45,294 bases of DNA from Acidobacteriota bacterium (lineage in GTDB: Bacteria > Acidobacteriota > Terriglobia > Terriglobales > Acidobacteriaceae). Below are positions 1 through 45,294 of the stretch, one piece after another. The stretch is taken from NCBI GenBank assembly GCA_028876335.1, contig JAGWSG010000041.1, positions 1-45,294 of the forward strand. The letters are read 5' to 3'. The notes beneath the pieces are model-generated. The model did no database searches. It saw nothing but the letters and a program-made list of their open reading frames with translations, and had not been told where the DNA came from. A program made the position numbers and the translations under genes. Position 1 is the stretch's first letter. Each line of letters opens with the position of its first letter.

Positions 1-32
1 AAAAAAGGCCGGAGGGTTGCTCCGGCCTTTTT
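1..32 (-). terminator. Rho-independent terminator after rne/rng
   Basis: A perfect 10-bp stem (4-13 with 21-30, core GGCCGGA/TCCGGCC) with a 7-nt loop. Read on the minus strand it is followed by a T-run, and it lies about 20 nt past the stop codon of the ribonuclease gene. The plus-strand side also ends in T, so it may work in both directions. Confidence 0.85.
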
Positions 33-51
33 GTCGAGATGATCTGCGAAT

Positions 52-2883
52 TCAACCCTGAATATCGAACTGCTCGGGATGAAGACTGGGATCGCTTTTC
101 ACCAATAGATTCTTGCCGATCAACTCCTCGAAGTCATTGAGCCAGCGCGCGTTATTCGCCTTGAGGGTCTTAACTGTATCAGGATGCACACGAAGGAGCA
201 CATCGGTTCCATCGAAGTGCTTCCGCATCTTGCGCATTTCAACGTAGATCTCATTGCAGACCGTTACCGGGCTCTTGACCATGCCTGTTGACTGGCAGAC
301 TGGGCACTGCACGGACAGCGTGCGCTCGAGCGATTGCTTGACGCGCTTGCGTGTGATGGCCACCAATCCAAAATCGTTGAACTGGAGAACCTTCGTTGGC
401 GCGCGGTCACTCTTCAATGCTTCTTCCAGTGCGGCCATCACCTTGTGGCGATTCTTGCGCTCGTCCATGTCAATGAAGTCGATGATGATAATTCCGCCGA
501 GGTCGCGCAGCCGAATCTGGCGGACAATTTCCGGAACCGCATCGAGGTTGGTTTTGACGATGGTGTCTTCAAGCCGCGCAGATTTGCCGACGTATTTACC
601 GGTGTTGATGTCGATGGCAACCAGGGCTTCTGTCTGGTTGATGACGATGGAGCCGCCTGACTTGAGCCATACCTTGGAGCGCAGCGCCTTCGAGATTTCG
701 TCCTGAATGCCGAAGTGTTCGAAGAGCGGTGTTTCCTTGGTGTACAGCTTGACGCGGCGCACCAGCGATGGAGAGAAGCGGTTGAGGAAGCGCACGATGC
801 GCTCGTAGTTGGCTTCAGAGTCGACCCAGATGTTGGAGAAGTTGGCGCTTACCTGGTCACGCAGAATGCGCTCGATGAGCGAGAGATCGTGATAGATAAG
901 GGCAGGTGACTTGGAATTGTCGGAACGTTCCTTGATCTCGTTCCAAAGATGAATCAGGAAGCGCAGATCAGCGCGGAGTTCTTCTTCTGAAGCTCCTTCA
1001 GCTGCTGTGCGGACGATGAAACCGCCGGAGGATTCTCCGCGCTCGTGGATGAGGATGCGCTTAAGGCGATGGCGCTCTTCGTCGGAAGCGATCTTACGGC
1101 TCACGCCCACGTGCGACACGGTGGGCATGAAGACCAGAAAGCGTCCGGGAAGCGCGATGTGGGAGGTGATGCGCGCTCCCTTCTTGGCTATAGGTTCCTT
1201 GGCAATCTGTACAAGGATTTCCTGGCCAGGTTTCAACAAATCGCTGATGATCGGCAGGTCTGAAGTCTGTGCGCTCCTACGCGAGGGGCCACGGCGTCCG
1301 CGTTCTCCACGTTCTCCGCGTTCACCACGTCCGCCACGGCGGCCACGTCCAACGCGATCGCGGCGGTTCCGCTTCTGACCGTCAGGTGAAGCCTCAGAGT
1401 CATCTTCTGCGGACTCGTCTTCTTCATCTTCTTCACCGCCCTTGTTGTCCATCTCGAGTTCAATCTTGTGATCGAGCTGAGCTTCCTGGAGCATCTCACC
1501 CAGTTCGCCCGAGCGGATCTGGGCTTGAAGAGTCTCTTCCTCATATTCATCGAGGTCGTGCTCTTCGAGCTTTCTGCTCAGGGCATGCTGGTGTGCTTCG
1601 TATTCTTCGCCTTCAATGACTTCTTCTTCCACGAGGCCTGAACCAGGTGCGTAGGAAGATGCGCGTGCGGCGCGGTGTTCCTCAGCAGCATTGCTCGTCG
1701 ATGACTCTGATGTGTCGTCGCCGGACTTTTTCTTTCCGCCAAAACCGAAGAGGCGGAAGCCACTGGGGGGAAGTGGATCGACGCGATGCGATGCCTCAGC
1801 ATCGGGTGCAATTTCGGTTTCCTCCACCTCATCGGCTACAGCAGCAACGCTTGTCTCCGCGGTGTGCAGGGAATGCTCCGCGATTGGCTCGGCTTCCTCA
1901 GCGATCGTGGGTACCGGATCTTGCAGTTTCTCTTCAAATTCCTCTGGTTCCAGTTCCGACTTAAGCTCGGGAATCATGGACTCTTCTTCGAGCTCATCAA
2001 AATCGATTTCTTCATCCGTGTGCACGAGGTCGAAGGAGGCTTCGTGTGTCTTCTCAGCTTCGGTGTGTGCTTCGGTGGCGGGTTCAGCTGTGCGTTCACG
2101 ATGCCGGGAGATCGACTCACCAGGCAGCAGGCCGGAGCCGTCCCACTCTAAAGGTACTTCAATCAAAGTGGAGGGGCGCGAAGTTACAGCAGGCTTGGCC
2201 GGTGCTGCGGATTTTGGAACGGTCTCAACAGGCGTTCCGCCATAGCGGGAGAGCGACTCACCGGGCAGAAGAAAGGGCGCGGAAGAGTGCTCTTTCGCGC
2301 GCGTCGGAACAGTCTCCGACACGACGAACGATTGCGATTCGACGACGGCGACGCTGGATTCTTCAGAAGGTTGTTCCGGCGCTTCGGAGGTTCCCTGAGA
2401 CGGAGGATTAGTTGCGCGGCCGCCACGGCGACGCCTGCGTCCACGCCACTTCTTTGCGCCGGCCTCGCCGGTCTCTTCGCTGCCGGCACTGCTGTCATCG
2501 GCCGGGGTTGCGGCCACTGCCGCGGTTGATTCCTGAACATTTGCCGGCTCTTCGGAGCGGCTATTGCGCTCGCCGCCTCTGCGGATTTCGCGAGGCGCCT
2601 GGATTCCGCCGCTTACGGCGGCTTTCTCCAATTCATCGGAGTCTTCCTGGTCTTCCAGTTCGAGGAAGTCTGTGACATACAGGAAGGCGTCGCGTTCAAG
2701 TCCTATATCGACAAATGCCGACTGCATGCCGGGGAGTACCCGGGTTACGCGACCGTTATACACGGATCCAGCGAGGGTATATTCGTTTTCGCGTTCGTAG
2801 TAGATTTCCGCGAGTTGATCGTCTTCTAAAATTGCCAGCCGCGTTTCATGCGGCGTGGAGGAAATGCAAATCTCTTTTGCCAT
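52..2883 (-). CDS. rne: Ribonuclease E/G with large disordered insertion in the S1 domain
   Basis: Endoribonuclease for single-stranded RNA, acting in mRNA decay and rRNA/tRNA processing (Rne/Rng family). I start at the ATG at 2883 (protein MAKEICIS...), which has GGAAAGG just upstream, giving 943 aa. The S1 domain begins at the N-terminus, is broken near residue 80, and resumes near residue 540. The roughly 455 residues between are acidic and Ser/Pro/Ala-rich, with two Arg-rich patches (RGRRRRRGGR; repeated RGE/RGG triplets). The catalytic half is intact: DINTG (Asp about 758), the DFIDM motif (Asp about 802) and the CPxC zinc-link (Cys 860 and 863). E. coli RNase E carries its disordered scaffold at the C-terminus; here the protein ends soon after the small domain, so the insert may serve that role. 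It is the last gene of the mre-rod cluster. The choice between names rne and rng is not certain. Confidence 0.93.
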   Translation of the reverse strand: MAKEICISSTPHETRLAILEDDQLAEIYYERENEYTLAGSVYNGRVTRVLPGMQSAFVDIGLERDAFLYVTDFLELEDQEDSDELEKAAVSGGIQAPREIRRGGERNSRSEEPANVQESTAAVAATPADDSSAGSEETGEAGAKKWRGRRRRRGGRATNPPSQGTSEAPEQPSEESSVAVVESQSFVVSETVPTRAKEHSSAPFLLPGESLSRYGGTPVETVPKSAAPAKPAVTSRPSTLIEVPLEWDGSGLLPGESISRHRERTAEPATEAHTEAEKTHEASFDLVHTDEEIDFDELEEESMIPELKSELEPEEFEEKLQDPVPTIAEEAEPIAEHSLHTAETSVAAVADEVEETEIAPDAEASHRVDPLPPSGFRLFGFGGKKKSGDDTSESSTSNAAEEHRAARASSYAPGSGLVEEEVIEGEEYEAHQHALSRKLEEHDLDEYEEETLQAQIRSGELGEMLQEAQLDHKIELEMDNKGGEEDEEDESAEDDSEASPDGQKRNRRDRVGRGRRGGRGERGERGERGRRGPSRRSAQTSDLPIISDLLKPGQEILVQIAKEPIAKKGARITSHIALPGRFLVFMPTVSHVGVSRKIASDEERHRLKRILIHERGESSGGFIVRTAAEGASEEELRADLRFLIHLWNEIKERSDNSKSPALIYHDLSLIERILRDQVSANFSNIWVDSEANYERIVRFLNRFSPSLVRRVKLYTKETPLFEHFGIQDEISKALRSKVWLKSGGSIVINQTEALVAIDINTGKYVGKSARLEDTIVKTNLDAVPEIVRQIRLRDLGGIIIIDFIDMDERKNRHKVMAALEEALKSDRAPTKVLQFNDFGLVAITRKRVKQSLERTLSVQCPVCQSTGMVKSPVTVCNEIYVEMRKMRKHFDGTDVLLRVHPDTVKTLKANNARWLNDFEELIGKNLLVKSDPSLHPEQFDIQG
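1301..1354 (-). repeat. Degenerate 9-bp tandem repeat encoding RGE/RGG triplets
   Basis: About six copies of a 9-bp unit of the form CGTTCTCCA (plus strand) lie in a row inside the ribonuclease gene. On the coding strand they give Arg-Gly-Glu and Arg-Gly-Gly triplets of an RG-rich patch that probably binds RNA. Later copies are diverged. Confidence 0.7.
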
Positions 2884-3292
2884 CGTACCTTTCCGCCCGG
2901 CGAATGAAATAAGCCGGGACTGGCGGCAAGGAGGCATGAATCAGCGCGGGAGCGGACGGGACGAGGAAGAGGGATGACCGTGGAGTTGCTGGTGTGTGCA
3001 GTGGCCTTACCTGGGCCGGCGCCTTCACGGGCGGACCGGGCGGGCAATTCTGCGTGACTAGCTTTTCGAAGTGGTAACCCAAGAACAGAGAGTTTGTGGC
3101 CATACTGACCGGCGAAACCGGTGGGGCCGTTGGACCGCCAGCCGGCGCATTGAACTGCTGCGCACCGGAGGAAATTTCTCCCTCCACTTGGGCGCGCTCT
3201 TTGCGCTCTGCGGGCTGCTGGCGGAACCAGCTCCAGACTCGACCTAACCAAGTCGCCAATCTGGGCTGGCTATCCCGTCTCTGCGTGCTCAT
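2846..3292 (-). CDS. Possible small hypothetical protein between rodA and rne (or rne leader)
   Basis: An open frame of 148 codons from an ATG at 3292, with ACAAGG 5-10 nt upstream, running 38 nt into the ribonuclease gene. The product is Pro- and Arg-rich (MSTQRRDSQPRL at the start) and matches nothing I recognise. Its last third reads like out-of-frame sequence overlapping the rne start, which weakens the case. The alternative is that 2884-3413 is a long untranslated leader of the ribonuclease mRNA; long leaders are known for E. coli rne, where they carry autoregulation. Confidence 0.3.
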   Translation of the reverse strand: MSTQRRDSQPRLATWLGRVWSWFRQQPAERKERAQVEGEISSGAQQFNAPAGGPTAPPVSPVSMATNSLFLGYHFEKLVTQNCPPGPPVKAPAQVRPLHTPATPRSSLFLVPSAPALIHASLPPVPAYFIRRAERYDGKRDLHFLHAA

Positions 3293-3413
3293 ACAACCTT
3301 GTCCTGCCGAACGCGATTCCTGCGAACCTGCCGGCCTGAAACTATCTTTTGAAATTCCTTTGCCTGCGGGCCGCGGTTTGCGGCAGCGCAAGCGTACAAA
3401 CCATTCAAAATGT

Positions 3414-4526
3414 TTAGTTTACGAACCTGCGCATGCGCACATTCATCGCCACACCGAGCGCCAGGAAGGTAAACAGCACCGAAGATCCTCCGTAACTCAT
3501 TAACGGTAAAGGGATTCCGGTGACGGGCATAAACCCGATGACCATGCCCACGTTGACCGCAATCTGAAAGGTCAACACAGCCACGACACCCATAATAATC
3601 AGGGAGCCGGACAGGTCTGCGGCTGTCTGTGCGTTCTGAATCAAACGCATCAATATGGAGAAGTATAGCAGTAGCACAAGTACTGCGCCGACAAATCCGT
3701 GTTCCTCGCTGAATGCGGCGAAGATGAAGTCAGCGTGCGGGATAGGGAGGAATGCACCTTGAGTCTGCGTCCCCTTTTCGGCGCCCTTTCCCCAGATGCC
3801 GCCCGAGCCGACGGCAATCTTCGATTGAAGAATCTGGTAGCCCGATCCGCGGGGATCGTCCTCTGGGCTAATGAAGGAGGTTAGGCGCGCCTTCTGGTAG
3901 GGCTTGAGCAGTTTGCCGCTAGTCCACACACCGGCGATGAGGGCAATTCCCGCCAGGGAAAGGATCAGCGCCTGTCTGAGGTTGATGCCCCCGAGGAAGA
4001 GCCCTGCAACCAGAATCGGCGTATATGTGAGTGATGTTCCGAGATCCGGCTGTTTTAGAACCAGGGCCATTGGGATGCAGACCAGGGCGAAAGCCTTGAA
4101 GATATCTGGCCAGGTAAGGCGACGCGCGCCTAGATTGGCAAAGTACCGCGCCACGGCAAGAATCAGCACTAGTTTGAGCCACTCAGAAGGCTGAAACTGC
4201 ATGGGACCGAGGCGGATCCAGCGGCGGGCTCCGAGCGCCTTGTGGCCGATACCGGGCACAAGCACTGCCATCAGAGCCATAAGGAAGAAGCCATAAATCC
4301 AGGGAACGAAGTCGATGAGCTTGTGGTAATCGATGCGCGAGAAGATGAGCATCGCAACCAGACCGCTGCCAATCCACAGGATCTGTTTGGTATGAAAGCC
4401 CTGGTACTTGGTGTGTAGCGTGGCGGAGTAGATTTCAAACACAGAAATGGTGCAGAGCAGCATGACCATGGCCAGCAGGCCCCAATCGAAATCACGAAAA
4501 CTCAGGAACCGGCGCATCGCGGTCAT
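3414..4526 (-). CDS. rodA: Rod-shape peptidoglycan glycosyltransferase RodA (SEDS family)
   Basis: Polymerises lipid II into glycan strands during lateral wall growth, working with the transpeptidase PBP2 in the Rod complex of the inner membrane. The 370-aa protein has about ten hydrophobic segments and typical SEDS motifs: GARRWI in the first third, the loop with SGYQILQSKIAVGSGG, and the C-terminal LPLMSYGGSS. Its ATG overlaps the stop of the PBP2 gene as ATGA, so the two are translationally coupled. RodA is favoured over FtsW because of the immediate mrdA/mreBCD context; no cell-division genes are in view. It is followed by about 530 bp with no confident gene, then by rne. Confidence 0.95.
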   Translation of the reverse strand: MTAMRRFLSFRDFDWGLLAMVMLLCTISVFEIYSATLHTKYQGFHTKQILWIGSGLVAMLIFSRIDYHKLIDFVPWIYGFFLMALMAVLVPGIGHKALGARRWIRLGPMQFQPSEWLKLVLILAVARYFANLGARRLTWPDIFKAFALVCIPMALVLKQPDLGTSLTYTPILVAGLFLGGINLRQALILSLAGIALIAGVWTSGKLLKPYQKARLTSFISPEDDPRGSGYQILQSKIAVGSGGIWGKGAEKGTQTQGAFLPIPHADFIFAAFSEEHGFVGAVLVLLLYFSILMRLIQNAQTAADLSGSLIIMGVVAVLTFQIAVNVGMVIGFMPVTGIPLPLMSYGGSSVLFTFLALGVAMNVRMRRFVN

Positions 4527-6604
4527 GGCTTTTTCCAGGGAAGGCCGGTAACCGAGGCTCCCAGCTCTTTGGTTGCGGCCTGGGAGGCAGTTGCAGCGAG
4601 ATTGCGGTGCTTCTCCTCGGCGAGCCGTGGTTCAGACATGCTTCCGTCATTGGGGTTCACGAAGAAGTGTCCACCGCTGAGCTTCGCGTCCACATTACCT
4701 GATTTGCCTGCTTCGGGGGTGGACCAGACAGCACCGACTTCAACGGGTTTTGTGTCCACCGTCTGGCTGGGTTGCAGGTTGTGCGCGAGTCGACGCTGCT
4801 TCTCTACGTAGGCTGCAACAACCTTGGCGCCTATGCGCGCGGGGTAGTAGCTGAATGCACCATTCTGCCAGAGAACAGCGACTACAAGCTCCGGATTGCG
4901 GCGTGGGGTGACGCCGACAAACCAGACATTGGGCAGAAATCGCTTTTCTTTTGTTTCGCGTCCTGACGAGTCATGGCCTACCAACTGGGCGGTTCCTGTT
5001 TTACCAGCCAGGTCAATGCCATCCAGGTGCGCAGAGCTCGCTGTGTGAAATTCTCCAGGCTGAGTTACCTCTGCCATGCCGTTCGTGATGGTGATCCAGT
5101 TGTCAGGGTCGATGGGGATGTACTTATCTCCAGAACCCGGATAAGTTTCATCGATGTACTGGCGATAACTCTGCGGCAGCTGATCCTGAAAGACCACATG
5201 CGGCCGCACGAGGTGGCCTCCTGAGGCGATGCCACCGATATAACGCGCCAACTGCAGAGGAGTGGCCTGAACGGCCCCCTGACCGATGGAGACTGAAATG
5301 GTTTCACCCGGATACCACTTGCGGTGGAAGTACTTCATTGCCCATTCCGGCGAGGGCATCAAACCGGTCTGCTCACTGGGCAGATCAATTCCTGTCTTCT
5401 GTCCAAAACCAAATTCCTTGGCATACTTGGCAATGCGTTCGATGCCAAGCTTATCTCCGAGCGTGTAATAAAACGTATCGCACGAATATGGGATGGCGTT
5501 GTTAATGTCCACTTCGCCATGCCGTCTATCGCAGCCAAAGAAGTGACCGTAGAACTCCTTGCCGCCGTTGCAATAGACATGCAGGTTCTGCGCGATGCCC
5601 TCCTGCAAGCCGGCGACCGACATGAGGATCTTGAACGTGGAACCGGGAGCAAGCTGCGCCTGAATTGCCTTGTTCATCAAGGGATGATCCGGATCGGTGA
5701 CGAGCTTGTTCCAATCGGAACGTCCAATGCGCACAGAGAATGCGTTGGGGTCGAAGCTGGGTCGCGAGACCATGGCGAGAATATCGCCGTTGCGCGGATC
5801 CATGGCGACGATTGCCCCGTTGCGGTCGCCGAGCGCCAATTCAGCAGCGCGTTGCAGGTCGTTATCGATGGTGAGACGAAGGTCCTTGCCGGGAATGGCG
5901 TGCTGTATGCCGAGATAGCCGACTTCGCGTCCATGACTGTCCACAATAACGTCACGTGAGCCATCCTGGCCGCGCAGGATCTGATCGTAGGACTCCTCAA
6001 CGCCCGCTTTGCCGACCACATCGCCGGGTTCATAGTAGGCGAAATGCGGATCATCCAGCATGGCTTCGCTTACTTCACCAACGTAGCCGATCAGATGCGC
6101 AGCATATCCGTCGCGCGGATAGAGACGTCGTTCTTCATCGATGGTTTCGAGTTCCGGCAGTTCATTGCGATGCGCGGCGATGAATGCCTGCTCGTCGGCC
6201 GTTATGTCCTGCTTGATGGGAATGGGCTGGTAGAGCGGTGCTGCGCGGTAATGCTTGATTGTGGCTTTGAGTTGATCGAGGTCAAGATGCAGTCCCTCGG
6301 CAATGCGGGGCAGGTCAGCATCGATGTTGTGGCCTTGTTCGCGAATGAGAAAGCAGGAGACGGAGGGGTAGTTGTCGACAATCAGCCTGTTTTCGCGGTC
6401 AAAGAGTTTGCCGCGCGGGGCAAGAATCGGTACTTTTCTGACGCGATTCTGTTCGGCCAGGACGCGGAAATTGTCCGCACCGAGTACCTGGAGCCGCCAC
6501 AGCCCAGCTACCAGCACCAGCATCATGGCGAAAATGGAGTACTGCACCGCCGACAGCTTGATGCCAGAGAGTTTTTCGCCGCGTGTGCCTTTATCCAGAA
6601 CCAT
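4523..6604 (-). CDS. mrdA: Penicillin-binding protein 2 (transpeptidase, elongation-specific)
   Basis: Cross-links peptide stems of new peptidoglycan; partner of RodA. The 693-aa protein has one N-terminal membrane anchor (about residues 18-40), a PBP dimerisation domain (APRGKLFDR near 62-70), and a transpeptidase domain with the active-site serine in STFK (residues 322-325), the second motif SCD in IPYSCDTFYY, and the KTGT box. The C-terminal ~75 residues after the KTG region are low-complexity and not part of the conserved fold. The gene sits 71 bp after mreD and overlaps rodA by 4 bp. It is a target of beta-lactams as a family, but nothing here suggests resistance. Confidence 0.95.
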   Translation of the reverse strand: MVLDKGTRGEKLSGIKLSAVQYSIFAMMLVLVAGLWRLQVLGADNFRVLAEQNRVRKVPILAPRGKLFDRENRLIVDNYPSVSCFLIREQGHNIDADLPRIAEGLHLDLDQLKATIKHYRAAPLYQPIPIKQDITADEQAFIAAHRNELPELETIDEERRLYPRDGYAAHLIGYVGEVSEAMLDDPHFAYYEPGDVVGKAGVEESYDQILRGQDGSRDVIVDSHGREVGYLGIQHAIPGKDLRLTIDNDLQRAAELALGDRNGAIVAMDPRNGDILAMVSRPSFDPNAFSVRIGRSDWNKLVTDPDHPLMNKAIQAQLAPGSTFKILMSVAGLQEGIAQNLHVYCNGGKEFYGHFFGCDRRHGEVDINNAIPYSCDTFYYTLGDKLGIERIAKYAKEFGFGQKTGIDLPSEQTGLMPSPEWAMKYFHRKWYPGETISVSIGQGAVQATPLQLARYIGGIASGGHLVRPHVVFQDQLPQSYRQYIDETYPGSGDKYIPIDPDNWITITNGMAEVTQPGEFHTASSAHLDGIDLAGKTGTAQLVGHDSSGRETKEKRFLPNVWFVGVTPRRNPELVVAVLWQNGAFSYYPARIGAKVVAAYVEKQRRLAHNLQPSQTVDTKPVEVGAVWSTPEAGKSGNVDAKLSGGHFFVNPNDGSMSEPRLAEEKHRNLAATASQAATKELGASVTGLPWKKP

Positions 6605-6675
6605 CCACTTCCAACTTCAGAATACTGTGTTTTGTTGTGCGCGCCGGTATGGGCGCAATTGTCACATTGGCAATA

Positions 6676-7200
6676 TCAATCCCGAATCTTTAATCGGTCG
6701 AGTGCTGGGAACAGGAGTATTGCGATGGCCGCATTGCCCACGGCCTTCAACAGCTCGAAGATCCAGTTCCAATCGATCGCCAAACCCAATACGAGCTTGT
6801 AAACAAACAGGTACATCGCACTGGACAGGAGAGACAACAAAAACGTGAGCAAGAGCCTGATGGTGAAATTGTCGACATCAATGTGCACGCCGAGCGAGGC
6901 TGCAAGATAACCGACCAGAGTTTTTGCCACACCATTGATGCCGATGGGGCGGTGTGTCAGCGCATCTTCAAACAGGCCCAGAGCGCAGCCCATGAGCGCA
7001 CCTTGCGCCGGACTGCGCCGGCTTAGCGAGAAGTAGACCGTTACCACTAAAGGAAGATCGAACCAGGCAAATCGTTCCGTAACAAGACGGGGCAGCCAGG
7101 CTTGTAAGACCAGGGCCAGTAGCGGAACAAGCGCGTACACGAGTATGGGGAAATGGTGAATCTCCATTTCGCGGCGCGAGTTGGTGGAGAGAACGGCCAC
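6676..7200 (-). CDS. mreD: Rod-shape-determining membrane protein MreD
   Basis: Inner-membrane partner of MreC in the Rod complex. The 174-aa protein is nearly all hydrophobic, with about five or six predicted membrane segments, as usual for MreD (about 160-180 aa). Sequence conservation in this family is low, so the call rests on size, topology and its place 2 bp after mreC and before mrdA. A second Met at residue 12 (MEIHHFP) could also be the start. Confidence 0.9.
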   Translation of the reverse strand: MAVLSTNSRREMEIHHFPILVYALVPLLALVLQAWLPRLVTERFAWFDLPLVVTVYFSLSRRSPAQGALMGCALGLFEDALTHRPIGINGVAKTLVGYLAASLGVHIDVDNFTIRLLLTFLLSLLSSAMYLFVYKLVLGLAIDWNWIFELLKAVGNAAIAILLFPALDRLKIRD

Positions 7201-7202
7201 GG

Positions 7203-8372
7203 CTAGAGGTTCCCCTGTGGTTGTGGAGTGCCGGCAGGCGGCTGTGTACTATCTGGCTGCGCTGTTGACGGCGCGGCTGGAGGCGAGAACCGATCCGGCT
7301 TTATGGGAAGGGGTACATGGCTCATAGGATTCGGAGTCGATGTGTCATTCAAGGGCTGTTGATCGGCAGGTACATTTGGTTCGAGCAATCCTGGCAGACG
7401 CTCGGCCATAATCTCAGAAGCCTTACGCAGCGCCTGATCTGCGTCCGAGTCGGCTTGTGTGCTCTTTAATGCGTTACTTGTCGCCAGGTCCTGCAACTGG
7501 TCCGGAGGAAAGCGCGGCTCGATGGAGGTGATGACGAGTACTTCGTCAAGCCGGTTCAGATGAGCAGACGGCGTGACGATGACATCAATGAACCCATCCT
7601 GATTGGGATCCTGCATTACTTTCAGTACAGTTCCAACGGGCAGGCCTCGGGGGAAGATCTGGTCACCACCAGCGGTGAGGACGTGCTCACCGGGCTTGAT
7701 TCGCTGATCCGCAAGAATGCCCACAATCTGCGGCTGACCTTGTGCATTGCCACGCAGAATACCGCGGATACGGGTGGTTTCCAGAATCACTCCGGCACCG
7801 CTGGACTGGTCATTGATGGCGAGAACCTGCGCGGAGCCGGGGAAGACATCGCGCACCTTGCCGACAATACCCATGGGGGTGATGACCGCCATGTCCGGCT
7901 TCAGTCCTGCGTTGCTTCCCTTGTCGATGGTGAAGACGTGCGAGTGGTCGCTGCCGCTTGAGCCGATAATCTGCGCAGCCACGGTTTTGTATATGTAGCG
8001 TTCCTGGAAGCCGAGAAGAGCCTGAAGGCGTTCTCCCTGACGGGCGTCTTCAAGCAGGGCCGCCTGCTCAAGCCGCATCCTATCCAACGTTTTCTTGAGC
8101 TGCTCATTCTGCGAGCGGACATTGCGCAGGTCGAAGTAGTTCTGCCATATGCCGACCACGCCATCTTTAGCGGAGTGAATCGCTTTTTCCGGTGGCGCAA
8201 CAAGCGCATACGCCCAAAGGCGAATCAAGCGAACTCCACCACTGTCTTTGGGATCCAGCGAATTAAGGCCGTTGTCCGTTCGCCTGACCTGCATGGCAAG
8301 GCCCACGATCTGCGCTGCCAGCAGGACCAGCAGCACGATCAAGTTCCGGTAACGAACGAAGAAGGATTCCAT
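7203..8372 (-). CDS. mreC: Rod-shape-determining protein MreC
   Basis: Periplasmic scaffold of the elongation machinery, thought to activate PBP2. I start at the ATG at 8372 (MESFFVRYRNL...), which leaves the membrane anchor close to the N-terminus as in other MreC proteins; an ATG at 8408 would add 12 residues, and neither has a good ribosome-binding site. The protein is 389 aa: an anchor at about 9-28, a coiled coil in the first third (LEDARQGERLQALL region), and the two-lobed beta domain (VITPMGIVGKV, GLPVGTVLKV). The last ~60 residues are Pro-rich and disordered, longer than in model MreC proteins. It follows mreB after 151 bp. Confidence 0.93.
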   Translation of the reverse strand: MESFFVRYRNLIVLLVLLAAQIVGLAMQVRRTDNGLNSLDPKDSGGVRLIRLWAYALVAPPEKAIHSAKDGVVGIWQNYFDLRNVRSQNEQLKKTLDRMRLEQAALLEDARQGERLQALLGFQERYIYKTVAAQIIGSSGSDHSHVFTIDKGSNAGLKPDMAVITPMGIVGKVRDVFPGSAQVLAINDQSSGAGVILETTRIRGILRGNAQGQPQIVGILADQRIKPGEHVLTAGGDQIFPRGLPVGTVLKVMQDPNQDGFIDVIVTPSAHLNRLDEVLVITSIEPRFPPDQLQDLATSNALKSTQADSDADQALRKASEIMAERLPGLLEPNVPADQQPLNDTSTPNPMSHVPLPIKPDRFSPPAAPSTAQPDSTQPPAGTPQPQGNL

Positions 8373-8523
8373 TGTGAAGCCAGGACTCAGGGAAGAGGAA
8401 AAAGGCATCAGGGAGAGGTGGAATTGTGACTACAGTTGAATTGATTTCGACTGCTTCCATGAAATTCCCGACGAGTTTACAGCGCCGGCTGTTCCCTAAT
8501 TCCTACTCCTTGCTCCCCTGTTT

Positions 8524-9600
<1,077 letters not shown>

Positions 9601-9615
9601 CTACCTCAAAACAGT

Positions 9616-9621
9616 ATTGTA
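9616..9621 (-). promoter_or_regulatory. Candidate -10 box for the mreB operon
   Basis: TACAAT on the minus strand, 27 nt upstream of the mreB ATG at 9588, giving a leader of about 20 nt. No clear -35 box lies at 16-18 bp, so this is a weak call based on the -10 match and position alone. Confidence 0.3.
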
Positions 9622-9798
9622 CGGCCAAGCACTCGCACAGGCGTGAAATGGGAGCTTTGCGCACTTTTGGTAACTGTGTGGCTCGGCAGACCCCAAACGG
9701 TACGGCTGACTCTGCGGTACACTCAGGGGTTGCGCGGGTCATTTTCGGGCCCCTTAAGAGAAGCCAAAACGGACATCCCCCCTTCCTGAGGATAAACA

Positions 9799-11289
9799 AT
9801 GAGTCACGTCACTTATGAAAATTTGATTGGCGGCGAATGGATGCCAGCCAGAGGTGGTAGAACCTTTCTGAATTTGAACCCCGCGGACCATTCGGATGTT
9901 GTCGGCGCCTTTCCCTCCTCGTACACGGATGATGTGGATCTGGCAGTTGCAGCCGCCAAGAAGGCCTTTGCGACCTGGCGGCTGGTTCCAGCGCCCAAGC
10001 GCGCGGACATACTGTACAAGGCCGGCACCCTTCTGCAGGAGCGCAAAGAGCAGTTTGCGCGGGATATGACCCGCGAAATGGGCAAAGTGATTGCCGAGAC
10101 CCGTGGCGACGTACAGGAGGCCATTGATGAGGCCTTTTACGTGGCTGGCGAGGGTCGCAGGCTGTTTGGTGTGACCACCCCTTCGGAGCTGCAGAGCAAG
10201 TTCGCCATGAGCGTCCGGATGCCTGTGGGAGTTGTGGGCATGATTACTCCGTGGAACTTCCCTATGGCCATTCCGAGCTGGAAGCTATTTCCAGCGCTGA
10301 TCGCAGGCAATACCTGTGTGATCAAGCCAGCCGAAGATACGCCACTCTCGACACTGAATTTGGTCAAGACCCTGATGGATGCCGGCCTGCCGCCGGGAGT
10401 GGTGAACATCGTCTTCGGCTTTGGCCCGGAGGCTGGTGCGCCGCTGGTGAGCCATAAGGATGTGCGGGCCATCAGCTTCACGGGGTCAAGTGAGGTCGGC
10501 TCCCTGGTTGGTCAGCGGGCTGCCGCAACTTTTAAGCCAGTTTCGCTTGAGATGGGCGGCAAAAATGCCCAGATAGTACTGGATGACGCCAATCTTGAGC
10601 TCGCTCTGGATGGAGCCATTTGGGGTGCATTTGGCACCACCGGTCAGCGTTGCACAGCGACCAGCCGCATCCTTTTGCAGAAGGGAATTGCGGAGAAGTT
10701 TACGGCGGAATTTGTGGCCCGCGCCAAGGCACTGGTTGTGGGGGACGGGCTGGATGAAGCCACGCAGGTTGGTCCGCAGATTAACGCGCAACAGATTGAT
10801 ACCTCTGCGCGATTCGTGAAGATTGCGCAAGACGAGGGTGCGAAGCTGCTGACAGGCGGCCAGGCGTTGAAAAGCGGTCCACATGCCAAAGGGCATTTCT
10901 TTGAGCCCACTGTGTTCGGTGGTGTGACTGCATCAATGCGCATTGCGCGCGAAGAGGTATTCGGTCCCGTCGTGAGTCTTATCGAGTTCAATACGTTTGA
11001 AGAGGCAATTGAAATTGCTAATTCGATTGACTACGGTCTGTCAACGGCGCTCTATACGAAGGACGTGAATCGTGCCTTTACGGCGATGCGCGATCTGGAG
11101 GCAGGCATTACGTACATCAACGCTCCCACCATTGGAGCGGAAGTCCATTTGCCATTCGGCGGCATCAAGCGCACAGGCAATGGTCATCGCGAGGGCCTGG
11201 GTGCGATTGACTTCTTTACCACCTGGAAGGCCGTGTACGTGGATTACTCGGACAAGCTGCAGCGCGCGCAGATTGATAACGCGGAATAA
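9799..11289 (+). CDS. NAD(P)-dependent aldehyde dehydrogenase
   Basis: Oxidises an aldehyde to the acid with NAD(P)+. The 496-aa protein has a complete ALDH active site: Asn153 in PWNFPM, Glu251 in LEMGGK, and the nucleophile Cys285 in TGQRCTATSR, plus the cofactor-binding FTGSSEVG at about 228-235. A GAGG ribosome-binding site sits a few bases before the ATG. The TGQRCTA[TS]SR signature and the C-terminal LPFGGIKRTGNGHREG resemble the branch that includes alpha-ketoglutaric-semialdehyde and YcbD-like dehydrogenases, but the substrate cannot be fixed from sequence. No pathway partner lies next to it: mreB diverges upstream and an unrelated gene converges downstream. Confidence 0.93.
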   Translation: MSHVTYENLIGGEWMPARGGRTFLNLNPADHSDVVGAFPSSYTDDVDLAVAAAKKAFATWRLVPAPKRADILYKAGTLLQERKEQFARDMTREMGKVIAETRGDVQEAIDEAFYVAGEGRRLFGVTTPSELQSKFAMSVRMPVGVVGMITPWNFPMAIPSWKLFPALIAGNTCVIKPAEDTPLSTLNLVKTLMDAGLPPGVVNIVFGFGPEAGAPLVSHKDVRAISFTGSSEVGSLVGQRAAATFKPVSLEMGGKNAQIVLDDANLELALDGAIWGAFGTTGQRCTATSRILLQKGIAEKFTAEFVARAKALVVGDGLDEATQVGPQINAQQIDTSARFVKIAQDEGAKLLTGGQALKSGPHAKGHFFEPTVFGGVTASMRIAREEVFGPVVSLIEFNTFEEAIEIANSIDYGLSTALYTKDVNRAFTAMRDLEAGITYINAPTIGAEVHLPFGGIKRTGNGHREGLGAIDFFTTWKAVYVDYSDKLQRAQIDNAE

Positions 11290-11320
11290 GCAGACTTAAA
11301 TGACGGCTTAGATAGCGCCG

Positions 11321-12373
11321 CTAGCGAATCATGTGCGCATGCAGAACTGCAGCGCTGCCTGACCGGGAAAGAGTGCAATTCGAAAAGGAATCGCATTTGT
11401 AGTGAATCAGAGCGGAGTCATCTGCCCAGTTTTGAGCGGTGACCTGCTCTGCTCTGCGGCCGATGGCGAAGGCCTTGCGCATGGATGTTGAAAGAACCGC
11501 GTTCCCCACATCGTAGTCGGTGATGCGGTCGTCGCCCTCAACAAAGAAGCTTGGATACGGTTTGGCAGCAGCTTTACGGCGCGCCGCGGCTGCCGAAGCC
11601 GCTCGCTGTGAGCGTGCCTGAATTTCCTCAATGGCATTAGGCAGGTGGTGCAGCAATGCGTCCTGCTCATCCGGTGTGGGGAAATTTGTCGTGAAGTCCC
11701 AGATGTAGGCGCGCTTGTAGGCGTCGACGGAGCAAGGGAGGTCACCCAATGCCTGAACGGCAATCACTTTACCGTTGGGATCGACGACGGGTTGGAAGAT
11801 GTCCTTGCCTATCTCACGTTGGGTTTCCTGCTGCTTCAACTGGTCGAGGTTAGCTCGTTGCTGCGCCAGCTCACGGGCAATCTGGCCGGCACTTCGCCTT
11901 CCAGCGTTTTTCAAATCAGCACTGGCCTGGGCGGCGAGTGCCTTTTCGGGATCGAACGGAAACAGGATCTCCTTGCTGCAGAGTGCGAAGCCGGCATTAT
12001 CCAGTACGCGGATAGTAAGGGCGTAAGGCTGGTCGGGAGTGCCTGCAACATAAGCGAATCCGTCGGCGAGCGTATCATTCAGGGGCTCGATCTGCAGCCT
12101 GTAGCGCGCGCGACCCTCCCATTGGATAGTCAAATGTCCACGCAGGCCTGCGGGGTTATAAACGCCTGGGCCAAGGTCGTCTGCTGCCTGCACCGTCTCA
12201 GATTTCTTGGGCCACATGGCCACCAGCGCGATGACCGCCAGTAATGCGAGAATGACAAAGCCGATTAGGACGAACGGAATGCGCGGCCGCGGATGCTCAG
12301 GAAGCTCCGGCTCCAGAGGCGGCAGGTTATCCGGCGCCATTGGCTGAAAATTACTCTCGCTCTGTTCGTCCAT
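11321..12373 (-). CDS. Membrane-anchored protein of unknown function
   Basis: Not recognised. I start at the ATG at 12373 (MDEQSESN...), which gives 350 aa; the frame is open for 28 further codons upstream, through a strong hairpin. The N-terminus is Pro-rich and cytoplasmic, followed by a single membrane segment at about 33-54 (PFVLIGFVILALLAVIALVAM) and then a probably periplasmic part. That part has a beta-rich region (HLTIQWEGRARYRLQIEP) and a helical, Gln/Ala-rich middle (REIGKDIFQPV). The first ~20 codons after the anchor include KKSETVQAADD. It is convergent with the aldehyde dehydrogenase gene (31 bp apart) and downstream of lrp. Confidence 0.75.
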   Translation of the reverse strand: MDEQSESNFQPMAPDNLPPLEPELPEHPRPRIPFVLIGFVILALLAVIALVAMWPKKSETVQAADDLGPGVYNPAGLRGHLTIQWEGRARYRLQIEPLNDTLADGFAYVAGTPDQPYALTIRVLDNAGFALCSKEILFPFDPEKALAAQASADLKNAGRRSAGQIARELAQQRANLDQLKQQETQREIGKDIFQPVVDPNGKVIAVQALGDLPCSVDAYKRAYIWDFTTNFPTPDEQDALLHHLPNAIEEIQARSQRAASAAAARRKAAAKPYPSFFVEGDDRITDYDVGNAVLSTSMRKAFAIGRRAEQVTAQNWADDSALIHYKCDSFSNCTLSRSGSAAVLHAHMIR

Positions 12374-12387
12374 GGTGTAACTCAGTG

Positions 12388-12416
12388 TGAACCAGGCCCC
12401 GACGGGGCCTGGTTCA
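12388..12416 (-). other. Strong 13-bp hairpin upstream of the 12373 start
   Basis: Perfect inverted repeat TGAACCAGGCCCC / GGGGCCTGGTTCA with a 3-nt loop, 15 nt upstream of the ATG at 12373 and 107 nt beyond the lrp stop. Neither strand has a convincing T-run after it, so it is not a standard terminator. It could be a leader structure that hides the start region, or the end of the lrp transcript. Confidence 0.6.
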
Positions 12417-12522
12417 GTCTCTTTGTGATTGCAGCATGCGGTATCGCCTTTGAACACAGGAAAGAACGCAGGAGGGATACCTTAGGTCACTCCCAGTTTA
12501 TCGACAGACTGCGCGAATCTCC

Positions 12523-13047
12523 CTATCTTCCAGTTGTTTCGAGGACGTCCCGCAAAGCGAAGCTCGTTTCAAGCCGCCGTACACCGGGCAGGCGAGATAG
12601 TTCCATTTGATGTAGCCTCCCATAGTCCTCGATGTCGGCAACTTTAGCAATGAGCATGTAATCGAACTGGCCTGCCATCAGGTGGCAGCTCACAATGCTG
12701 CCGGAGCGGCGAACTCCTGCTTCAAAGGCACTTAGGACGCTGGAGGATTGCTTTTCAAGAGTGACCCGGATGTAGACCGTAACTCCTTTGCCAAGCAGCT
12801 GGTCATTCACGACGGCACGATAGCCACGAATGGCGCCTGAGGCTTCAAGGGCCATAATGCGTCGCGAGGCCGCAGATGCGGACAATCCGACGGCCTCTCC
12901 CACCTCAAAATTTGTGGCACGGCCATTGCGTTCAAGCAAGCGCAAGATGGCGTCGTCGAATGCGTCGACTGCGGAGTTGGGGGCAGTTTCGGCAAGTGTG
13001 GGATAAGTATGCGAAGCAATGCGCGTTTGTGCACGTTTTGTTCCCAT
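12523..13047 (-). CDS. Lrp/AsnC-family transcriptional regulator, AldR-like by context
   Basis: DNA-binding regulator that senses an amino acid. The 174-aa protein has a ~25-residue N-terminal extension, then the AsnC-type helix-turn-helix (DDAILRLLERNGRATNFEVG... ASAASRRIMALEASGAI) and the C-terminal RAM ligand/oligomer domain (VSCHLMAGQFDYMLIAKVAD). It diverges from the alanine dehydrogenase gene; in several bacteria an Lrp-type protein (AldR) next to ald controls it in response to alanine. That role is inferred here from position only. The inverted repeat at 13127-13176 is a candidate operator. Confidence 0.9.
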   Translation of the reverse strand: MGTKRAQTRIASHTYPTLAETAPNSAVDAFDDAILRLLERNGRATNFEVGEAVGLSASAASRRIMALEASGAIRGYRAVVNDQLLGKGVTVYIRVTLEKQSSSVLSAFEAGVRRSGSIVSCHLMAGQFDYMLIAKVADIEDYGRLHQMELSRLPGVRRLETSFALRDVLETTGR

Positions 13048-13126
13048 AAGCGACTACTAGCACAAAATTTGCATACATTGAAAGCAAAATGAGCCGTACG
13101 ATTGCACGCATATGCATTTGATTGGG

Positions 13127-13176
13127 TGAACCGCGCCGGTCCAGCCCTCCTCTAATATTGCCATCGGCGCGGTTCA
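13127..13176. promoter_or_regulatory. 12-bp inverted repeat in the lrp-ald intergenic region
   Basis: TGAACCGCGCCG (13127-13138) is perfectly repeated in inverse as CGGCGCGGTTCA (13165-13176), with 26 nt between that include a TAATAT -10-like box (13153-13158). The arm centres are 38 bp apart. It fits an operator pair around a promoter, bound by a dimer or higher oligomer of the neighbouring Lrp-like protein, or alternatively an RNA stem in the ald leader. Confidence 0.5.
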
Positions 13177-13252
13177 GCGGGGGTACTAGAGGAACTCATT
13201 CTGGCATCCAAATTGAATGTGAAGTTGACCTGAGCGCACAGGAGCAGCGGCA

Positions 13253-14368
13253 ATGATTATTGGAGTTCCCAAAGAAATTAAAGACAACGAAGCGCGGGTT
13301 GGCATCACGCCCGCGGGTGTAAAGGCGCTTTCGGAGGCGGGTCATAAGGTTTTGGTGGAGACCGGCGCAGGTGTGCTCTCCAGCATTCCGGACGAGGACT
13401 ACCAGAATGCCGGTGCGGAGATTGTTGGGGAGGCGGGCTACGTCTGGGGCAAGTCAGAGATGGTGGTCAAGGTGAAGGAGCCCATCGAGACGGAGTACGT
13501 CTATTTTCGCGAGGGGCTTGTTCTGTTCACCTATCTGCATCTGGCGCCTTTGCCGATACTCACCAACAAACTTCTGGAGCGCAAGGTCATTGGCATTGCC
13601 TATGAGACGGTTCGCGATAAGAGTGGAACACTACCACTGTTAATGCCGATGAGCGAAGTGGCTGGCCGGATGAGCGTGCAAGTAGGCGCTACCTATCTGG
13701 AGAAAGAGCGGGGTGGCCGCGGAATTCTGCTGGGTGGAGTTCCTGGAGTGCCCCCGGCACATGTGACCATCATTGGTGGAGGCATCGTCGGTACGAATGC
13801 CGCGCGTATTGCACTTGGCTTTGGCGCCAAGACCACCTTGATTGATGTGAATCTTAATCGTCTGCGGGAACTTGAAGATATTTTCGGCGGCCGGCTCTAT
13901 ACACTTGCCTCCAACAGCTACAACCTGGCAAACGCCACACGCGAAGCGGACCTCGTAATCGGCGGCGTCCTTATCCCCGGAGCAACTGCACCCAAGCTGG
14001 TTACACGAGAGATGGTCGCAAATATGAAAAATGGCGCGGTAATTGTGGATGTTGCAATCGACCAAGGTGGTTGTGTCGAAACCGCGAAACCTACCTCGCA
14101 CTCCAATCCCAGTTATGTGGTGGACGGTGTGGTGCATTATTGCGTGACAAATATGCCCGGCGCTGTGCCGCATACGTCCACGCTGGCGCTGACCAATTCC
14201 ACATTTCCTTATGTTATGCGAATTGCGAATCTGGGTGCTCGTGAGGCATTGCGACGCGATACAGGGTTTGCCGAAGGGTTGAATACATGGCTCGGCAGCC
14301 TTACGCACCAGGGTGTCGCGGACAGCCAGAAGCGCGATTGGATCCCGGCAGCGACCCTGTTGGGATAA
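13253..14368 (+). CDS. ald: Alanine dehydrogenase
   Basis: Reversible NAD-dependent deamination of L-alanine to pyruvate and ammonia. The 371-aa length is the family norm. Visible are the N-terminal catalytic domain ([17 protein letters not shown], including the substrate-binding Arg), the [14 protein letters not shown] segment, the Rossmann motif [10 protein letters not shown], and the VDVAIDQGG catalytic-Asp region. A good AGGAG ribosome-binding site lies 9 nt before the ATG. The divergent Lrp-like gene is the likely regulator. Confidence 0.97.
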
Positions 14369-14445
14369 ACCCTTGAAGCGATTTAGACAGCAGTGTGGGC
14401 GCTTCCAGGCGCGAAGAGAAATCACGGTAGTTGCTCAACCCGAAC

Positions 14446-14451
14446 TATAAT
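14446..14451 (+). promoter_or_regulatory. Consensus -10 box directly before ntrY start (leaderless mRNA likely)
   Basis: TATAAT ends 6 nt before the ATG at 14458, so transcription should begin at or next to the A of the start codon. There is no Shine-Dalgarno sequence and no clear -35 box. This is the best example of a pattern seen at several starts in the window. Confidence 0.55.
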
Positions 14452-14457
14452 CGCCGC

Positions 14458-16725
14458 ATGCCAACAGGGGACAAACAGCGAAGGCGCATCGTGCTACTTC
14501 TCGGCGCGGGTGTTATTTTGTTCTTCGCTGTCCTAGGGGCTTTACAGGCATTTAACATTCGCTTTCTTGATCCCGATACATCGGGTGAAACGCTGGCATT
14601 CACTGGCCTTACAGTAGTTGTGTTTTTGCTGCTGATGGTGTTGCTGCTCCTCTTGTTGCGCAACATCCTCAAACTCTACGCTGATCAAAGCAGCATTGCA
14701 TTGGGGTCTCGGCTTAGAACTCGCATGGTTCTGGGCGCCGCGCTTATCGCTGTGACTCCGGCAGTCTTCATGTTTCTGTTCAGCTTCGAGCTGATGAATC
14801 GTTCCATTGATCGCTGGTTCTCACCGAATATCACCGAACTCCGGCAGGACTCCACTCGCGTCGTGGCGGAACTGGCCCAATATGTGGCCAGTAATGCGCG
14901 TGTGGAGGCTGAATCCATCGCCGCATCACCGGCTATGGCTGCCCCAGTACCGCAGCTCAATGAGGAGCTGCAGATGCATCGTGTGACGCTCTCCGGAGGA
15001 TTTGCCGTTGTCTATGACAATACTGCACGCGAAGTCACGTCTTTTCAGGTTCCTTCAGAGCCAAGTCAGATAAGCATCACTCCCTGGCTTGCTAATGGTG
15101 AGCAGGAACAGCCCGTAACCCTGGCAGCACCCTTTACTGTGAGCCTGCTTTCGGCCGCGCAGCGCAATGATCAGCCCATTCTTGCTGTGAATGGAAGGGA
15201 ATATGCACTTGGGCAGGCATCGACACGCACAGGAAAAGTGGTGGTGGTCGCCCTGCCCATGCCAGAAGGTCTGAGCCAGACTGCGCGGCGCATTCGTTCC
15301 GGTGCGGCAAATTACTGGCATCTCTTTCGTACACGCAACAGCATTCGATCCACGTTCTTCCTGATGCTGTTACTGATTACGGTGGTCGTTTTCTTTTCCA
15401 GTGTGTGGCTGGCGCTGTTTCTGTCCAAGCAGATTACCCGGCCTGTTGAGGCGCTTGCCGATGCGATGGATGAAATTGCCGCGGGAAAGTATGAGCACCG
15501 CGTTGAGTTGCTAACGACGGGAGAGATGGCTGAACTGGTGCGGGCCTTCAACCACATGGCTGCCGATCTGGATACCAGCCGGCAGTTGGCAGAAACATCA
15601 TCTGCGCAACTGACGGCGGCCAATCAATCCATCGAAGAGCGACGCCGTGAGCTTGAAACGATCGTCGAGACAATTCCAAGCGGTGTGGTCACCCTTGATG
15701 GCAGCAGGAAGATTCTCCAGGCGAATCGGGCATTTGCGAGCTTGATGGGTATTTCCAGCGAGGTCGAACTTCGTGGAAAGACTCTGTCAGCGGTATTGCC
15801 TGCTGAATGCATAGATGACGTTTCTGCGCTTCTGCGGCGCGCCCAGCGCATGGGTTCCTCCTCCACTGAGTTCGAATTGAATCTGCAAGGCAATGCGATG
15901 CATCTTGCACTGACGTGCGTGCCGCTTGAGTTTGCGGAGGCGCAGAAAGGAATGGTGCTGGTTGTAGAAGACACGAGCGAGCTTCTACTCGCGCAGCGCC
16001 AACTTGCCTGGAAGGAAGTGGCGCAACGCGTAGCGCATGAGATCAAGAACCCGCTTACGCCGATTGCGCTTTCAGCCGAGCGCATCGGGCGTCATCTTGA
16101 TCGGAGCCAGCCTGATTCGCCGGCCATCATTCGCAAATGTGCAGAAGTAATTTTGGGCTGCGTCGGTTCACTGCGGACGCTCGTGGATCAATTCTCCGCC
16201 CTTGCACAGTTCCCCGCGCCCCAACCCAGAGCCTGCAACCTGAATCAAGTGGCTGAACAGGCGCTATCGCATTTTGCGGATCGTCTTGAGGGTATTACGA
16301 TTCAGCGAGACCTGGATTCGAACCTGCCCCAGGTGATGGCTGATCCCGAGGCGATGCGGCGTGCGCTCGCCAACTTAATCGACAATGCAGCAGAGGCGAT
16401 GCAGAGCAGCCTGCTGCGCGTTCTTACGGTTCGCACACGGCTGAGTGAAAACGGCTCTGCTGTAGAGATTTGTGTTTCCGATACAGGACACGGATTGACG
16501 AATGAGATTCGCGAGCGCCTATTTTTGCCTTTCTACTCGACGAAGGGGCGCGGAACCGGTCTGGGGCTTTCCATTGCAGCAAAAATCGTCCAAGAACATG
16601 GTGGGACAATTCGGGCAGAGAGCAATCTTCCCAAAGGGGCGCGTTTTCTTGTTCGACTGCCTATGATGGAACAAGTTGCTTCCGATGAGAATTCATCGGC
16701 GCCTGCAGTGGAGACCCGTTCATGA
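14458..16725 (+). CDS. ntrY: NtrY-type membrane sensor histidine kinase
   Basis: Sensor kinase that probably phosphorylates the overlapping NtrX-type regulator. The start is the ATG at 14458 (MPTGDKQRRR), supported by the TATAAT 6 nt upstream; a TTG at 14431 in the same frame is unlikely because it would lie upstream of that box. The 755-aa protein has three N-terminal membrane segments, an extracytoplasmic sensor part, a fourth segment (TFFLMLLLITVVVFF), a HAMP linker (LADAMDEIAAGKYEHRV), a PAS domain (ETIPSGVVTLDG), the phospho-acceptor His in VAHEIKNPLTP, and the ATPase boxes NLIDNAAEAM, DTGHGL and GRGTGLGLSI. In other bacteria NtrYX controls nitrogen, redox or envelope functions; the signal here is unknown. 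Confidence 0.92.
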   Translation: MPTGDKQRRRIVLLLGAGVILFFAVLGALQAFNIRFLDPDTSGETLAFTGLTVVVFLLLMVLLLLLLRNILKLYADQSSIALGSRLRTRMVLGAALIAVTPAVFMFLFSFELMNRSIDRWFSPNITELRQDSTRVVAELAQYVASNARVEAESIAASPAMAAPVPQLNEELQMHRVTLSGGFAVVYDNTAREVTSFQVPSEPSQISITPWLANGEQEQPVTLAAPFTVSLLSAAQRNDQPILAVNGREYALGQASTRTGKVVVVALPMPEGLSQTARRIRSGAANYWHLFRTRNSIRSTFFLMLLLITVVVFFSSVWLALFLSKQITRPVEALADAMDEIAAGKYEHRVELLTTGEMAELVRAFNHMAADLDTSRQLAETSSAQLTAANQSIEERRRELETIVETIPSGVVTLDGSRKILQANRAFASLMGISSEVELRGKTLSAVLPAECIDDVSALLRRAQRMGSSSTEFELNLQGNAMHLALTCVPLEFAEAQKGMVLVVEDTSELLLAQRQLAWKEVAQRVAHEIKNPLTPIALSAERIGRHLDRSQPDSPAIIRKCAEVILGCVGSLRTLVDQFSALAQFPAPQPRACNLNQVAEQALSHFADRLEGITIQRDLDSNLPQVMADPEAMRRALANLIDNAAEAMQSSLLRVLTVRTRLSENGSAVEICVSDTGHGLTNEIRERLFLPFYSTKGRGTGLGLSIAAKIVQEHGGTIRAESNLPKGARFLVRLPMMEQVASDENSSAPAVETRS

Positions 16726-18077
16726 ATCACATTCTTGTGGTTGACGATGAAGCAGAGATACGCACTGCGCTCGAGGAGATTCTGCGCGAAGAAGGCTACG
16801 GCGTAACCACGGCGGCCAATGCCGCAGAGGCTCGAACACGGTTGGATGACGCACCTTACGACGCGGTATTTCTTGATATCTGGCTCCCTGACCGCGATGG
16901 GCTTGATGTGCTTGGCGAAATTCACGAACAGGCGAGCAACGTACGTCCAGAAGTGATCATCATCAGCGGGCACGGGACGATTGAATCAGCAGTGAAAGCA
17001 ACGAAACTGGGCGCATTTGACTTTCTTGAAAAGCCTCTGTCGATCGAACGAACTCTGATAGTACTCAAGAACGCGGTAGAAGCTCGTCGTCTGCGCACGG
17101 AGAATCTTGAATTCAAGCGCCAGTTCAGCGTAAGCGCGGTTCTTACCGGCGAAAGTGTACCGGTGAAGGCGCTGCGCCAGCAGATTCGACTCATGGCGCC
17201 AACCAATGGACGCGTTTTGATCTACGGCGAGTCGGGAACTGGCAAGGAACTGATTGCGCGGGCAATTCATGCGGAAAGCCTGCGGCGCGATCGCGTCTTT
17301 GTTGAGCTGAATTGCGCTGCAATCCCCGAAGCTCACATTGAAGCGGAGCTGTTTGGGTATCGCCATGGTGCACAGCCCGGCGGGCCCACAGAGCAGCGCG
17401 GAACCTTGGAACGTGCTGATGGGGGATCGCTCTTTTTGGACGAAGTGGGAGACATGAGCCTGAAGACGCAGGCGAAGGTGCTGAGCGCTTTGGACGACCA
17501 GCAATTCACGCCTGTCGGTGGCACACAGGCGTTACAGGTGGATGTGCGGCTGATTGCTTCCACGAATAAGAATCTCGAAGAAGAAATTGCGAAGGGCAAT
17601 TTTCGCGAAGATCTTTTTTACCGGCTGAATGTAGTGCCGTTTTTTGTTCCGCCGCTGCGCGAGAGGAAGGAAGACATCCCACTGCTTGCTCGGGAATTTC
17701 TGAGCGAATATGGTCGCCAATACGGCCGGCCGAGAATGGAGATCAGCGAGGAAGCCCTTGAAGCACTTGGCCGCTATCACTGGCCGGGGAACGTGCGTGA
17801 GTTGAAAAACGTGATTGAGCGCGTACTGATCCTCAATCCACGGACTCTCCGCATTGAGCGCAAACACTTGCCGCCACTTACGCACAAGGCCAGTGTGCGA
17901 CAGACGGAAGAATTTTCGACCCTGCAACAGGCGCGCGACGCCTATGAGCGCGAATACATTTTGAAGAAAGTGGATGAGGCGCGCAACAATATCAGCCGTG
18001 CGGCTGAATTGCTGGGGCTTGAACGGAGTCATCTCTATCGCAAGATGAAGGCGCTGGGTATCAGTGTGCGCGAATAG
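16722..18077 (+). CDS. ntrX: NtrX-type response regulator lacking the GAFTGA loop
   Basis: Response regulator of the NtrC class. The 451-aa protein has a receiver domain (phospho-acceptor Asp52 in VFLDIWLPD), an AAA+ domain with Walker A GESGTGK (169-175) and Walker B LFLDE (237-241), the arginine-finger region NFREDLFYRLN, and a C-terminal Fis-type helix-turn-helix (SRAAELLGLERSHLYRKMKALG). The loop that contacts sigma-54, GAFTGA in standard family members, reads GAQPGG at 216-221, followed by PTEQRG. ATP binding looks intact, but opening of sigma-54 promoters is unlikely. NtrC-family proteins with this loop lost (for example TyrR and Rhodobacter NtrC) act with sigma-70. The gene overlaps ntrY by 4 bp (ATGA). 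Confidence 0.92.
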   Translation: MNHILVVDDEAEIRTALEEILREEGYGVTTAANAAEARTRLDDAPYDAVFLDIWLPDRDGLDVLGEIHEQASNVRPEVIIISGHGTIESAVKATKLGAFDFLEKPLSIERTLIVLKNAVEARRLRTENLEFKRQFSVSAVLTGESVPVKALRQQIRLMAPTNGRVLIYGESGTGKELIARAIHAESLRRDRVFVELNCAAIPEAHIEAELFGYRHGAQPGGPTEQRGTLERADGGSLFLDEVGDMSLKTQAKVLSALDDQQFTPVGGTQALQVDVRLIASTNKNLEEEIAKGNFREDLFYRLNVVPFFVPPLRERKEDIPLLAREFLSEYGRQYGRPRMEISEEALEALGRYHWPGNVRELKNVIERVLILNPRTLRIERKHLPPLTHKASVRQTEEFSTLQQARDAYEREYILKKVDEARNNISRAAELLGLERSHLYRKMKALGISVRE

Positions 18078-18266
18078 TCTAAGATTCAGCAGTTGTCCGG
18101 AATTGAACGGAGGAGTGCGGTTTTGGACATTGCGGCCAAAAAGGCAGTGAACCGGCTCGGAAATGAAAGTGAATAAAGTCAGCAGCTTTTCGTCATGCGT
18201 GTCCGGTTTTGCAGTGGCATCAGGATTGCTTCTGGTAAGGCCAGAGAATCCATCGGAGGCCCTGTC

Positions 18267-18716
18267 ATGGCGTACTTTGAACGCATGCGCGATGTCGTAT
18301 CAGAGACCTACACTCCAGAACTGATTCAGCAACGGCGAGCCGCCGGTTGGCAAATCGTGTCCATTGAGTGGCGTCGCGAACTGCCTGATACGGAAGCTCC
18401 GCAGGAAGGCTGTTTTGCCGAGGAGATTCCTTTCGGCCTTCGGGTCTCCGAAGATTGCCGCCGATTGGAGGTTGAGCCGCGCGAGCACCAGGCACTTATG
18501 CTGATGATGGAATTGCTCGTACAGGATTTCAGCTACTCGAGTATCGTAAGTGATTTGAACGAGAAGGGCTTTCGTCAACGCGATGGCCGTCCTTGGAGCC
18601 GGGTGGCGGTGTTCAACATGATGCCGCGCCTGATCGAGGTGGGCCCGCGTATGTTTTCGAGCGAGGAATGGGAGAAGCGGCGTCTAAGGCTGATTCAAAC
18701 GCGCTCACCAGATTGA
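18267..18716 (+). CDS. Hypothetical protein with recombinase-like helical segment
   Basis: The start is the ATG at 18267 (MAYFERMRDVV), with GGAGG 7 nt upstream; 149 aa. The function is unknown. The C-terminal half (VSDLNEKGFRQRDGRPWSRVAVFNMM) resembles the small helical domain of large serine recombinases (a pattern of LN..G...R.G..W....V..ML), but there is no catalytic resolvase domain, so it cannot be a recombinase by itself. It may be a DNA-binding protein. It is downstream of ntrYX in the same direction, with 189 bp between. Confidence 0.8.
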   Translation: MAYFERMRDVVSETYTPELIQQRRAAGWQIVSIEWRRELPDTEAPQEGCFAEEIPFGLRVSEDCRRLEVEPREHQALMLMMELLVQDFSYSSIVSDLNEKGFRQRDGRPWSRVAVFNMMPRLIEVGPRMFSSEEWEKRRLRLIQTRSPD

Positions 18717-18778
18717 GACCAAGGTGAGGCCCGCGATCCCGATTTCGGAGTTCAAATTGCCGTGCTATTCTCGTGCGC

Positions 18779-20038
18779 ATGCGAACAAGCCATCCGCAGT
18801 CCGCAATTGCGGATTCCAATGAACGTCCCTGGCTGATCGCATTCCTTATCGCGCCCACAGCAATTATTGATGTCGGCCTGGTTACGGGCGCACTCTCTTT
18901 TCTGTTGCGAAGGGAAGGTATAGATCCCGCGCGTGGGTCTCAGATTGTTGCGCTTCTTACTATCCCGCACACAATTTATTTCCTGTGGTGTCCAATCGCG
19001 GATTTCTGGATACGACGGCGCACATGGATAGTTCTTTCATCCTCCATTGCCGCGGCAGTATTGGTGATTGCATTTCATCAGCCAAGTCTCGGATCAAGTT
19101 GGGCGATACGGCTCATCTTTTTGAGTTATTGCCTCGGTCTTCTTGTAGCCGCGAGTTGCGGCGGCATCATGGGAACTTTTCGGAGTGCGATGAATCGTCG
19201 CCGGGCGAGTAGCGCGTACCAGGCAGGCTCACTTTTCTTCAGCGCGATTACGGTCTTTGCTCTTGTTGCGCTGGCAGACCAGTTGCCGCTGAGTGGCCTT
19301 GGCTGGGTCGCGGCGAGTATGCTTCTGCTTCCTACGCTTGCGGTCTACTTTCTGCCTCCGGAACCAGCCCCCGTTCAGCAGAGCCTGCGTTACACATTCG
19401 CCCGCATTCGCAGAGAGTTTGGGTTAACCTTTCGCCGATGGGATGCGATTCCTTACACATTACTCATTACGATGCCCCTTTGCAGTGGCGCCATGATCGG
19501 CCTACTGCCTTCCCTTGCCGCAGACTTCGGCGTTAGTGGGCAGCAGGTGGCATGGATCAATGGCTTGGCTGGCGCGCTGCTGACCACGCTTGGAACATTG
19601 ACAGCGTCTGTCATTCCAGTCCGTCTGCGTGCGCCGCTTGCCTATCCCATGGCGGGCATTCTCAACGCGTCTACACTTGCCATTCTGGCGATCGCGCCGT
19701 TGCGTCCATCTGTATATTTCACGGGAACCGTACTGTACCTATTCACTATTGGCGTCTGCTGGGCGTTGTTCACTGGGGTGGCGCTCGATTTTCTGGGCAG
19801 CTCGGGCAAGAGTGGCGGCGCACGCTACGCCATCATAAATTCCATAGGCAATCTTCCGGTTGCGTACATGACGTATCTTGATGGGCGCGGATATGCGCAC
19901 TGGGGACCGCACGGAATGCCTGCTATGGACGCATTGCTGAGTGTTTCAGCGGCGCTTTTTCTGCTGATCTACTACCGATTGCGGGGCGTTCCGCGCCGCA
20001 TCCAGGTGGAAGAGAGAACCCAGGCGAGTGTTTATTGA
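18779..20038 (+). CDS. Major facilitator superfamily transporter
   Basis: Integral inner-membrane transporter of about 419 aa with about twelve hydrophobic segments in two halves (first WLIAFLIAPTAIIDVGL, second half from about residue 220). The layout resembles AmpG/permease-type or sugar-type MFS members, but no motif fixes the substrate. The start is the ATG at 18779 (MRTSHPQS); a GTG two codons upstream is also in frame. TATTCT ends 7 nt before the ATG, as expected for a leaderless message. Its 3' end overlaps the convergent gene by 7 bp. Confidence 0.85.
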   Translation: MRTSHPQSAIADSNERPWLIAFLIAPTAIIDVGLVTGALSFLLRREGIDPARGSQIVALLTIPHTIYFLWCPIADFWIRRRTWIVLSSSIAAAVLVIAFHQPSLGSSWAIRLIFLSYCLGLLVAASCGGIMGTFRSAMNRRRASSAYQAGSLFFSAITVFALVALADQLPLSGLGWVAASMLLLPTLAVYFLPPEPAPVQQSLRYTFARIRREFGLTFRRWDAIPYTLLITMPLCSGAMIGLLPSLAADFGVSGQQVAWINGLAGALLTTLGTLTASVIPVRLRAPLAYPMAGILNASTLAILAIAPLRPSVYFTGTVLYLFTIGVCWALFTGVALDFLGSSGKSGGARYAIINSIGNLPVAYMTYLDGRGYAHWGPHGMPAMDALLSVSAALFLLIYYRLRGVPRRIQVEERTQASVY

Positions 20039-21072
20039 TCAACCGGGGTAAGTGAGCCCTCGTTGTCGCCGAGTGTTGGGTCCACTCGAAAGTCCCAAAT
20101 TGTCTGGCCAATATCATCGGGTGAAAGAATTTCCACCAGCGCATATTCACCGATGAGAAGTGGTGTTGCAGGTGTGATCTTGAGCCAGTGATTACCCTTC
20201 ATGACCTCTACCTTGGTGGGAATCACATTCTCGCTTTGCGAGACTGCCCCAGTGAGGCTCACGTGAATGGCTCCCACAAGACGTACGGCGCGTCGTTCAT
20301 CAAGATGCACGATTGCAAAGCTGGAGTGAGCGGAGTTGGCCCCATGCTTGCCATTCACAACGTTGGCGGTATTGTTCGTTTGGATGGTCATGGCATTCGA
20401 CAGGATGTCCTCCTTGTCGTCACGCGAGTCGAGAGACAGGTAGATGACCGGATCATTTACGTGCAGATGTACCTTTGCTTGCGCGCCTGCAAGTTCAAGG
20501 TTGGCCTTCGCGCCGGCTAGTGGATTGAACGTGTTTAATCCACGCCATCGTTGCGTTTTTACGTTTACTTCCACCTGAGGTAGCTCAACCAATGCCGGAG
20601 TGCCATGAAAGGTATCCAAAGCAAAGACGCCATCTTGATCCGGCAGATTCAGCCCCTTGGAAACTTCCGGCATGCGAGCCTGTTCATCGGCGCGTGCGTC
20701 CGCCTCCTCTTTGTCCAGTTCTTTTGCTTCTTCCATCGCGGGAGACTCTTCTTCAGCATCCGACGAGTGGTTCTGCTCCCACTTCTTCGTTGCGTCCCAA
20801 TCCACCAGCGATGTGGGTAGCTCCTCCCAGTCACCTCGCTCCTGGGAGAGAAAGCGAACTCGATCACCCACTATCTGGTAAGTACGAACCATCTGGTAGG
20901 AGCCATCTTTGAGGATGAGCCGGTGATTCGAGCCCATACCTGGAATTCCAGGCTTAAGTGGAAGCGGCTTTTGATTCTGGTGGTCTTGTGACGGCGCAGC
21001 TGCGACGGTCAGCAGCATGCACGTTGCCGCAATCATGAATAACCGGCATCGAACACGCGCTAAGTGGCCCAT
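20032..21072 (-). CDS. Secreted hypothetical protein
   Basis: Not recognised. From the ATG at 21072 the product is 346 aa with a signal peptide (MGHLARVRCRLFMIAATCMLL, cleavage after about TVAAA). It has a short beta region (HRLILKDGSYQMVRTYQIVGDRVRF), a strongly charged stretch of Glu/Asp/Lys/Ala (about 100-135), and a C-terminal beta-rich part (VKVEVMKGNHWLKITPATPL) that may be a beta-sandwich. TAAACT lies 8 nt before this ATG on the coding strand. It overlaps the end of the MFS gene by 7 bp on the opposite strand. Confidence 0.75.
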   Translation of the reverse strand: MGHLARVRCRLFMIAATCMLLTVAAAPSQDHQNQKPLPLKPGIPGMGSNHRLILKDGSYQMVRTYQIVGDRVRFLSQERGDWEELPTSLVDWDATKKWEQNHSSDAEEESPAMEEAKELDKEEADARADEQARMPEVSKGLNLPDQDGVFALDTFHGTPALVELPQVEVNVKTQRWRGLNTFNPLAGAKANLELAGAQAKVHLHVNDPVIYLSLDSRDDKEDILSNAMTIQTNNTANVVNGKHGANSAHSSFAIVHLDERRAVRLVGAIHVSLTGAVSQSENVIPTKVEVMKGNHWLKITPATPLLIGEYALVEILSPDDIGQTIWDFRVDPTLGDNEGSLTPVDQ

Positions 21073-21191
21073 GGCTCCACAGTTTAGACGATGACGAGAC
21101 TGCAATGTTTGCTCCGCGATACATCTATCTTGAAGCCGGCTCGCAGAGAAGGCTTTTCATATGAATTAGAAGATTGTGTATTCTTAAGAGA

Positions 21192-21539
21192 ATGCAAGTC
21201 TTCGCCAAAGCATCCATTGGGCAGGTTCAATACCCCGGTGGCACGCGATCCCGTACCGTCAAGGTGACAGCGTTTTTGTGTGTTGTGCTGCTGGCTCTAC
21301 TTGCATTTGCGCAGGTCACGCATATGCATCGCACCAGCAGCGATGCCGAACATTGCGCACTTTGCGTGGTATTGCATTCGGCAGTTCCCATTGCAGCTGC
21401 CGCGGCAGTCGTATTATTTACGAAAGCAGCCATTACAGTGCCGGTACCTAAGGCACGCAGAATAGCCCGCTACTGGCAAACGCGGCTTCTCAATCGTCCT
21501 CCGCCCATGGCGTGTATTGCATTCTTCGGCGCCGTCTGA
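21192..21539 (+). CDS. Small membrane protein with HMH and CxLC motif (DUF2946-like)
   Basis: A 115-aa protein with two hydrophobic segments (VKVTAFLCVVLLALLAFAQ and the Ala-rich AVPIAAAAAVVLF). Between them lies THMHRTSSDAEHCALCVVLHS, with three or four His and two Cys residues that could bind a metal. Small proteins of this layout (DUF2946-like) often lie next to TonB-type receptors and metal-uptake genes; here an Oar-like outer-membrane protein follows. The start is the ATG at 21192, 7 nt after TATTCT. The link to metal is inference. Confidence 0.65.
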   Translation: MQVFAKASIGQVQYPGGTRSRTVKVTAFLCVVLLALLAFAQVTHMHRTSSDAEHCALCVVLHSAVPIAAAAAVVLFTKAAITVPVPKARRIARYWQTRLLNRPPPMACIAFFGAV

Positions 21540-21558
21540 TTCCTTCATAACTTTTTTC

Positions 21559-21624
21559 AAAAATTGGTTGTAGCTGATAGGTCACGCCTGGCTTCGAGTC
21601 AGACTGGCTTGGCGACCAATTTTT
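21559..21624 (+). other. Long-range stem in the leader of the Oar-like gene
   Basis: AAAAATTGGT (21559-21568) pairs perfectly with ACCAATTTTT (21615-21624), extended by one G-U and one G-C pair, around a 42-nt loop. It lies 20 nt past the small membrane-protein gene and 105 nt before the ATG at 21729. It might end the upstream message (the 3' arm has five T) or be a structured leader. It does not match a riboswitch class I know. Confidence 0.45.
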
Positions 21625-21728
21625 AGAGGCGTTCCGAAGAAGCATTTAAAACGGCTTCCATCGCGTGGCAGTGCATACTCTGCCGCCCCATTTCGAAATT
21701 CTTTTGCAGCCTTCATGGAGGATTTTTC

Positions 21729-24416
21729 ATGCCGTTTGTTTTCGGTGCAATAGTCCGCAGACTTTTGATCCTGCTTTTGGTCGTCGGTGTCAGCACGTCC
21801 TTAGGGTTCGCTCAGTCGGGAAACTCTGGAGTAATTCGAGGCATGGTCACCGATCCCAGCGGAGCCGTCATTCCCGGTGCCACTGTGCGTCTTACGAATG
21901 CACTGAGCGGAATGGACCGAACCTCTACCGCGGATGCGACAGGGCAATTTGAATTCTCTAATGTGCCCTTTCACCCATACACCATCACAGTTTCGGCGGC
22001 TGGGTTCGCTTCTTTGCATAAGGACATCGATTTGGAGTCGGCGTTGGGAATTGAGGTGAAGTTGATCCTGCAAATTTCAGGCGCGGCAACGACGGTTACG
22101 GTGGAGTCGAGCGGAGATCTGATTGAAGACGATCCGACGTTTCACACCGATGTGGACCGCGATTCCTTCATCAAAGTTCCTCTGGAAAGTCAATCGTCTT
22201 CTCTTAGTTCACTTGTGACGGTGTCCACGCCCGGTGTCTCCGCCGATTCCAATGGCATGTTCCACGGATTAGGGGATCATGCATCGAACTCCTTTTCGGT
22301 GGATGGGCAGCCCATCACCGACCAGCAGAGTAGAACATTTTCAAATCAGCTTCCGTCGAACGTGATCCAGTCGATGGAAGTGATTTCCGGTGCACCTCCG
22401 GCTGAATATGGCGACAAGACCAGCCTGGTGATTGTGGCAACGACGCGATCGGGTCAAGGAGTAACCAAGCCGACAGGCAGCATTAGTTCCTCCTATGGGT
22501 CTTTTGGTTCAGCCTCTGGGAGCATTGATCTTTCTTACGGTGGCAAAAACTGGGGCAACTTTTTTGAGTTGGACGGCCTTAACACCGGACGCTTTCTTGA
22601 CCCGCCGGAGTTCAAGGTCTTTCACGCGAAGGGAAACCAACAGAATGTCTTTGATCGTGTGGACTACTCATTCAACGCCGCAGATTCGCTTCACTCAAAC
22701 CTGAATTACAGCAGGTCGTGGTTTCAAACGCCCAACTCTTATGACAACTTGAATGTGCAGAATGTCGTCAGCGGGGGCACCTCGGCAAATCCGGTCTTTG
22801 CCAATGTGGGTAATGCCGACCAGCGCTCAAAGATTGGCACCTTTAACTTTGCACCTACATGGACCCATGTGTTCAATCAATATGCGGTCCTGAACACGGG
22901 CGTTTACGCGCGCAAAGATCAGTATCACTACTACCCAAGCCCCAATCCTCTGGCGGACCTTGGGCCGGCCAATATGCAGACGTCGTCCATTGAGCAAGCG
23001 CGTTCACTGTTCAACACTGGGATTCATTCCGACCTGACGTACGCCAATGGGAATCAGAACATCAAGATTGGTGCTATGTATGAACATACCTTCCTGCGTG
23101 AGCATGACCGCATCGGTGTTGTAGATTCCACGCTGAATGCTCCCTGCCTCGATGCGAGTGGAAATCCGATACCAGGATATTCCGATACCTCCCAGTGTGC
23201 TGCTACCGGACTCTTTGCTAATCCGGGCTATTTGCCTGTCCTCGCTCCGTATGACTTAACCCGCAGAGGCGCCGATTATGCTTACTATGGCCACGCCGAT
23301 ATTAAAGAGATTGCCAGTTACATTGAGGATCAGATCAGGGTTGGCAATTGGAACTTGAATCTTGGCTTGCGTGGCGATGTGTACAACGGACTCACCAGCG
23401 CGTGGCAGGCTGAGCCTCGTCTGGGCATTGCTTATAGCATTAAACGCACTGGCACAGTACTGCGTCTTTCCTACGCACGCACGCTTGAAACGCCATTTAA
23501 CGAGAATCTTGTCCTCTCCAGTGAAGGATGCAGCAACGCTGTTCTCTCGCCATTACTGAACTGTTCGCCTGGTGTTTCCACAGTAGAGCAGCCAGGATTT
23601 CGCAATGAGTTTCACGCAGGCTTTCAGCAGGCGGTCAGCCGCTACGTAATGTTGAATGGCGAGTACATCTGGAAATACACTCACAACGCATTTGATTTCA
23701 GCGTTCTCGGCAATACTCCAATTACCTTTCCGATCGACTGGCATAATTCAAAGATTCCGGGATATGCCATCAACATCGATGTGCCCACTATCCATGGCTT
23801 TAGCGCGTACGCTGTCATGTCCTCCGTGGCGGCAAGATTCTTCCCGCCGCAAGTTGCGGGTGCGGGCGCGACTGTGGGGAAGAGTGGATTACCCTTCCGC
23901 ATCGATCACGACGAAAAGTTCAACCAGACCACGCATGTGCAATATCAGTTCGGAAAAACAGGGCCGTGGATGAGTTGGAACTGGCGCTATGACTCCGGTC
24001 AGGTTGCAGGCTCGGCTCCGTTTGCTACAAACTCGACCTCTCCTGTCGATCTGTCGAACCTGACAAACGATCAACAGTTTGAAGCGGGCATTACCTGCAA
24101 CGGTGTGAAGGCAACACTGACGTCGGGCTTCTCGTCCTGCGCTCCATCGAGCCTGGGGTCAACGCTGATATCCATTCCGGCGCCTGGCACCCAGAATCCA
24201 GACAAGAATCCTGCACGCATTGCACCGCGCAATTTGTTTGATCTGTCTCTTGGCCAGCAGAATATATTCCGCAAGGAGCGCTATAAGATCGACCTTGACA
24301 TCACTGCTGTCAACATCACCAACAAATATGCGCTGTATAACTTCCTCTCCACATTCAGCGGCACGCACTACGTGACACCGCGTGCGTTGACCGCAAAAGT
24401 CACACTTAATTTTTAA
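21729..24416 (+). CDS. Oar-like outer-membrane protein (carboxypeptidase-regulatory domain plus TonB-receptor-type barrel)
   Basis: Outer-membrane protein of 895 aa. Signal peptide (cleavage after about GFAQS), then a carboxypeptidase-regulatory-like/Ig-fold domain (GVIRGMVTDPSGAVIPGATV, residues ~35-130), a plug-like domain (NSFSVDGQPI; VIQSMEVISGAPPAEYG), and a long beta-rich barrel that ends in a terminal Phe (AKVTLNF), as outer-membrane barrels do. GGAGG lies 8 nt before the ATG. Such proteins are very numerous in Acidobacteria and generally take up polymers or metal chelates; the substrate is unknown. Confidence 0.88.
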   Translation: MPFVFGAIVRRLLILLLVVGVSTSLGFAQSGNSGVIRGMVTDPSGAVIPGATVRLTNALSGMDRTSTADATGQFEFSNVPFHPYTITVSAAGFASLHKDIDLESALGIEVKLILQISGAATTVTVESSGDLIEDDPTFHTDVDRDSFIKVPLESQSSSLSSLVTVSTPGVSADSNGMFHGLGDHASNSFSVDGQPITDQQSRTFSNQLPSNVIQSMEVISGAPPAEYGDKTSLVIVATTRSGQGVTKPTGSISSSYGSFGSASGSIDLSYGGKNWGNFFELDGLNTGRFLDPPEFKVFHAKGNQQNVFDRVDYSFNAADSLHSNLNYSRSWFQTPNSYDNLNVQNVVSGGTSANPVFANVGNADQRSKIGTFNFAPTWTHVFNQYAVLNTGVYARKDQYHYYPSPNPLADLGPANMQTSSIEQARSLFNTGIHSDLTYANGNQNIKIGAMYEHTFLREHDRIGVVDSTLNAPCLDASGNPIPGYSDTSQCAATGLFANPGYLPVLAPYDLTRRGADYAYYGHADIKEIASYIEDQIRVGNWNLNLGLRGDVYNGLTSAWQAEPRLGIAYSIKRTGTVLRLSYARTLETPFNENLVLSSEGCSNAVLSPLLNCSPGVSTVEQPGFRNEFHAGFQQAVSRYVMLNGEYIWKYTHNAFDFSVLGNTPITFPIDWHNSKIPGYAINIDVPTIHGFSAYAVMSSVAARFFPPQVAGAGATVGKSGLPFRIDHDEKFNQTTHVQYQFGKTGPWMSWNWRYDSGQVAGSAPFATNSTSPVDLSNLTNDQQFEAGITCNGVKATLTSGFSSCAPSSLGSTLISIPAPGTQNPDKNPARIAPRNLFDLSLGQQNIFRKERYKIDLDITAVNITNKYALYNFLSTFSGTHYVTPRALTAKVTLNF

Positions 24417-24434
24417 TGCAGTCCTGGATTGAAC

Positions 24435-24467
24435 GCCGGCTGTCTGGATGGCAGCCGGCATCTTTTT
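24435..24467 (+). terminator. Rho-independent terminator after the Oar-like gene
   Basis: GCCGGCTG (24435-24442) pairs with CAGCCGGC (24452-24459) over a 9-nt loop, followed by ATCTTTTT. The rest of 24468-24725, before pyrG, holds no gene that I can support; a small stem at about 24577-24596 (AATCAG/CTGATT) is the only other structure seen. Confidence 0.85.
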
Positions 24468-24713
24468 GAGAGGCGTCGGTCTAAACCTTTCTCTTGGTTC
24501 TGACCCTTTTGAACTTGCTTTTCCACATTGCAAGGACTGAAGCGTCCGGCTTCGGCTCAACCTTGGCAAGGAGTAAACCTAATCAGATGAACTGATTAAG
24601 GGGATATCCGAGCAAACACATTTGATCCATGATTTTTCGGTTTTCGTCGGCCGCAAATCTCTGCCATACTTGATTGTGCCCACCCGGTACGTCCAATCAC
24701 ATTCTTCCAATAA

Positions 24714-26411
<1,698 letters not shown>

Positions 26412-26432
26412 GGACAATGAAATCGATTTGCT

Positions 26433-26458
26433 AAGGCCGTTCCATGAGGAGCGGCCTT
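26433..26458 (+). terminator. Hairpin after pyrG
   Basis: AAGGCCGTTCC and GGAGCGGCCTT form an 11-bp stem with one G-U pair and a 4-nt loop, 22 nt past the pyrG stop. The sequence after it (ATATTGTG) is only weakly T-rich, so termination is probable but not certain. Confidence 0.55.
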
Positions 26459-26629
26459 ATATTGTGCTCCTTCGGAAACGTATTCATTCTCGAGGTGACA
26501 CGTTCATTGCGGCTCGGCCACGTGCCATATCTGCACGAAAGAGGTACTGAGAAGACCCAGCGGCTATTGACAATCAAATTTGCGCAGGCCTATTGTTGCC
26601 TTCGTTTTTTGAACGGAGGATTTGTTCAC

Positions 26630-27199
26630 ATGTCTCAATTTGAATTGCGTCCATCAGAGTCCGAGCTTCAGCAGCTGGCCGATCAGTGCTGGGAGAAGGC
26701 AGGCGAGCGCGAGCATGAGCTTGAGCGCGCAGCCTATGAAGCCGGAGCTTCCATCCGCAGCGGAGAGTACTCGCTCGCCAACCTCGAGACAATCGTCCGC
26801 TGGAAGTCCGAGCGCGTCATCCACTATCTCATCGCCAACAGCGAACTCAAGATTCGCGAAGCCCTTGAAATTGCAGCCGCTCCCGGAGTCTCCACACGTC
26901 GCGCCATGGAAGCTCTCATGGAGTTGCGCGGAATCGACCTGCCGATTGCTTCCGCCATTTTGTCCGCAATTCACCCCGAACTTTACAACGTCCTTGACTA
27001 CCGAACGCTCGAAGCACTTGGCCATGCTCGCCACGACATTGAGTTTTACATTGAATACGCCTCATTCTGTCGCCGTCTGGCCGAGCGTGGACTCATCAAA
27101 GCGCAGCCGGATTTGCCCGGTGCAACGCCTCTCCATGCTCTTGAACGAGCCATGTGGGAGTGGTCGCGCAGCCGCGCAGAACATCGTGTGCTCGTTTAA
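26630..27199 (+). CDS. HhH-GPD-like protein of unknown function
   Basis: From the ATG at 26630, with GGAGGA 9 nt upstream, the product is 189 aa. It is all-helical with a helix-hairpin-helix-like segment (AMEALMELRGIDLPIASAIL, about 92-111) followed by NVLDYRTLEAL (Asp123), which lines up with the HhH and catalytic-Asp region of the HhH-GPD base-excision glycosylase superfamily. The Lys found in bifunctional glycosylases is absent, so a lyase activity is not supported. It lies between pyrG and kdsA in the same direction. A glycosylase role is inference. Confidence 0.8.
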   Translation: MSQFELRPSESELQQLADQCWEKAGEREHELERAAYEAGASIRSGEYSLANLETIVRWKSERVIHYLIANSELKIREALEIAAAPGVSTRRAMEALMELRGIDLPIASAILSAIHPELYNVLDYRTLEALGHARHDIEFYIEYASFCRRLAERGLIKAQPDLPGATPLHALERAMWEWSRSRAEHRVLV

Positions 27200-27280
27200 C
27201 GTCTCAACCTAACCGAGCGGGTCTGTTCTGTGGACGGACTCGCCACTCCATGATAAGCCTGTCGCGTTAAAATCGCACCC

Positions 27281-28096
27281 GTGAGCCAATCTTTTGAAGT
27301 CGGACCTGTACGAGTAGGTGAGGGAAAGCTCTTCCTCATTGCCGGCCCTTGTGTCATTGAGTCGGAAGAGCATGTGCGTCGCATGGCAGATGCCATTCAG
27401 CGCGTAACAGCCGATCTTGGTGTCCCTTATGTCTTTAAAGCCAGCTTCGACAAAGCCAACCGTACGAGCGTCAAAAGCTTTCGCGGTCCGGGGCTTGAGG
27501 AAGGCGTAAAGATTCTTGGCCGTTTGGCCAAGGATACAGGCCTTCCGATTTTGACTGATGTCCACGAACCAACACAGTGCGAAATTGCTGCGGAAGCCGC
27601 GGATATTCTCCAGATTCCGGCCTTCCTATGCCGGCAGACTGACCTGCTTGTCGCCGCAGGCAAGACAGGACGCGCCGTCAACATCAAAAAAGGGCAGTTC
27701 GTTGCGCCGTGGGATATGTCGCACCCAGTTGAGAAGGTTCGCTCCACCGGCAACGAGCGCGTTTTTCTCACCGAACGTGGTGCGAGTTTCGGCTATAACA
27801 CACTGGTTGTCGACTTCCGCTCTCTACCAGTGATGCGCAAGCTTGCGCCTGTTGTATTCGACGGAACCCACTCTGTGCAGCAACCGTCCGCTGCCAACGG
27901 CGTTAGTGGCGGGCAACCGGAATTTATTCCACTACTTGCGCGCTCTGCCGTCGCCGCGGGTATAGACGGGCTCTTTCTAGAAGTTCATGACGATCCGCCG
28001 CACGCCAAATCAGATGGCGCAAATGCGCTCGATCTGAACCAGTTGAAACCGCTGCTGGAAACACTGCTGGCGATTCACGCAGCAGTAAAGGTCTGA
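27281..28096 (+). CDS. kdsA: 3-deoxy-8-phosphooctulonate (KDO-8-P) synthase, metal-dependent type
   Basis: Joins phosphoenolpyruvate and arabinose-5-phosphate to give KDO-8-phosphate for the LPS core. The 271-aa protein has the family motifs GPCVIES, QIPAFLCRQTDLL, DGTHSVQ and HDDPPHAKSDG. The residue that separates the two classes is Cys24, with His197, Glu234 and Asp245 in register with the metal ligands Cys11, His185, Glu222 and Asp233 of the Aquifex enzyme. It therefore belongs to the metal-dependent class, unlike E. coli KdsA (Asn). The start is GTG at 27281, 7 nt after TAAAAT. It confirms an LPS-bearing diderm. Confidence 0.96.
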   Translation: MSQSFEVGPVRVGEGKLFLIAGPCVIESEEHVRRMADAIQRVTADLGVPYVFKASFDKANRTSVKSFRGPGLEEGVKILGRLAKDTGLPILTDVHEPTQCEIAAEAADILQIPAFLCRQTDLLVAAGKTGRAVNIKKGQFVAPWDMSHPVEKVRSTGNERVFLTERGASFGYNTLVVDFRSLPVMRKLAPVVFDGTHSVQQPSAANGVSGGQPEFIPLLARSAVAAGIDGLFLEVHDDPPHAKSDGANALDLNQLKPLLETLLAIHAAVKV

Positions 28097-28107
28097 GGCG
28101 CAAATCC

Positions 28108-28425
28108 CTATTGCAAGCGGAATCGTTCGCGCATCAGCCGCTGAAGCCGCGGCCAGTAAATCAGGTTGAAGGCCAGTTCCTTCTCAGGAAACATGCCTAG
28201 CGCCAGACGGCGTGTGTCTGCAACCATCTCTGATGCTTCGTCCACTGTTATGGTCGAATCCTGCGCAATGACCTGCGTGACCATATTGACGACCATCTGC
28301 AGGCGACGTATTTTGCGGCTTTCTTCTGCAAGTTCCTCCGGCGACTGATCGGTTTCGATTGAGGCGCGATCAGGGAACTTTGCGAGTTCGGGAAGCCGCC
28401 TCCAATGCTCTTCAGAAAGACCCAT
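28108..28425 (-). CDS. Small hypothetical protein
   Basis: From the ATG at 28425, with a strong AGGAGGT 8 nt upstream, 105 aa. The function is unknown. The C-terminal part (MVADTRRLALGMFPEKELAFNLIYWPRLQRLM) is helical and Arg/Leu-rich, with no signal peptide, membrane segment or known motif. It converges on kdsA (11 bp between) and follows the zinc-ribbon/J-like gene after 88 bp, perhaps in one transcript. Confidence 0.75.
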   Translation of the reverse strand: MGLSEEHWRRLPELAKFPDRASIETDQSPEELAEESRKIRRLQMVVNMVTQVIAQDSTITVDEASEMVADTRRLALGMFPEKELAFNLIYWPRLQRLMRERFRLQ

Positions 28426-28513
28426 CCAGCCAGACCTCCTGTGTAATTGGATGAAGCCAAGATGTGTTGGGTGCATCGTAACACCGAATGCATTGCGCGA
28501 CTGTCTGCGATGC

Positions 28514-29554
28514 TTACTCTTCGTGCACCTTGAGATGCGTGGAGCCAGGACTGTTGAGCCAGCCCACCACTTTACCGCCCTGGAAGAAGACCTGCGAATT
28601 GCCGTAGCCGAACTTGTCGTCGGTGACCAGAGACGGTGTGCCCTGCACAAAGATCACCTGGTCCTTGGTGGATCCGGTTGTGAACGTATCCAGATCAGGG
28701 TCAACCGGGTGACGTGGCCACATTCTCACAGGGAGGTGTGCCGCAGGATCAACCTTCCATCCGGAAACGCAGCCGTCTCGTAGATAGATAGAGGACCCGC
28801 CATAGGTGAGGGCTTTGGAACTTGCCGAAGTGGGAGGCCCAAGAACAGCCGCGACTTCCTGCGGAGTAAGCCCAAGCGTGACATAGGCTTGCGCGCCGCT
28901 CACATGTGGCACATTGGCAAGATCTCGCAATAGCGCGCGATTGCTCTCGCGCGAAGCGGAGTGGTCTGTGCTGGCTTGAGCGTCCCCAGGATTTTCCGCG
29001 GACTTTGCAGGCGGGGCAGCTTCCGCTCCTGAAGCCTTGTTGGGATGCATCACACCGTCCATGCGAGCCATGAAGGCGTTCTTGAAATTTATTTTGAAGG
29101 TCGTGTATCCAGGCGCCGTAGCGGGTAGTGAGGAAAGTACAAAGTCGATCGCAAACGCCCCGGCTGTAACGGCAATCAGTAAGGCCACGAGCGTTACCAG
29201 GCGTTGCAGAGAAGGATTCTTGAAGAAGGCGGCAAAACGGGGGGATTGTTCTGGAACGACTTCTCCGACTGCTTTGTTCCTTTGGGCATCCTCGCGCTCC
29301 GCAGCTACATTCTTTTCTTCTTTTAGGTAGTTGAAGGCTGCTTTTACCTCGGCAAGTTTCATCTCCGCAGCGCGTCGCATTTTGGGATCAGATCCCTGGC
29401 GCCTCGGTTGCCACTCCGCAACAATTCTGCGATACGCTTCTTCAATTTGCTCTGTGCTCGCTCCAGAAGCCAACTCAAGCTCAGTGAGCGCGTGGCATTC
29501 TACGCACTGTTCGGCGTCACCTTGGGTCTGTTTTCCGCAAGCACATTGGCTCAT
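28514..29554 (-). CDS. Zinc-ribbon, J-like, membrane-anchored protein with two BamE-like repeats
   Basis: From the ATG at 29554, 346 aa; a longer frame upstream would run over mnmG and is not real. Order of parts: a zinc-ribbon (Cys4, Cys6, Cys17, Cys20), a J-domain-like helical stretch (QIEEAYRRIVAEWQPRRQG...MRRAAEMKLAEVKAAFNYLK) that lacks the HPD tripeptide, one membrane segment (LVTLVALLIAVTAGAFAIDFV), and a linker. The C-terminus carries two related modules ending in VSGW and VVGW (TLGLTPQEVAAVLGPPT... and TTGSTKDQVIFVQGTPS), which look like BamE/SmpA folds. The role is unknown; without HPD it should not stimulate a DnaK ATPase. Confidence 0.8.
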   Translation of the reverse strand: MSQCACGKQTQGDAEQCVECHALTELELASGASTEQIEEAYRRIVAEWQPRRQGSDPKMRRAAEMKLAEVKAAFNYLKEEKNVAAEREDAQRNKAVGEVVPEQSPRFAAFFKNPSLQRLVTLVALLIAVTAGAFAIDFVLSSLPATAPGYTTFKINFKNAFMARMDGVMHPNKASGAEAAPPAKSAENPGDAQASTDHSASRESNRALLRDLANVPHVSGAQAYVTLGLTPQEVAAVLGPPTSASSKALTYGGSSIYLRDGCVSGWKVDPAAHLPVRMWPRHPVDPDLDTFTTGSTKDQVIFVQGTPSLVTDDKFGYGNSQVFFQGGKVVGWLNSPGSTHLKVHEE

Positions 29555-29604
29555 GGCAGTCTGGTCTTCCAATCGAGCATGCGGCAACTCGACGGTTGTC
29601 GCGA

Positions 29605-29610
29605 TTATAG
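29605..29610 (-). promoter_or_regulatory. Candidate -10 box for the zinc-ribbon/J-like gene
   Basis: A perfect TATAAT on the minus strand 50 nt before the ATG at 29554, placing the transcript start near 29598 with a leader of about 44 nt. No -35 match at normal spacing was found. Confidence 0.4.
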
Positions 29611-29668
29611 AGGAGCTACGAGTGCCGTAAATGGGTAGCAAAGGCACATTTCCGTACAATGGTAAGGA

Positions 29669-31684
29669 ATGCCATTTATTGAACAATACGATGTGGCCGT
29701 GGTGGGCGCCGGGCACGCCGGGTGTGAAGCAGCCATGGCCGCTGCGCGCATGGGGCTGAAGACCGCCCTCATTACCATGAACCTCGACCTGATTGCCCAG
29801 ATGAGCTGTAACCCCGCGATAGGCGGCGTTGCCAAAGGCCATCTGGTCCGCGAGGTGGATGCTCTGGGCGGCATCATGGGCGAGGTCGCCGACGCAGTAG
29901 GTATTCAATTCCGGCTTCTGAATACTTCGCGGGGTCCTGCTGTGTGGAGTCCTCGCGCCCAGTGCGACAAGCAGCTTTACCGGGTGAAAATGCGTGAGGT
30001 TCTTGAGGCTCAGCCCGACCTGCACATCCGTCAGGCTGAAGTTATCGATCTGGTGATAGAAGAGCAGGGAATCGAGAGTGGGGATCAGCATACGGAGCTG
30101 GGTGAACTTCCCCGGCCGGAATGCAAGCACGGCCGTATCACCGGACTCAAACTCCGCGATGGCCGCCGTCTGATGGCAGGTGCCACCATTATCACCACCG
30201 GCACATTTCTGAATGGCCTGATTCATTGCGGTGAAGAACGCTATCCTGCAGGACGCAGTGGCGAGCCGGCGTCCGTTCTTCTGGGTGAAGCGCTACGCCG
30301 CCTCGGCCTGCGTACATGCCGCCTGAAGACAGGCACGCCGCCGCGGCTTGACGGACGCACCATTCACTGGAACCGCTTTGAGGAACAGCCCGGCGATGCG
30401 GAGCCGACGCCCTTCAGCTTCCGTACAAAGAAGATTGTGCAGCCGCAGGTGAGCTGCCACATTGCCTTCACCACGCCGGAGACACTGCAGCTTATCCGCG
30501 AGAACGTACACCGTTCCGCTATGTATTCCGGGCAGATTGAAGGCATAGGTCCGCGCTACTGCCCTTCAATTGAAGACAAGGTCGTGAAGTTTCCTGACAA
30601 GGTGCAGCATCAATTCTTTCTTGAGCCGGAGGGTCTCAACACGCACGAGGTTTACGTTAACGGCATGTCGACCTCGCTGCCCATGGAAGTCCAGTGGCAG
30701 ATCGTGCATTCGATTCCCGGACTTGAAGATGCGGAAATGCTGCGTCCTGGTTATGCCATTGAGTATGACTCGGTGGACGCAACGGAACTTGACCGCACGT
30801 TGCGCGTGAAGTCTTTTACAGGGCTTTATCTTGCAGGCCAGATCAACGGAACAAGCGGGTATGAAGAAGCCGCCTGCCAGGGCATCATGGCCGGTATCAA
30901 TGCCGCGCTGTGGCTCAAGGGTGAACCGCCCTTCACCATGGACCGCACAGAAGGCTACACCGGCATCCTTATTGACGATCTCATCTCGAAGGGCACTAAC
31001 GAGCCTTATCGCATGTTTACCTCACGTGCGGAGTTTCGCCTACACCTGCGTATCGATAACGCGGATCGCCGCCTGACACCGCACGGGCGCCACCTCGGGC
31101 TCATCGGCGACGAAGCCTGGGCCGACTACGAAGCAAAGCAGAAGCGGATGATCGCCCTTGAAACACTTCTGCGCACGCGCAAGGTGGATGCAGATGGGCT
31201 CTCCGCCGCAGGCTTCGGCGCTCTGAATGCAACGGCGGGTCTGACCTGGGCGCAATTGCTCAAGCGGCCTGAGGTAGGCATCGAGCCGGTGCTTCAGGCC
31301 GTTCATGGTGTGCTCGCGGAAGATCCGGAGCTCGTCGACTTCACGCGCGTAGCCGAGGATGCAGCCCTGCATCGTGCGGTCCTGCATAACGAAGCGCGCG
31401 CCGTCGAAACTGAAATCAAGTTCGCGGGTTATCTTGAGCAGCAGAAGAAATCCATCGAGAAGCTGAAGGCTGCAGAGGCGGTCACAATTCCCGAGTGGCT
31501 GGAGTACAGCGTGATCAGTGGACTTTCGCGCGAAATGCGCGAGAAGCTGGAGCGCGTGCGTCCCTCCACAATCGGCCAGGCAAGTCGCATTCCCGGCGTA
31601 ACGCCCGCGGCGCTCTCACTGGTGCATGTCTCCATAAAGGTGCAGGGCGCGCAACGGACAGCTACTTCAAAAACTGAGAATTGA
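29669..31684 (+). CDS. mnmG: tRNA uridine-5-carboxymethylaminomethyl modification enzyme MnmG (GidA)
   Basis: FAD-dependent subunit that, with MnmE, modifies U34 of several tRNAs. The 671-aa protein has the FAD-binding [12 protein letters not shown] at the N-terminus, the [23 protein letters not shown] signature in two parts, [12 protein letters not shown], and the C-terminal helical domain ([15 protein letters not shown]). It is a little longer than E. coli MnmG (629 aa), with extra residues around 125-150. TACAAT lies 8 nt before the ATG. mnmE is not in the window. Confidence 0.97.
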
Positions 31685-31709
31685 GGCAAAGTCAGGTGTA
31701 CAGTGAGGC

Positions 31710-32894
31710 ATGCACGCACACAAGACTGTACTTCTTGCCGCACTTTTTGTGGTTTCACTGTCCCCTTGTGTTGCTCAAAACAAGGCAGAGTTTCGCGCGC
31801 GCGATCTTGGAGTTCCATTTGATGGAACGCCTGGTCCGCTTGATGCAATTACAGATGTGGCCGGCGTTGAAGTCGGCACCACCACTCTCATTAGCGGTGA
31901 CGGGCCACTCAAGGTTGGCATCGGCCCCATTCGTACAGGCGTGACAGTAATCTTTCCGCGGCCCAAGTTCAACGTGGACCCGGTTTATTCAGGCTGGTTC
32001 AGCCTGAACGGTAACGGCGAAATGACCGGAACTACCTGGGTTGAGGAATCGGGTCTCCTCTCCGGTCCGGTCGCAATCACCAATACTCATAGTGTCGGCA
32101 TAGTCCGCGACTCGATTATTGCTTGGGCGGTTGACCATCATTTAATGAAGGAAGATGAGTGGTCGCTGCCTGTGGTTGCGGAGACCTGGGACGGCTGGCT
32201 GAATGACATCAACGGTTTTCACGTGCATAAACCGGATGTGTATGCAGCGCTGGATGCAGCGCGTCCCGGGCCGGTGCCGGAAGGCAACACTGGTGGTGGC
32301 ACCGGTATGGTGTGCTACGGCTTCAAAGGCGGAACAGGTACAGCGTCGCGTGTGCTAAGCAAAAGCGATGGCGGCAATACCGTGGGTGTTCTGGTCCAAT
32401 GCAACTGTGGCAGACGCGCACAGCTCACCATTGCCGGTGTTCCCGTGGGCAAATTGATGCCAGGTAGTGAGCCGTACGCGCAGTTGCATCCCAATGCCCG
32501 ACCCGGCGACGATTCGCAAAGCGACGTGGGTTCCATCATCATTGTGGTGGCAACCAATGCTCCTCTGCTGCCGCATCAGCTCAAGCGACTTGCGCGCCGA
32601 GCATCACTTGGTCTGGCGCGCACAGGTTCGGTTTCCGGCAACGGCTCCGGCGACATCTTTATCGCGTTCTCCACAGCCAATCCTCACGCGGACCATCCAC
32701 CTGGACCAAACACAGTGCAAACGGTGTCGAACGATCGAATTACGCCATTATTTACCGCGACTGTAGAAGCCACCGAGGAAGCAATTGTGAATGCCATGGT
32801 CGGCGCGAAAACCATGACAGGCCCAACCGGACACACCGTCTATGCTTTGCCTCAGGATAGGCTGCAGCAGTTGCTCAATGAGTACAAGCGCTAG
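31710..32894 (+). CDS. Secreted S58 (DmpA/BapA-type) aminopeptidase
   Basis: Ntn-type self-cleaving peptidase; family members release N-terminal D- or L-residues or beta-amino acids. The 394-aa precursor has a signal peptide (HKTVLLAALFVVSLSPCVAQ). The family landmarks DAITDVAGVEVG, ITNTHSVGIVRD and GNTGGGTGMVCYGFKGG are present. The autocleavage site and nucleophile are Gly-Ser275 in SDVGSIIIVVATNAPLL. TACAGT ends 5 nt before the ATG. It follows mnmG after 25 bp, but the products are not obviously related in function. Confidence 0.92.
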   Translation: MHAHKTVLLAALFVVSLSPCVAQNKAEFRARDLGVPFDGTPGPLDAITDVAGVEVGTTTLISGDGPLKVGIGPIRTGVTVIFPRPKFNVDPVYSGWFSLNGNGEMTGTTWVEESGLLSGPVAITNTHSVGIVRDSIIAWAVDHHLMKEDEWSLPVVAETWDGWLNDINGFHVHKPDVYAALDAARPGPVPEGNTGGGTGMVCYGFKGGTGTASRVLSKSDGGNTVGVLVQCNCGRRAQLTIAGVPVGKLMPGSEPYAQLHPNARPGDDSQSDVGSIIIVVATNAPLLPHQLKRLARRASLGLARTGSVSGNGSGDIFIAFSTANPHADHPPGPNTVQTVSNDRITPLFTATVEATEEAIVNAMVGAKTMTGPTGHTVYALPQDRLQQLLNEYKR

Positions 32895-32916
32895 TTCTGT
32901 CCAGATTTATGGATTC

Positions 32917-33489
32917 TTATTTCTGCTTGTCGTCCCGTCTTAAGACGGCTGGCAAATGGAAAGCGTGGTTGGATTTGGATCCATTCTTACCCTTTTCCGT
33001 CGAATCTTCGCGCACAAGTGTGCGTTGGGAGTTCATGCATACCCAACGGCCACGCAGCCTCTGAAAGACATGCGTAAATACGCCTTTATCGTCCACAGGG
33101 CCGTCTTCCGTCTGGTGGTGAAGAACGTAGGTTCCATTGATGACTGCGGCGTCGCCAATAATGCGCACGGTGATGACTTTCTGTTTCAGCCATAACGATT
33201 TATCGTGACCCGAAATCAGATAAGCAACCATCTGGTTGCGTGTGGAGATGTCGCCTGTAGCCGCCACGTCGACAAAAAGCGGTGAAAGTACCAGTTCAAG
33301 GCCATATTGGTCACGCGTATTGATCGCGTTGGACCACGCATCCTCAACTTTTTGAAATTCTGCAAGCGACTGGGGTGACGTAGACATCACGTTGGTCTGC
33401 AAAGGGGCGGCTAATGCAGTGCGGGAAGACGCTCCAAATGCGGCGAATCCAAGAATTGTGAGGAGAATAGAACGAATCATGAAGGCCAA
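32917..33489 (-). CDS. Secreted SnoaL/DUF4440-like protein
   Basis: A 190-aa protein with a signal peptide (residues 1-28, ending near ALAAP) and an NTF2-like fold typical of DUF4440/SnoaL proteins: FQKVEDAWSNAINTRDQYGLELVLSPLFVDV and the later strands VITVRIIGDAAVINGTYVLH and GRWVCMNSQRTL. A Lys/Asn/Ser-rich tail of ~25 residues follows. The function is unknown; such proteins bind or turn over small hydrophobic molecules. It ends 22 nt after the peptidase gene on the other strand and lies 78 bp past the Crp/Fnr gene. Confidence 0.8.
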   Translation of the reverse strand: MAFMIRSILLTILGFAAFGASSRTALAAPLQTNVMSTSPQSLAEFQKVEDAWSNAINTRDQYGLELVLSPLFVDVAATGDISTRNQMVAYLISGHDKSLWLKQKVITVRIIGDAAVINGTYVLHHQTEDGPVDDKGVFTHVFQRLRGRWVCMNSQRTLVREDSTEKGKNGSKSNHAFHLPAVLRRDDKQK

Positions 33490-33567
33490 TTACTCCCTTA
33501 GAAAATCATAGCTCCCCGCGCCGCTAGTGAGAGCTATGGCCGGCGTCCGCAGGAGAAAAATTTTCAG

Positions 33568-34332
33568 TTAAAGAAGTGATTCGAGAGCATAGGAGTTCTC
33601 GATTTTGATCATGGCCTTGCGAATCGATATCCAGCCCTTTTTTCTGAATTGGCCCAGCGTGCGAGTGACTGTTTCTCTTGTGGTCACGGCCATTGATGCC
33701 ATTTCTTCATGTGTGAGTAACTGCGGAAAACTCACTTTCCCATCAACATCCCGCATGCCTATCTGCTGGCCAAGATCTACTACAAGACGTCCCAGCCGGG
33801 CCGCCACAGATTCAGGACCTGCAATGCGGCAGGTAGACTGCAGCGCGAAGCGATATTCAAATCCCAGGCACCGCGTTGCGCGCACTGCTGCTTCCTGATG
33901 CGTTGCAAGAAATTGCAGAAAAAGGCTTCTCTCAATTGGTTTGATCTGGGATACAGTCAGTGACTCTGCGGAGACTTCATGGACGCCGTGGTTCAGCACC
34001 GCGTAAAGCCCGAGCATGGTGCCCGGACTGGCAACCCGTACCACAGTTTGTCTTTCTCCAGGTCTTCCAACGGAGAGCTTCAGATAGCCGTTGCAGACTA
34101 CGTAGACGCAGCGAGCTTCCTCGCCTTGCGTGAAGAGAGTTGTCTGTGCGGGGAGATAAGTGGTCGCCGCAATCAGATCCCTCTCCGTCTGTATGGCGTC
34201 TCCCAGAGAGCAGAACCATCCTGATCGTGTCTGATCGCAGGCCGCGCATTCAACAGGTGAGTCATCCGCAAGGCGTATGCTTCTTCGTCGAGTGGTTCTG
34301 ACAAGCTGGGGTTCTTCAATTAGTGCGCCCAT
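33568..34332 (-). CDS. Crp/Fnr-family regulator with N-terminal cysteine cluster
   Basis: Transcription factor of 254 aa, divergent from the cytochrome operon. It has an N-terminal Cys29-x2-Cys32-x8-Cys41 set, like the FNR layout though with different spacing, a cNMP-type beta-roll (LPAQTTLFTQGEEARCVYVV...), further Cys75 and Cys80, the dimer helix, and a winged helix-turn-helix near 205-235. The recognition helix reads R-E-T-V-T-R (219-224). It keeps the CRP residues Arg, Glu and Arg that read TGTGA, and differs from FNR (V-E-T-I-S-R). Two such TGTGA palindromes lie between this gene and the cytochromes. The cysteines could hold an Fe-S cluster or act as a thiol switch; that is inference. 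Confidence 0.9.
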   Translation of the reverse strand: MGALIEEPQLVRTTRRRSIRLADDSPVECAACDQTRSGWFCSLGDAIQTERDLIAATTYLPAQTTLFTQGEEARCVYVVCNGYLKLSVGRPGERQTVVRVASPGTMLGLYAVLNHGVHEVSAESLTVSQIKPIERSLFLQFLATHQEAAVRATRCLGFEYRFALQSTCRIAGPESVAARLGRLVVDLGQQIGMRDVDGKVSFPQLLTHEEMASMAVTTRETVTRTLGQFRKKGWISIRKAMIKIENSYALESLL

Positions 34333-34417
34333 AGTTTCCGTCCTCAGGCGATCGAATCAGGTGCCGAGAACCGCAATACGAGCTCATGTCAATGGTAGAT
34401 TGCGATACACAACACTT

Positions 34418-34431
34418 TTGATCAATATCTG
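34418..34431. promoter_or_regulatory. Weak FNR-like half-palindrome
   Basis: TTGAT-CAAT-ATCTG matches the FNR consensus TTGAT-N4-ATCAA at 8 of 10 positions. It is nearest the regulator gene. Such a match can arise by chance in AT-rich DNA, and the recognition helix of the neighbouring protein favours TGTGA instead. Confidence 0.25.
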
Positions 34432-34459
34432 AGTGTCGCGGAGAAAGTGTTTTCTCTGC

Positions 34460-34475
34460 TGTGACCAAGCTCACA
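34460..34475. promoter_or_regulatory. Perfect CRP-type operator TGTGA-N6-TCACA
   Basis: TGTGACCAAGCTCACA is a full match to the CRP core palindrome. Its centre (34467.5) is 125 bp from that of the second site, close to twelve helical turns, and 135 bp upstream of the regulator's ATG. It could serve autoregulation or looping. Confidence 0.65.
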
Positions 34476-34584
34476 TTCCATCAAGGAGCATTTTTCAGCG
34501 GTGTTTCCAGCATTTCCAAAGCAAAGGTTAAAGCCTGCAGCCAAATTTTTGGTTTCGATCTCCAAAATGAACGATTTGTAACCC

Positions 34585-34600
34585 TGTGATGGGAGTCACG
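34585..34600. promoter_or_regulatory. Second CRP-type operator TGTGA-N6-TCACG
   Basis: TGTGATGGGAGTCACG matches the CRP core at nine of ten positions, centre 34592.5. A TAGGAT -10-like box at 34622-34627 predicts a start near 34634, about 41.5 bp from this centre, the standard class II activation distance. This suggests direct activation of the cytochrome operon. Confidence 0.6.
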
Positions 34601-34621
34601 GGTTTTTGAGTGCAAAAAACA

Positions 34622-34627
34622 TAGGAT
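34622..34627 (+). promoter_or_regulatory. Candidate -10 box of the cytochrome operon
   Basis: TAGGAT about 32 bp downstream of the second CRP-type palindrome's centre, with no -35 box, as expected for an activator-dependent promoter. It implies a leader of about 150 nt before the ATG at 34782. TATGTA at 34650-34655 is an alternative. Confidence 0.35.
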
Positions 34628-34781
34628 GCTGAGTGTGAAACGAACTTTGTATGTATCGGGTTCGGATTTAACGTCGAAACAGAAAGCGCTGGGCATCTTT
34701 GTGCGTTGAAAGCAAGATGGTTACGCTTGATAGTTCGATTTGGGTTGCAGGTAGTAGTAATTGAGTTTGAGGTGGCTATTG

Positions 34782-35717
34782 ATGCAGAACTTCATGATTT
34801 CAACACTAAAGAGAATGTTTCCTGCCGGGCCGGTTTCCCGCTGGGGATTGAAGACTGGACTGGTTCTCCTGGGAGCGGCCTTGGTGTTCGCTGTCCCGGC
34901 TGGCGCTCAGCAGAAGGATACGGCTTCGAACGGATTCGTGGGCTCAGATACGTGCGCGACCTGCCACGAGGATGTGGTTAAGGGCTTTGCGTCAAACCCC
35001 CACGTAAAAATGGCGGAGATGCATGGCAAGAATGGAATTACTTGTGAGAACTGCCATGGACCGGGTCAGGCACACGTAGAGGGCGGCGGCGACAAGACCA
35101 AGATCTTCAATCCGGCCAAGGCGCCCGCCAAGGAGGTTGATGCCAAGTGCCTGAGCTGCCACGCCGGTGAGCATGCAAATTTTGCGCGTTCTCCGCATGC
35201 CAAGGCAAACGTCAGTTGCATTGATTGCCATAGCGTCCACGCATCGAAGGCTGACGCCCATTTGCTGAAGGCTTCTCAGCCAGCATTGTGCTTCCAGTGC
35301 CACTCCGATGTGAAGCCGGCGTTCAACATGCCTTTCCACCACAAGGTGAATGAAGGCCTGGTGAGTTGCTCGGACTGCCACAACCCTCACGGCACCTTCG
35401 GTCCCAACAATCTCAGGTCCACTGCGGACATGAACGCAGTTTGCACAAAGTGCCATACCGATACGCGTGGACCATTTGTGTTTGAACACGCTGCGGTCAA
35501 GGCGGAAGGCTGCGTCGGCTGCCATACACCTCATGGATCGCAGAACGCGCGCCTGCTGAATGTGCCGAATATCAACGCACTCTGCAATCAGTGCCATAGT
35601 CCGGTTGCCAATGCAACCGTTCACGGACTGGATGCAGGTTCTGCCTCGCAAAACTCGTGCATTGATTGCCACACCATGATTCACGGTTCAAACCTGAGTC
35701 AGGCCTTTATCCGCTAG
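34782..35717 (+). CDS. Decahaem c-type cytochrome, DmsE/MtrA family
   Basis: Periplasmic multihaem cytochrome that sits inside an MtrB/PioB-type barrel and passes electrons across the outer membrane. I start at the ATG at 34782, with GAGG 10 nt upstream; a TTG 21 nt earlier is in frame. The 311-aa precursor has a signal peptide (cleavage after about VPAGAQ) and exactly ten CxxCH motifs (first Cys58), with many extra His-containing HGS/HNPHG/HTPHG pieces that supply axial ligands. The ten haems, the length and the repeat of two pentahaem halves match MtrA, DmsE and PioA. The following gene encodes the matching barrel. The electron direction (export to metals or oxidation of Fe(II)) cannot be told from sequence. 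Confidence 0.95.
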   Translation: MQNFMISTLKRMFPAGPVSRWGLKTGLVLLGAALVFAVPAGAQQKDTASNGFVGSDTCATCHEDVVKGFASNPHVKMAEMHGKNGITCENCHGPGQAHVEGGGDKTKIFNPAKAPAKEVDAKCLSCHAGEHANFARSPHAKANVSCIDCHSVHASKADAHLLKASQPALCFQCHSDVKPAFNMPFHHKVNEGLVSCSDCHNPHGTFGPNNLRSTADMNAVCTKCHTDTRGPFVFEHAAVKAEGCVGCHTPHGSQNARLLNVPNINALCNQCHSPVANATVHGLDAGSASQNSCIDCHTMIHGSNLSQAFIR

Positions 35718-35733
35718 GTGCACAGGAGCTGCT

Positions 35734-35762
35734 GGTGCCAGGACTCTCATGAGCCTGGCACC
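35734..35762 (+). other. Intercistronic hairpin (mtrA-like/mtrB-like gap)
   Basis: GGTGCCAGG and CCTGGCACC form a 9-bp perfect stem around an 11-nt loop that itself contains CTCATGAG. No T-run follows, so it probably affects RNA processing or stability rather than ending transcription. Confidence 0.55.
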
Positions 35763-35814
35763 GTTCAAAGGGATCACGTCGCAGGGAGCGACCTTAGTTA
35801 AGTGAGGCTTCATT

Positions 35815-38409
35815 ATGAAGAAAATGATTCAGATTTCGCAGCTGACAAGCGGATTGCCCATTAGAGGCATCGCTTGGAATGCCGCCGTGGGTCTCGGGAT
35901 AGGAGCATTGTTGGCTTTGTCTGGAGCAGTTATTGCCCAGGCACAGGAAGCTGCAACTGAAAACCAGCCGGCACCGACACACTTTACCGTGCCGGAAGGA
36001 TTTTCAAGCCACGCTACCGTTGATGTTGGCGGGCACATATCCTCGGTGACGGGTAGTCCTGCCATGTACAGCACACTGGTCAATCAACAATCGGGTCCGC
36101 GTATCCTGGGTCAGACATTCCGGATGCGCGCTTTGCCGGGGACGAAACACACCTGGGTTGACTCGCTCACTGCAGTGAGTGGTGGATTTGGTGGTGACCC
36201 CGTATCGTTCGCTCGCCTGGACTTCTCAAAGGGAACGACATATGACTTCTCTGGAGTCTTCCGCCGCGGCCGGCAGTACTTTGATTACGGCCTGCTAGGC
36301 AATCCCAATATTGCTCCAGGCAAATCGATACCGATCGGTCCAAGCGCTTCGCCGACCGGAAGCATCCCCTGGGGACCGGTGAATCACTCGTCGGTACTGT
36401 TTAACACCGTACGACGCATGACTGACACAAGTCTGACCATCCTGCCCGTGGCTCGGGTTACTTATCGCTTTGGCTATGCCCAGAACGTCATGGAAGGTCC
36501 AACGCTGAGTCCGAGTTACACGATTATGAAGTACAACGCGCTGCTCCGGCAGTATCAGAGGAACAGCACGGACGACTTCTCGGGAGCCATTGAGTGGAAG
36601 CCGGTACCCACAACACGGCTGACCTACGAAGAGCGCATTACCCACTACAAGGCGGACAGCTTCTTCACGCTGGATCCGAATGGTTTCCTTGTGCAGGAAG
36701 CCGATGGCACGCCGGCATATTTGGGTAACTGGAACAGCCAAAGCCCGTATTCATCCAGCGCCTGCAATGCAGCCAGCATGGGTGGCGGAGACATGCTATC
36801 ACCTGCCAACACATCGGGTGGATTGCCGATCATCAATCCGGCCTGCTCTGTGGTGACAAGCTATACGCGTACGCAGCCAACGCGAATTCTGACTCCAACT
36901 TCCATCTTTCGTTTGCAGAGTTCGAGTATCAAGAACCTGACGATGAACGGCATGATCAGCTATACGCGTGGCAACATGAATTTGCCTGCGTACTATGAAG
37001 ATGTGCAAGGTCTGAATACCGGTTCGACCAGCGCCGTGCGTGAAAGCACATATTCTGGCGGCTATGCTTCAGCGCATCGGTCGGTAACCTCCGTGGACTT
37101 TGGCGTGGTATGGCAGGTGGCACCCGCCTTCAGTCTCGCGGATCAAATCGATTATTGGAACATCCAGGAACCGGGGACATCTCTGGTACCTGCACCGGCG
37201 ACACTGTCGACCCCGGGTGCCCCGAACCAGACCATTACCTATACCGGGCCATTGACACCCGGAACCGGTTCTTTGCCGCACGGTATCGATGGAGTATTGA
37301 AGCCGAATTTCTATGGCGACAAGATGACATCGAATCTGTTTACGGCGAGCTGGGATGTAAATCCACGGGTGCACTTTGCCCTGGGTTATCGCCACAAATC
37401 GCAGCGCATCTCTCAAGGTGAGCCGCACAATATTCCGATTCCCGCAGAAGAGAACGATCCCATCAACGGTTACGTGAACATTGCAACGGATGGCGGCATC
37501 CTCAATGTTGCGCTTCGCCCGACGGCAAAATGGGATGTCAACGGCACGATTGAAATCGCCTATTCTGACAATGCATTCACGTCAGTGAGCCCACGGCAGT
37601 TCAAGCAATATCGCATTCACACAAAGTACCGTCCAACCAAGTGGGCCATTCTGAACGGTTCGTTCAGTGATCGTGAGAGGCATAACAATACCTTCAATAA
37701 CCAGATCGATCAGGATGCGGACGACTACATCTACCAGGGACCGCTGGATCATGTTGACCAGAGCCGCTGGTTCGGTGTGGGGGCTTCGCTTGCGCCAAGT
37801 GAGAAGTTCTCTATCGATATGAACTACGGTTACAACGACGTCTACACGGCGACTAATATTTGCTTCACCAGTGCTGCTAGCGCAACACAGGCTGGCACCG
37901 CAACCACCAGGCCAGACGGAACACCGGCGATATGCCCAGGCATCTTCGCTCGTGGTTCGACGACAATCCTTGTGGACTGGTTCGCGCGCGACTTTATGGA
38001 TGCGCCAACTCAGTTTGGAAATGTGGCACTGAGCGTTGAACCCCTGAAGAAGATTAGGGCGGACCTTGGCTACACAGTCAGCTCGGTCAACGGGAATCAG
38101 TTCTTTACTGATGCCCGCGCCGTCAATGGCTCACTCGCCTCAACTTACCAGTCTCCGTTTGTCAAATTGGCCTGGACCTTGCGCCCTGGTCTGACATGGA
38201 AGGCGGAGTACAACTTCTATGGATATGGAGAAGGTGGTGCTTCCGGTGCGCAGTACTGCAGCACTTCAACATCTCCAACAGCAACAATCGTGCCTTGCGC
38301 CGACATGACGCTGGCAACCGGCCGTAATGCTCCAACTTCGGCTGGATACACCGCGCCACGCAACTTCCACGCGAATAACGTGACGTTTGCAATGCGCTAC
38401 GAATTCTGA
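35815..38409 (+). CDS. MtrB/PioB-family outer-membrane beta-barrel
   Basis: Outer-membrane sheath for the decahaem cytochrome. The 864-aa precursor has a signal peptide (cleavage after about IAQAQ), a short N-terminal part, then beta-strand-rich sequence with alternating residues to a terminal Phe (FAMRYEF), as in MtrB/PioB. Family features seen are the early DVGGHISSVTG strand, FRRGRQYFDYGLLG near 140, and a C-terminal half of long strands. The CxxC near the N-terminus of Shewanella MtrB is missing; the few Cys residues lie in predicted loops. It is 97 bp from the cytochrome gene, with GAGG 9 nt before the ATG. The family is diverse, so I rely on both sequence layout and the adjacent decahaem gene. 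Confidence 0.88.
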   Translation: MKKMIQISQLTSGLPIRGIAWNAAVGLGIGALLALSGAVIAQAQEAATENQPAPTHFTVPEGFSSHATVDVGGHISSVTGSPAMYSTLVNQQSGPRILGQTFRMRALPGTKHTWVDSLTAVSGGFGGDPVSFARLDFSKGTTYDFSGVFRRGRQYFDYGLLGNPNIAPGKSIPIGPSASPTGSIPWGPVNHSSVLFNTVRRMTDTSLTILPVARVTYRFGYAQNVMEGPTLSPSYTIMKYNALLRQYQRNSTDDFSGAIEWKPVPTTRLTYEERITHYKADSFFTLDPNGFLVQEADGTPAYLGNWNSQSPYSSSACNAASMGGGDMLSPANTSGGLPIINPACSVVTSYTRTQPTRILTPTSIFRLQSSSIKNLTMNGMISYTRGNMNLPAYYEDVQGLNTGSTSAVRESTYSGGYASAHRSVTSVDFGVVWQVAPAFSLADQIDYWNIQEPGTSLVPAPATLSTPGAPNQTITYTGPLTPGTGSLPHGIDGVLKPNFYGDKMTSNLFTASWDVNPRVHFALGYRHKSQRISQGEPHNIPIPAEENDPINGYVNIATDGGILNVALRPTAKWDVNGTIEIAYSDNAFTSVSPRQFKQYRIHTKYRPTKWAILNGSFSDRERHNNTFNNQIDQDADDYIYQGPLDHVDQSRWFGVGASLAPSEKFSIDMNYGYNDVYTATNICFTSAASATQAGTATTRPDGTPAICPGIFARGSTTILVDWFARDFMDAPTQFGNVALSVEPLKKIRADLGYTVSSVNGNQFFTDARAVNGSLASTYQSPFVKLAWTLRPGLTWKAEYNFYGYGEGGASGAQYCSTSTSPTATIVPCADMTLATGRNAPTSAGYTAPRNFHANNVTFAMRYEF

Positions 38410-38468
38410 AGATGGATCGTAGATCCGTGAACAGAATCATGCAGTTAAGAACAACTTGAGTACAACCG

Positions 38469-38495
38469 TGGAACCCGGCAAATACCCGGGTTCCA
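38469..38495 (+). other. Intercistronic hairpin (mtrB-like/cytochrome gap)
   Basis: TGGAACCCGG and CCGGGTTCCA form a perfect 10-bp stem with a 7-nt loop, 60 nt past the barrel gene. No T-run follows. It may act as partial terminator or 3'-end stabiliser between the barrel and the small cytochromes. Confidence 0.6.
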
Positions 38496-38567
38496 TGCAG
38501 TTCACAAACAGGATTTAGGTGGTCACAGGGGACAGTGAGAGGTTTGCACCCAGAAGGAGCTTTCCAG

Positions 38568-38888
38568 GTGAGCACAAAATTAAGACTTGGGACTTTGATA
38601 TTTCTTGCGCTATGCGCACTCGCAACGGCACGGGCACAGAACGGCGGAAAAGATGTCTACACCGCGAAATGCCAGGGCTGCCATGGCGCGACCGGAATGG
38701 CTGATACCAATATGGGCAAAATGCTGAAGGTGAAGCCAGTAACGGACGCCAGTGTCAAGAAGATGAATTTAACAGAGATGGTCGACGCCGTCCGCAATGG
38801 TATGGGCAAGATGCAGGCGTATAAGGGTAAGTTGACGGATTCACAAATTAAGAGTTCGGTGGAGTATTTTCGAACTTTTGCAAAGTAG
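38568..38888 (+). CDS. Small monohaem cytochrome c (class I), copy 1
   Basis: Periplasmic electron carrier. The start is a GTG at 38568 (protein starts VSTKLRLG), with AAGGAG 8 nt upstream; an in-frame GTG at 38535 is less likely. The 106-aa precursor has a signal peptide (cleavage after about ATARA), one haem motif CQGCH and a Met-containing region (MGKMQAYKGKL) for the sixth ligand. It is a clear paralogue of the next gene (shared KAKC/TAKC, CHGA.G.ADT, KGKLT..QI...V.YFR). It may shuttle electrons between the inner-membrane cytochrome and the decahaem protein. Confidence 0.9.
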   Translation: MSTKLRLGTLIFLALCALATARAQNGGKDVYTAKCQGCHGATGMADTNMGKMLKVKPVTDASVKKMNLTEMVDAVRNGMGKMQAYKGKLTDSQIKSSVEYFRTFAK

Positions 38889-39002
38889 TGGAAAAAAGTA
38901 CGACAAAAACCGAGGCATCACGGTGCTGGCCGGGTTAATTATGGAGAGAGTGTTCAAAACGGCGCCAATAGCCGCGATAATGAACCTTGAAGGAGCGAAA
39001 AA

Positions 39003-39323
39003 ATGAAAATGTTGGTGCGATCGATGTTGATGCTGGCTGCGGGTGTTGCTTTTGCGGCCTCTACCTGCGCTGCCCAGTCTGCCGGCGCGGCAACTTACAA
39101 GGCGAAGTGCCAGATGTGTCATGGCGCCAAGGGAGAAGCCGATACACCTACCGCGAAGATGATGAAGGTGCTTCCGCTTTCTTCTCCGGAAATGAAGAAA
39201 CTCTCTGAAGCGGACATGGTCAAGTCCACTGAAAACGGTAAGGGGAAGATGCCTGCATTTAAAGGCAAGCTGACCACTGAACAGATCACGGAAGCCGTTA
39301 AGTACTTCCGCTCACTGAAGTAG
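39003..39323 (+). CDS. Small monohaem cytochrome c (class I), copy 2
   Basis: A 106-aa precursor with a signal peptide (cleavage after about STCAA), one CQMCH motif and GKMPAFKGKLT carrying the likely Met ligand. AAGGAG lies 7 nt before the ATG. It is a tandem paralogue of the gene 114 bp upstream. Differences around the haem (K-rich KMMKVLPLSSPEMKK against KMLKVKPVTDASVKK) suggest slightly different partners or potentials. Confidence 0.9.
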   Translation: MKMLVRSMLMLAAGVAFAASTCAAQSAGAATYKAKCQMCHGAKGEADTPTAKMMKVLPLSSPEMKKLSEADMVKSTENGKGKMPAFKGKLTTEQITEAVKYFRSLK

Positions 39324-39333
39324 TTTGACTGAG

Positions 39334-39356
39334 TCCGGCCCGAGGCACGGGCCGGA
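39334..39356 (+). other. Intercistronic hairpin (cytochrome/ImcH-like gap)
   Basis: TCCGGCCCG and CGGGCCGGA form a perfect 9-bp GC-rich stem with a 5-nt loop, followed by TCTT only. It lies 27 nt before the ATG of the next gene and overlaps no coding region. It might partly end transcription. Confidence 0.6.
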
Positions 39357-39382
39357 TCTTAATCCGCGGGGGCAGCAGGTTC

Positions 39383-40843
39383 ATGCTGGAAAAATTTCGT
39401 CAGAACTGGGTGCGACCGGCGCTGTTCTTCGGTAACAATCCCATCAGCCTTTTAGGCGGCGCCATCACAACCGCCGCCGGCGTCACGATGATCAGCTACT
39501 GGGTCATCGAGCTCTTCAGCCGGTCGATCAATAATCCTTATCTCAACATCATCTTTTACCTGATATTGCCTGCACTTTTCATTGTGGGCCTGGGATTAAT
39601 CCCCATCGGTGTATTTCTGCGCCGAAGGAATCTCAGAGCAGCGGGTGCAATTCCCTCCGAGTTTCCTAAAGTTGACCTCAACGACAGAATCTTTCGGCAC
39701 GGTGTTGATATCGTGCTCGTCGCCACCATTATCAATCTGCTTGTTGTTTCCATAGCTAGCTATCGTGGTGCAGCGTACATGGACTCACCGCAATTCTGCG
39801 GCCAGGCCTGCCATGTGATGAAGCCCGAATACACTGCATATTTGGTTTCTCCGCACTCGCATGTGGCCTGCGTTGAGTGCCATATTGGCACCGGAGCTGA
39901 ATCGTACGTCGAAGCGAAAATCAATGGCACCAAACAGTTAATTGAGGTTACTACTCATCCCTTTGCGCACCTTGCGCCAAACATCATTCCCAATTATCCC
40001 GAGCCAATTCCTTCTCCGGTTCGCAACCTTCGCCCCGCACGAGAAATATGCGAAAGCTGCCATACGCCCGATAGGTTCGTCGGTGAAAAACTGCTCGTAA
40101 AGTCAACTTTCGCTGATGATGAGCAGAATTCAGAGACACAGACGGTCGTTGTACTTCATCTTGGCGGTGTCGACTCGCTTTCTCATTTAACCGGCATCCA
40201 TGGAATCCATCTCGGTCACATCGAATACATTGCAACCGACGAGGAAAGACAGACCATTCCCTGGGTTGAAAAAACCAATGCAGACGGCTCCAAGACAGTT
40301 TTTGCGACCGCTGCATTGAAGGGCGCTACACCGCAAGGAGAGCGCCGGGTGATGGATTGCATTGATTGTCATAATCGTGCTGCCCACTCAATGCAGACTC
40401 CTGAAGATGCCCTGAATCGTGCCATGGCGGAAGGTGCAATCAGCCCCAAGATTCCCTGGGTGCACAAAGAAGGCATGGAACTGCTGAAGGCGACTTATCC
40501 TTCTCAGGAAGTCGCCAGCGAGAAAATCCCGGCAGAATTGATTGCATATTATCGTTCACAGCATCCGGAAGTTCTCACCACGCAAGCCAGTCTGGTGGAT
40601 GCGGCGGGTAAGGAGCTTTACAGGATTTACTCGCAAAACGTGTTTCCTTCAATGAAAGTTACATGGGGTACTCATCCGAACAATATTGGTCACATGAGTT
40701 ACCCTGGCTGCTTCCGTTGTCATGATGGAGACCACACGGCCAATGATGGCAAATCGATTCCTCAAGACTGTTCGGTCTGCCATAACCTGCTTGCGGTTGA
40801 TGAACCGCATCCGCAGGTTCTCAAGGACCTCGGCATCAATTGA
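39383..40843 (+). CDS. ImcH-like NapC/NirT-family inner-membrane multihaem cytochrome c
   Basis: Likely quinol:cytochrome c oxidoreductase that joins the quinone pool to the periplasmic carriers. The 486-aa protein has three membrane segments (about 21-44, 54-78 and 107-126), then a periplasmic part with six haem motifs: a CX3CH (Cys139) in CGQACHVMKPEY, and CxxCH at Cys163, 223, 326, 443 and 463. The NapC-like core is the first part. Geobacter ImcH, needed for electron transfer to high-potential acceptors, has three membrane segments and seven haem motifs; this protein shows six. It ends the operon, with a terminator 18 nt on. Confidence 0.88.
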   Translation: MLEKFRQNWVRPALFFGNNPISLLGGAITTAAGVTMISYWVIELFSRSINNPYLNIIFYLILPALFIVGLGLIPIGVFLRRRNLRAAGAIPSEFPKVDLNDRIFRHGVDIVLVATIINLLVVSIASYRGAAYMDSPQFCGQACHVMKPEYTAYLVSPHSHVACVECHIGTGAESYVEAKINGTKQLIEVTTHPFAHLAPNIIPNYPEPIPSPVRNLRPAREICESCHTPDRFVGEKLLVKSTFADDEQNSETQTVVVLHLGGVDSLSHLTGIHGIHLGHIEYIATDEERQTIPWVEKTNADGSKTVFATAALKGATPQGERRVMDCIDCHNRAAHSMQTPEDALNRAMAEGAISPKIPWVHKEGMELLKATYPSQEVASEKIPAELIAYYRSQHPEVLTTQASLVDAAGKELYRIYSQNVFPSMKVTWGTHPNNIGHMSYPGCFRCHDGDHTANDGKSIPQDCSVCHNLLAVDEPHPQVLKDLGIN

Positions 40844-40860
40844 CTATCAAATTTGATGAT

Positions 40861-40895
40861 GAAGGGTAGCCCAAAGGAGCTACCCTTCTTGTTTT
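40861..40895 (+). terminator. Rho-independent terminator of the cytochrome operon
   Basis: GAAGGGTAGC (40861-40870) and GCTACCCTTC (40879-40888) form a perfect 10-bp stem with an 8-nt loop, followed by TTGTTTT. It is the only hairpin in this gene set with a proper T-run, 18 nt past the last stop codon. Confidence 0.85.
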
Positions 40896-40954
40896 CATGC
40901 CTTGTACGCAGGTATGGTAGGCTGGCTTTTCGATATTGAGGTGACTAACTTCTT

Positions 40955-42421
40955 ATGAGTTCCTCCCATCCCCTGCACTTCAATCTGATTGCCGCGGCAC
41001 ATGCGGCTATGATCGAGCGCGGATTTCAGCCAGACTTCCCGGAAGGAACTGAATCCGAGTTAAAAGAGATTTCCGCTGAGCCCCCCATCGGTGCTTCTGA
41101 TCAATTTCAGGATCTTCGTCACTTGCTTTGGTCTTCCATTGACAACGACACGTCCAAAGACCTTGACCAGATTGAATGGGCGGAACGCCTTTCGGATGGC
41201 CGTATTCGCATTCTTGTCGGCGTTGCTGATGTAGACGTACGGGTCGTGCAGGGCAGCATTATTGATAGTCACGCTCGTTCAGAGACCACTTCGGTGTATA
41301 CGGGTGTCAAAGTATTTCCCATGCTGCCAACTGAGCTCTCCGAGGGAATCACTTCGCTGAACGAGAACGAAGACCGTGCAGCTGTTGTAATTGAGTTCAC
41401 CATCAGCCCCGGCGGTTGCGTGGCAGACGGCAAGGCCTACCGTGCCATCGTTCGCAATCAGGCTCAGCTCGCATACAATTCGGTTGGCGAATGGCTGGAA
41501 GGCTCAGGTCCCGCTCCCGAGAAAGTCGCAGCCAACGCGGATTTGGCTGCGCAACTTAAGCTTCAGGATGAAGCCGCGCTCCATATGGTCGGCTGCCGCT
41601 TTCAACACGGGGCGCTCGACCTGGAAACTGTTGAGACTCGTCCAGTGATGCTCGCTGACGAAGCCGTCGATATTAAGAAGCTTCAAAAGAATCGCGCCAC
41701 TTCGTTGATCGAGGAATTCATGGTTTCAGCCAACGGTGTGATTGCACGAACGTTTGAGCAGGCCGGTGTAGCTTCAATCCGGCGCGTTGTCCGCACGCCA
41801 AAGCGCTGGGACCGCATTGTGCAGATGGCCGATGGGCTGGGGACGCATTTACCCCAGGAACCCGACTCCAAAGCACTGAATGATTTTCTTCTTGCCCAGC
41901 GCTCCAAAGACCCGGATCATTTTCCTGATCTCTCTCTCACGATTGTCAAACTGATGGGGCCCGGCGAATATGTGCTGGTCAGGCCTAATGAATCTTCACC
42001 GGGGCATTTCGGGCTCGCAGTGCAGGACTACACGCACAGCACCGCTCCAAATCGGCGATTTCCTGACATGGTGACGCAGCGGTTGCTCAAAGCACTCTTT
42101 GAAAAGAAGTCCCAGCCCTATTCGCAAGACGACCTGGAGGCAATTGCCCAGCGCTGCACACTTATGGAAGATGCCGCCCGAAAAGTGGAACGCGAAATGC
42201 AAAAGCGCATTGCCGCCGTTGTCCTCCATCCGCGCATTGGGCAAAGCTTCCGCGGAATTATCACCGGAGTAAATCAATATGGCACTTTTGTACGCACCCT
42301 CGATCCGCATGCGGAAGGAATGGTGGTGCGAGGTGGAAAGGGCCTGGATGTTGGAGACAAAGTTATCGTAAAGCTGGTTTCCACAAATCCGGAACGAGGC
42401 TTTATCGATTTTGCGGCGTAG
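40955..42421 (+). CDS. RNB-domain exoribonuclease (RNase II/R family), short form
   Basis: 3'-to-5' exoribonuclease family. The 488-aa protein has an RNB domain that starts almost at once (no cold-shock domains) and a C-terminal S1-like domain (FRGIITGVNQYGTFVRTLD). The active-site cluster reads SID63NDTSKD69LD71Q72. Aligned with E. coli RNase II Asp201, 207, 209 and 210, three Asp residues are kept and the last is Gln72. The most critical Asp (209 equivalent) is Asp71. The usual TAPNRRFPD/H motif is present (STAPNRRFPDMVTQRLL). Activity may be reduced or the substrate changed. It is separated from the cytochromes by a terminator. Confidence 0.87.
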   Translation: MSSSHPLHFNLIAAAHAAMIERGFQPDFPEGTESELKEISAEPPIGASDQFQDLRHLLWSSIDNDTSKDLDQIEWAERLSDGRIRILVGVADVDVRVVQGSIIDSHARSETTSVYTGVKVFPMLPTELSEGITSLNENEDRAAVVIEFTISPGGCVADGKAYRAIVRNQAQLAYNSVGEWLEGSGPAPEKVAANADLAAQLKLQDEAALHMVGCRFQHGALDLETVETRPVMLADEAVDIKKLQKNRATSLIEEFMVSANGVIARTFEQAGVASIRRVVRTPKRWDRIVQMADGLGTHLPQEPDSKALNDFLLAQRSKDPDHFPDLSLTIVKLMGPGEYVLVRPNESSPGHFGLAVQDYTHSTAPNRRFPDMVTQRLLKALFEKKSQPYSQDDLEAIAQRCTLMEDAARKVEREMQKRIAAVVLHPRIGQSFRGIITGVNQYGTFVRTLDPHAEGMVVRGGKGLDVGDKVIVKLVSTNPERGFIDFAA

Positions 42422-42436
42422 TGTTCAAGCAAAAAG

Positions 42437-43279
42437 TCAGCTGTGTGCCTGTTCACCGGCAGACGAGCCTTGCAGGTCGCTGCCTTTCGTGGAAGCGATG
42501 TTGCTGTCCAGGGCGGCCTGCGCGGTTGCTTTTTCGCCCGGATCTTCAATCCATAGACACACAATCCACCACACCAGCACCAGCAGATAGACGGCATTAT
42601 TGGCATTCATCAGCTTGTCAAACAGTCCAATCAGCCGTTCATATTCGGCCTGCGAATGCGGCATTGCATTCTTAGCAATCCATCCCCGAATGCCCTGAAG
42701 CGCGAGCTGCGAAATAGCCGCGGTCATGAGGCCAATCACGATGCGTTGTACGTGGCTATGCCAGCTGGAGCCGAACCTCCTGCCCAAAAGTAAAACAAGA
42801 ACACCCAACCCAATTGTCAGAACATCGGTCAGCAGCGTCATCTTTTGCGCCATCACTTGCATCAGCGTCAAGTGCGCAAGCAGTCCGTTCGCCGTGACTG
42901 CTTTCCATTGCGGCCAGGGACCCCAGAAAAACAACACGCCGCCACCCACAATCAGCAGGCTCGCAGTGAAGGTGATCCACCACTTCTTCTGTGCTCCCTT
43001 GAACCCTCTTCGCGCCATCTCCACCACAACCAGTACATCGATCACTGCGGAAATGTCCGCCATGGTGATGAAGATTTCGCCCATGGTGATTTGTGGGATC
43101 CTGCCGTAAAGCAGTCGGCTTGAGACCAGCCGTAGCGCCGCCAGTGCGATGCTGGCTGTAAACCAGGGAAAACGTTTCGTCCGTTCGCGCCCCAGCAGCA
43201 CCACGAGCAGAACCAAATGGGCGGCAAAAGTCAATATCCACAAAATCTGAACGGCGGTAAACGGAAAATTCCAGTGCAT
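42437..43279 (-). CDS. Integral membrane protein of unknown function
   Basis: A 280-aa protein with about seven hydrophobic segments: VQILWILTFAAHLVLLVVLLG at the N-terminus, then segments at about 34-52, 68-86, 101-120, 146-162, 175-195 and 228-244. The 35-residue cytoplasmic tail is hydrophilic. AGGA lies 6 nt before the ATG. No motif points to a function. It converges on the RNB gene with 15 bp between and has the tRNA-Arg gene upstream. Confidence 0.75.
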   Translation of the reverse strand: MHWNFPFTAVQILWILTFAAHLVLLVVLLGRERTKRFPWFTASIALAALRLVSSRLLYGRIPQITMGEIFITMADISAVIDVLVVVEMARRGFKGAQKKWWITFTASLLIVGGGVLFFWGPWPQWKAVTANGLLAHLTLMQVMAQKMTLLTDVLTIGLGVLVLLLGRRFGSSWHSHVQRIVIGLMTAAISQLALQGIRGWIAKNAMPHSQAEYERLIGLFDKLMNANNAVYLLVLVWWIVCLWIEDPGEKATAQAALDSNIASTKGSDLQGSSAGEQAHS

Positions 43280-43370
43280 GCAAGTCCTGTCGGGTTACGC
43301 ACGCCGGGCGAGCTGACCTCACATCATGTAGGGTTTGTGTGTAGGTATGGGCGCGGCGGGTTACGAGATA

Positions 43371-43447
43371 TGGTGCGCCCGGAGAGATTCGAACTCCCGA
43401 CCTAATGCTCCGGAGGCATTCGCTCTATCCAGCTGAGCTACGGGCGC
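43371..43447 (-). tRNA. tRNA-Arg, anticodon CCG
   Basis: Folds into a full cloverleaf on the minus strand, 77 nt including an encoded CCA. Acceptor arms GCGCCCG and CGGGCGC pair fully; the D arm GCTCAGCTGGATAGAGC, anticodon stem-loop AATGC-CTCCGGA-GCATT (anticodon CCG, reads CGG) and T loop GTTCGAATC are all present. No integrase or attachment-site repeat was seen next to it. Confidence 0.97.
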
Positions 43448-43501
43448 GCTCTTCCAGCATACCGCATTTCAAGGCACGCCACAGGCCCCAATCGGGCCAC
43501 C

Positions 43502-43777
43502 TCAGCCTGCGTCGCGCGCAGCGTCACGTTGTTGCCGCAGCTCTTCCATCACGCTCTGGATCAGTGTCTTTGCCCCTTCCATCCCGGAGATGACCGCCTG
43601 CAGGTCCAAGGCTGGTTTTCCAGGGTTGCGGCTCGACGTGCAGTACACACCATGCTGTCCCACCATAATGAGGGAATCGGTCAGCAGATCCAGCGCCACC
43701 GCCAGCCGCCCGCGCTCCAGGCCCATCATGAACTCGTGCTGCTCCAGATCAGTCTTTCTATCGTCAAAAACACTCAT
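43502..43777 (-). CDS. Small hypothetical protein
   Basis: A 91-aa protein of mainly helical character (TDLEQHEFMMGLERGRLAVAL..., and a C-terminal coiled-coil-like MEELRQQRDAARDAG). No signal peptide, membrane segment or motif I know. The ATG at 43777 has TAGGCT 6 nt upstream, which could be a -10 box for a leaderless message; TAGG could alternatively act as a weak ribosome-binding site. It lies between the tRNA gene and the divergent rpsA. Confidence 0.6.
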   Translation of the reverse strand: MSVFDDRKTDLEQHEFMMGLERGRLAVALDLLTDSLIMVGQHGVYCTSSRNPGKPALDLQAVISGMEGAKTLIQSVMEELRQQRDAARDAG

Positions 43778-43852
43778 TGATCCAGCCTACCGGATTGCGG
43801 GCTCGTCCGGTAAAACCGTCACCCCGCATGGGACAATAAGAAAGTAAACGCC

Positions 43853-45294
43853 ATGACCGACGAAGTTCCTGAACTCCCCGCCACTGAAGCTCCCATGCCC
43901 ACCGCTCCTGAACCTACGCCGGAGCCTGAACCGATTGCTGCGCCCGAACCCGAGGAGTCCTTCGCGGACATCCTTGCGGACTTTGACCGCGCCCATAAGC
44001 CAAAGGCGCAGGACGGCTCCGCCCAGTTGCAGGGCACCGTCATAACCATCGATGCGGAGCGCGTCTTCCTCGACATTGGGTACAAGATTGAAGGTGTCCT
44101 GCCCCGTGCGGCGTTCGAGCGTGACAAGGTTCCGGTAAAGCCTGGCGATGTCGTTCCCGTTTCCATCAAGGGCCGCACCGAGGACGGTTATTACAACCTT
44201 TCCCGCTTCAAGGTTGCCCAACCGCACGACTGGACGGCTCTGGAAGAAGCGTTCGCGCAGAAGCTCGCCGTAGTCGGCACCGTGACCGGTGTCGTCAAAG
44301 GTGGACTCACAGTCGATCTCGGCGTGCGCGCCTTCATGCCCGCCAGCCGCAGTGGAACGCGCGATGCAGCTGAGCTTGAAAAGCTCGTCGGCACAGAAAT
44401 CACCTGCCGCATCACCAAGCTCGACACGACGGAAGAAGACGTTGTCGTCGATCGCCGCGTCGTGCTGGAAGAGCAGGCTCTTGCCGCCGCGCAGGACAGG
44501 CTCACCGCACTGAAGGAAGGCGATACTGTCGCAGGAACCGTGCGCAGCCTTACCAGCTATGGGGCCTTCGTCGATCTTGGCGGCTTCGACGGACTGCTTC
44601 ATGTAAGTGACATTGCATGGACACGCATCAGCAAGCCGGAAGATGCGCTCACTGTTGGTCAGCAGATTGAGGTACGCATCCTCAAGATTGATCCAGAGAC
44701 AAAGAAGCTGTCACTCGGCCTCAAGCAGCTCACACCTGAGCCATGGGAATCGGTACCGCTGAAATATCAGCCCAACCAGCGCGTTCGTGGAACGGTTGTT
44801 CGCCTCACGGATTTTGGCGCATTCGTTGAACTCGAGCCAGGTGTCGAGGGTCTAATTCACATATCAGAGATGGCGTGGGGTAAGAAGGTTCGTCATCCCT
44901 CTGACGTCTTGAAACAGGGCGATTGGGTGGATGCTGTTGTTCTTTCTATCAAGCCAGAGGAACGCCGGCTTGCTCTGGGGCTCAAGCAGACGGTCACCGA
45001 TCCCTGGAGTGAGATTCCACAGCGCTTTCCGGTTGGCGCACAGGTGGAGGGTCCAGTGACAAAACTGATGAAGTTCGGCGCGTTTGTGCAGATTGCCGAT
45101 GGTGTTGAGGGTCTTGTTCACATCAGCGAGATGGTTGCGGATCGTCGTCTCAACCATCCGTCGGAAGTCGTCCGTGAAGGGCAAACGGTACAGGCGCAGG
45201 TTCTCGGTATTGACACTGCCAAGCGCCAGATCAAGCTCAGCATGAAGCAACTTATCCCCACCGGACTTGACGAGTATTTTGCTGAACACAACGT
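43853..45294 (+). CDS. rpsA: 30S ribosomal protein S1 (5' part, runs off the window)
   Basis: mRNA-binding protein of the small ribosomal subunit. The frame is open from the ATG at 43853 (MTDEVPELP) to the window end, 480 codons with no stop. After a ~35-residue acidic Pro/Glu-rich tail, five S1 repeats are visible: LQGTVITIDAERVFLDIGYK, VVGTVTGVVKGGLTVDLG, VAGTVRSLTSYGAFVDLG, VRGTVVRLTDFGAFVELE and VEGPVTKLMKFGAFVQIA. The sixth repeat usual in the long form would lie outside. Confidence 0.96.
   Translation, partial: MTDEVPELPATEAPMPTAPEPTPEPEPIAAPEPEESFADILADFDRAHKPKAQDGSAQLQGTVITIDAERVFLDIGYKIEGVLPRAAFERDKVPVKPGDVVPVSIKGRTEDGYYNLSRFKVAQPHDWTALEEAFAQKLAVVGTVTGVVKGGLTVDLGVRAFMPASRSGTRDAAELEKLVGTEITCRITKLDTTEEDVVVDRRVVLEEQALAAAQDRLTALKEGDTVAGTVRSLTSYGAFVDLGGFDGLLHVSDIAWTRISKPEDALTVGQQIEVRILKIDPETKKLSLGLKQLTPEPWESVPLKYQPNQRVRGTVVRLTDFGAFVELEPGVEGLIHISEMAWGKKVRHPSDVLKQGDWVDAVVLSIKPEERRLALGLKQTVTDPWSEIPQRFPVGAQVEGPVTKLMKFGAFVQIADGVEGLVHISEMVADRRLNHPSEVVREGQTVQAQVLGIDTAKRQIKLSMKQLIPTGLDEYFAEHN

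Follow-up and report, generated by a model that had tools for sequence, protein, structure and literature searches.

In the Fe(II) oxidiser Sideroxydans lithotrophicus ES-1, the Mto cluster is described as comprising MtoA, MtoB, CymA/ImoA, the monohaem cytochrome MtoD and a further monohaem cytochrome, Slit_2494 (PMC12016527). ImcH is defined in the 2018 survey of Zhong and Shi (PMC6295460) by one CX3CH motif plus five to nine CX2CH motifs, by three N-terminal transmembrane helices and by sequence similarity to Geobacter ImcH. The portion of that survey drawn on here implicates ImcH in quinol oxidation only and gives no mtrAB or mtoAB adjoining imcH; it places the CbcL homologues (MtrH/MtoC) of 7 species in mtrAB/mtoAB clusters, and members of the CbcL family in both Fe(II) oxidisers and Fe(III) reducers. 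The GSU2204 family is listed as an MtrB/PioB-type barrel in an excerpt of PMC13188914, and PioA/MtoA homologues have been reported from Acidobacteriia (27 matches in the available text of PMC10654088). Here, we describe an acidobacterial operon in which a putative MtrAB-type conduit is encoded beside an ImcH-type cytochrome.

Results

We analysed a 45,294-nucleotide stretch of DNA from a member of the Acidobacteriaceae (the window). All genes named in a preliminary description of it were located in the operon region, positions 33568 to 40895, as a five-gene cassette with a divergent Crp/Fnr gene (Table 1). The Crp/Fnr assignment held (HTH_Crp_2, 54.9 bits; cNMP_binding, 49.9 bits), both small cytochromes c proved to be monohaem class I proteins, and MtrC/OmcA-type and CymA genes were indeed absent from the operon. 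The claim of a "complete" route did not stand, because the cassette encodes no surface partner. For the first monohaem gene, the GTG start behind AGAAGGAG is likelier than one at 38535. The terminator said to close the operon was supported by folding (stretch 40855 to 40900, -20.3 kcal/mol, z -4.86, with 0 of 200 shuffles as stable); we rely on this test because the terminator scan of the whole window gave 5 sites against a shuffle mean of 7.1, that is, fewer than chance. A promoter scan was uninformative (4 found versus 5.6 in shuffles).

TABLE 1 Features of the conduit operon and its control region in the window
Feature	Position	Strand	Evidence
Crp/Fnr-family regulator, divergent from conduit operon	33568..34332	-	HTH_Crp_2 and cNMP_binding matches
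CRP-type operator-like dyad TGTGACCAAGCTCACA	34460..34475	+	GTGA-N6-TCAC pattern
CRP-type operator-like dyad TGTGATGGGAGTCACG, inside hairpin with T5 behind	34585..34600	+	GTGA-N6-TCAC pattern; folding test
DmsE/MtrA-family decahaem cytochrome c, ten CX2CH	34761..35717	+	TIGR03508; likely start ATG 34782
Large outer-membrane beta-barrel, 864 aa	35815..38409	+	MtrB-like by predicted fold
First monohaem class I cytochrome c	38568..38888	+	CX2CH and conserved Met (GKM); start GTG 38568
Second monohaem class I cytochrome c	39003..39323	+	Sequence match
ImcH-type membrane cytochrome	39383..40843	+	CX3CH (residue 139), five CX2CH, candidate N-terminal membrane helices
Intrinsic-terminator-like hairpin, operon end	40861..40888	+	Terminator scan; folding test

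The decahaem protein, previously called DmsE/MtrA-like, belongs to that family by TIGR03508 (269.9 bits, cut-off 192.2), and its best solved relative is chain 6r2q_A of the Mtr complex (E 2.3e-38 over residues 60 to 312 of 318). With NF041028 it scored 218 bits, under the cut-off of 325, which places it outside the GSU2203 (OmcK) family. Its ten CX2CH motifs compare with at most 2 in any of 2000 residue shuffles, and at least 24 of 25 homologues, the window protein among them, retain ten non-motif histidines, enough for ten predicted bis-His haems. Met8 is nearly invariant across the 25 homologues and is therefore the likely true start. Among 74 records of plasmid relatives, none covered 80% of the query.

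The barrel had been described as MtrB/PioB-like, a claim that stood in its fold and failed against curated sequence models. No Pfam or NCBIfam model matched it up to E 0.01, the best NCBIfam score being 11.6 bits with NF041027 (the GSU2204 family), a model that 13 of 31 aligned barrels match, the window barrel not among them; the libraries hold further MtrB/PioB models. A single-protein sequence search against solved chains returned nothing up to E 1, and the sole result of a profile search against solved structures, an unrelated weak match (E 0.032), was discarded. Searching with the predicted structure (mean pLDDT 70.6), Foldseek placed 6r2q_B of the Mtr complex first (E 4.3e-14, TM 0.71 by target), ahead of a runner-up with E 3.6e-9 and TM 0.41. 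Re-alignment of Foldseek's list gave 6r2q_B a Z of 26.5 (rmsd 3.3 over 555 residues) and the next entry 16.7. Taking the 26-strand sheath in 6R2Q as the MtrB fold, the modelled barrel is MtrB-like, with other folds far behind. Operons of this kind can thus go unnoticed when their barrels have diverged beyond the reach of sequence models.

The proposed ImcH-like membrane cytochrome was borne out by its haem motifs, one CX3CH and five CX2CH, which fall within the published definition; the assignment here is by motif layout. A low-confidence model (pLDDT 47.5), too poor for a structure search, which was dropped, contains long helices at residues 20 to 45, 52 to 86 and 102 to 133, and hydropathy rises over the 1.6 threshold solely near residues 60 to 72 and 112 to 121.

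The cassette is conserved among relatives, a check that the preliminary description had proposed. A gene-order walk covered 63 loci, of which 54 were informative once 3 without a long barrel and 6 ending at the barrel had been set aside. ImcH was in line with the conduit genes in 27 of the 54 (27/52 without L072 and L083, which duplicate L030 and L041), including one locus (L087) where the protein labelled ImcH has eight motifs and 40% identity; in the other 27 the walk did not reach ImcH. The same order is found in a named isolate, Occallatibacter savannae (L082). Nine loci have an added CbcL-like cytochrome, and since this family occurs in Fe(II) oxidisers as well as Fe(III) reducers, the additions are neutral on direction. 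The relatives' CbcL-like protein joins a multihaem part to cytochrome b561. Across 100 genomes of the same family there were 58 ImcH matches, 29 of them at most 12 kb from a decahaem match (0.35 expected), and 25 of these 29 pairs have a barrel match as well. ImcH and decahaem genes were both present in 45 genomes and both absent in 39, a count that ignores kinship of the genomes.

Co-variation was no longer counted in support of a barrel wrapped around the decahaem wire. In 17 hand-picked loci, decahaem residues 58 to 200 tracked ImcH and residues 262 to 318 tracked the barrel; in the 27 in-line loci plus the window, ImcH co-varied at 0.87 with the N-terminal part of the decahaem protein and at 0.49 with its C-terminus, and the barrel at 0.67 and 0.79, respectively. 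Once L044, L080, L081 and L082 were removed, the barrel no longer separated the two halves (0.83 and 0.84), so its side of the pattern rests mainly on these related loci, which amount to a single exchange.

That the operon has its own regulator, as the preliminary description had it, is supported by the regulator gene together with conserved operator-like dyads before the operon. Cysteines C29-x2-C32-x8-C41 and C75 are invariant across 13 regulator orthologues, which makes the protein a candidate redox or Fe-S sensor, with a cysteine spacing that differs from that of E. coli FNR. Its recognition helix reads RETVTR, which we take to be a CRP-type (TGTGA) reader. Two CRP-type dyads in the control region had been overlooked before. 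They are the only copies of GTGA-N6-TCAC in the window, for the whole of which 0.58 would be expected. Every one of the 13 loci that carry the regulator has such a dyad upstream of the decahaem gene (0.12 of 13 on average in shuffles), the pattern having been both found in and counted on these regions. In a partly separate test, 23 of 43 other loci had a site (one, in L062, within the gene), which brings the count to 56 loci; L037, L047, L060, L067, L072, L078, L083 and L086 were omitted as incomplete, duplicate or otherwise unused. Other, weakly similar Crp-type genes lie close to several of the 43 loci.

Two other readings of the control sites were rejected. The FNR operator is TTGAT-N4-ATCAA, and TTGAY-N4-RTCAA occurred in none of the 13 control regions, all of which have the CRP-type dyad; the window's one half-like site was discarded. 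The copy at 34585 folds at -11.3 kcal/mol, with 7 of 200 shuffles as stable, and has a T5 run behind it. Across the 44 aligned sites, TTTT follows within 12 nt in only 2 and a T directly precedes GTGA in 39, so the dyad is better read as a protein site than as an RNA hairpin or terminator. Further sites of this pattern in the genome precede cytochrome bd together with protoporphyrinogen oxidase, an 11-haem/cytochrome b pair, phosphoketolase, a universal stress protein and a protein of cytochrome c assembly; of 15 sites, 9 had no clear link or no scan, and this gene reading lacks an enrichment control.

Discussion

On balance, we judge it probable that the operon encodes an MtrAB-type outer-membrane porin-cytochrome conduit gated by ImcH, outward-flowing, coupled to the menaquinol pool and probably induced at low oxygen. 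The ImcH-type cytochrome would accept electrons from menaquinol; these would cross the periplasm on the monohaem cytochromes c, or by direct docking, and enter the decahaem wire at its inner end. The MtrB-like barrel may form a sheath for this wire through the outer membrane, leaving the C-terminal haem end outside, where it could reduce Fe(III) in soluble or chelated form, humic quinones or some other shuttle without a dedicated surface cytochrome. Probably sensing redox state or low oxygen, the divergent Crp/Fnr protein would turn the operon on via the TGTGA-N6-TCAC sites and co-switch it with other low-oxygen functions.

The TIGR03508 decahaem protein, the modelled fold, the ImcH linkage, the dyads and the role of ImcH in quinol oxidation, as implicated in the 2018 survey, favour this reading. 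So does the RuBisCO search of the 91%-complete genome, which gave no match and makes autotrophy by that route unlikely. Against it we count the usually high potentials of class I monohaem cytochromes and the MtrC/MtrF-domain search of the same genome, in which the three matches were all sub-cut-off (19.9 to 20.7 bits versus 30). The related species O. bavaricus, for which an extract of PMC12935467 gives no anaerobic growth, also counts against it.

The monohaem pair would fit an inward, Mto-like flow at least as well. Electrons would then come from Fe(II), reduced humics or a solid donor, enter at the decahaem protein and pass over the monohaem cytochromes c to an oxidase, the ImcH-type protein branching off to the quinone pool. 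We consider this unlikely, although the part classes equal those of the Mto cluster as described (PMC12016527), no MtrC-type partner was found in the walked loci or by the genome domain search, and PioA/MtoA homologues are reported from Acidobacteriia; the absence of a RuBisCO match and the restriction of ImcH to quinol oxidation in the surveyed cases argue the other way. The dyads shared with low-oxygen genes are a further objection, yet micro-aerobic Fe(II) oxidation would fit them too. A rather improbable alternative is low-oxygen redox balancing, in which electrons, with no true terminal acceptor outside, are bled to any soluble oxidant at hand (humics or chelated Fe) for survival, not growth. 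The dyads before cytochrome bd, the universal stress protein and phosphoketolase agree with it, as does the typical lack of anaerobic respiration or fermentation in subdivisions 1 and 3 (in the part of PMC5900883 used here), but the operon is conserved together with a dedicated quinone cytochrome and dyads, which hints at more than a leak. Despite the DmsE name of the decahaem family, an auxiliary wire serving an extracellular molybdenum reductase of the DmsEFAB kind (for DMSO, iodate or similar), with catalytic subunits elsewhere, is very improbable, since none of the four molybdopterin proteins found in the genome lies on the window's contig or exceeds a DMSO reductase cut-off (two over a cut-off are a formate dehydrogenase and NuoG, a third is formate dehydrogenase/nitrate reductase-like and sub-cut-off, and the fourth is unassigned, reaching 279 bits with dmsA versus 778) and no reductase was recognised among the labelled genes of the walked neighbourhoods; the catalytic genes that the preliminary description thought might turn up nearby were thus not found.

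In acid soils and peat, where Acidobacteria abound, iron and humics are possible electron acceptors. It is tentatively possible that operons of the kind described here form a separate acidobacterial electron-transfer class, in which an MtrAB conduit is hard-wired to ImcH, dispenses with a surface cytochrome and is induced at low oxygen in the CRP-type manner. Its outer half, the barrel and the decahaem C-terminus, would be block-exchanged while the regulator and quinone gate stay in place, and in relatives the CbcL-like protein would be a second gate on one operon. Such a class would account for the reduction of iron and humics by Acidobacteria, which genome surveys leave unexplained. With a conserved conduit that is linked to ImcH and has control sites of its own, acidobacterial electron exchange with iron or humus becomes directly testable in cultivated strains.

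Among known systems, MtrAB(C) of Shewanella resembles the window operon in its decahaem family and barrel fold, whereas the operon has neither MtrC, the MtrCAB surface cytochrome type that neither it nor the genome matched above cut-off, nor CymA, and its barrel has no sequence match to a solved chain. GSU2203-GSU2204 (OmcK plus barrel) of Geobacter is linked to it through the relatives' barrels that match NF041027 and the decahaem score with NF041028, although the window barrel scores only 11.6 bits with the first model and the window decahaem protein falls below the cut-off of the second. The Bryobacterales MtrCAB (Group 5) is likewise an acidobacterial Mtr-type conduit; as presented in the accessible part of PMC8805035, it has MtrC and a tetrahaem protein with no inner-membrane quinone oxidoreductase nearby, whereas the window operon has ImcH and no MtrC. 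Geobacter ImcH/CbcL shares the ImcH motif layout and, in the window's relatives, the CbcL-like protein, but imcH lacks adjoining mtrAB or mtoAB in the surveyed material (PMC6295460), which agrees with the earlier impression that pairing ImcH with an Mtr/Pio conduit is unfamiliar. The impression that no close layout exists did not hold, as the Mto cluster, the closest known layout in the sources consulted, has the same part classes: a decahaem cytochrome, a barrel, a NapC/NirT-related inner-membrane quinone cytochrome and two clustered monohaem cytochromes c (PMC12016527). Its belonging to an Fe(II) oxidiser keeps the inward reading alive. Compared with Mto, whose quinone cytochrome is described as a tetrahaem, the window operon has an ImcH-type protein, a barrel that curated models do not match, a divergent Crp/Fnr gene and possibly the opposite direction.

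A conserved conduit operon

The operon in the window is a real, conserved porin-cytochrome conduit with an ImcH-type gate, whose function is predicted. It lies on contig C217 of a source genome of 3.84 Mb (236 contigs, 91% complete).

Features of the conduit locus, its surroundings and a related cytochrome pair
Feature	Position	Strand
PAS/HAMP sensor kinase, then sigma-54-type response regulator	14431-18077	
GidA, DUF4440, regulator, conduit, RNB-domain gene, 280-aa membrane protein	29669-43279	
Crp/Fnr gene	within 33568-40895	minus
Decahaem, barrel, two monohaem cytochromes c, ImcH-like gene, in order	within 33568-40895	plus
Stable hairpin, then RNB-domain gene	3' of ImcH-like gene	
11-haem cytochrome and cytochrome b pair, TGTGACTCTGGTCAC site upstream	contig C25 (L104:1433-3566)	

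The decahaem protein (318 residues) has ten CX2CH motifs, far above chance (2000 shuffles gave no more than 2), and belongs to TIGR03508 (269.9 bits; cut-off, 192.2). Its residues 60 to 312 align with chain A of the solved Mtr complex, 6r2q (E 2.3e-38); the source record of that chain calls the molecule Cystathionine beta-synthase and is apparently mislabelled. Ten histidines outside the motifs are conserved in at least 24 of 25 homologues (the next best in 21), which would be the number required for ten bis-His haems, the type given for the Mtr complex in the available text of PMC7198977. The window barrel had no curated sequence-family match of its own (Pfam, NCBIfam), and 13 of 31 aligned barrels matched the GSU2204 family, listed as an MtrB/PioB-type barrel in the accessible part of PMC13188914. 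When its AlphaFold model (mean pLDDT 70.6, pTM 0.64) was compared with the PDB by Foldseek, the top match was 6r2q_B (E 4.3e-14, TM 0.71), followed by a runner-up at E 3.6e-9 and TM 0.41. Re-alignment to 6r2q_B, which drew on Foldseek's own match list and is not an independent search, gave Z 26.5 and an rmsd of 3.3 over 555 residues (next Z, 16.7). At two loci (L076 and L079), the barrel is split into two or more ORFs, by frameshifts or as decayed copies.

With the decahaem as query, 23 loci were found among named genomes, including the isolate Occallatibacter savannae; apart from one (L086) labelled Bacillota, they bear acidobacterial titles or belong to Sulfotelmatobacter, an acidobacterial genus. 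The L086 contig, with acidobacterial-type decahaem, CbcL-like and ImcH-like genes, is perhaps misbinned. Gene order around the conduit is retained in the window, L070, L081 and L082 (in L082, peptidase S58 also belongs to the shared surroundings), so its place on the chromosome is fixed. Eight other window genes that were scanned are cell-wall, housekeeping, metabolic or TonB-receptor-like.

Linkage of ImcH to the conduit

The last gene of the operon has the motif layout of published ImcH, an atypical CX3CH plus five CX2CH, as defined in the available text of a 2018 survey (PMC6295460). According to the same text, mtrAB or mtoAB was never found adjoining imcH; in contrast, ImcH and conduit genes are widely linked in the genomes analyzed here. 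Among 100 same-family genomes, source genome included, 48 carried the barrel, 52 ImcH and 54 the decahaem; decahaem and ImcH occurred together in 45, and 39 had neither. A barrel match lay within 2 kb of 53 of the 63 decahaem matches. Half of the ImcH matches (29/58) lay within 12 kb of a decahaem match, and 25 of these 29 also had a barrel match (0.35 expected). Downstream of the barrel, a same-strand ImcH-labelled gene was reached in 27 of 54 informative loci, with monohaem cytochromes in between in 20 of the 27; at L029, the order is decahaem-barrel-cytochrome-ImcH.

The source genome has one decahaem above the family cut-off and one ImcH. Elsewhere it has genes for NuoG and formate dehydrogenase, and a large gene preceded by a pentahaem gene, presumably alternative complex III (the QrcA score was below the cut-off). 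Neither RuBisCO nor, above the cut-off, the MtrC/MtrF domain had a match in it, absences that are provisional given its incompleteness.

In nine of the 27 ImcH-linked loci, a multihaem protein with 11 or 13 motifs and 4 to 6 hydrophobic stretches lies between barrel and ImcH. Each of the nine matches the C25 cytochrome b, and both of those scanned (L025 and L055) have a cytochrome b561 domain, also found at L085, outside the downstream walk; we therefore call them CbcL-like. The C25 pair is 63% and 73 to 79% identical to a pair that L025 and L032 carry within their conduit operons. A 19-haem protein is added at L050 and L063; the one scanned matched the MtrC/MtrF domain with 58.4 bits, making it a possible surface partner, absent from the window.

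Exchange of the outer half

Four loci (L044, L080, L081 and L082) share the surroundings and gene order of the window, and their barrels are only 28% identical to its barrel, versus 73 to 75% for ImcH. Their decahaem is 63 to 75% identical to that of the window over residues 58 to 110 (75, 73 and 73% in three of them; L080, 67%) and 45 to 51% over residues 262 to 318. The barrel and the C-terminal part of the decahaem thus appear to have been swapped together, with regulator and gate staying in place. A first analysis pointed to a general division of the decahaem into an ImcH side and a barrel side; this was weaker on all 28 loci, and the barrel side vanishes once these four loci are removed; since the decahaem 3' end adjoins the barrel gene, plain linkage explains the co-variation of the two.

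Control region and putative regulon

C29, C32, C41, C75 and the helix RETVTR are conserved in 13 of 13 Crp/Fnr orthologues, and no FNR boxes were found in their 13 control regions. All 13 contain the CRP-type operator-like dyad GTGA-N6-TCAC (shuffled regions, 0.12 of 13). Among all 256 four-base half-sites at N6 spacing, the runner-up reached 3 regions, and the GTGA dyad at spacings of 3 to 5 and 7 to 10 occurred in none. As the motif was discovered in these regions, a fairer test comes from the 43 loci lacking a divergent orthologue, of which 23 contain it (22 upstream, 1 inside the gene; shuffles, 0.45). Two such sites occur in the window, and both lie in the conduit control region. An RNA hairpin is less likely than a protein site, since, of 44 dyad sites, 39 have a T directly before GTGA and only 2 are followed by T-runs.

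The pattern TGTGAY-N4-RTCAC was located at 15 places in the source genome (18 strand hits, against 2 for the reversed control). Six of these adjoin genes whose predicted roles are respiratory or energy-related: the conduit operon, the C25 11-haem gene and, at L122, L119, L123 and L114, cytochrome bd subunit I with protoporphyrinogen oxidase, a protein for cytochrome c assembly, a radical SAM protein (a haem-enzyme relative below the haem b synthase cut-off) and phosphoketolase. The dyads at these four loci stand upstream of the genes, which may form a low-oxygen regulon. Among the other nine places, the annotation scan covered four: one beside a universal stress protein and a glycosyl hydrolase, one beside a protein without family, one inside an oxidoreductase ORF as called, and one within an ORF that lies 571 bp from a NuoF-like gene. 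The putative dyad-linked genes may thus be a low-oxygen set, and the conduit operon is probably under low-oxygen control.

Direction of electron flow and comparison with known systems

The direction of electron flow through the predicted conduit and its acceptor are unproven. Outward flow, from menaquinol to the outside, is favoured by the role that the 2018 survey gives to ImcH, by the low-oxygen dyads and by the lack of a RuBisCO match. Inward flow, an Mto/Pio-like uptake from Fe(II) or another donor, is favoured by the close likeness to the Mto cluster and by the monohaem class I cytochromes of the operon. The CbcL-like additions are neutral because, in the available text of PMC6295460, the family occurs in both Fe(II) oxidisers and Fe(III) reducers. 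A partial text reports iron-reducing properties of Acidobacterium capsulatum in micro-aerobic culture (PMC8790237).

The published texts, as available in part, contain several precedents. Lipson et al. (2013) suggested that decahaem cytochromes of Acidobacteria might be genes for iron reduction (PMC3669403), and Eichorst et al. (2018) listed mtrA and mtrB homologues and no complete operons (PMC5900883). A 2020 bioanode study described a Holophaga genome with two porin-cytochrome complexes, one MtrB-homologous, presenting them as the first probable complexes of this kind from Acidobacteria (PMC7399161). Homologues of PioA, PioB and PioC were reported from this phylum in a 2023 study (PMC10654088). 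No description of an acidobacterial ImcH-linked conduit operon was found among the literature matches listed (titles and abstract openings, mostly open-access literature). Porin-cytochrome conduits as such were already known, and the ImcH-gated arrangement appears to be a new form of them. The window operon closely resembles the Mto cluster of Sideroxydans lithotrophicus ES-1 in the accessible text of PMC12016527. In the acidobacterial MtrCAB of Baker et al. (2022), a quinone oxidoreductase is not nearby, as far as the available text goes (PMC8805035), whereas the window conduit has its ImcH-like gate.
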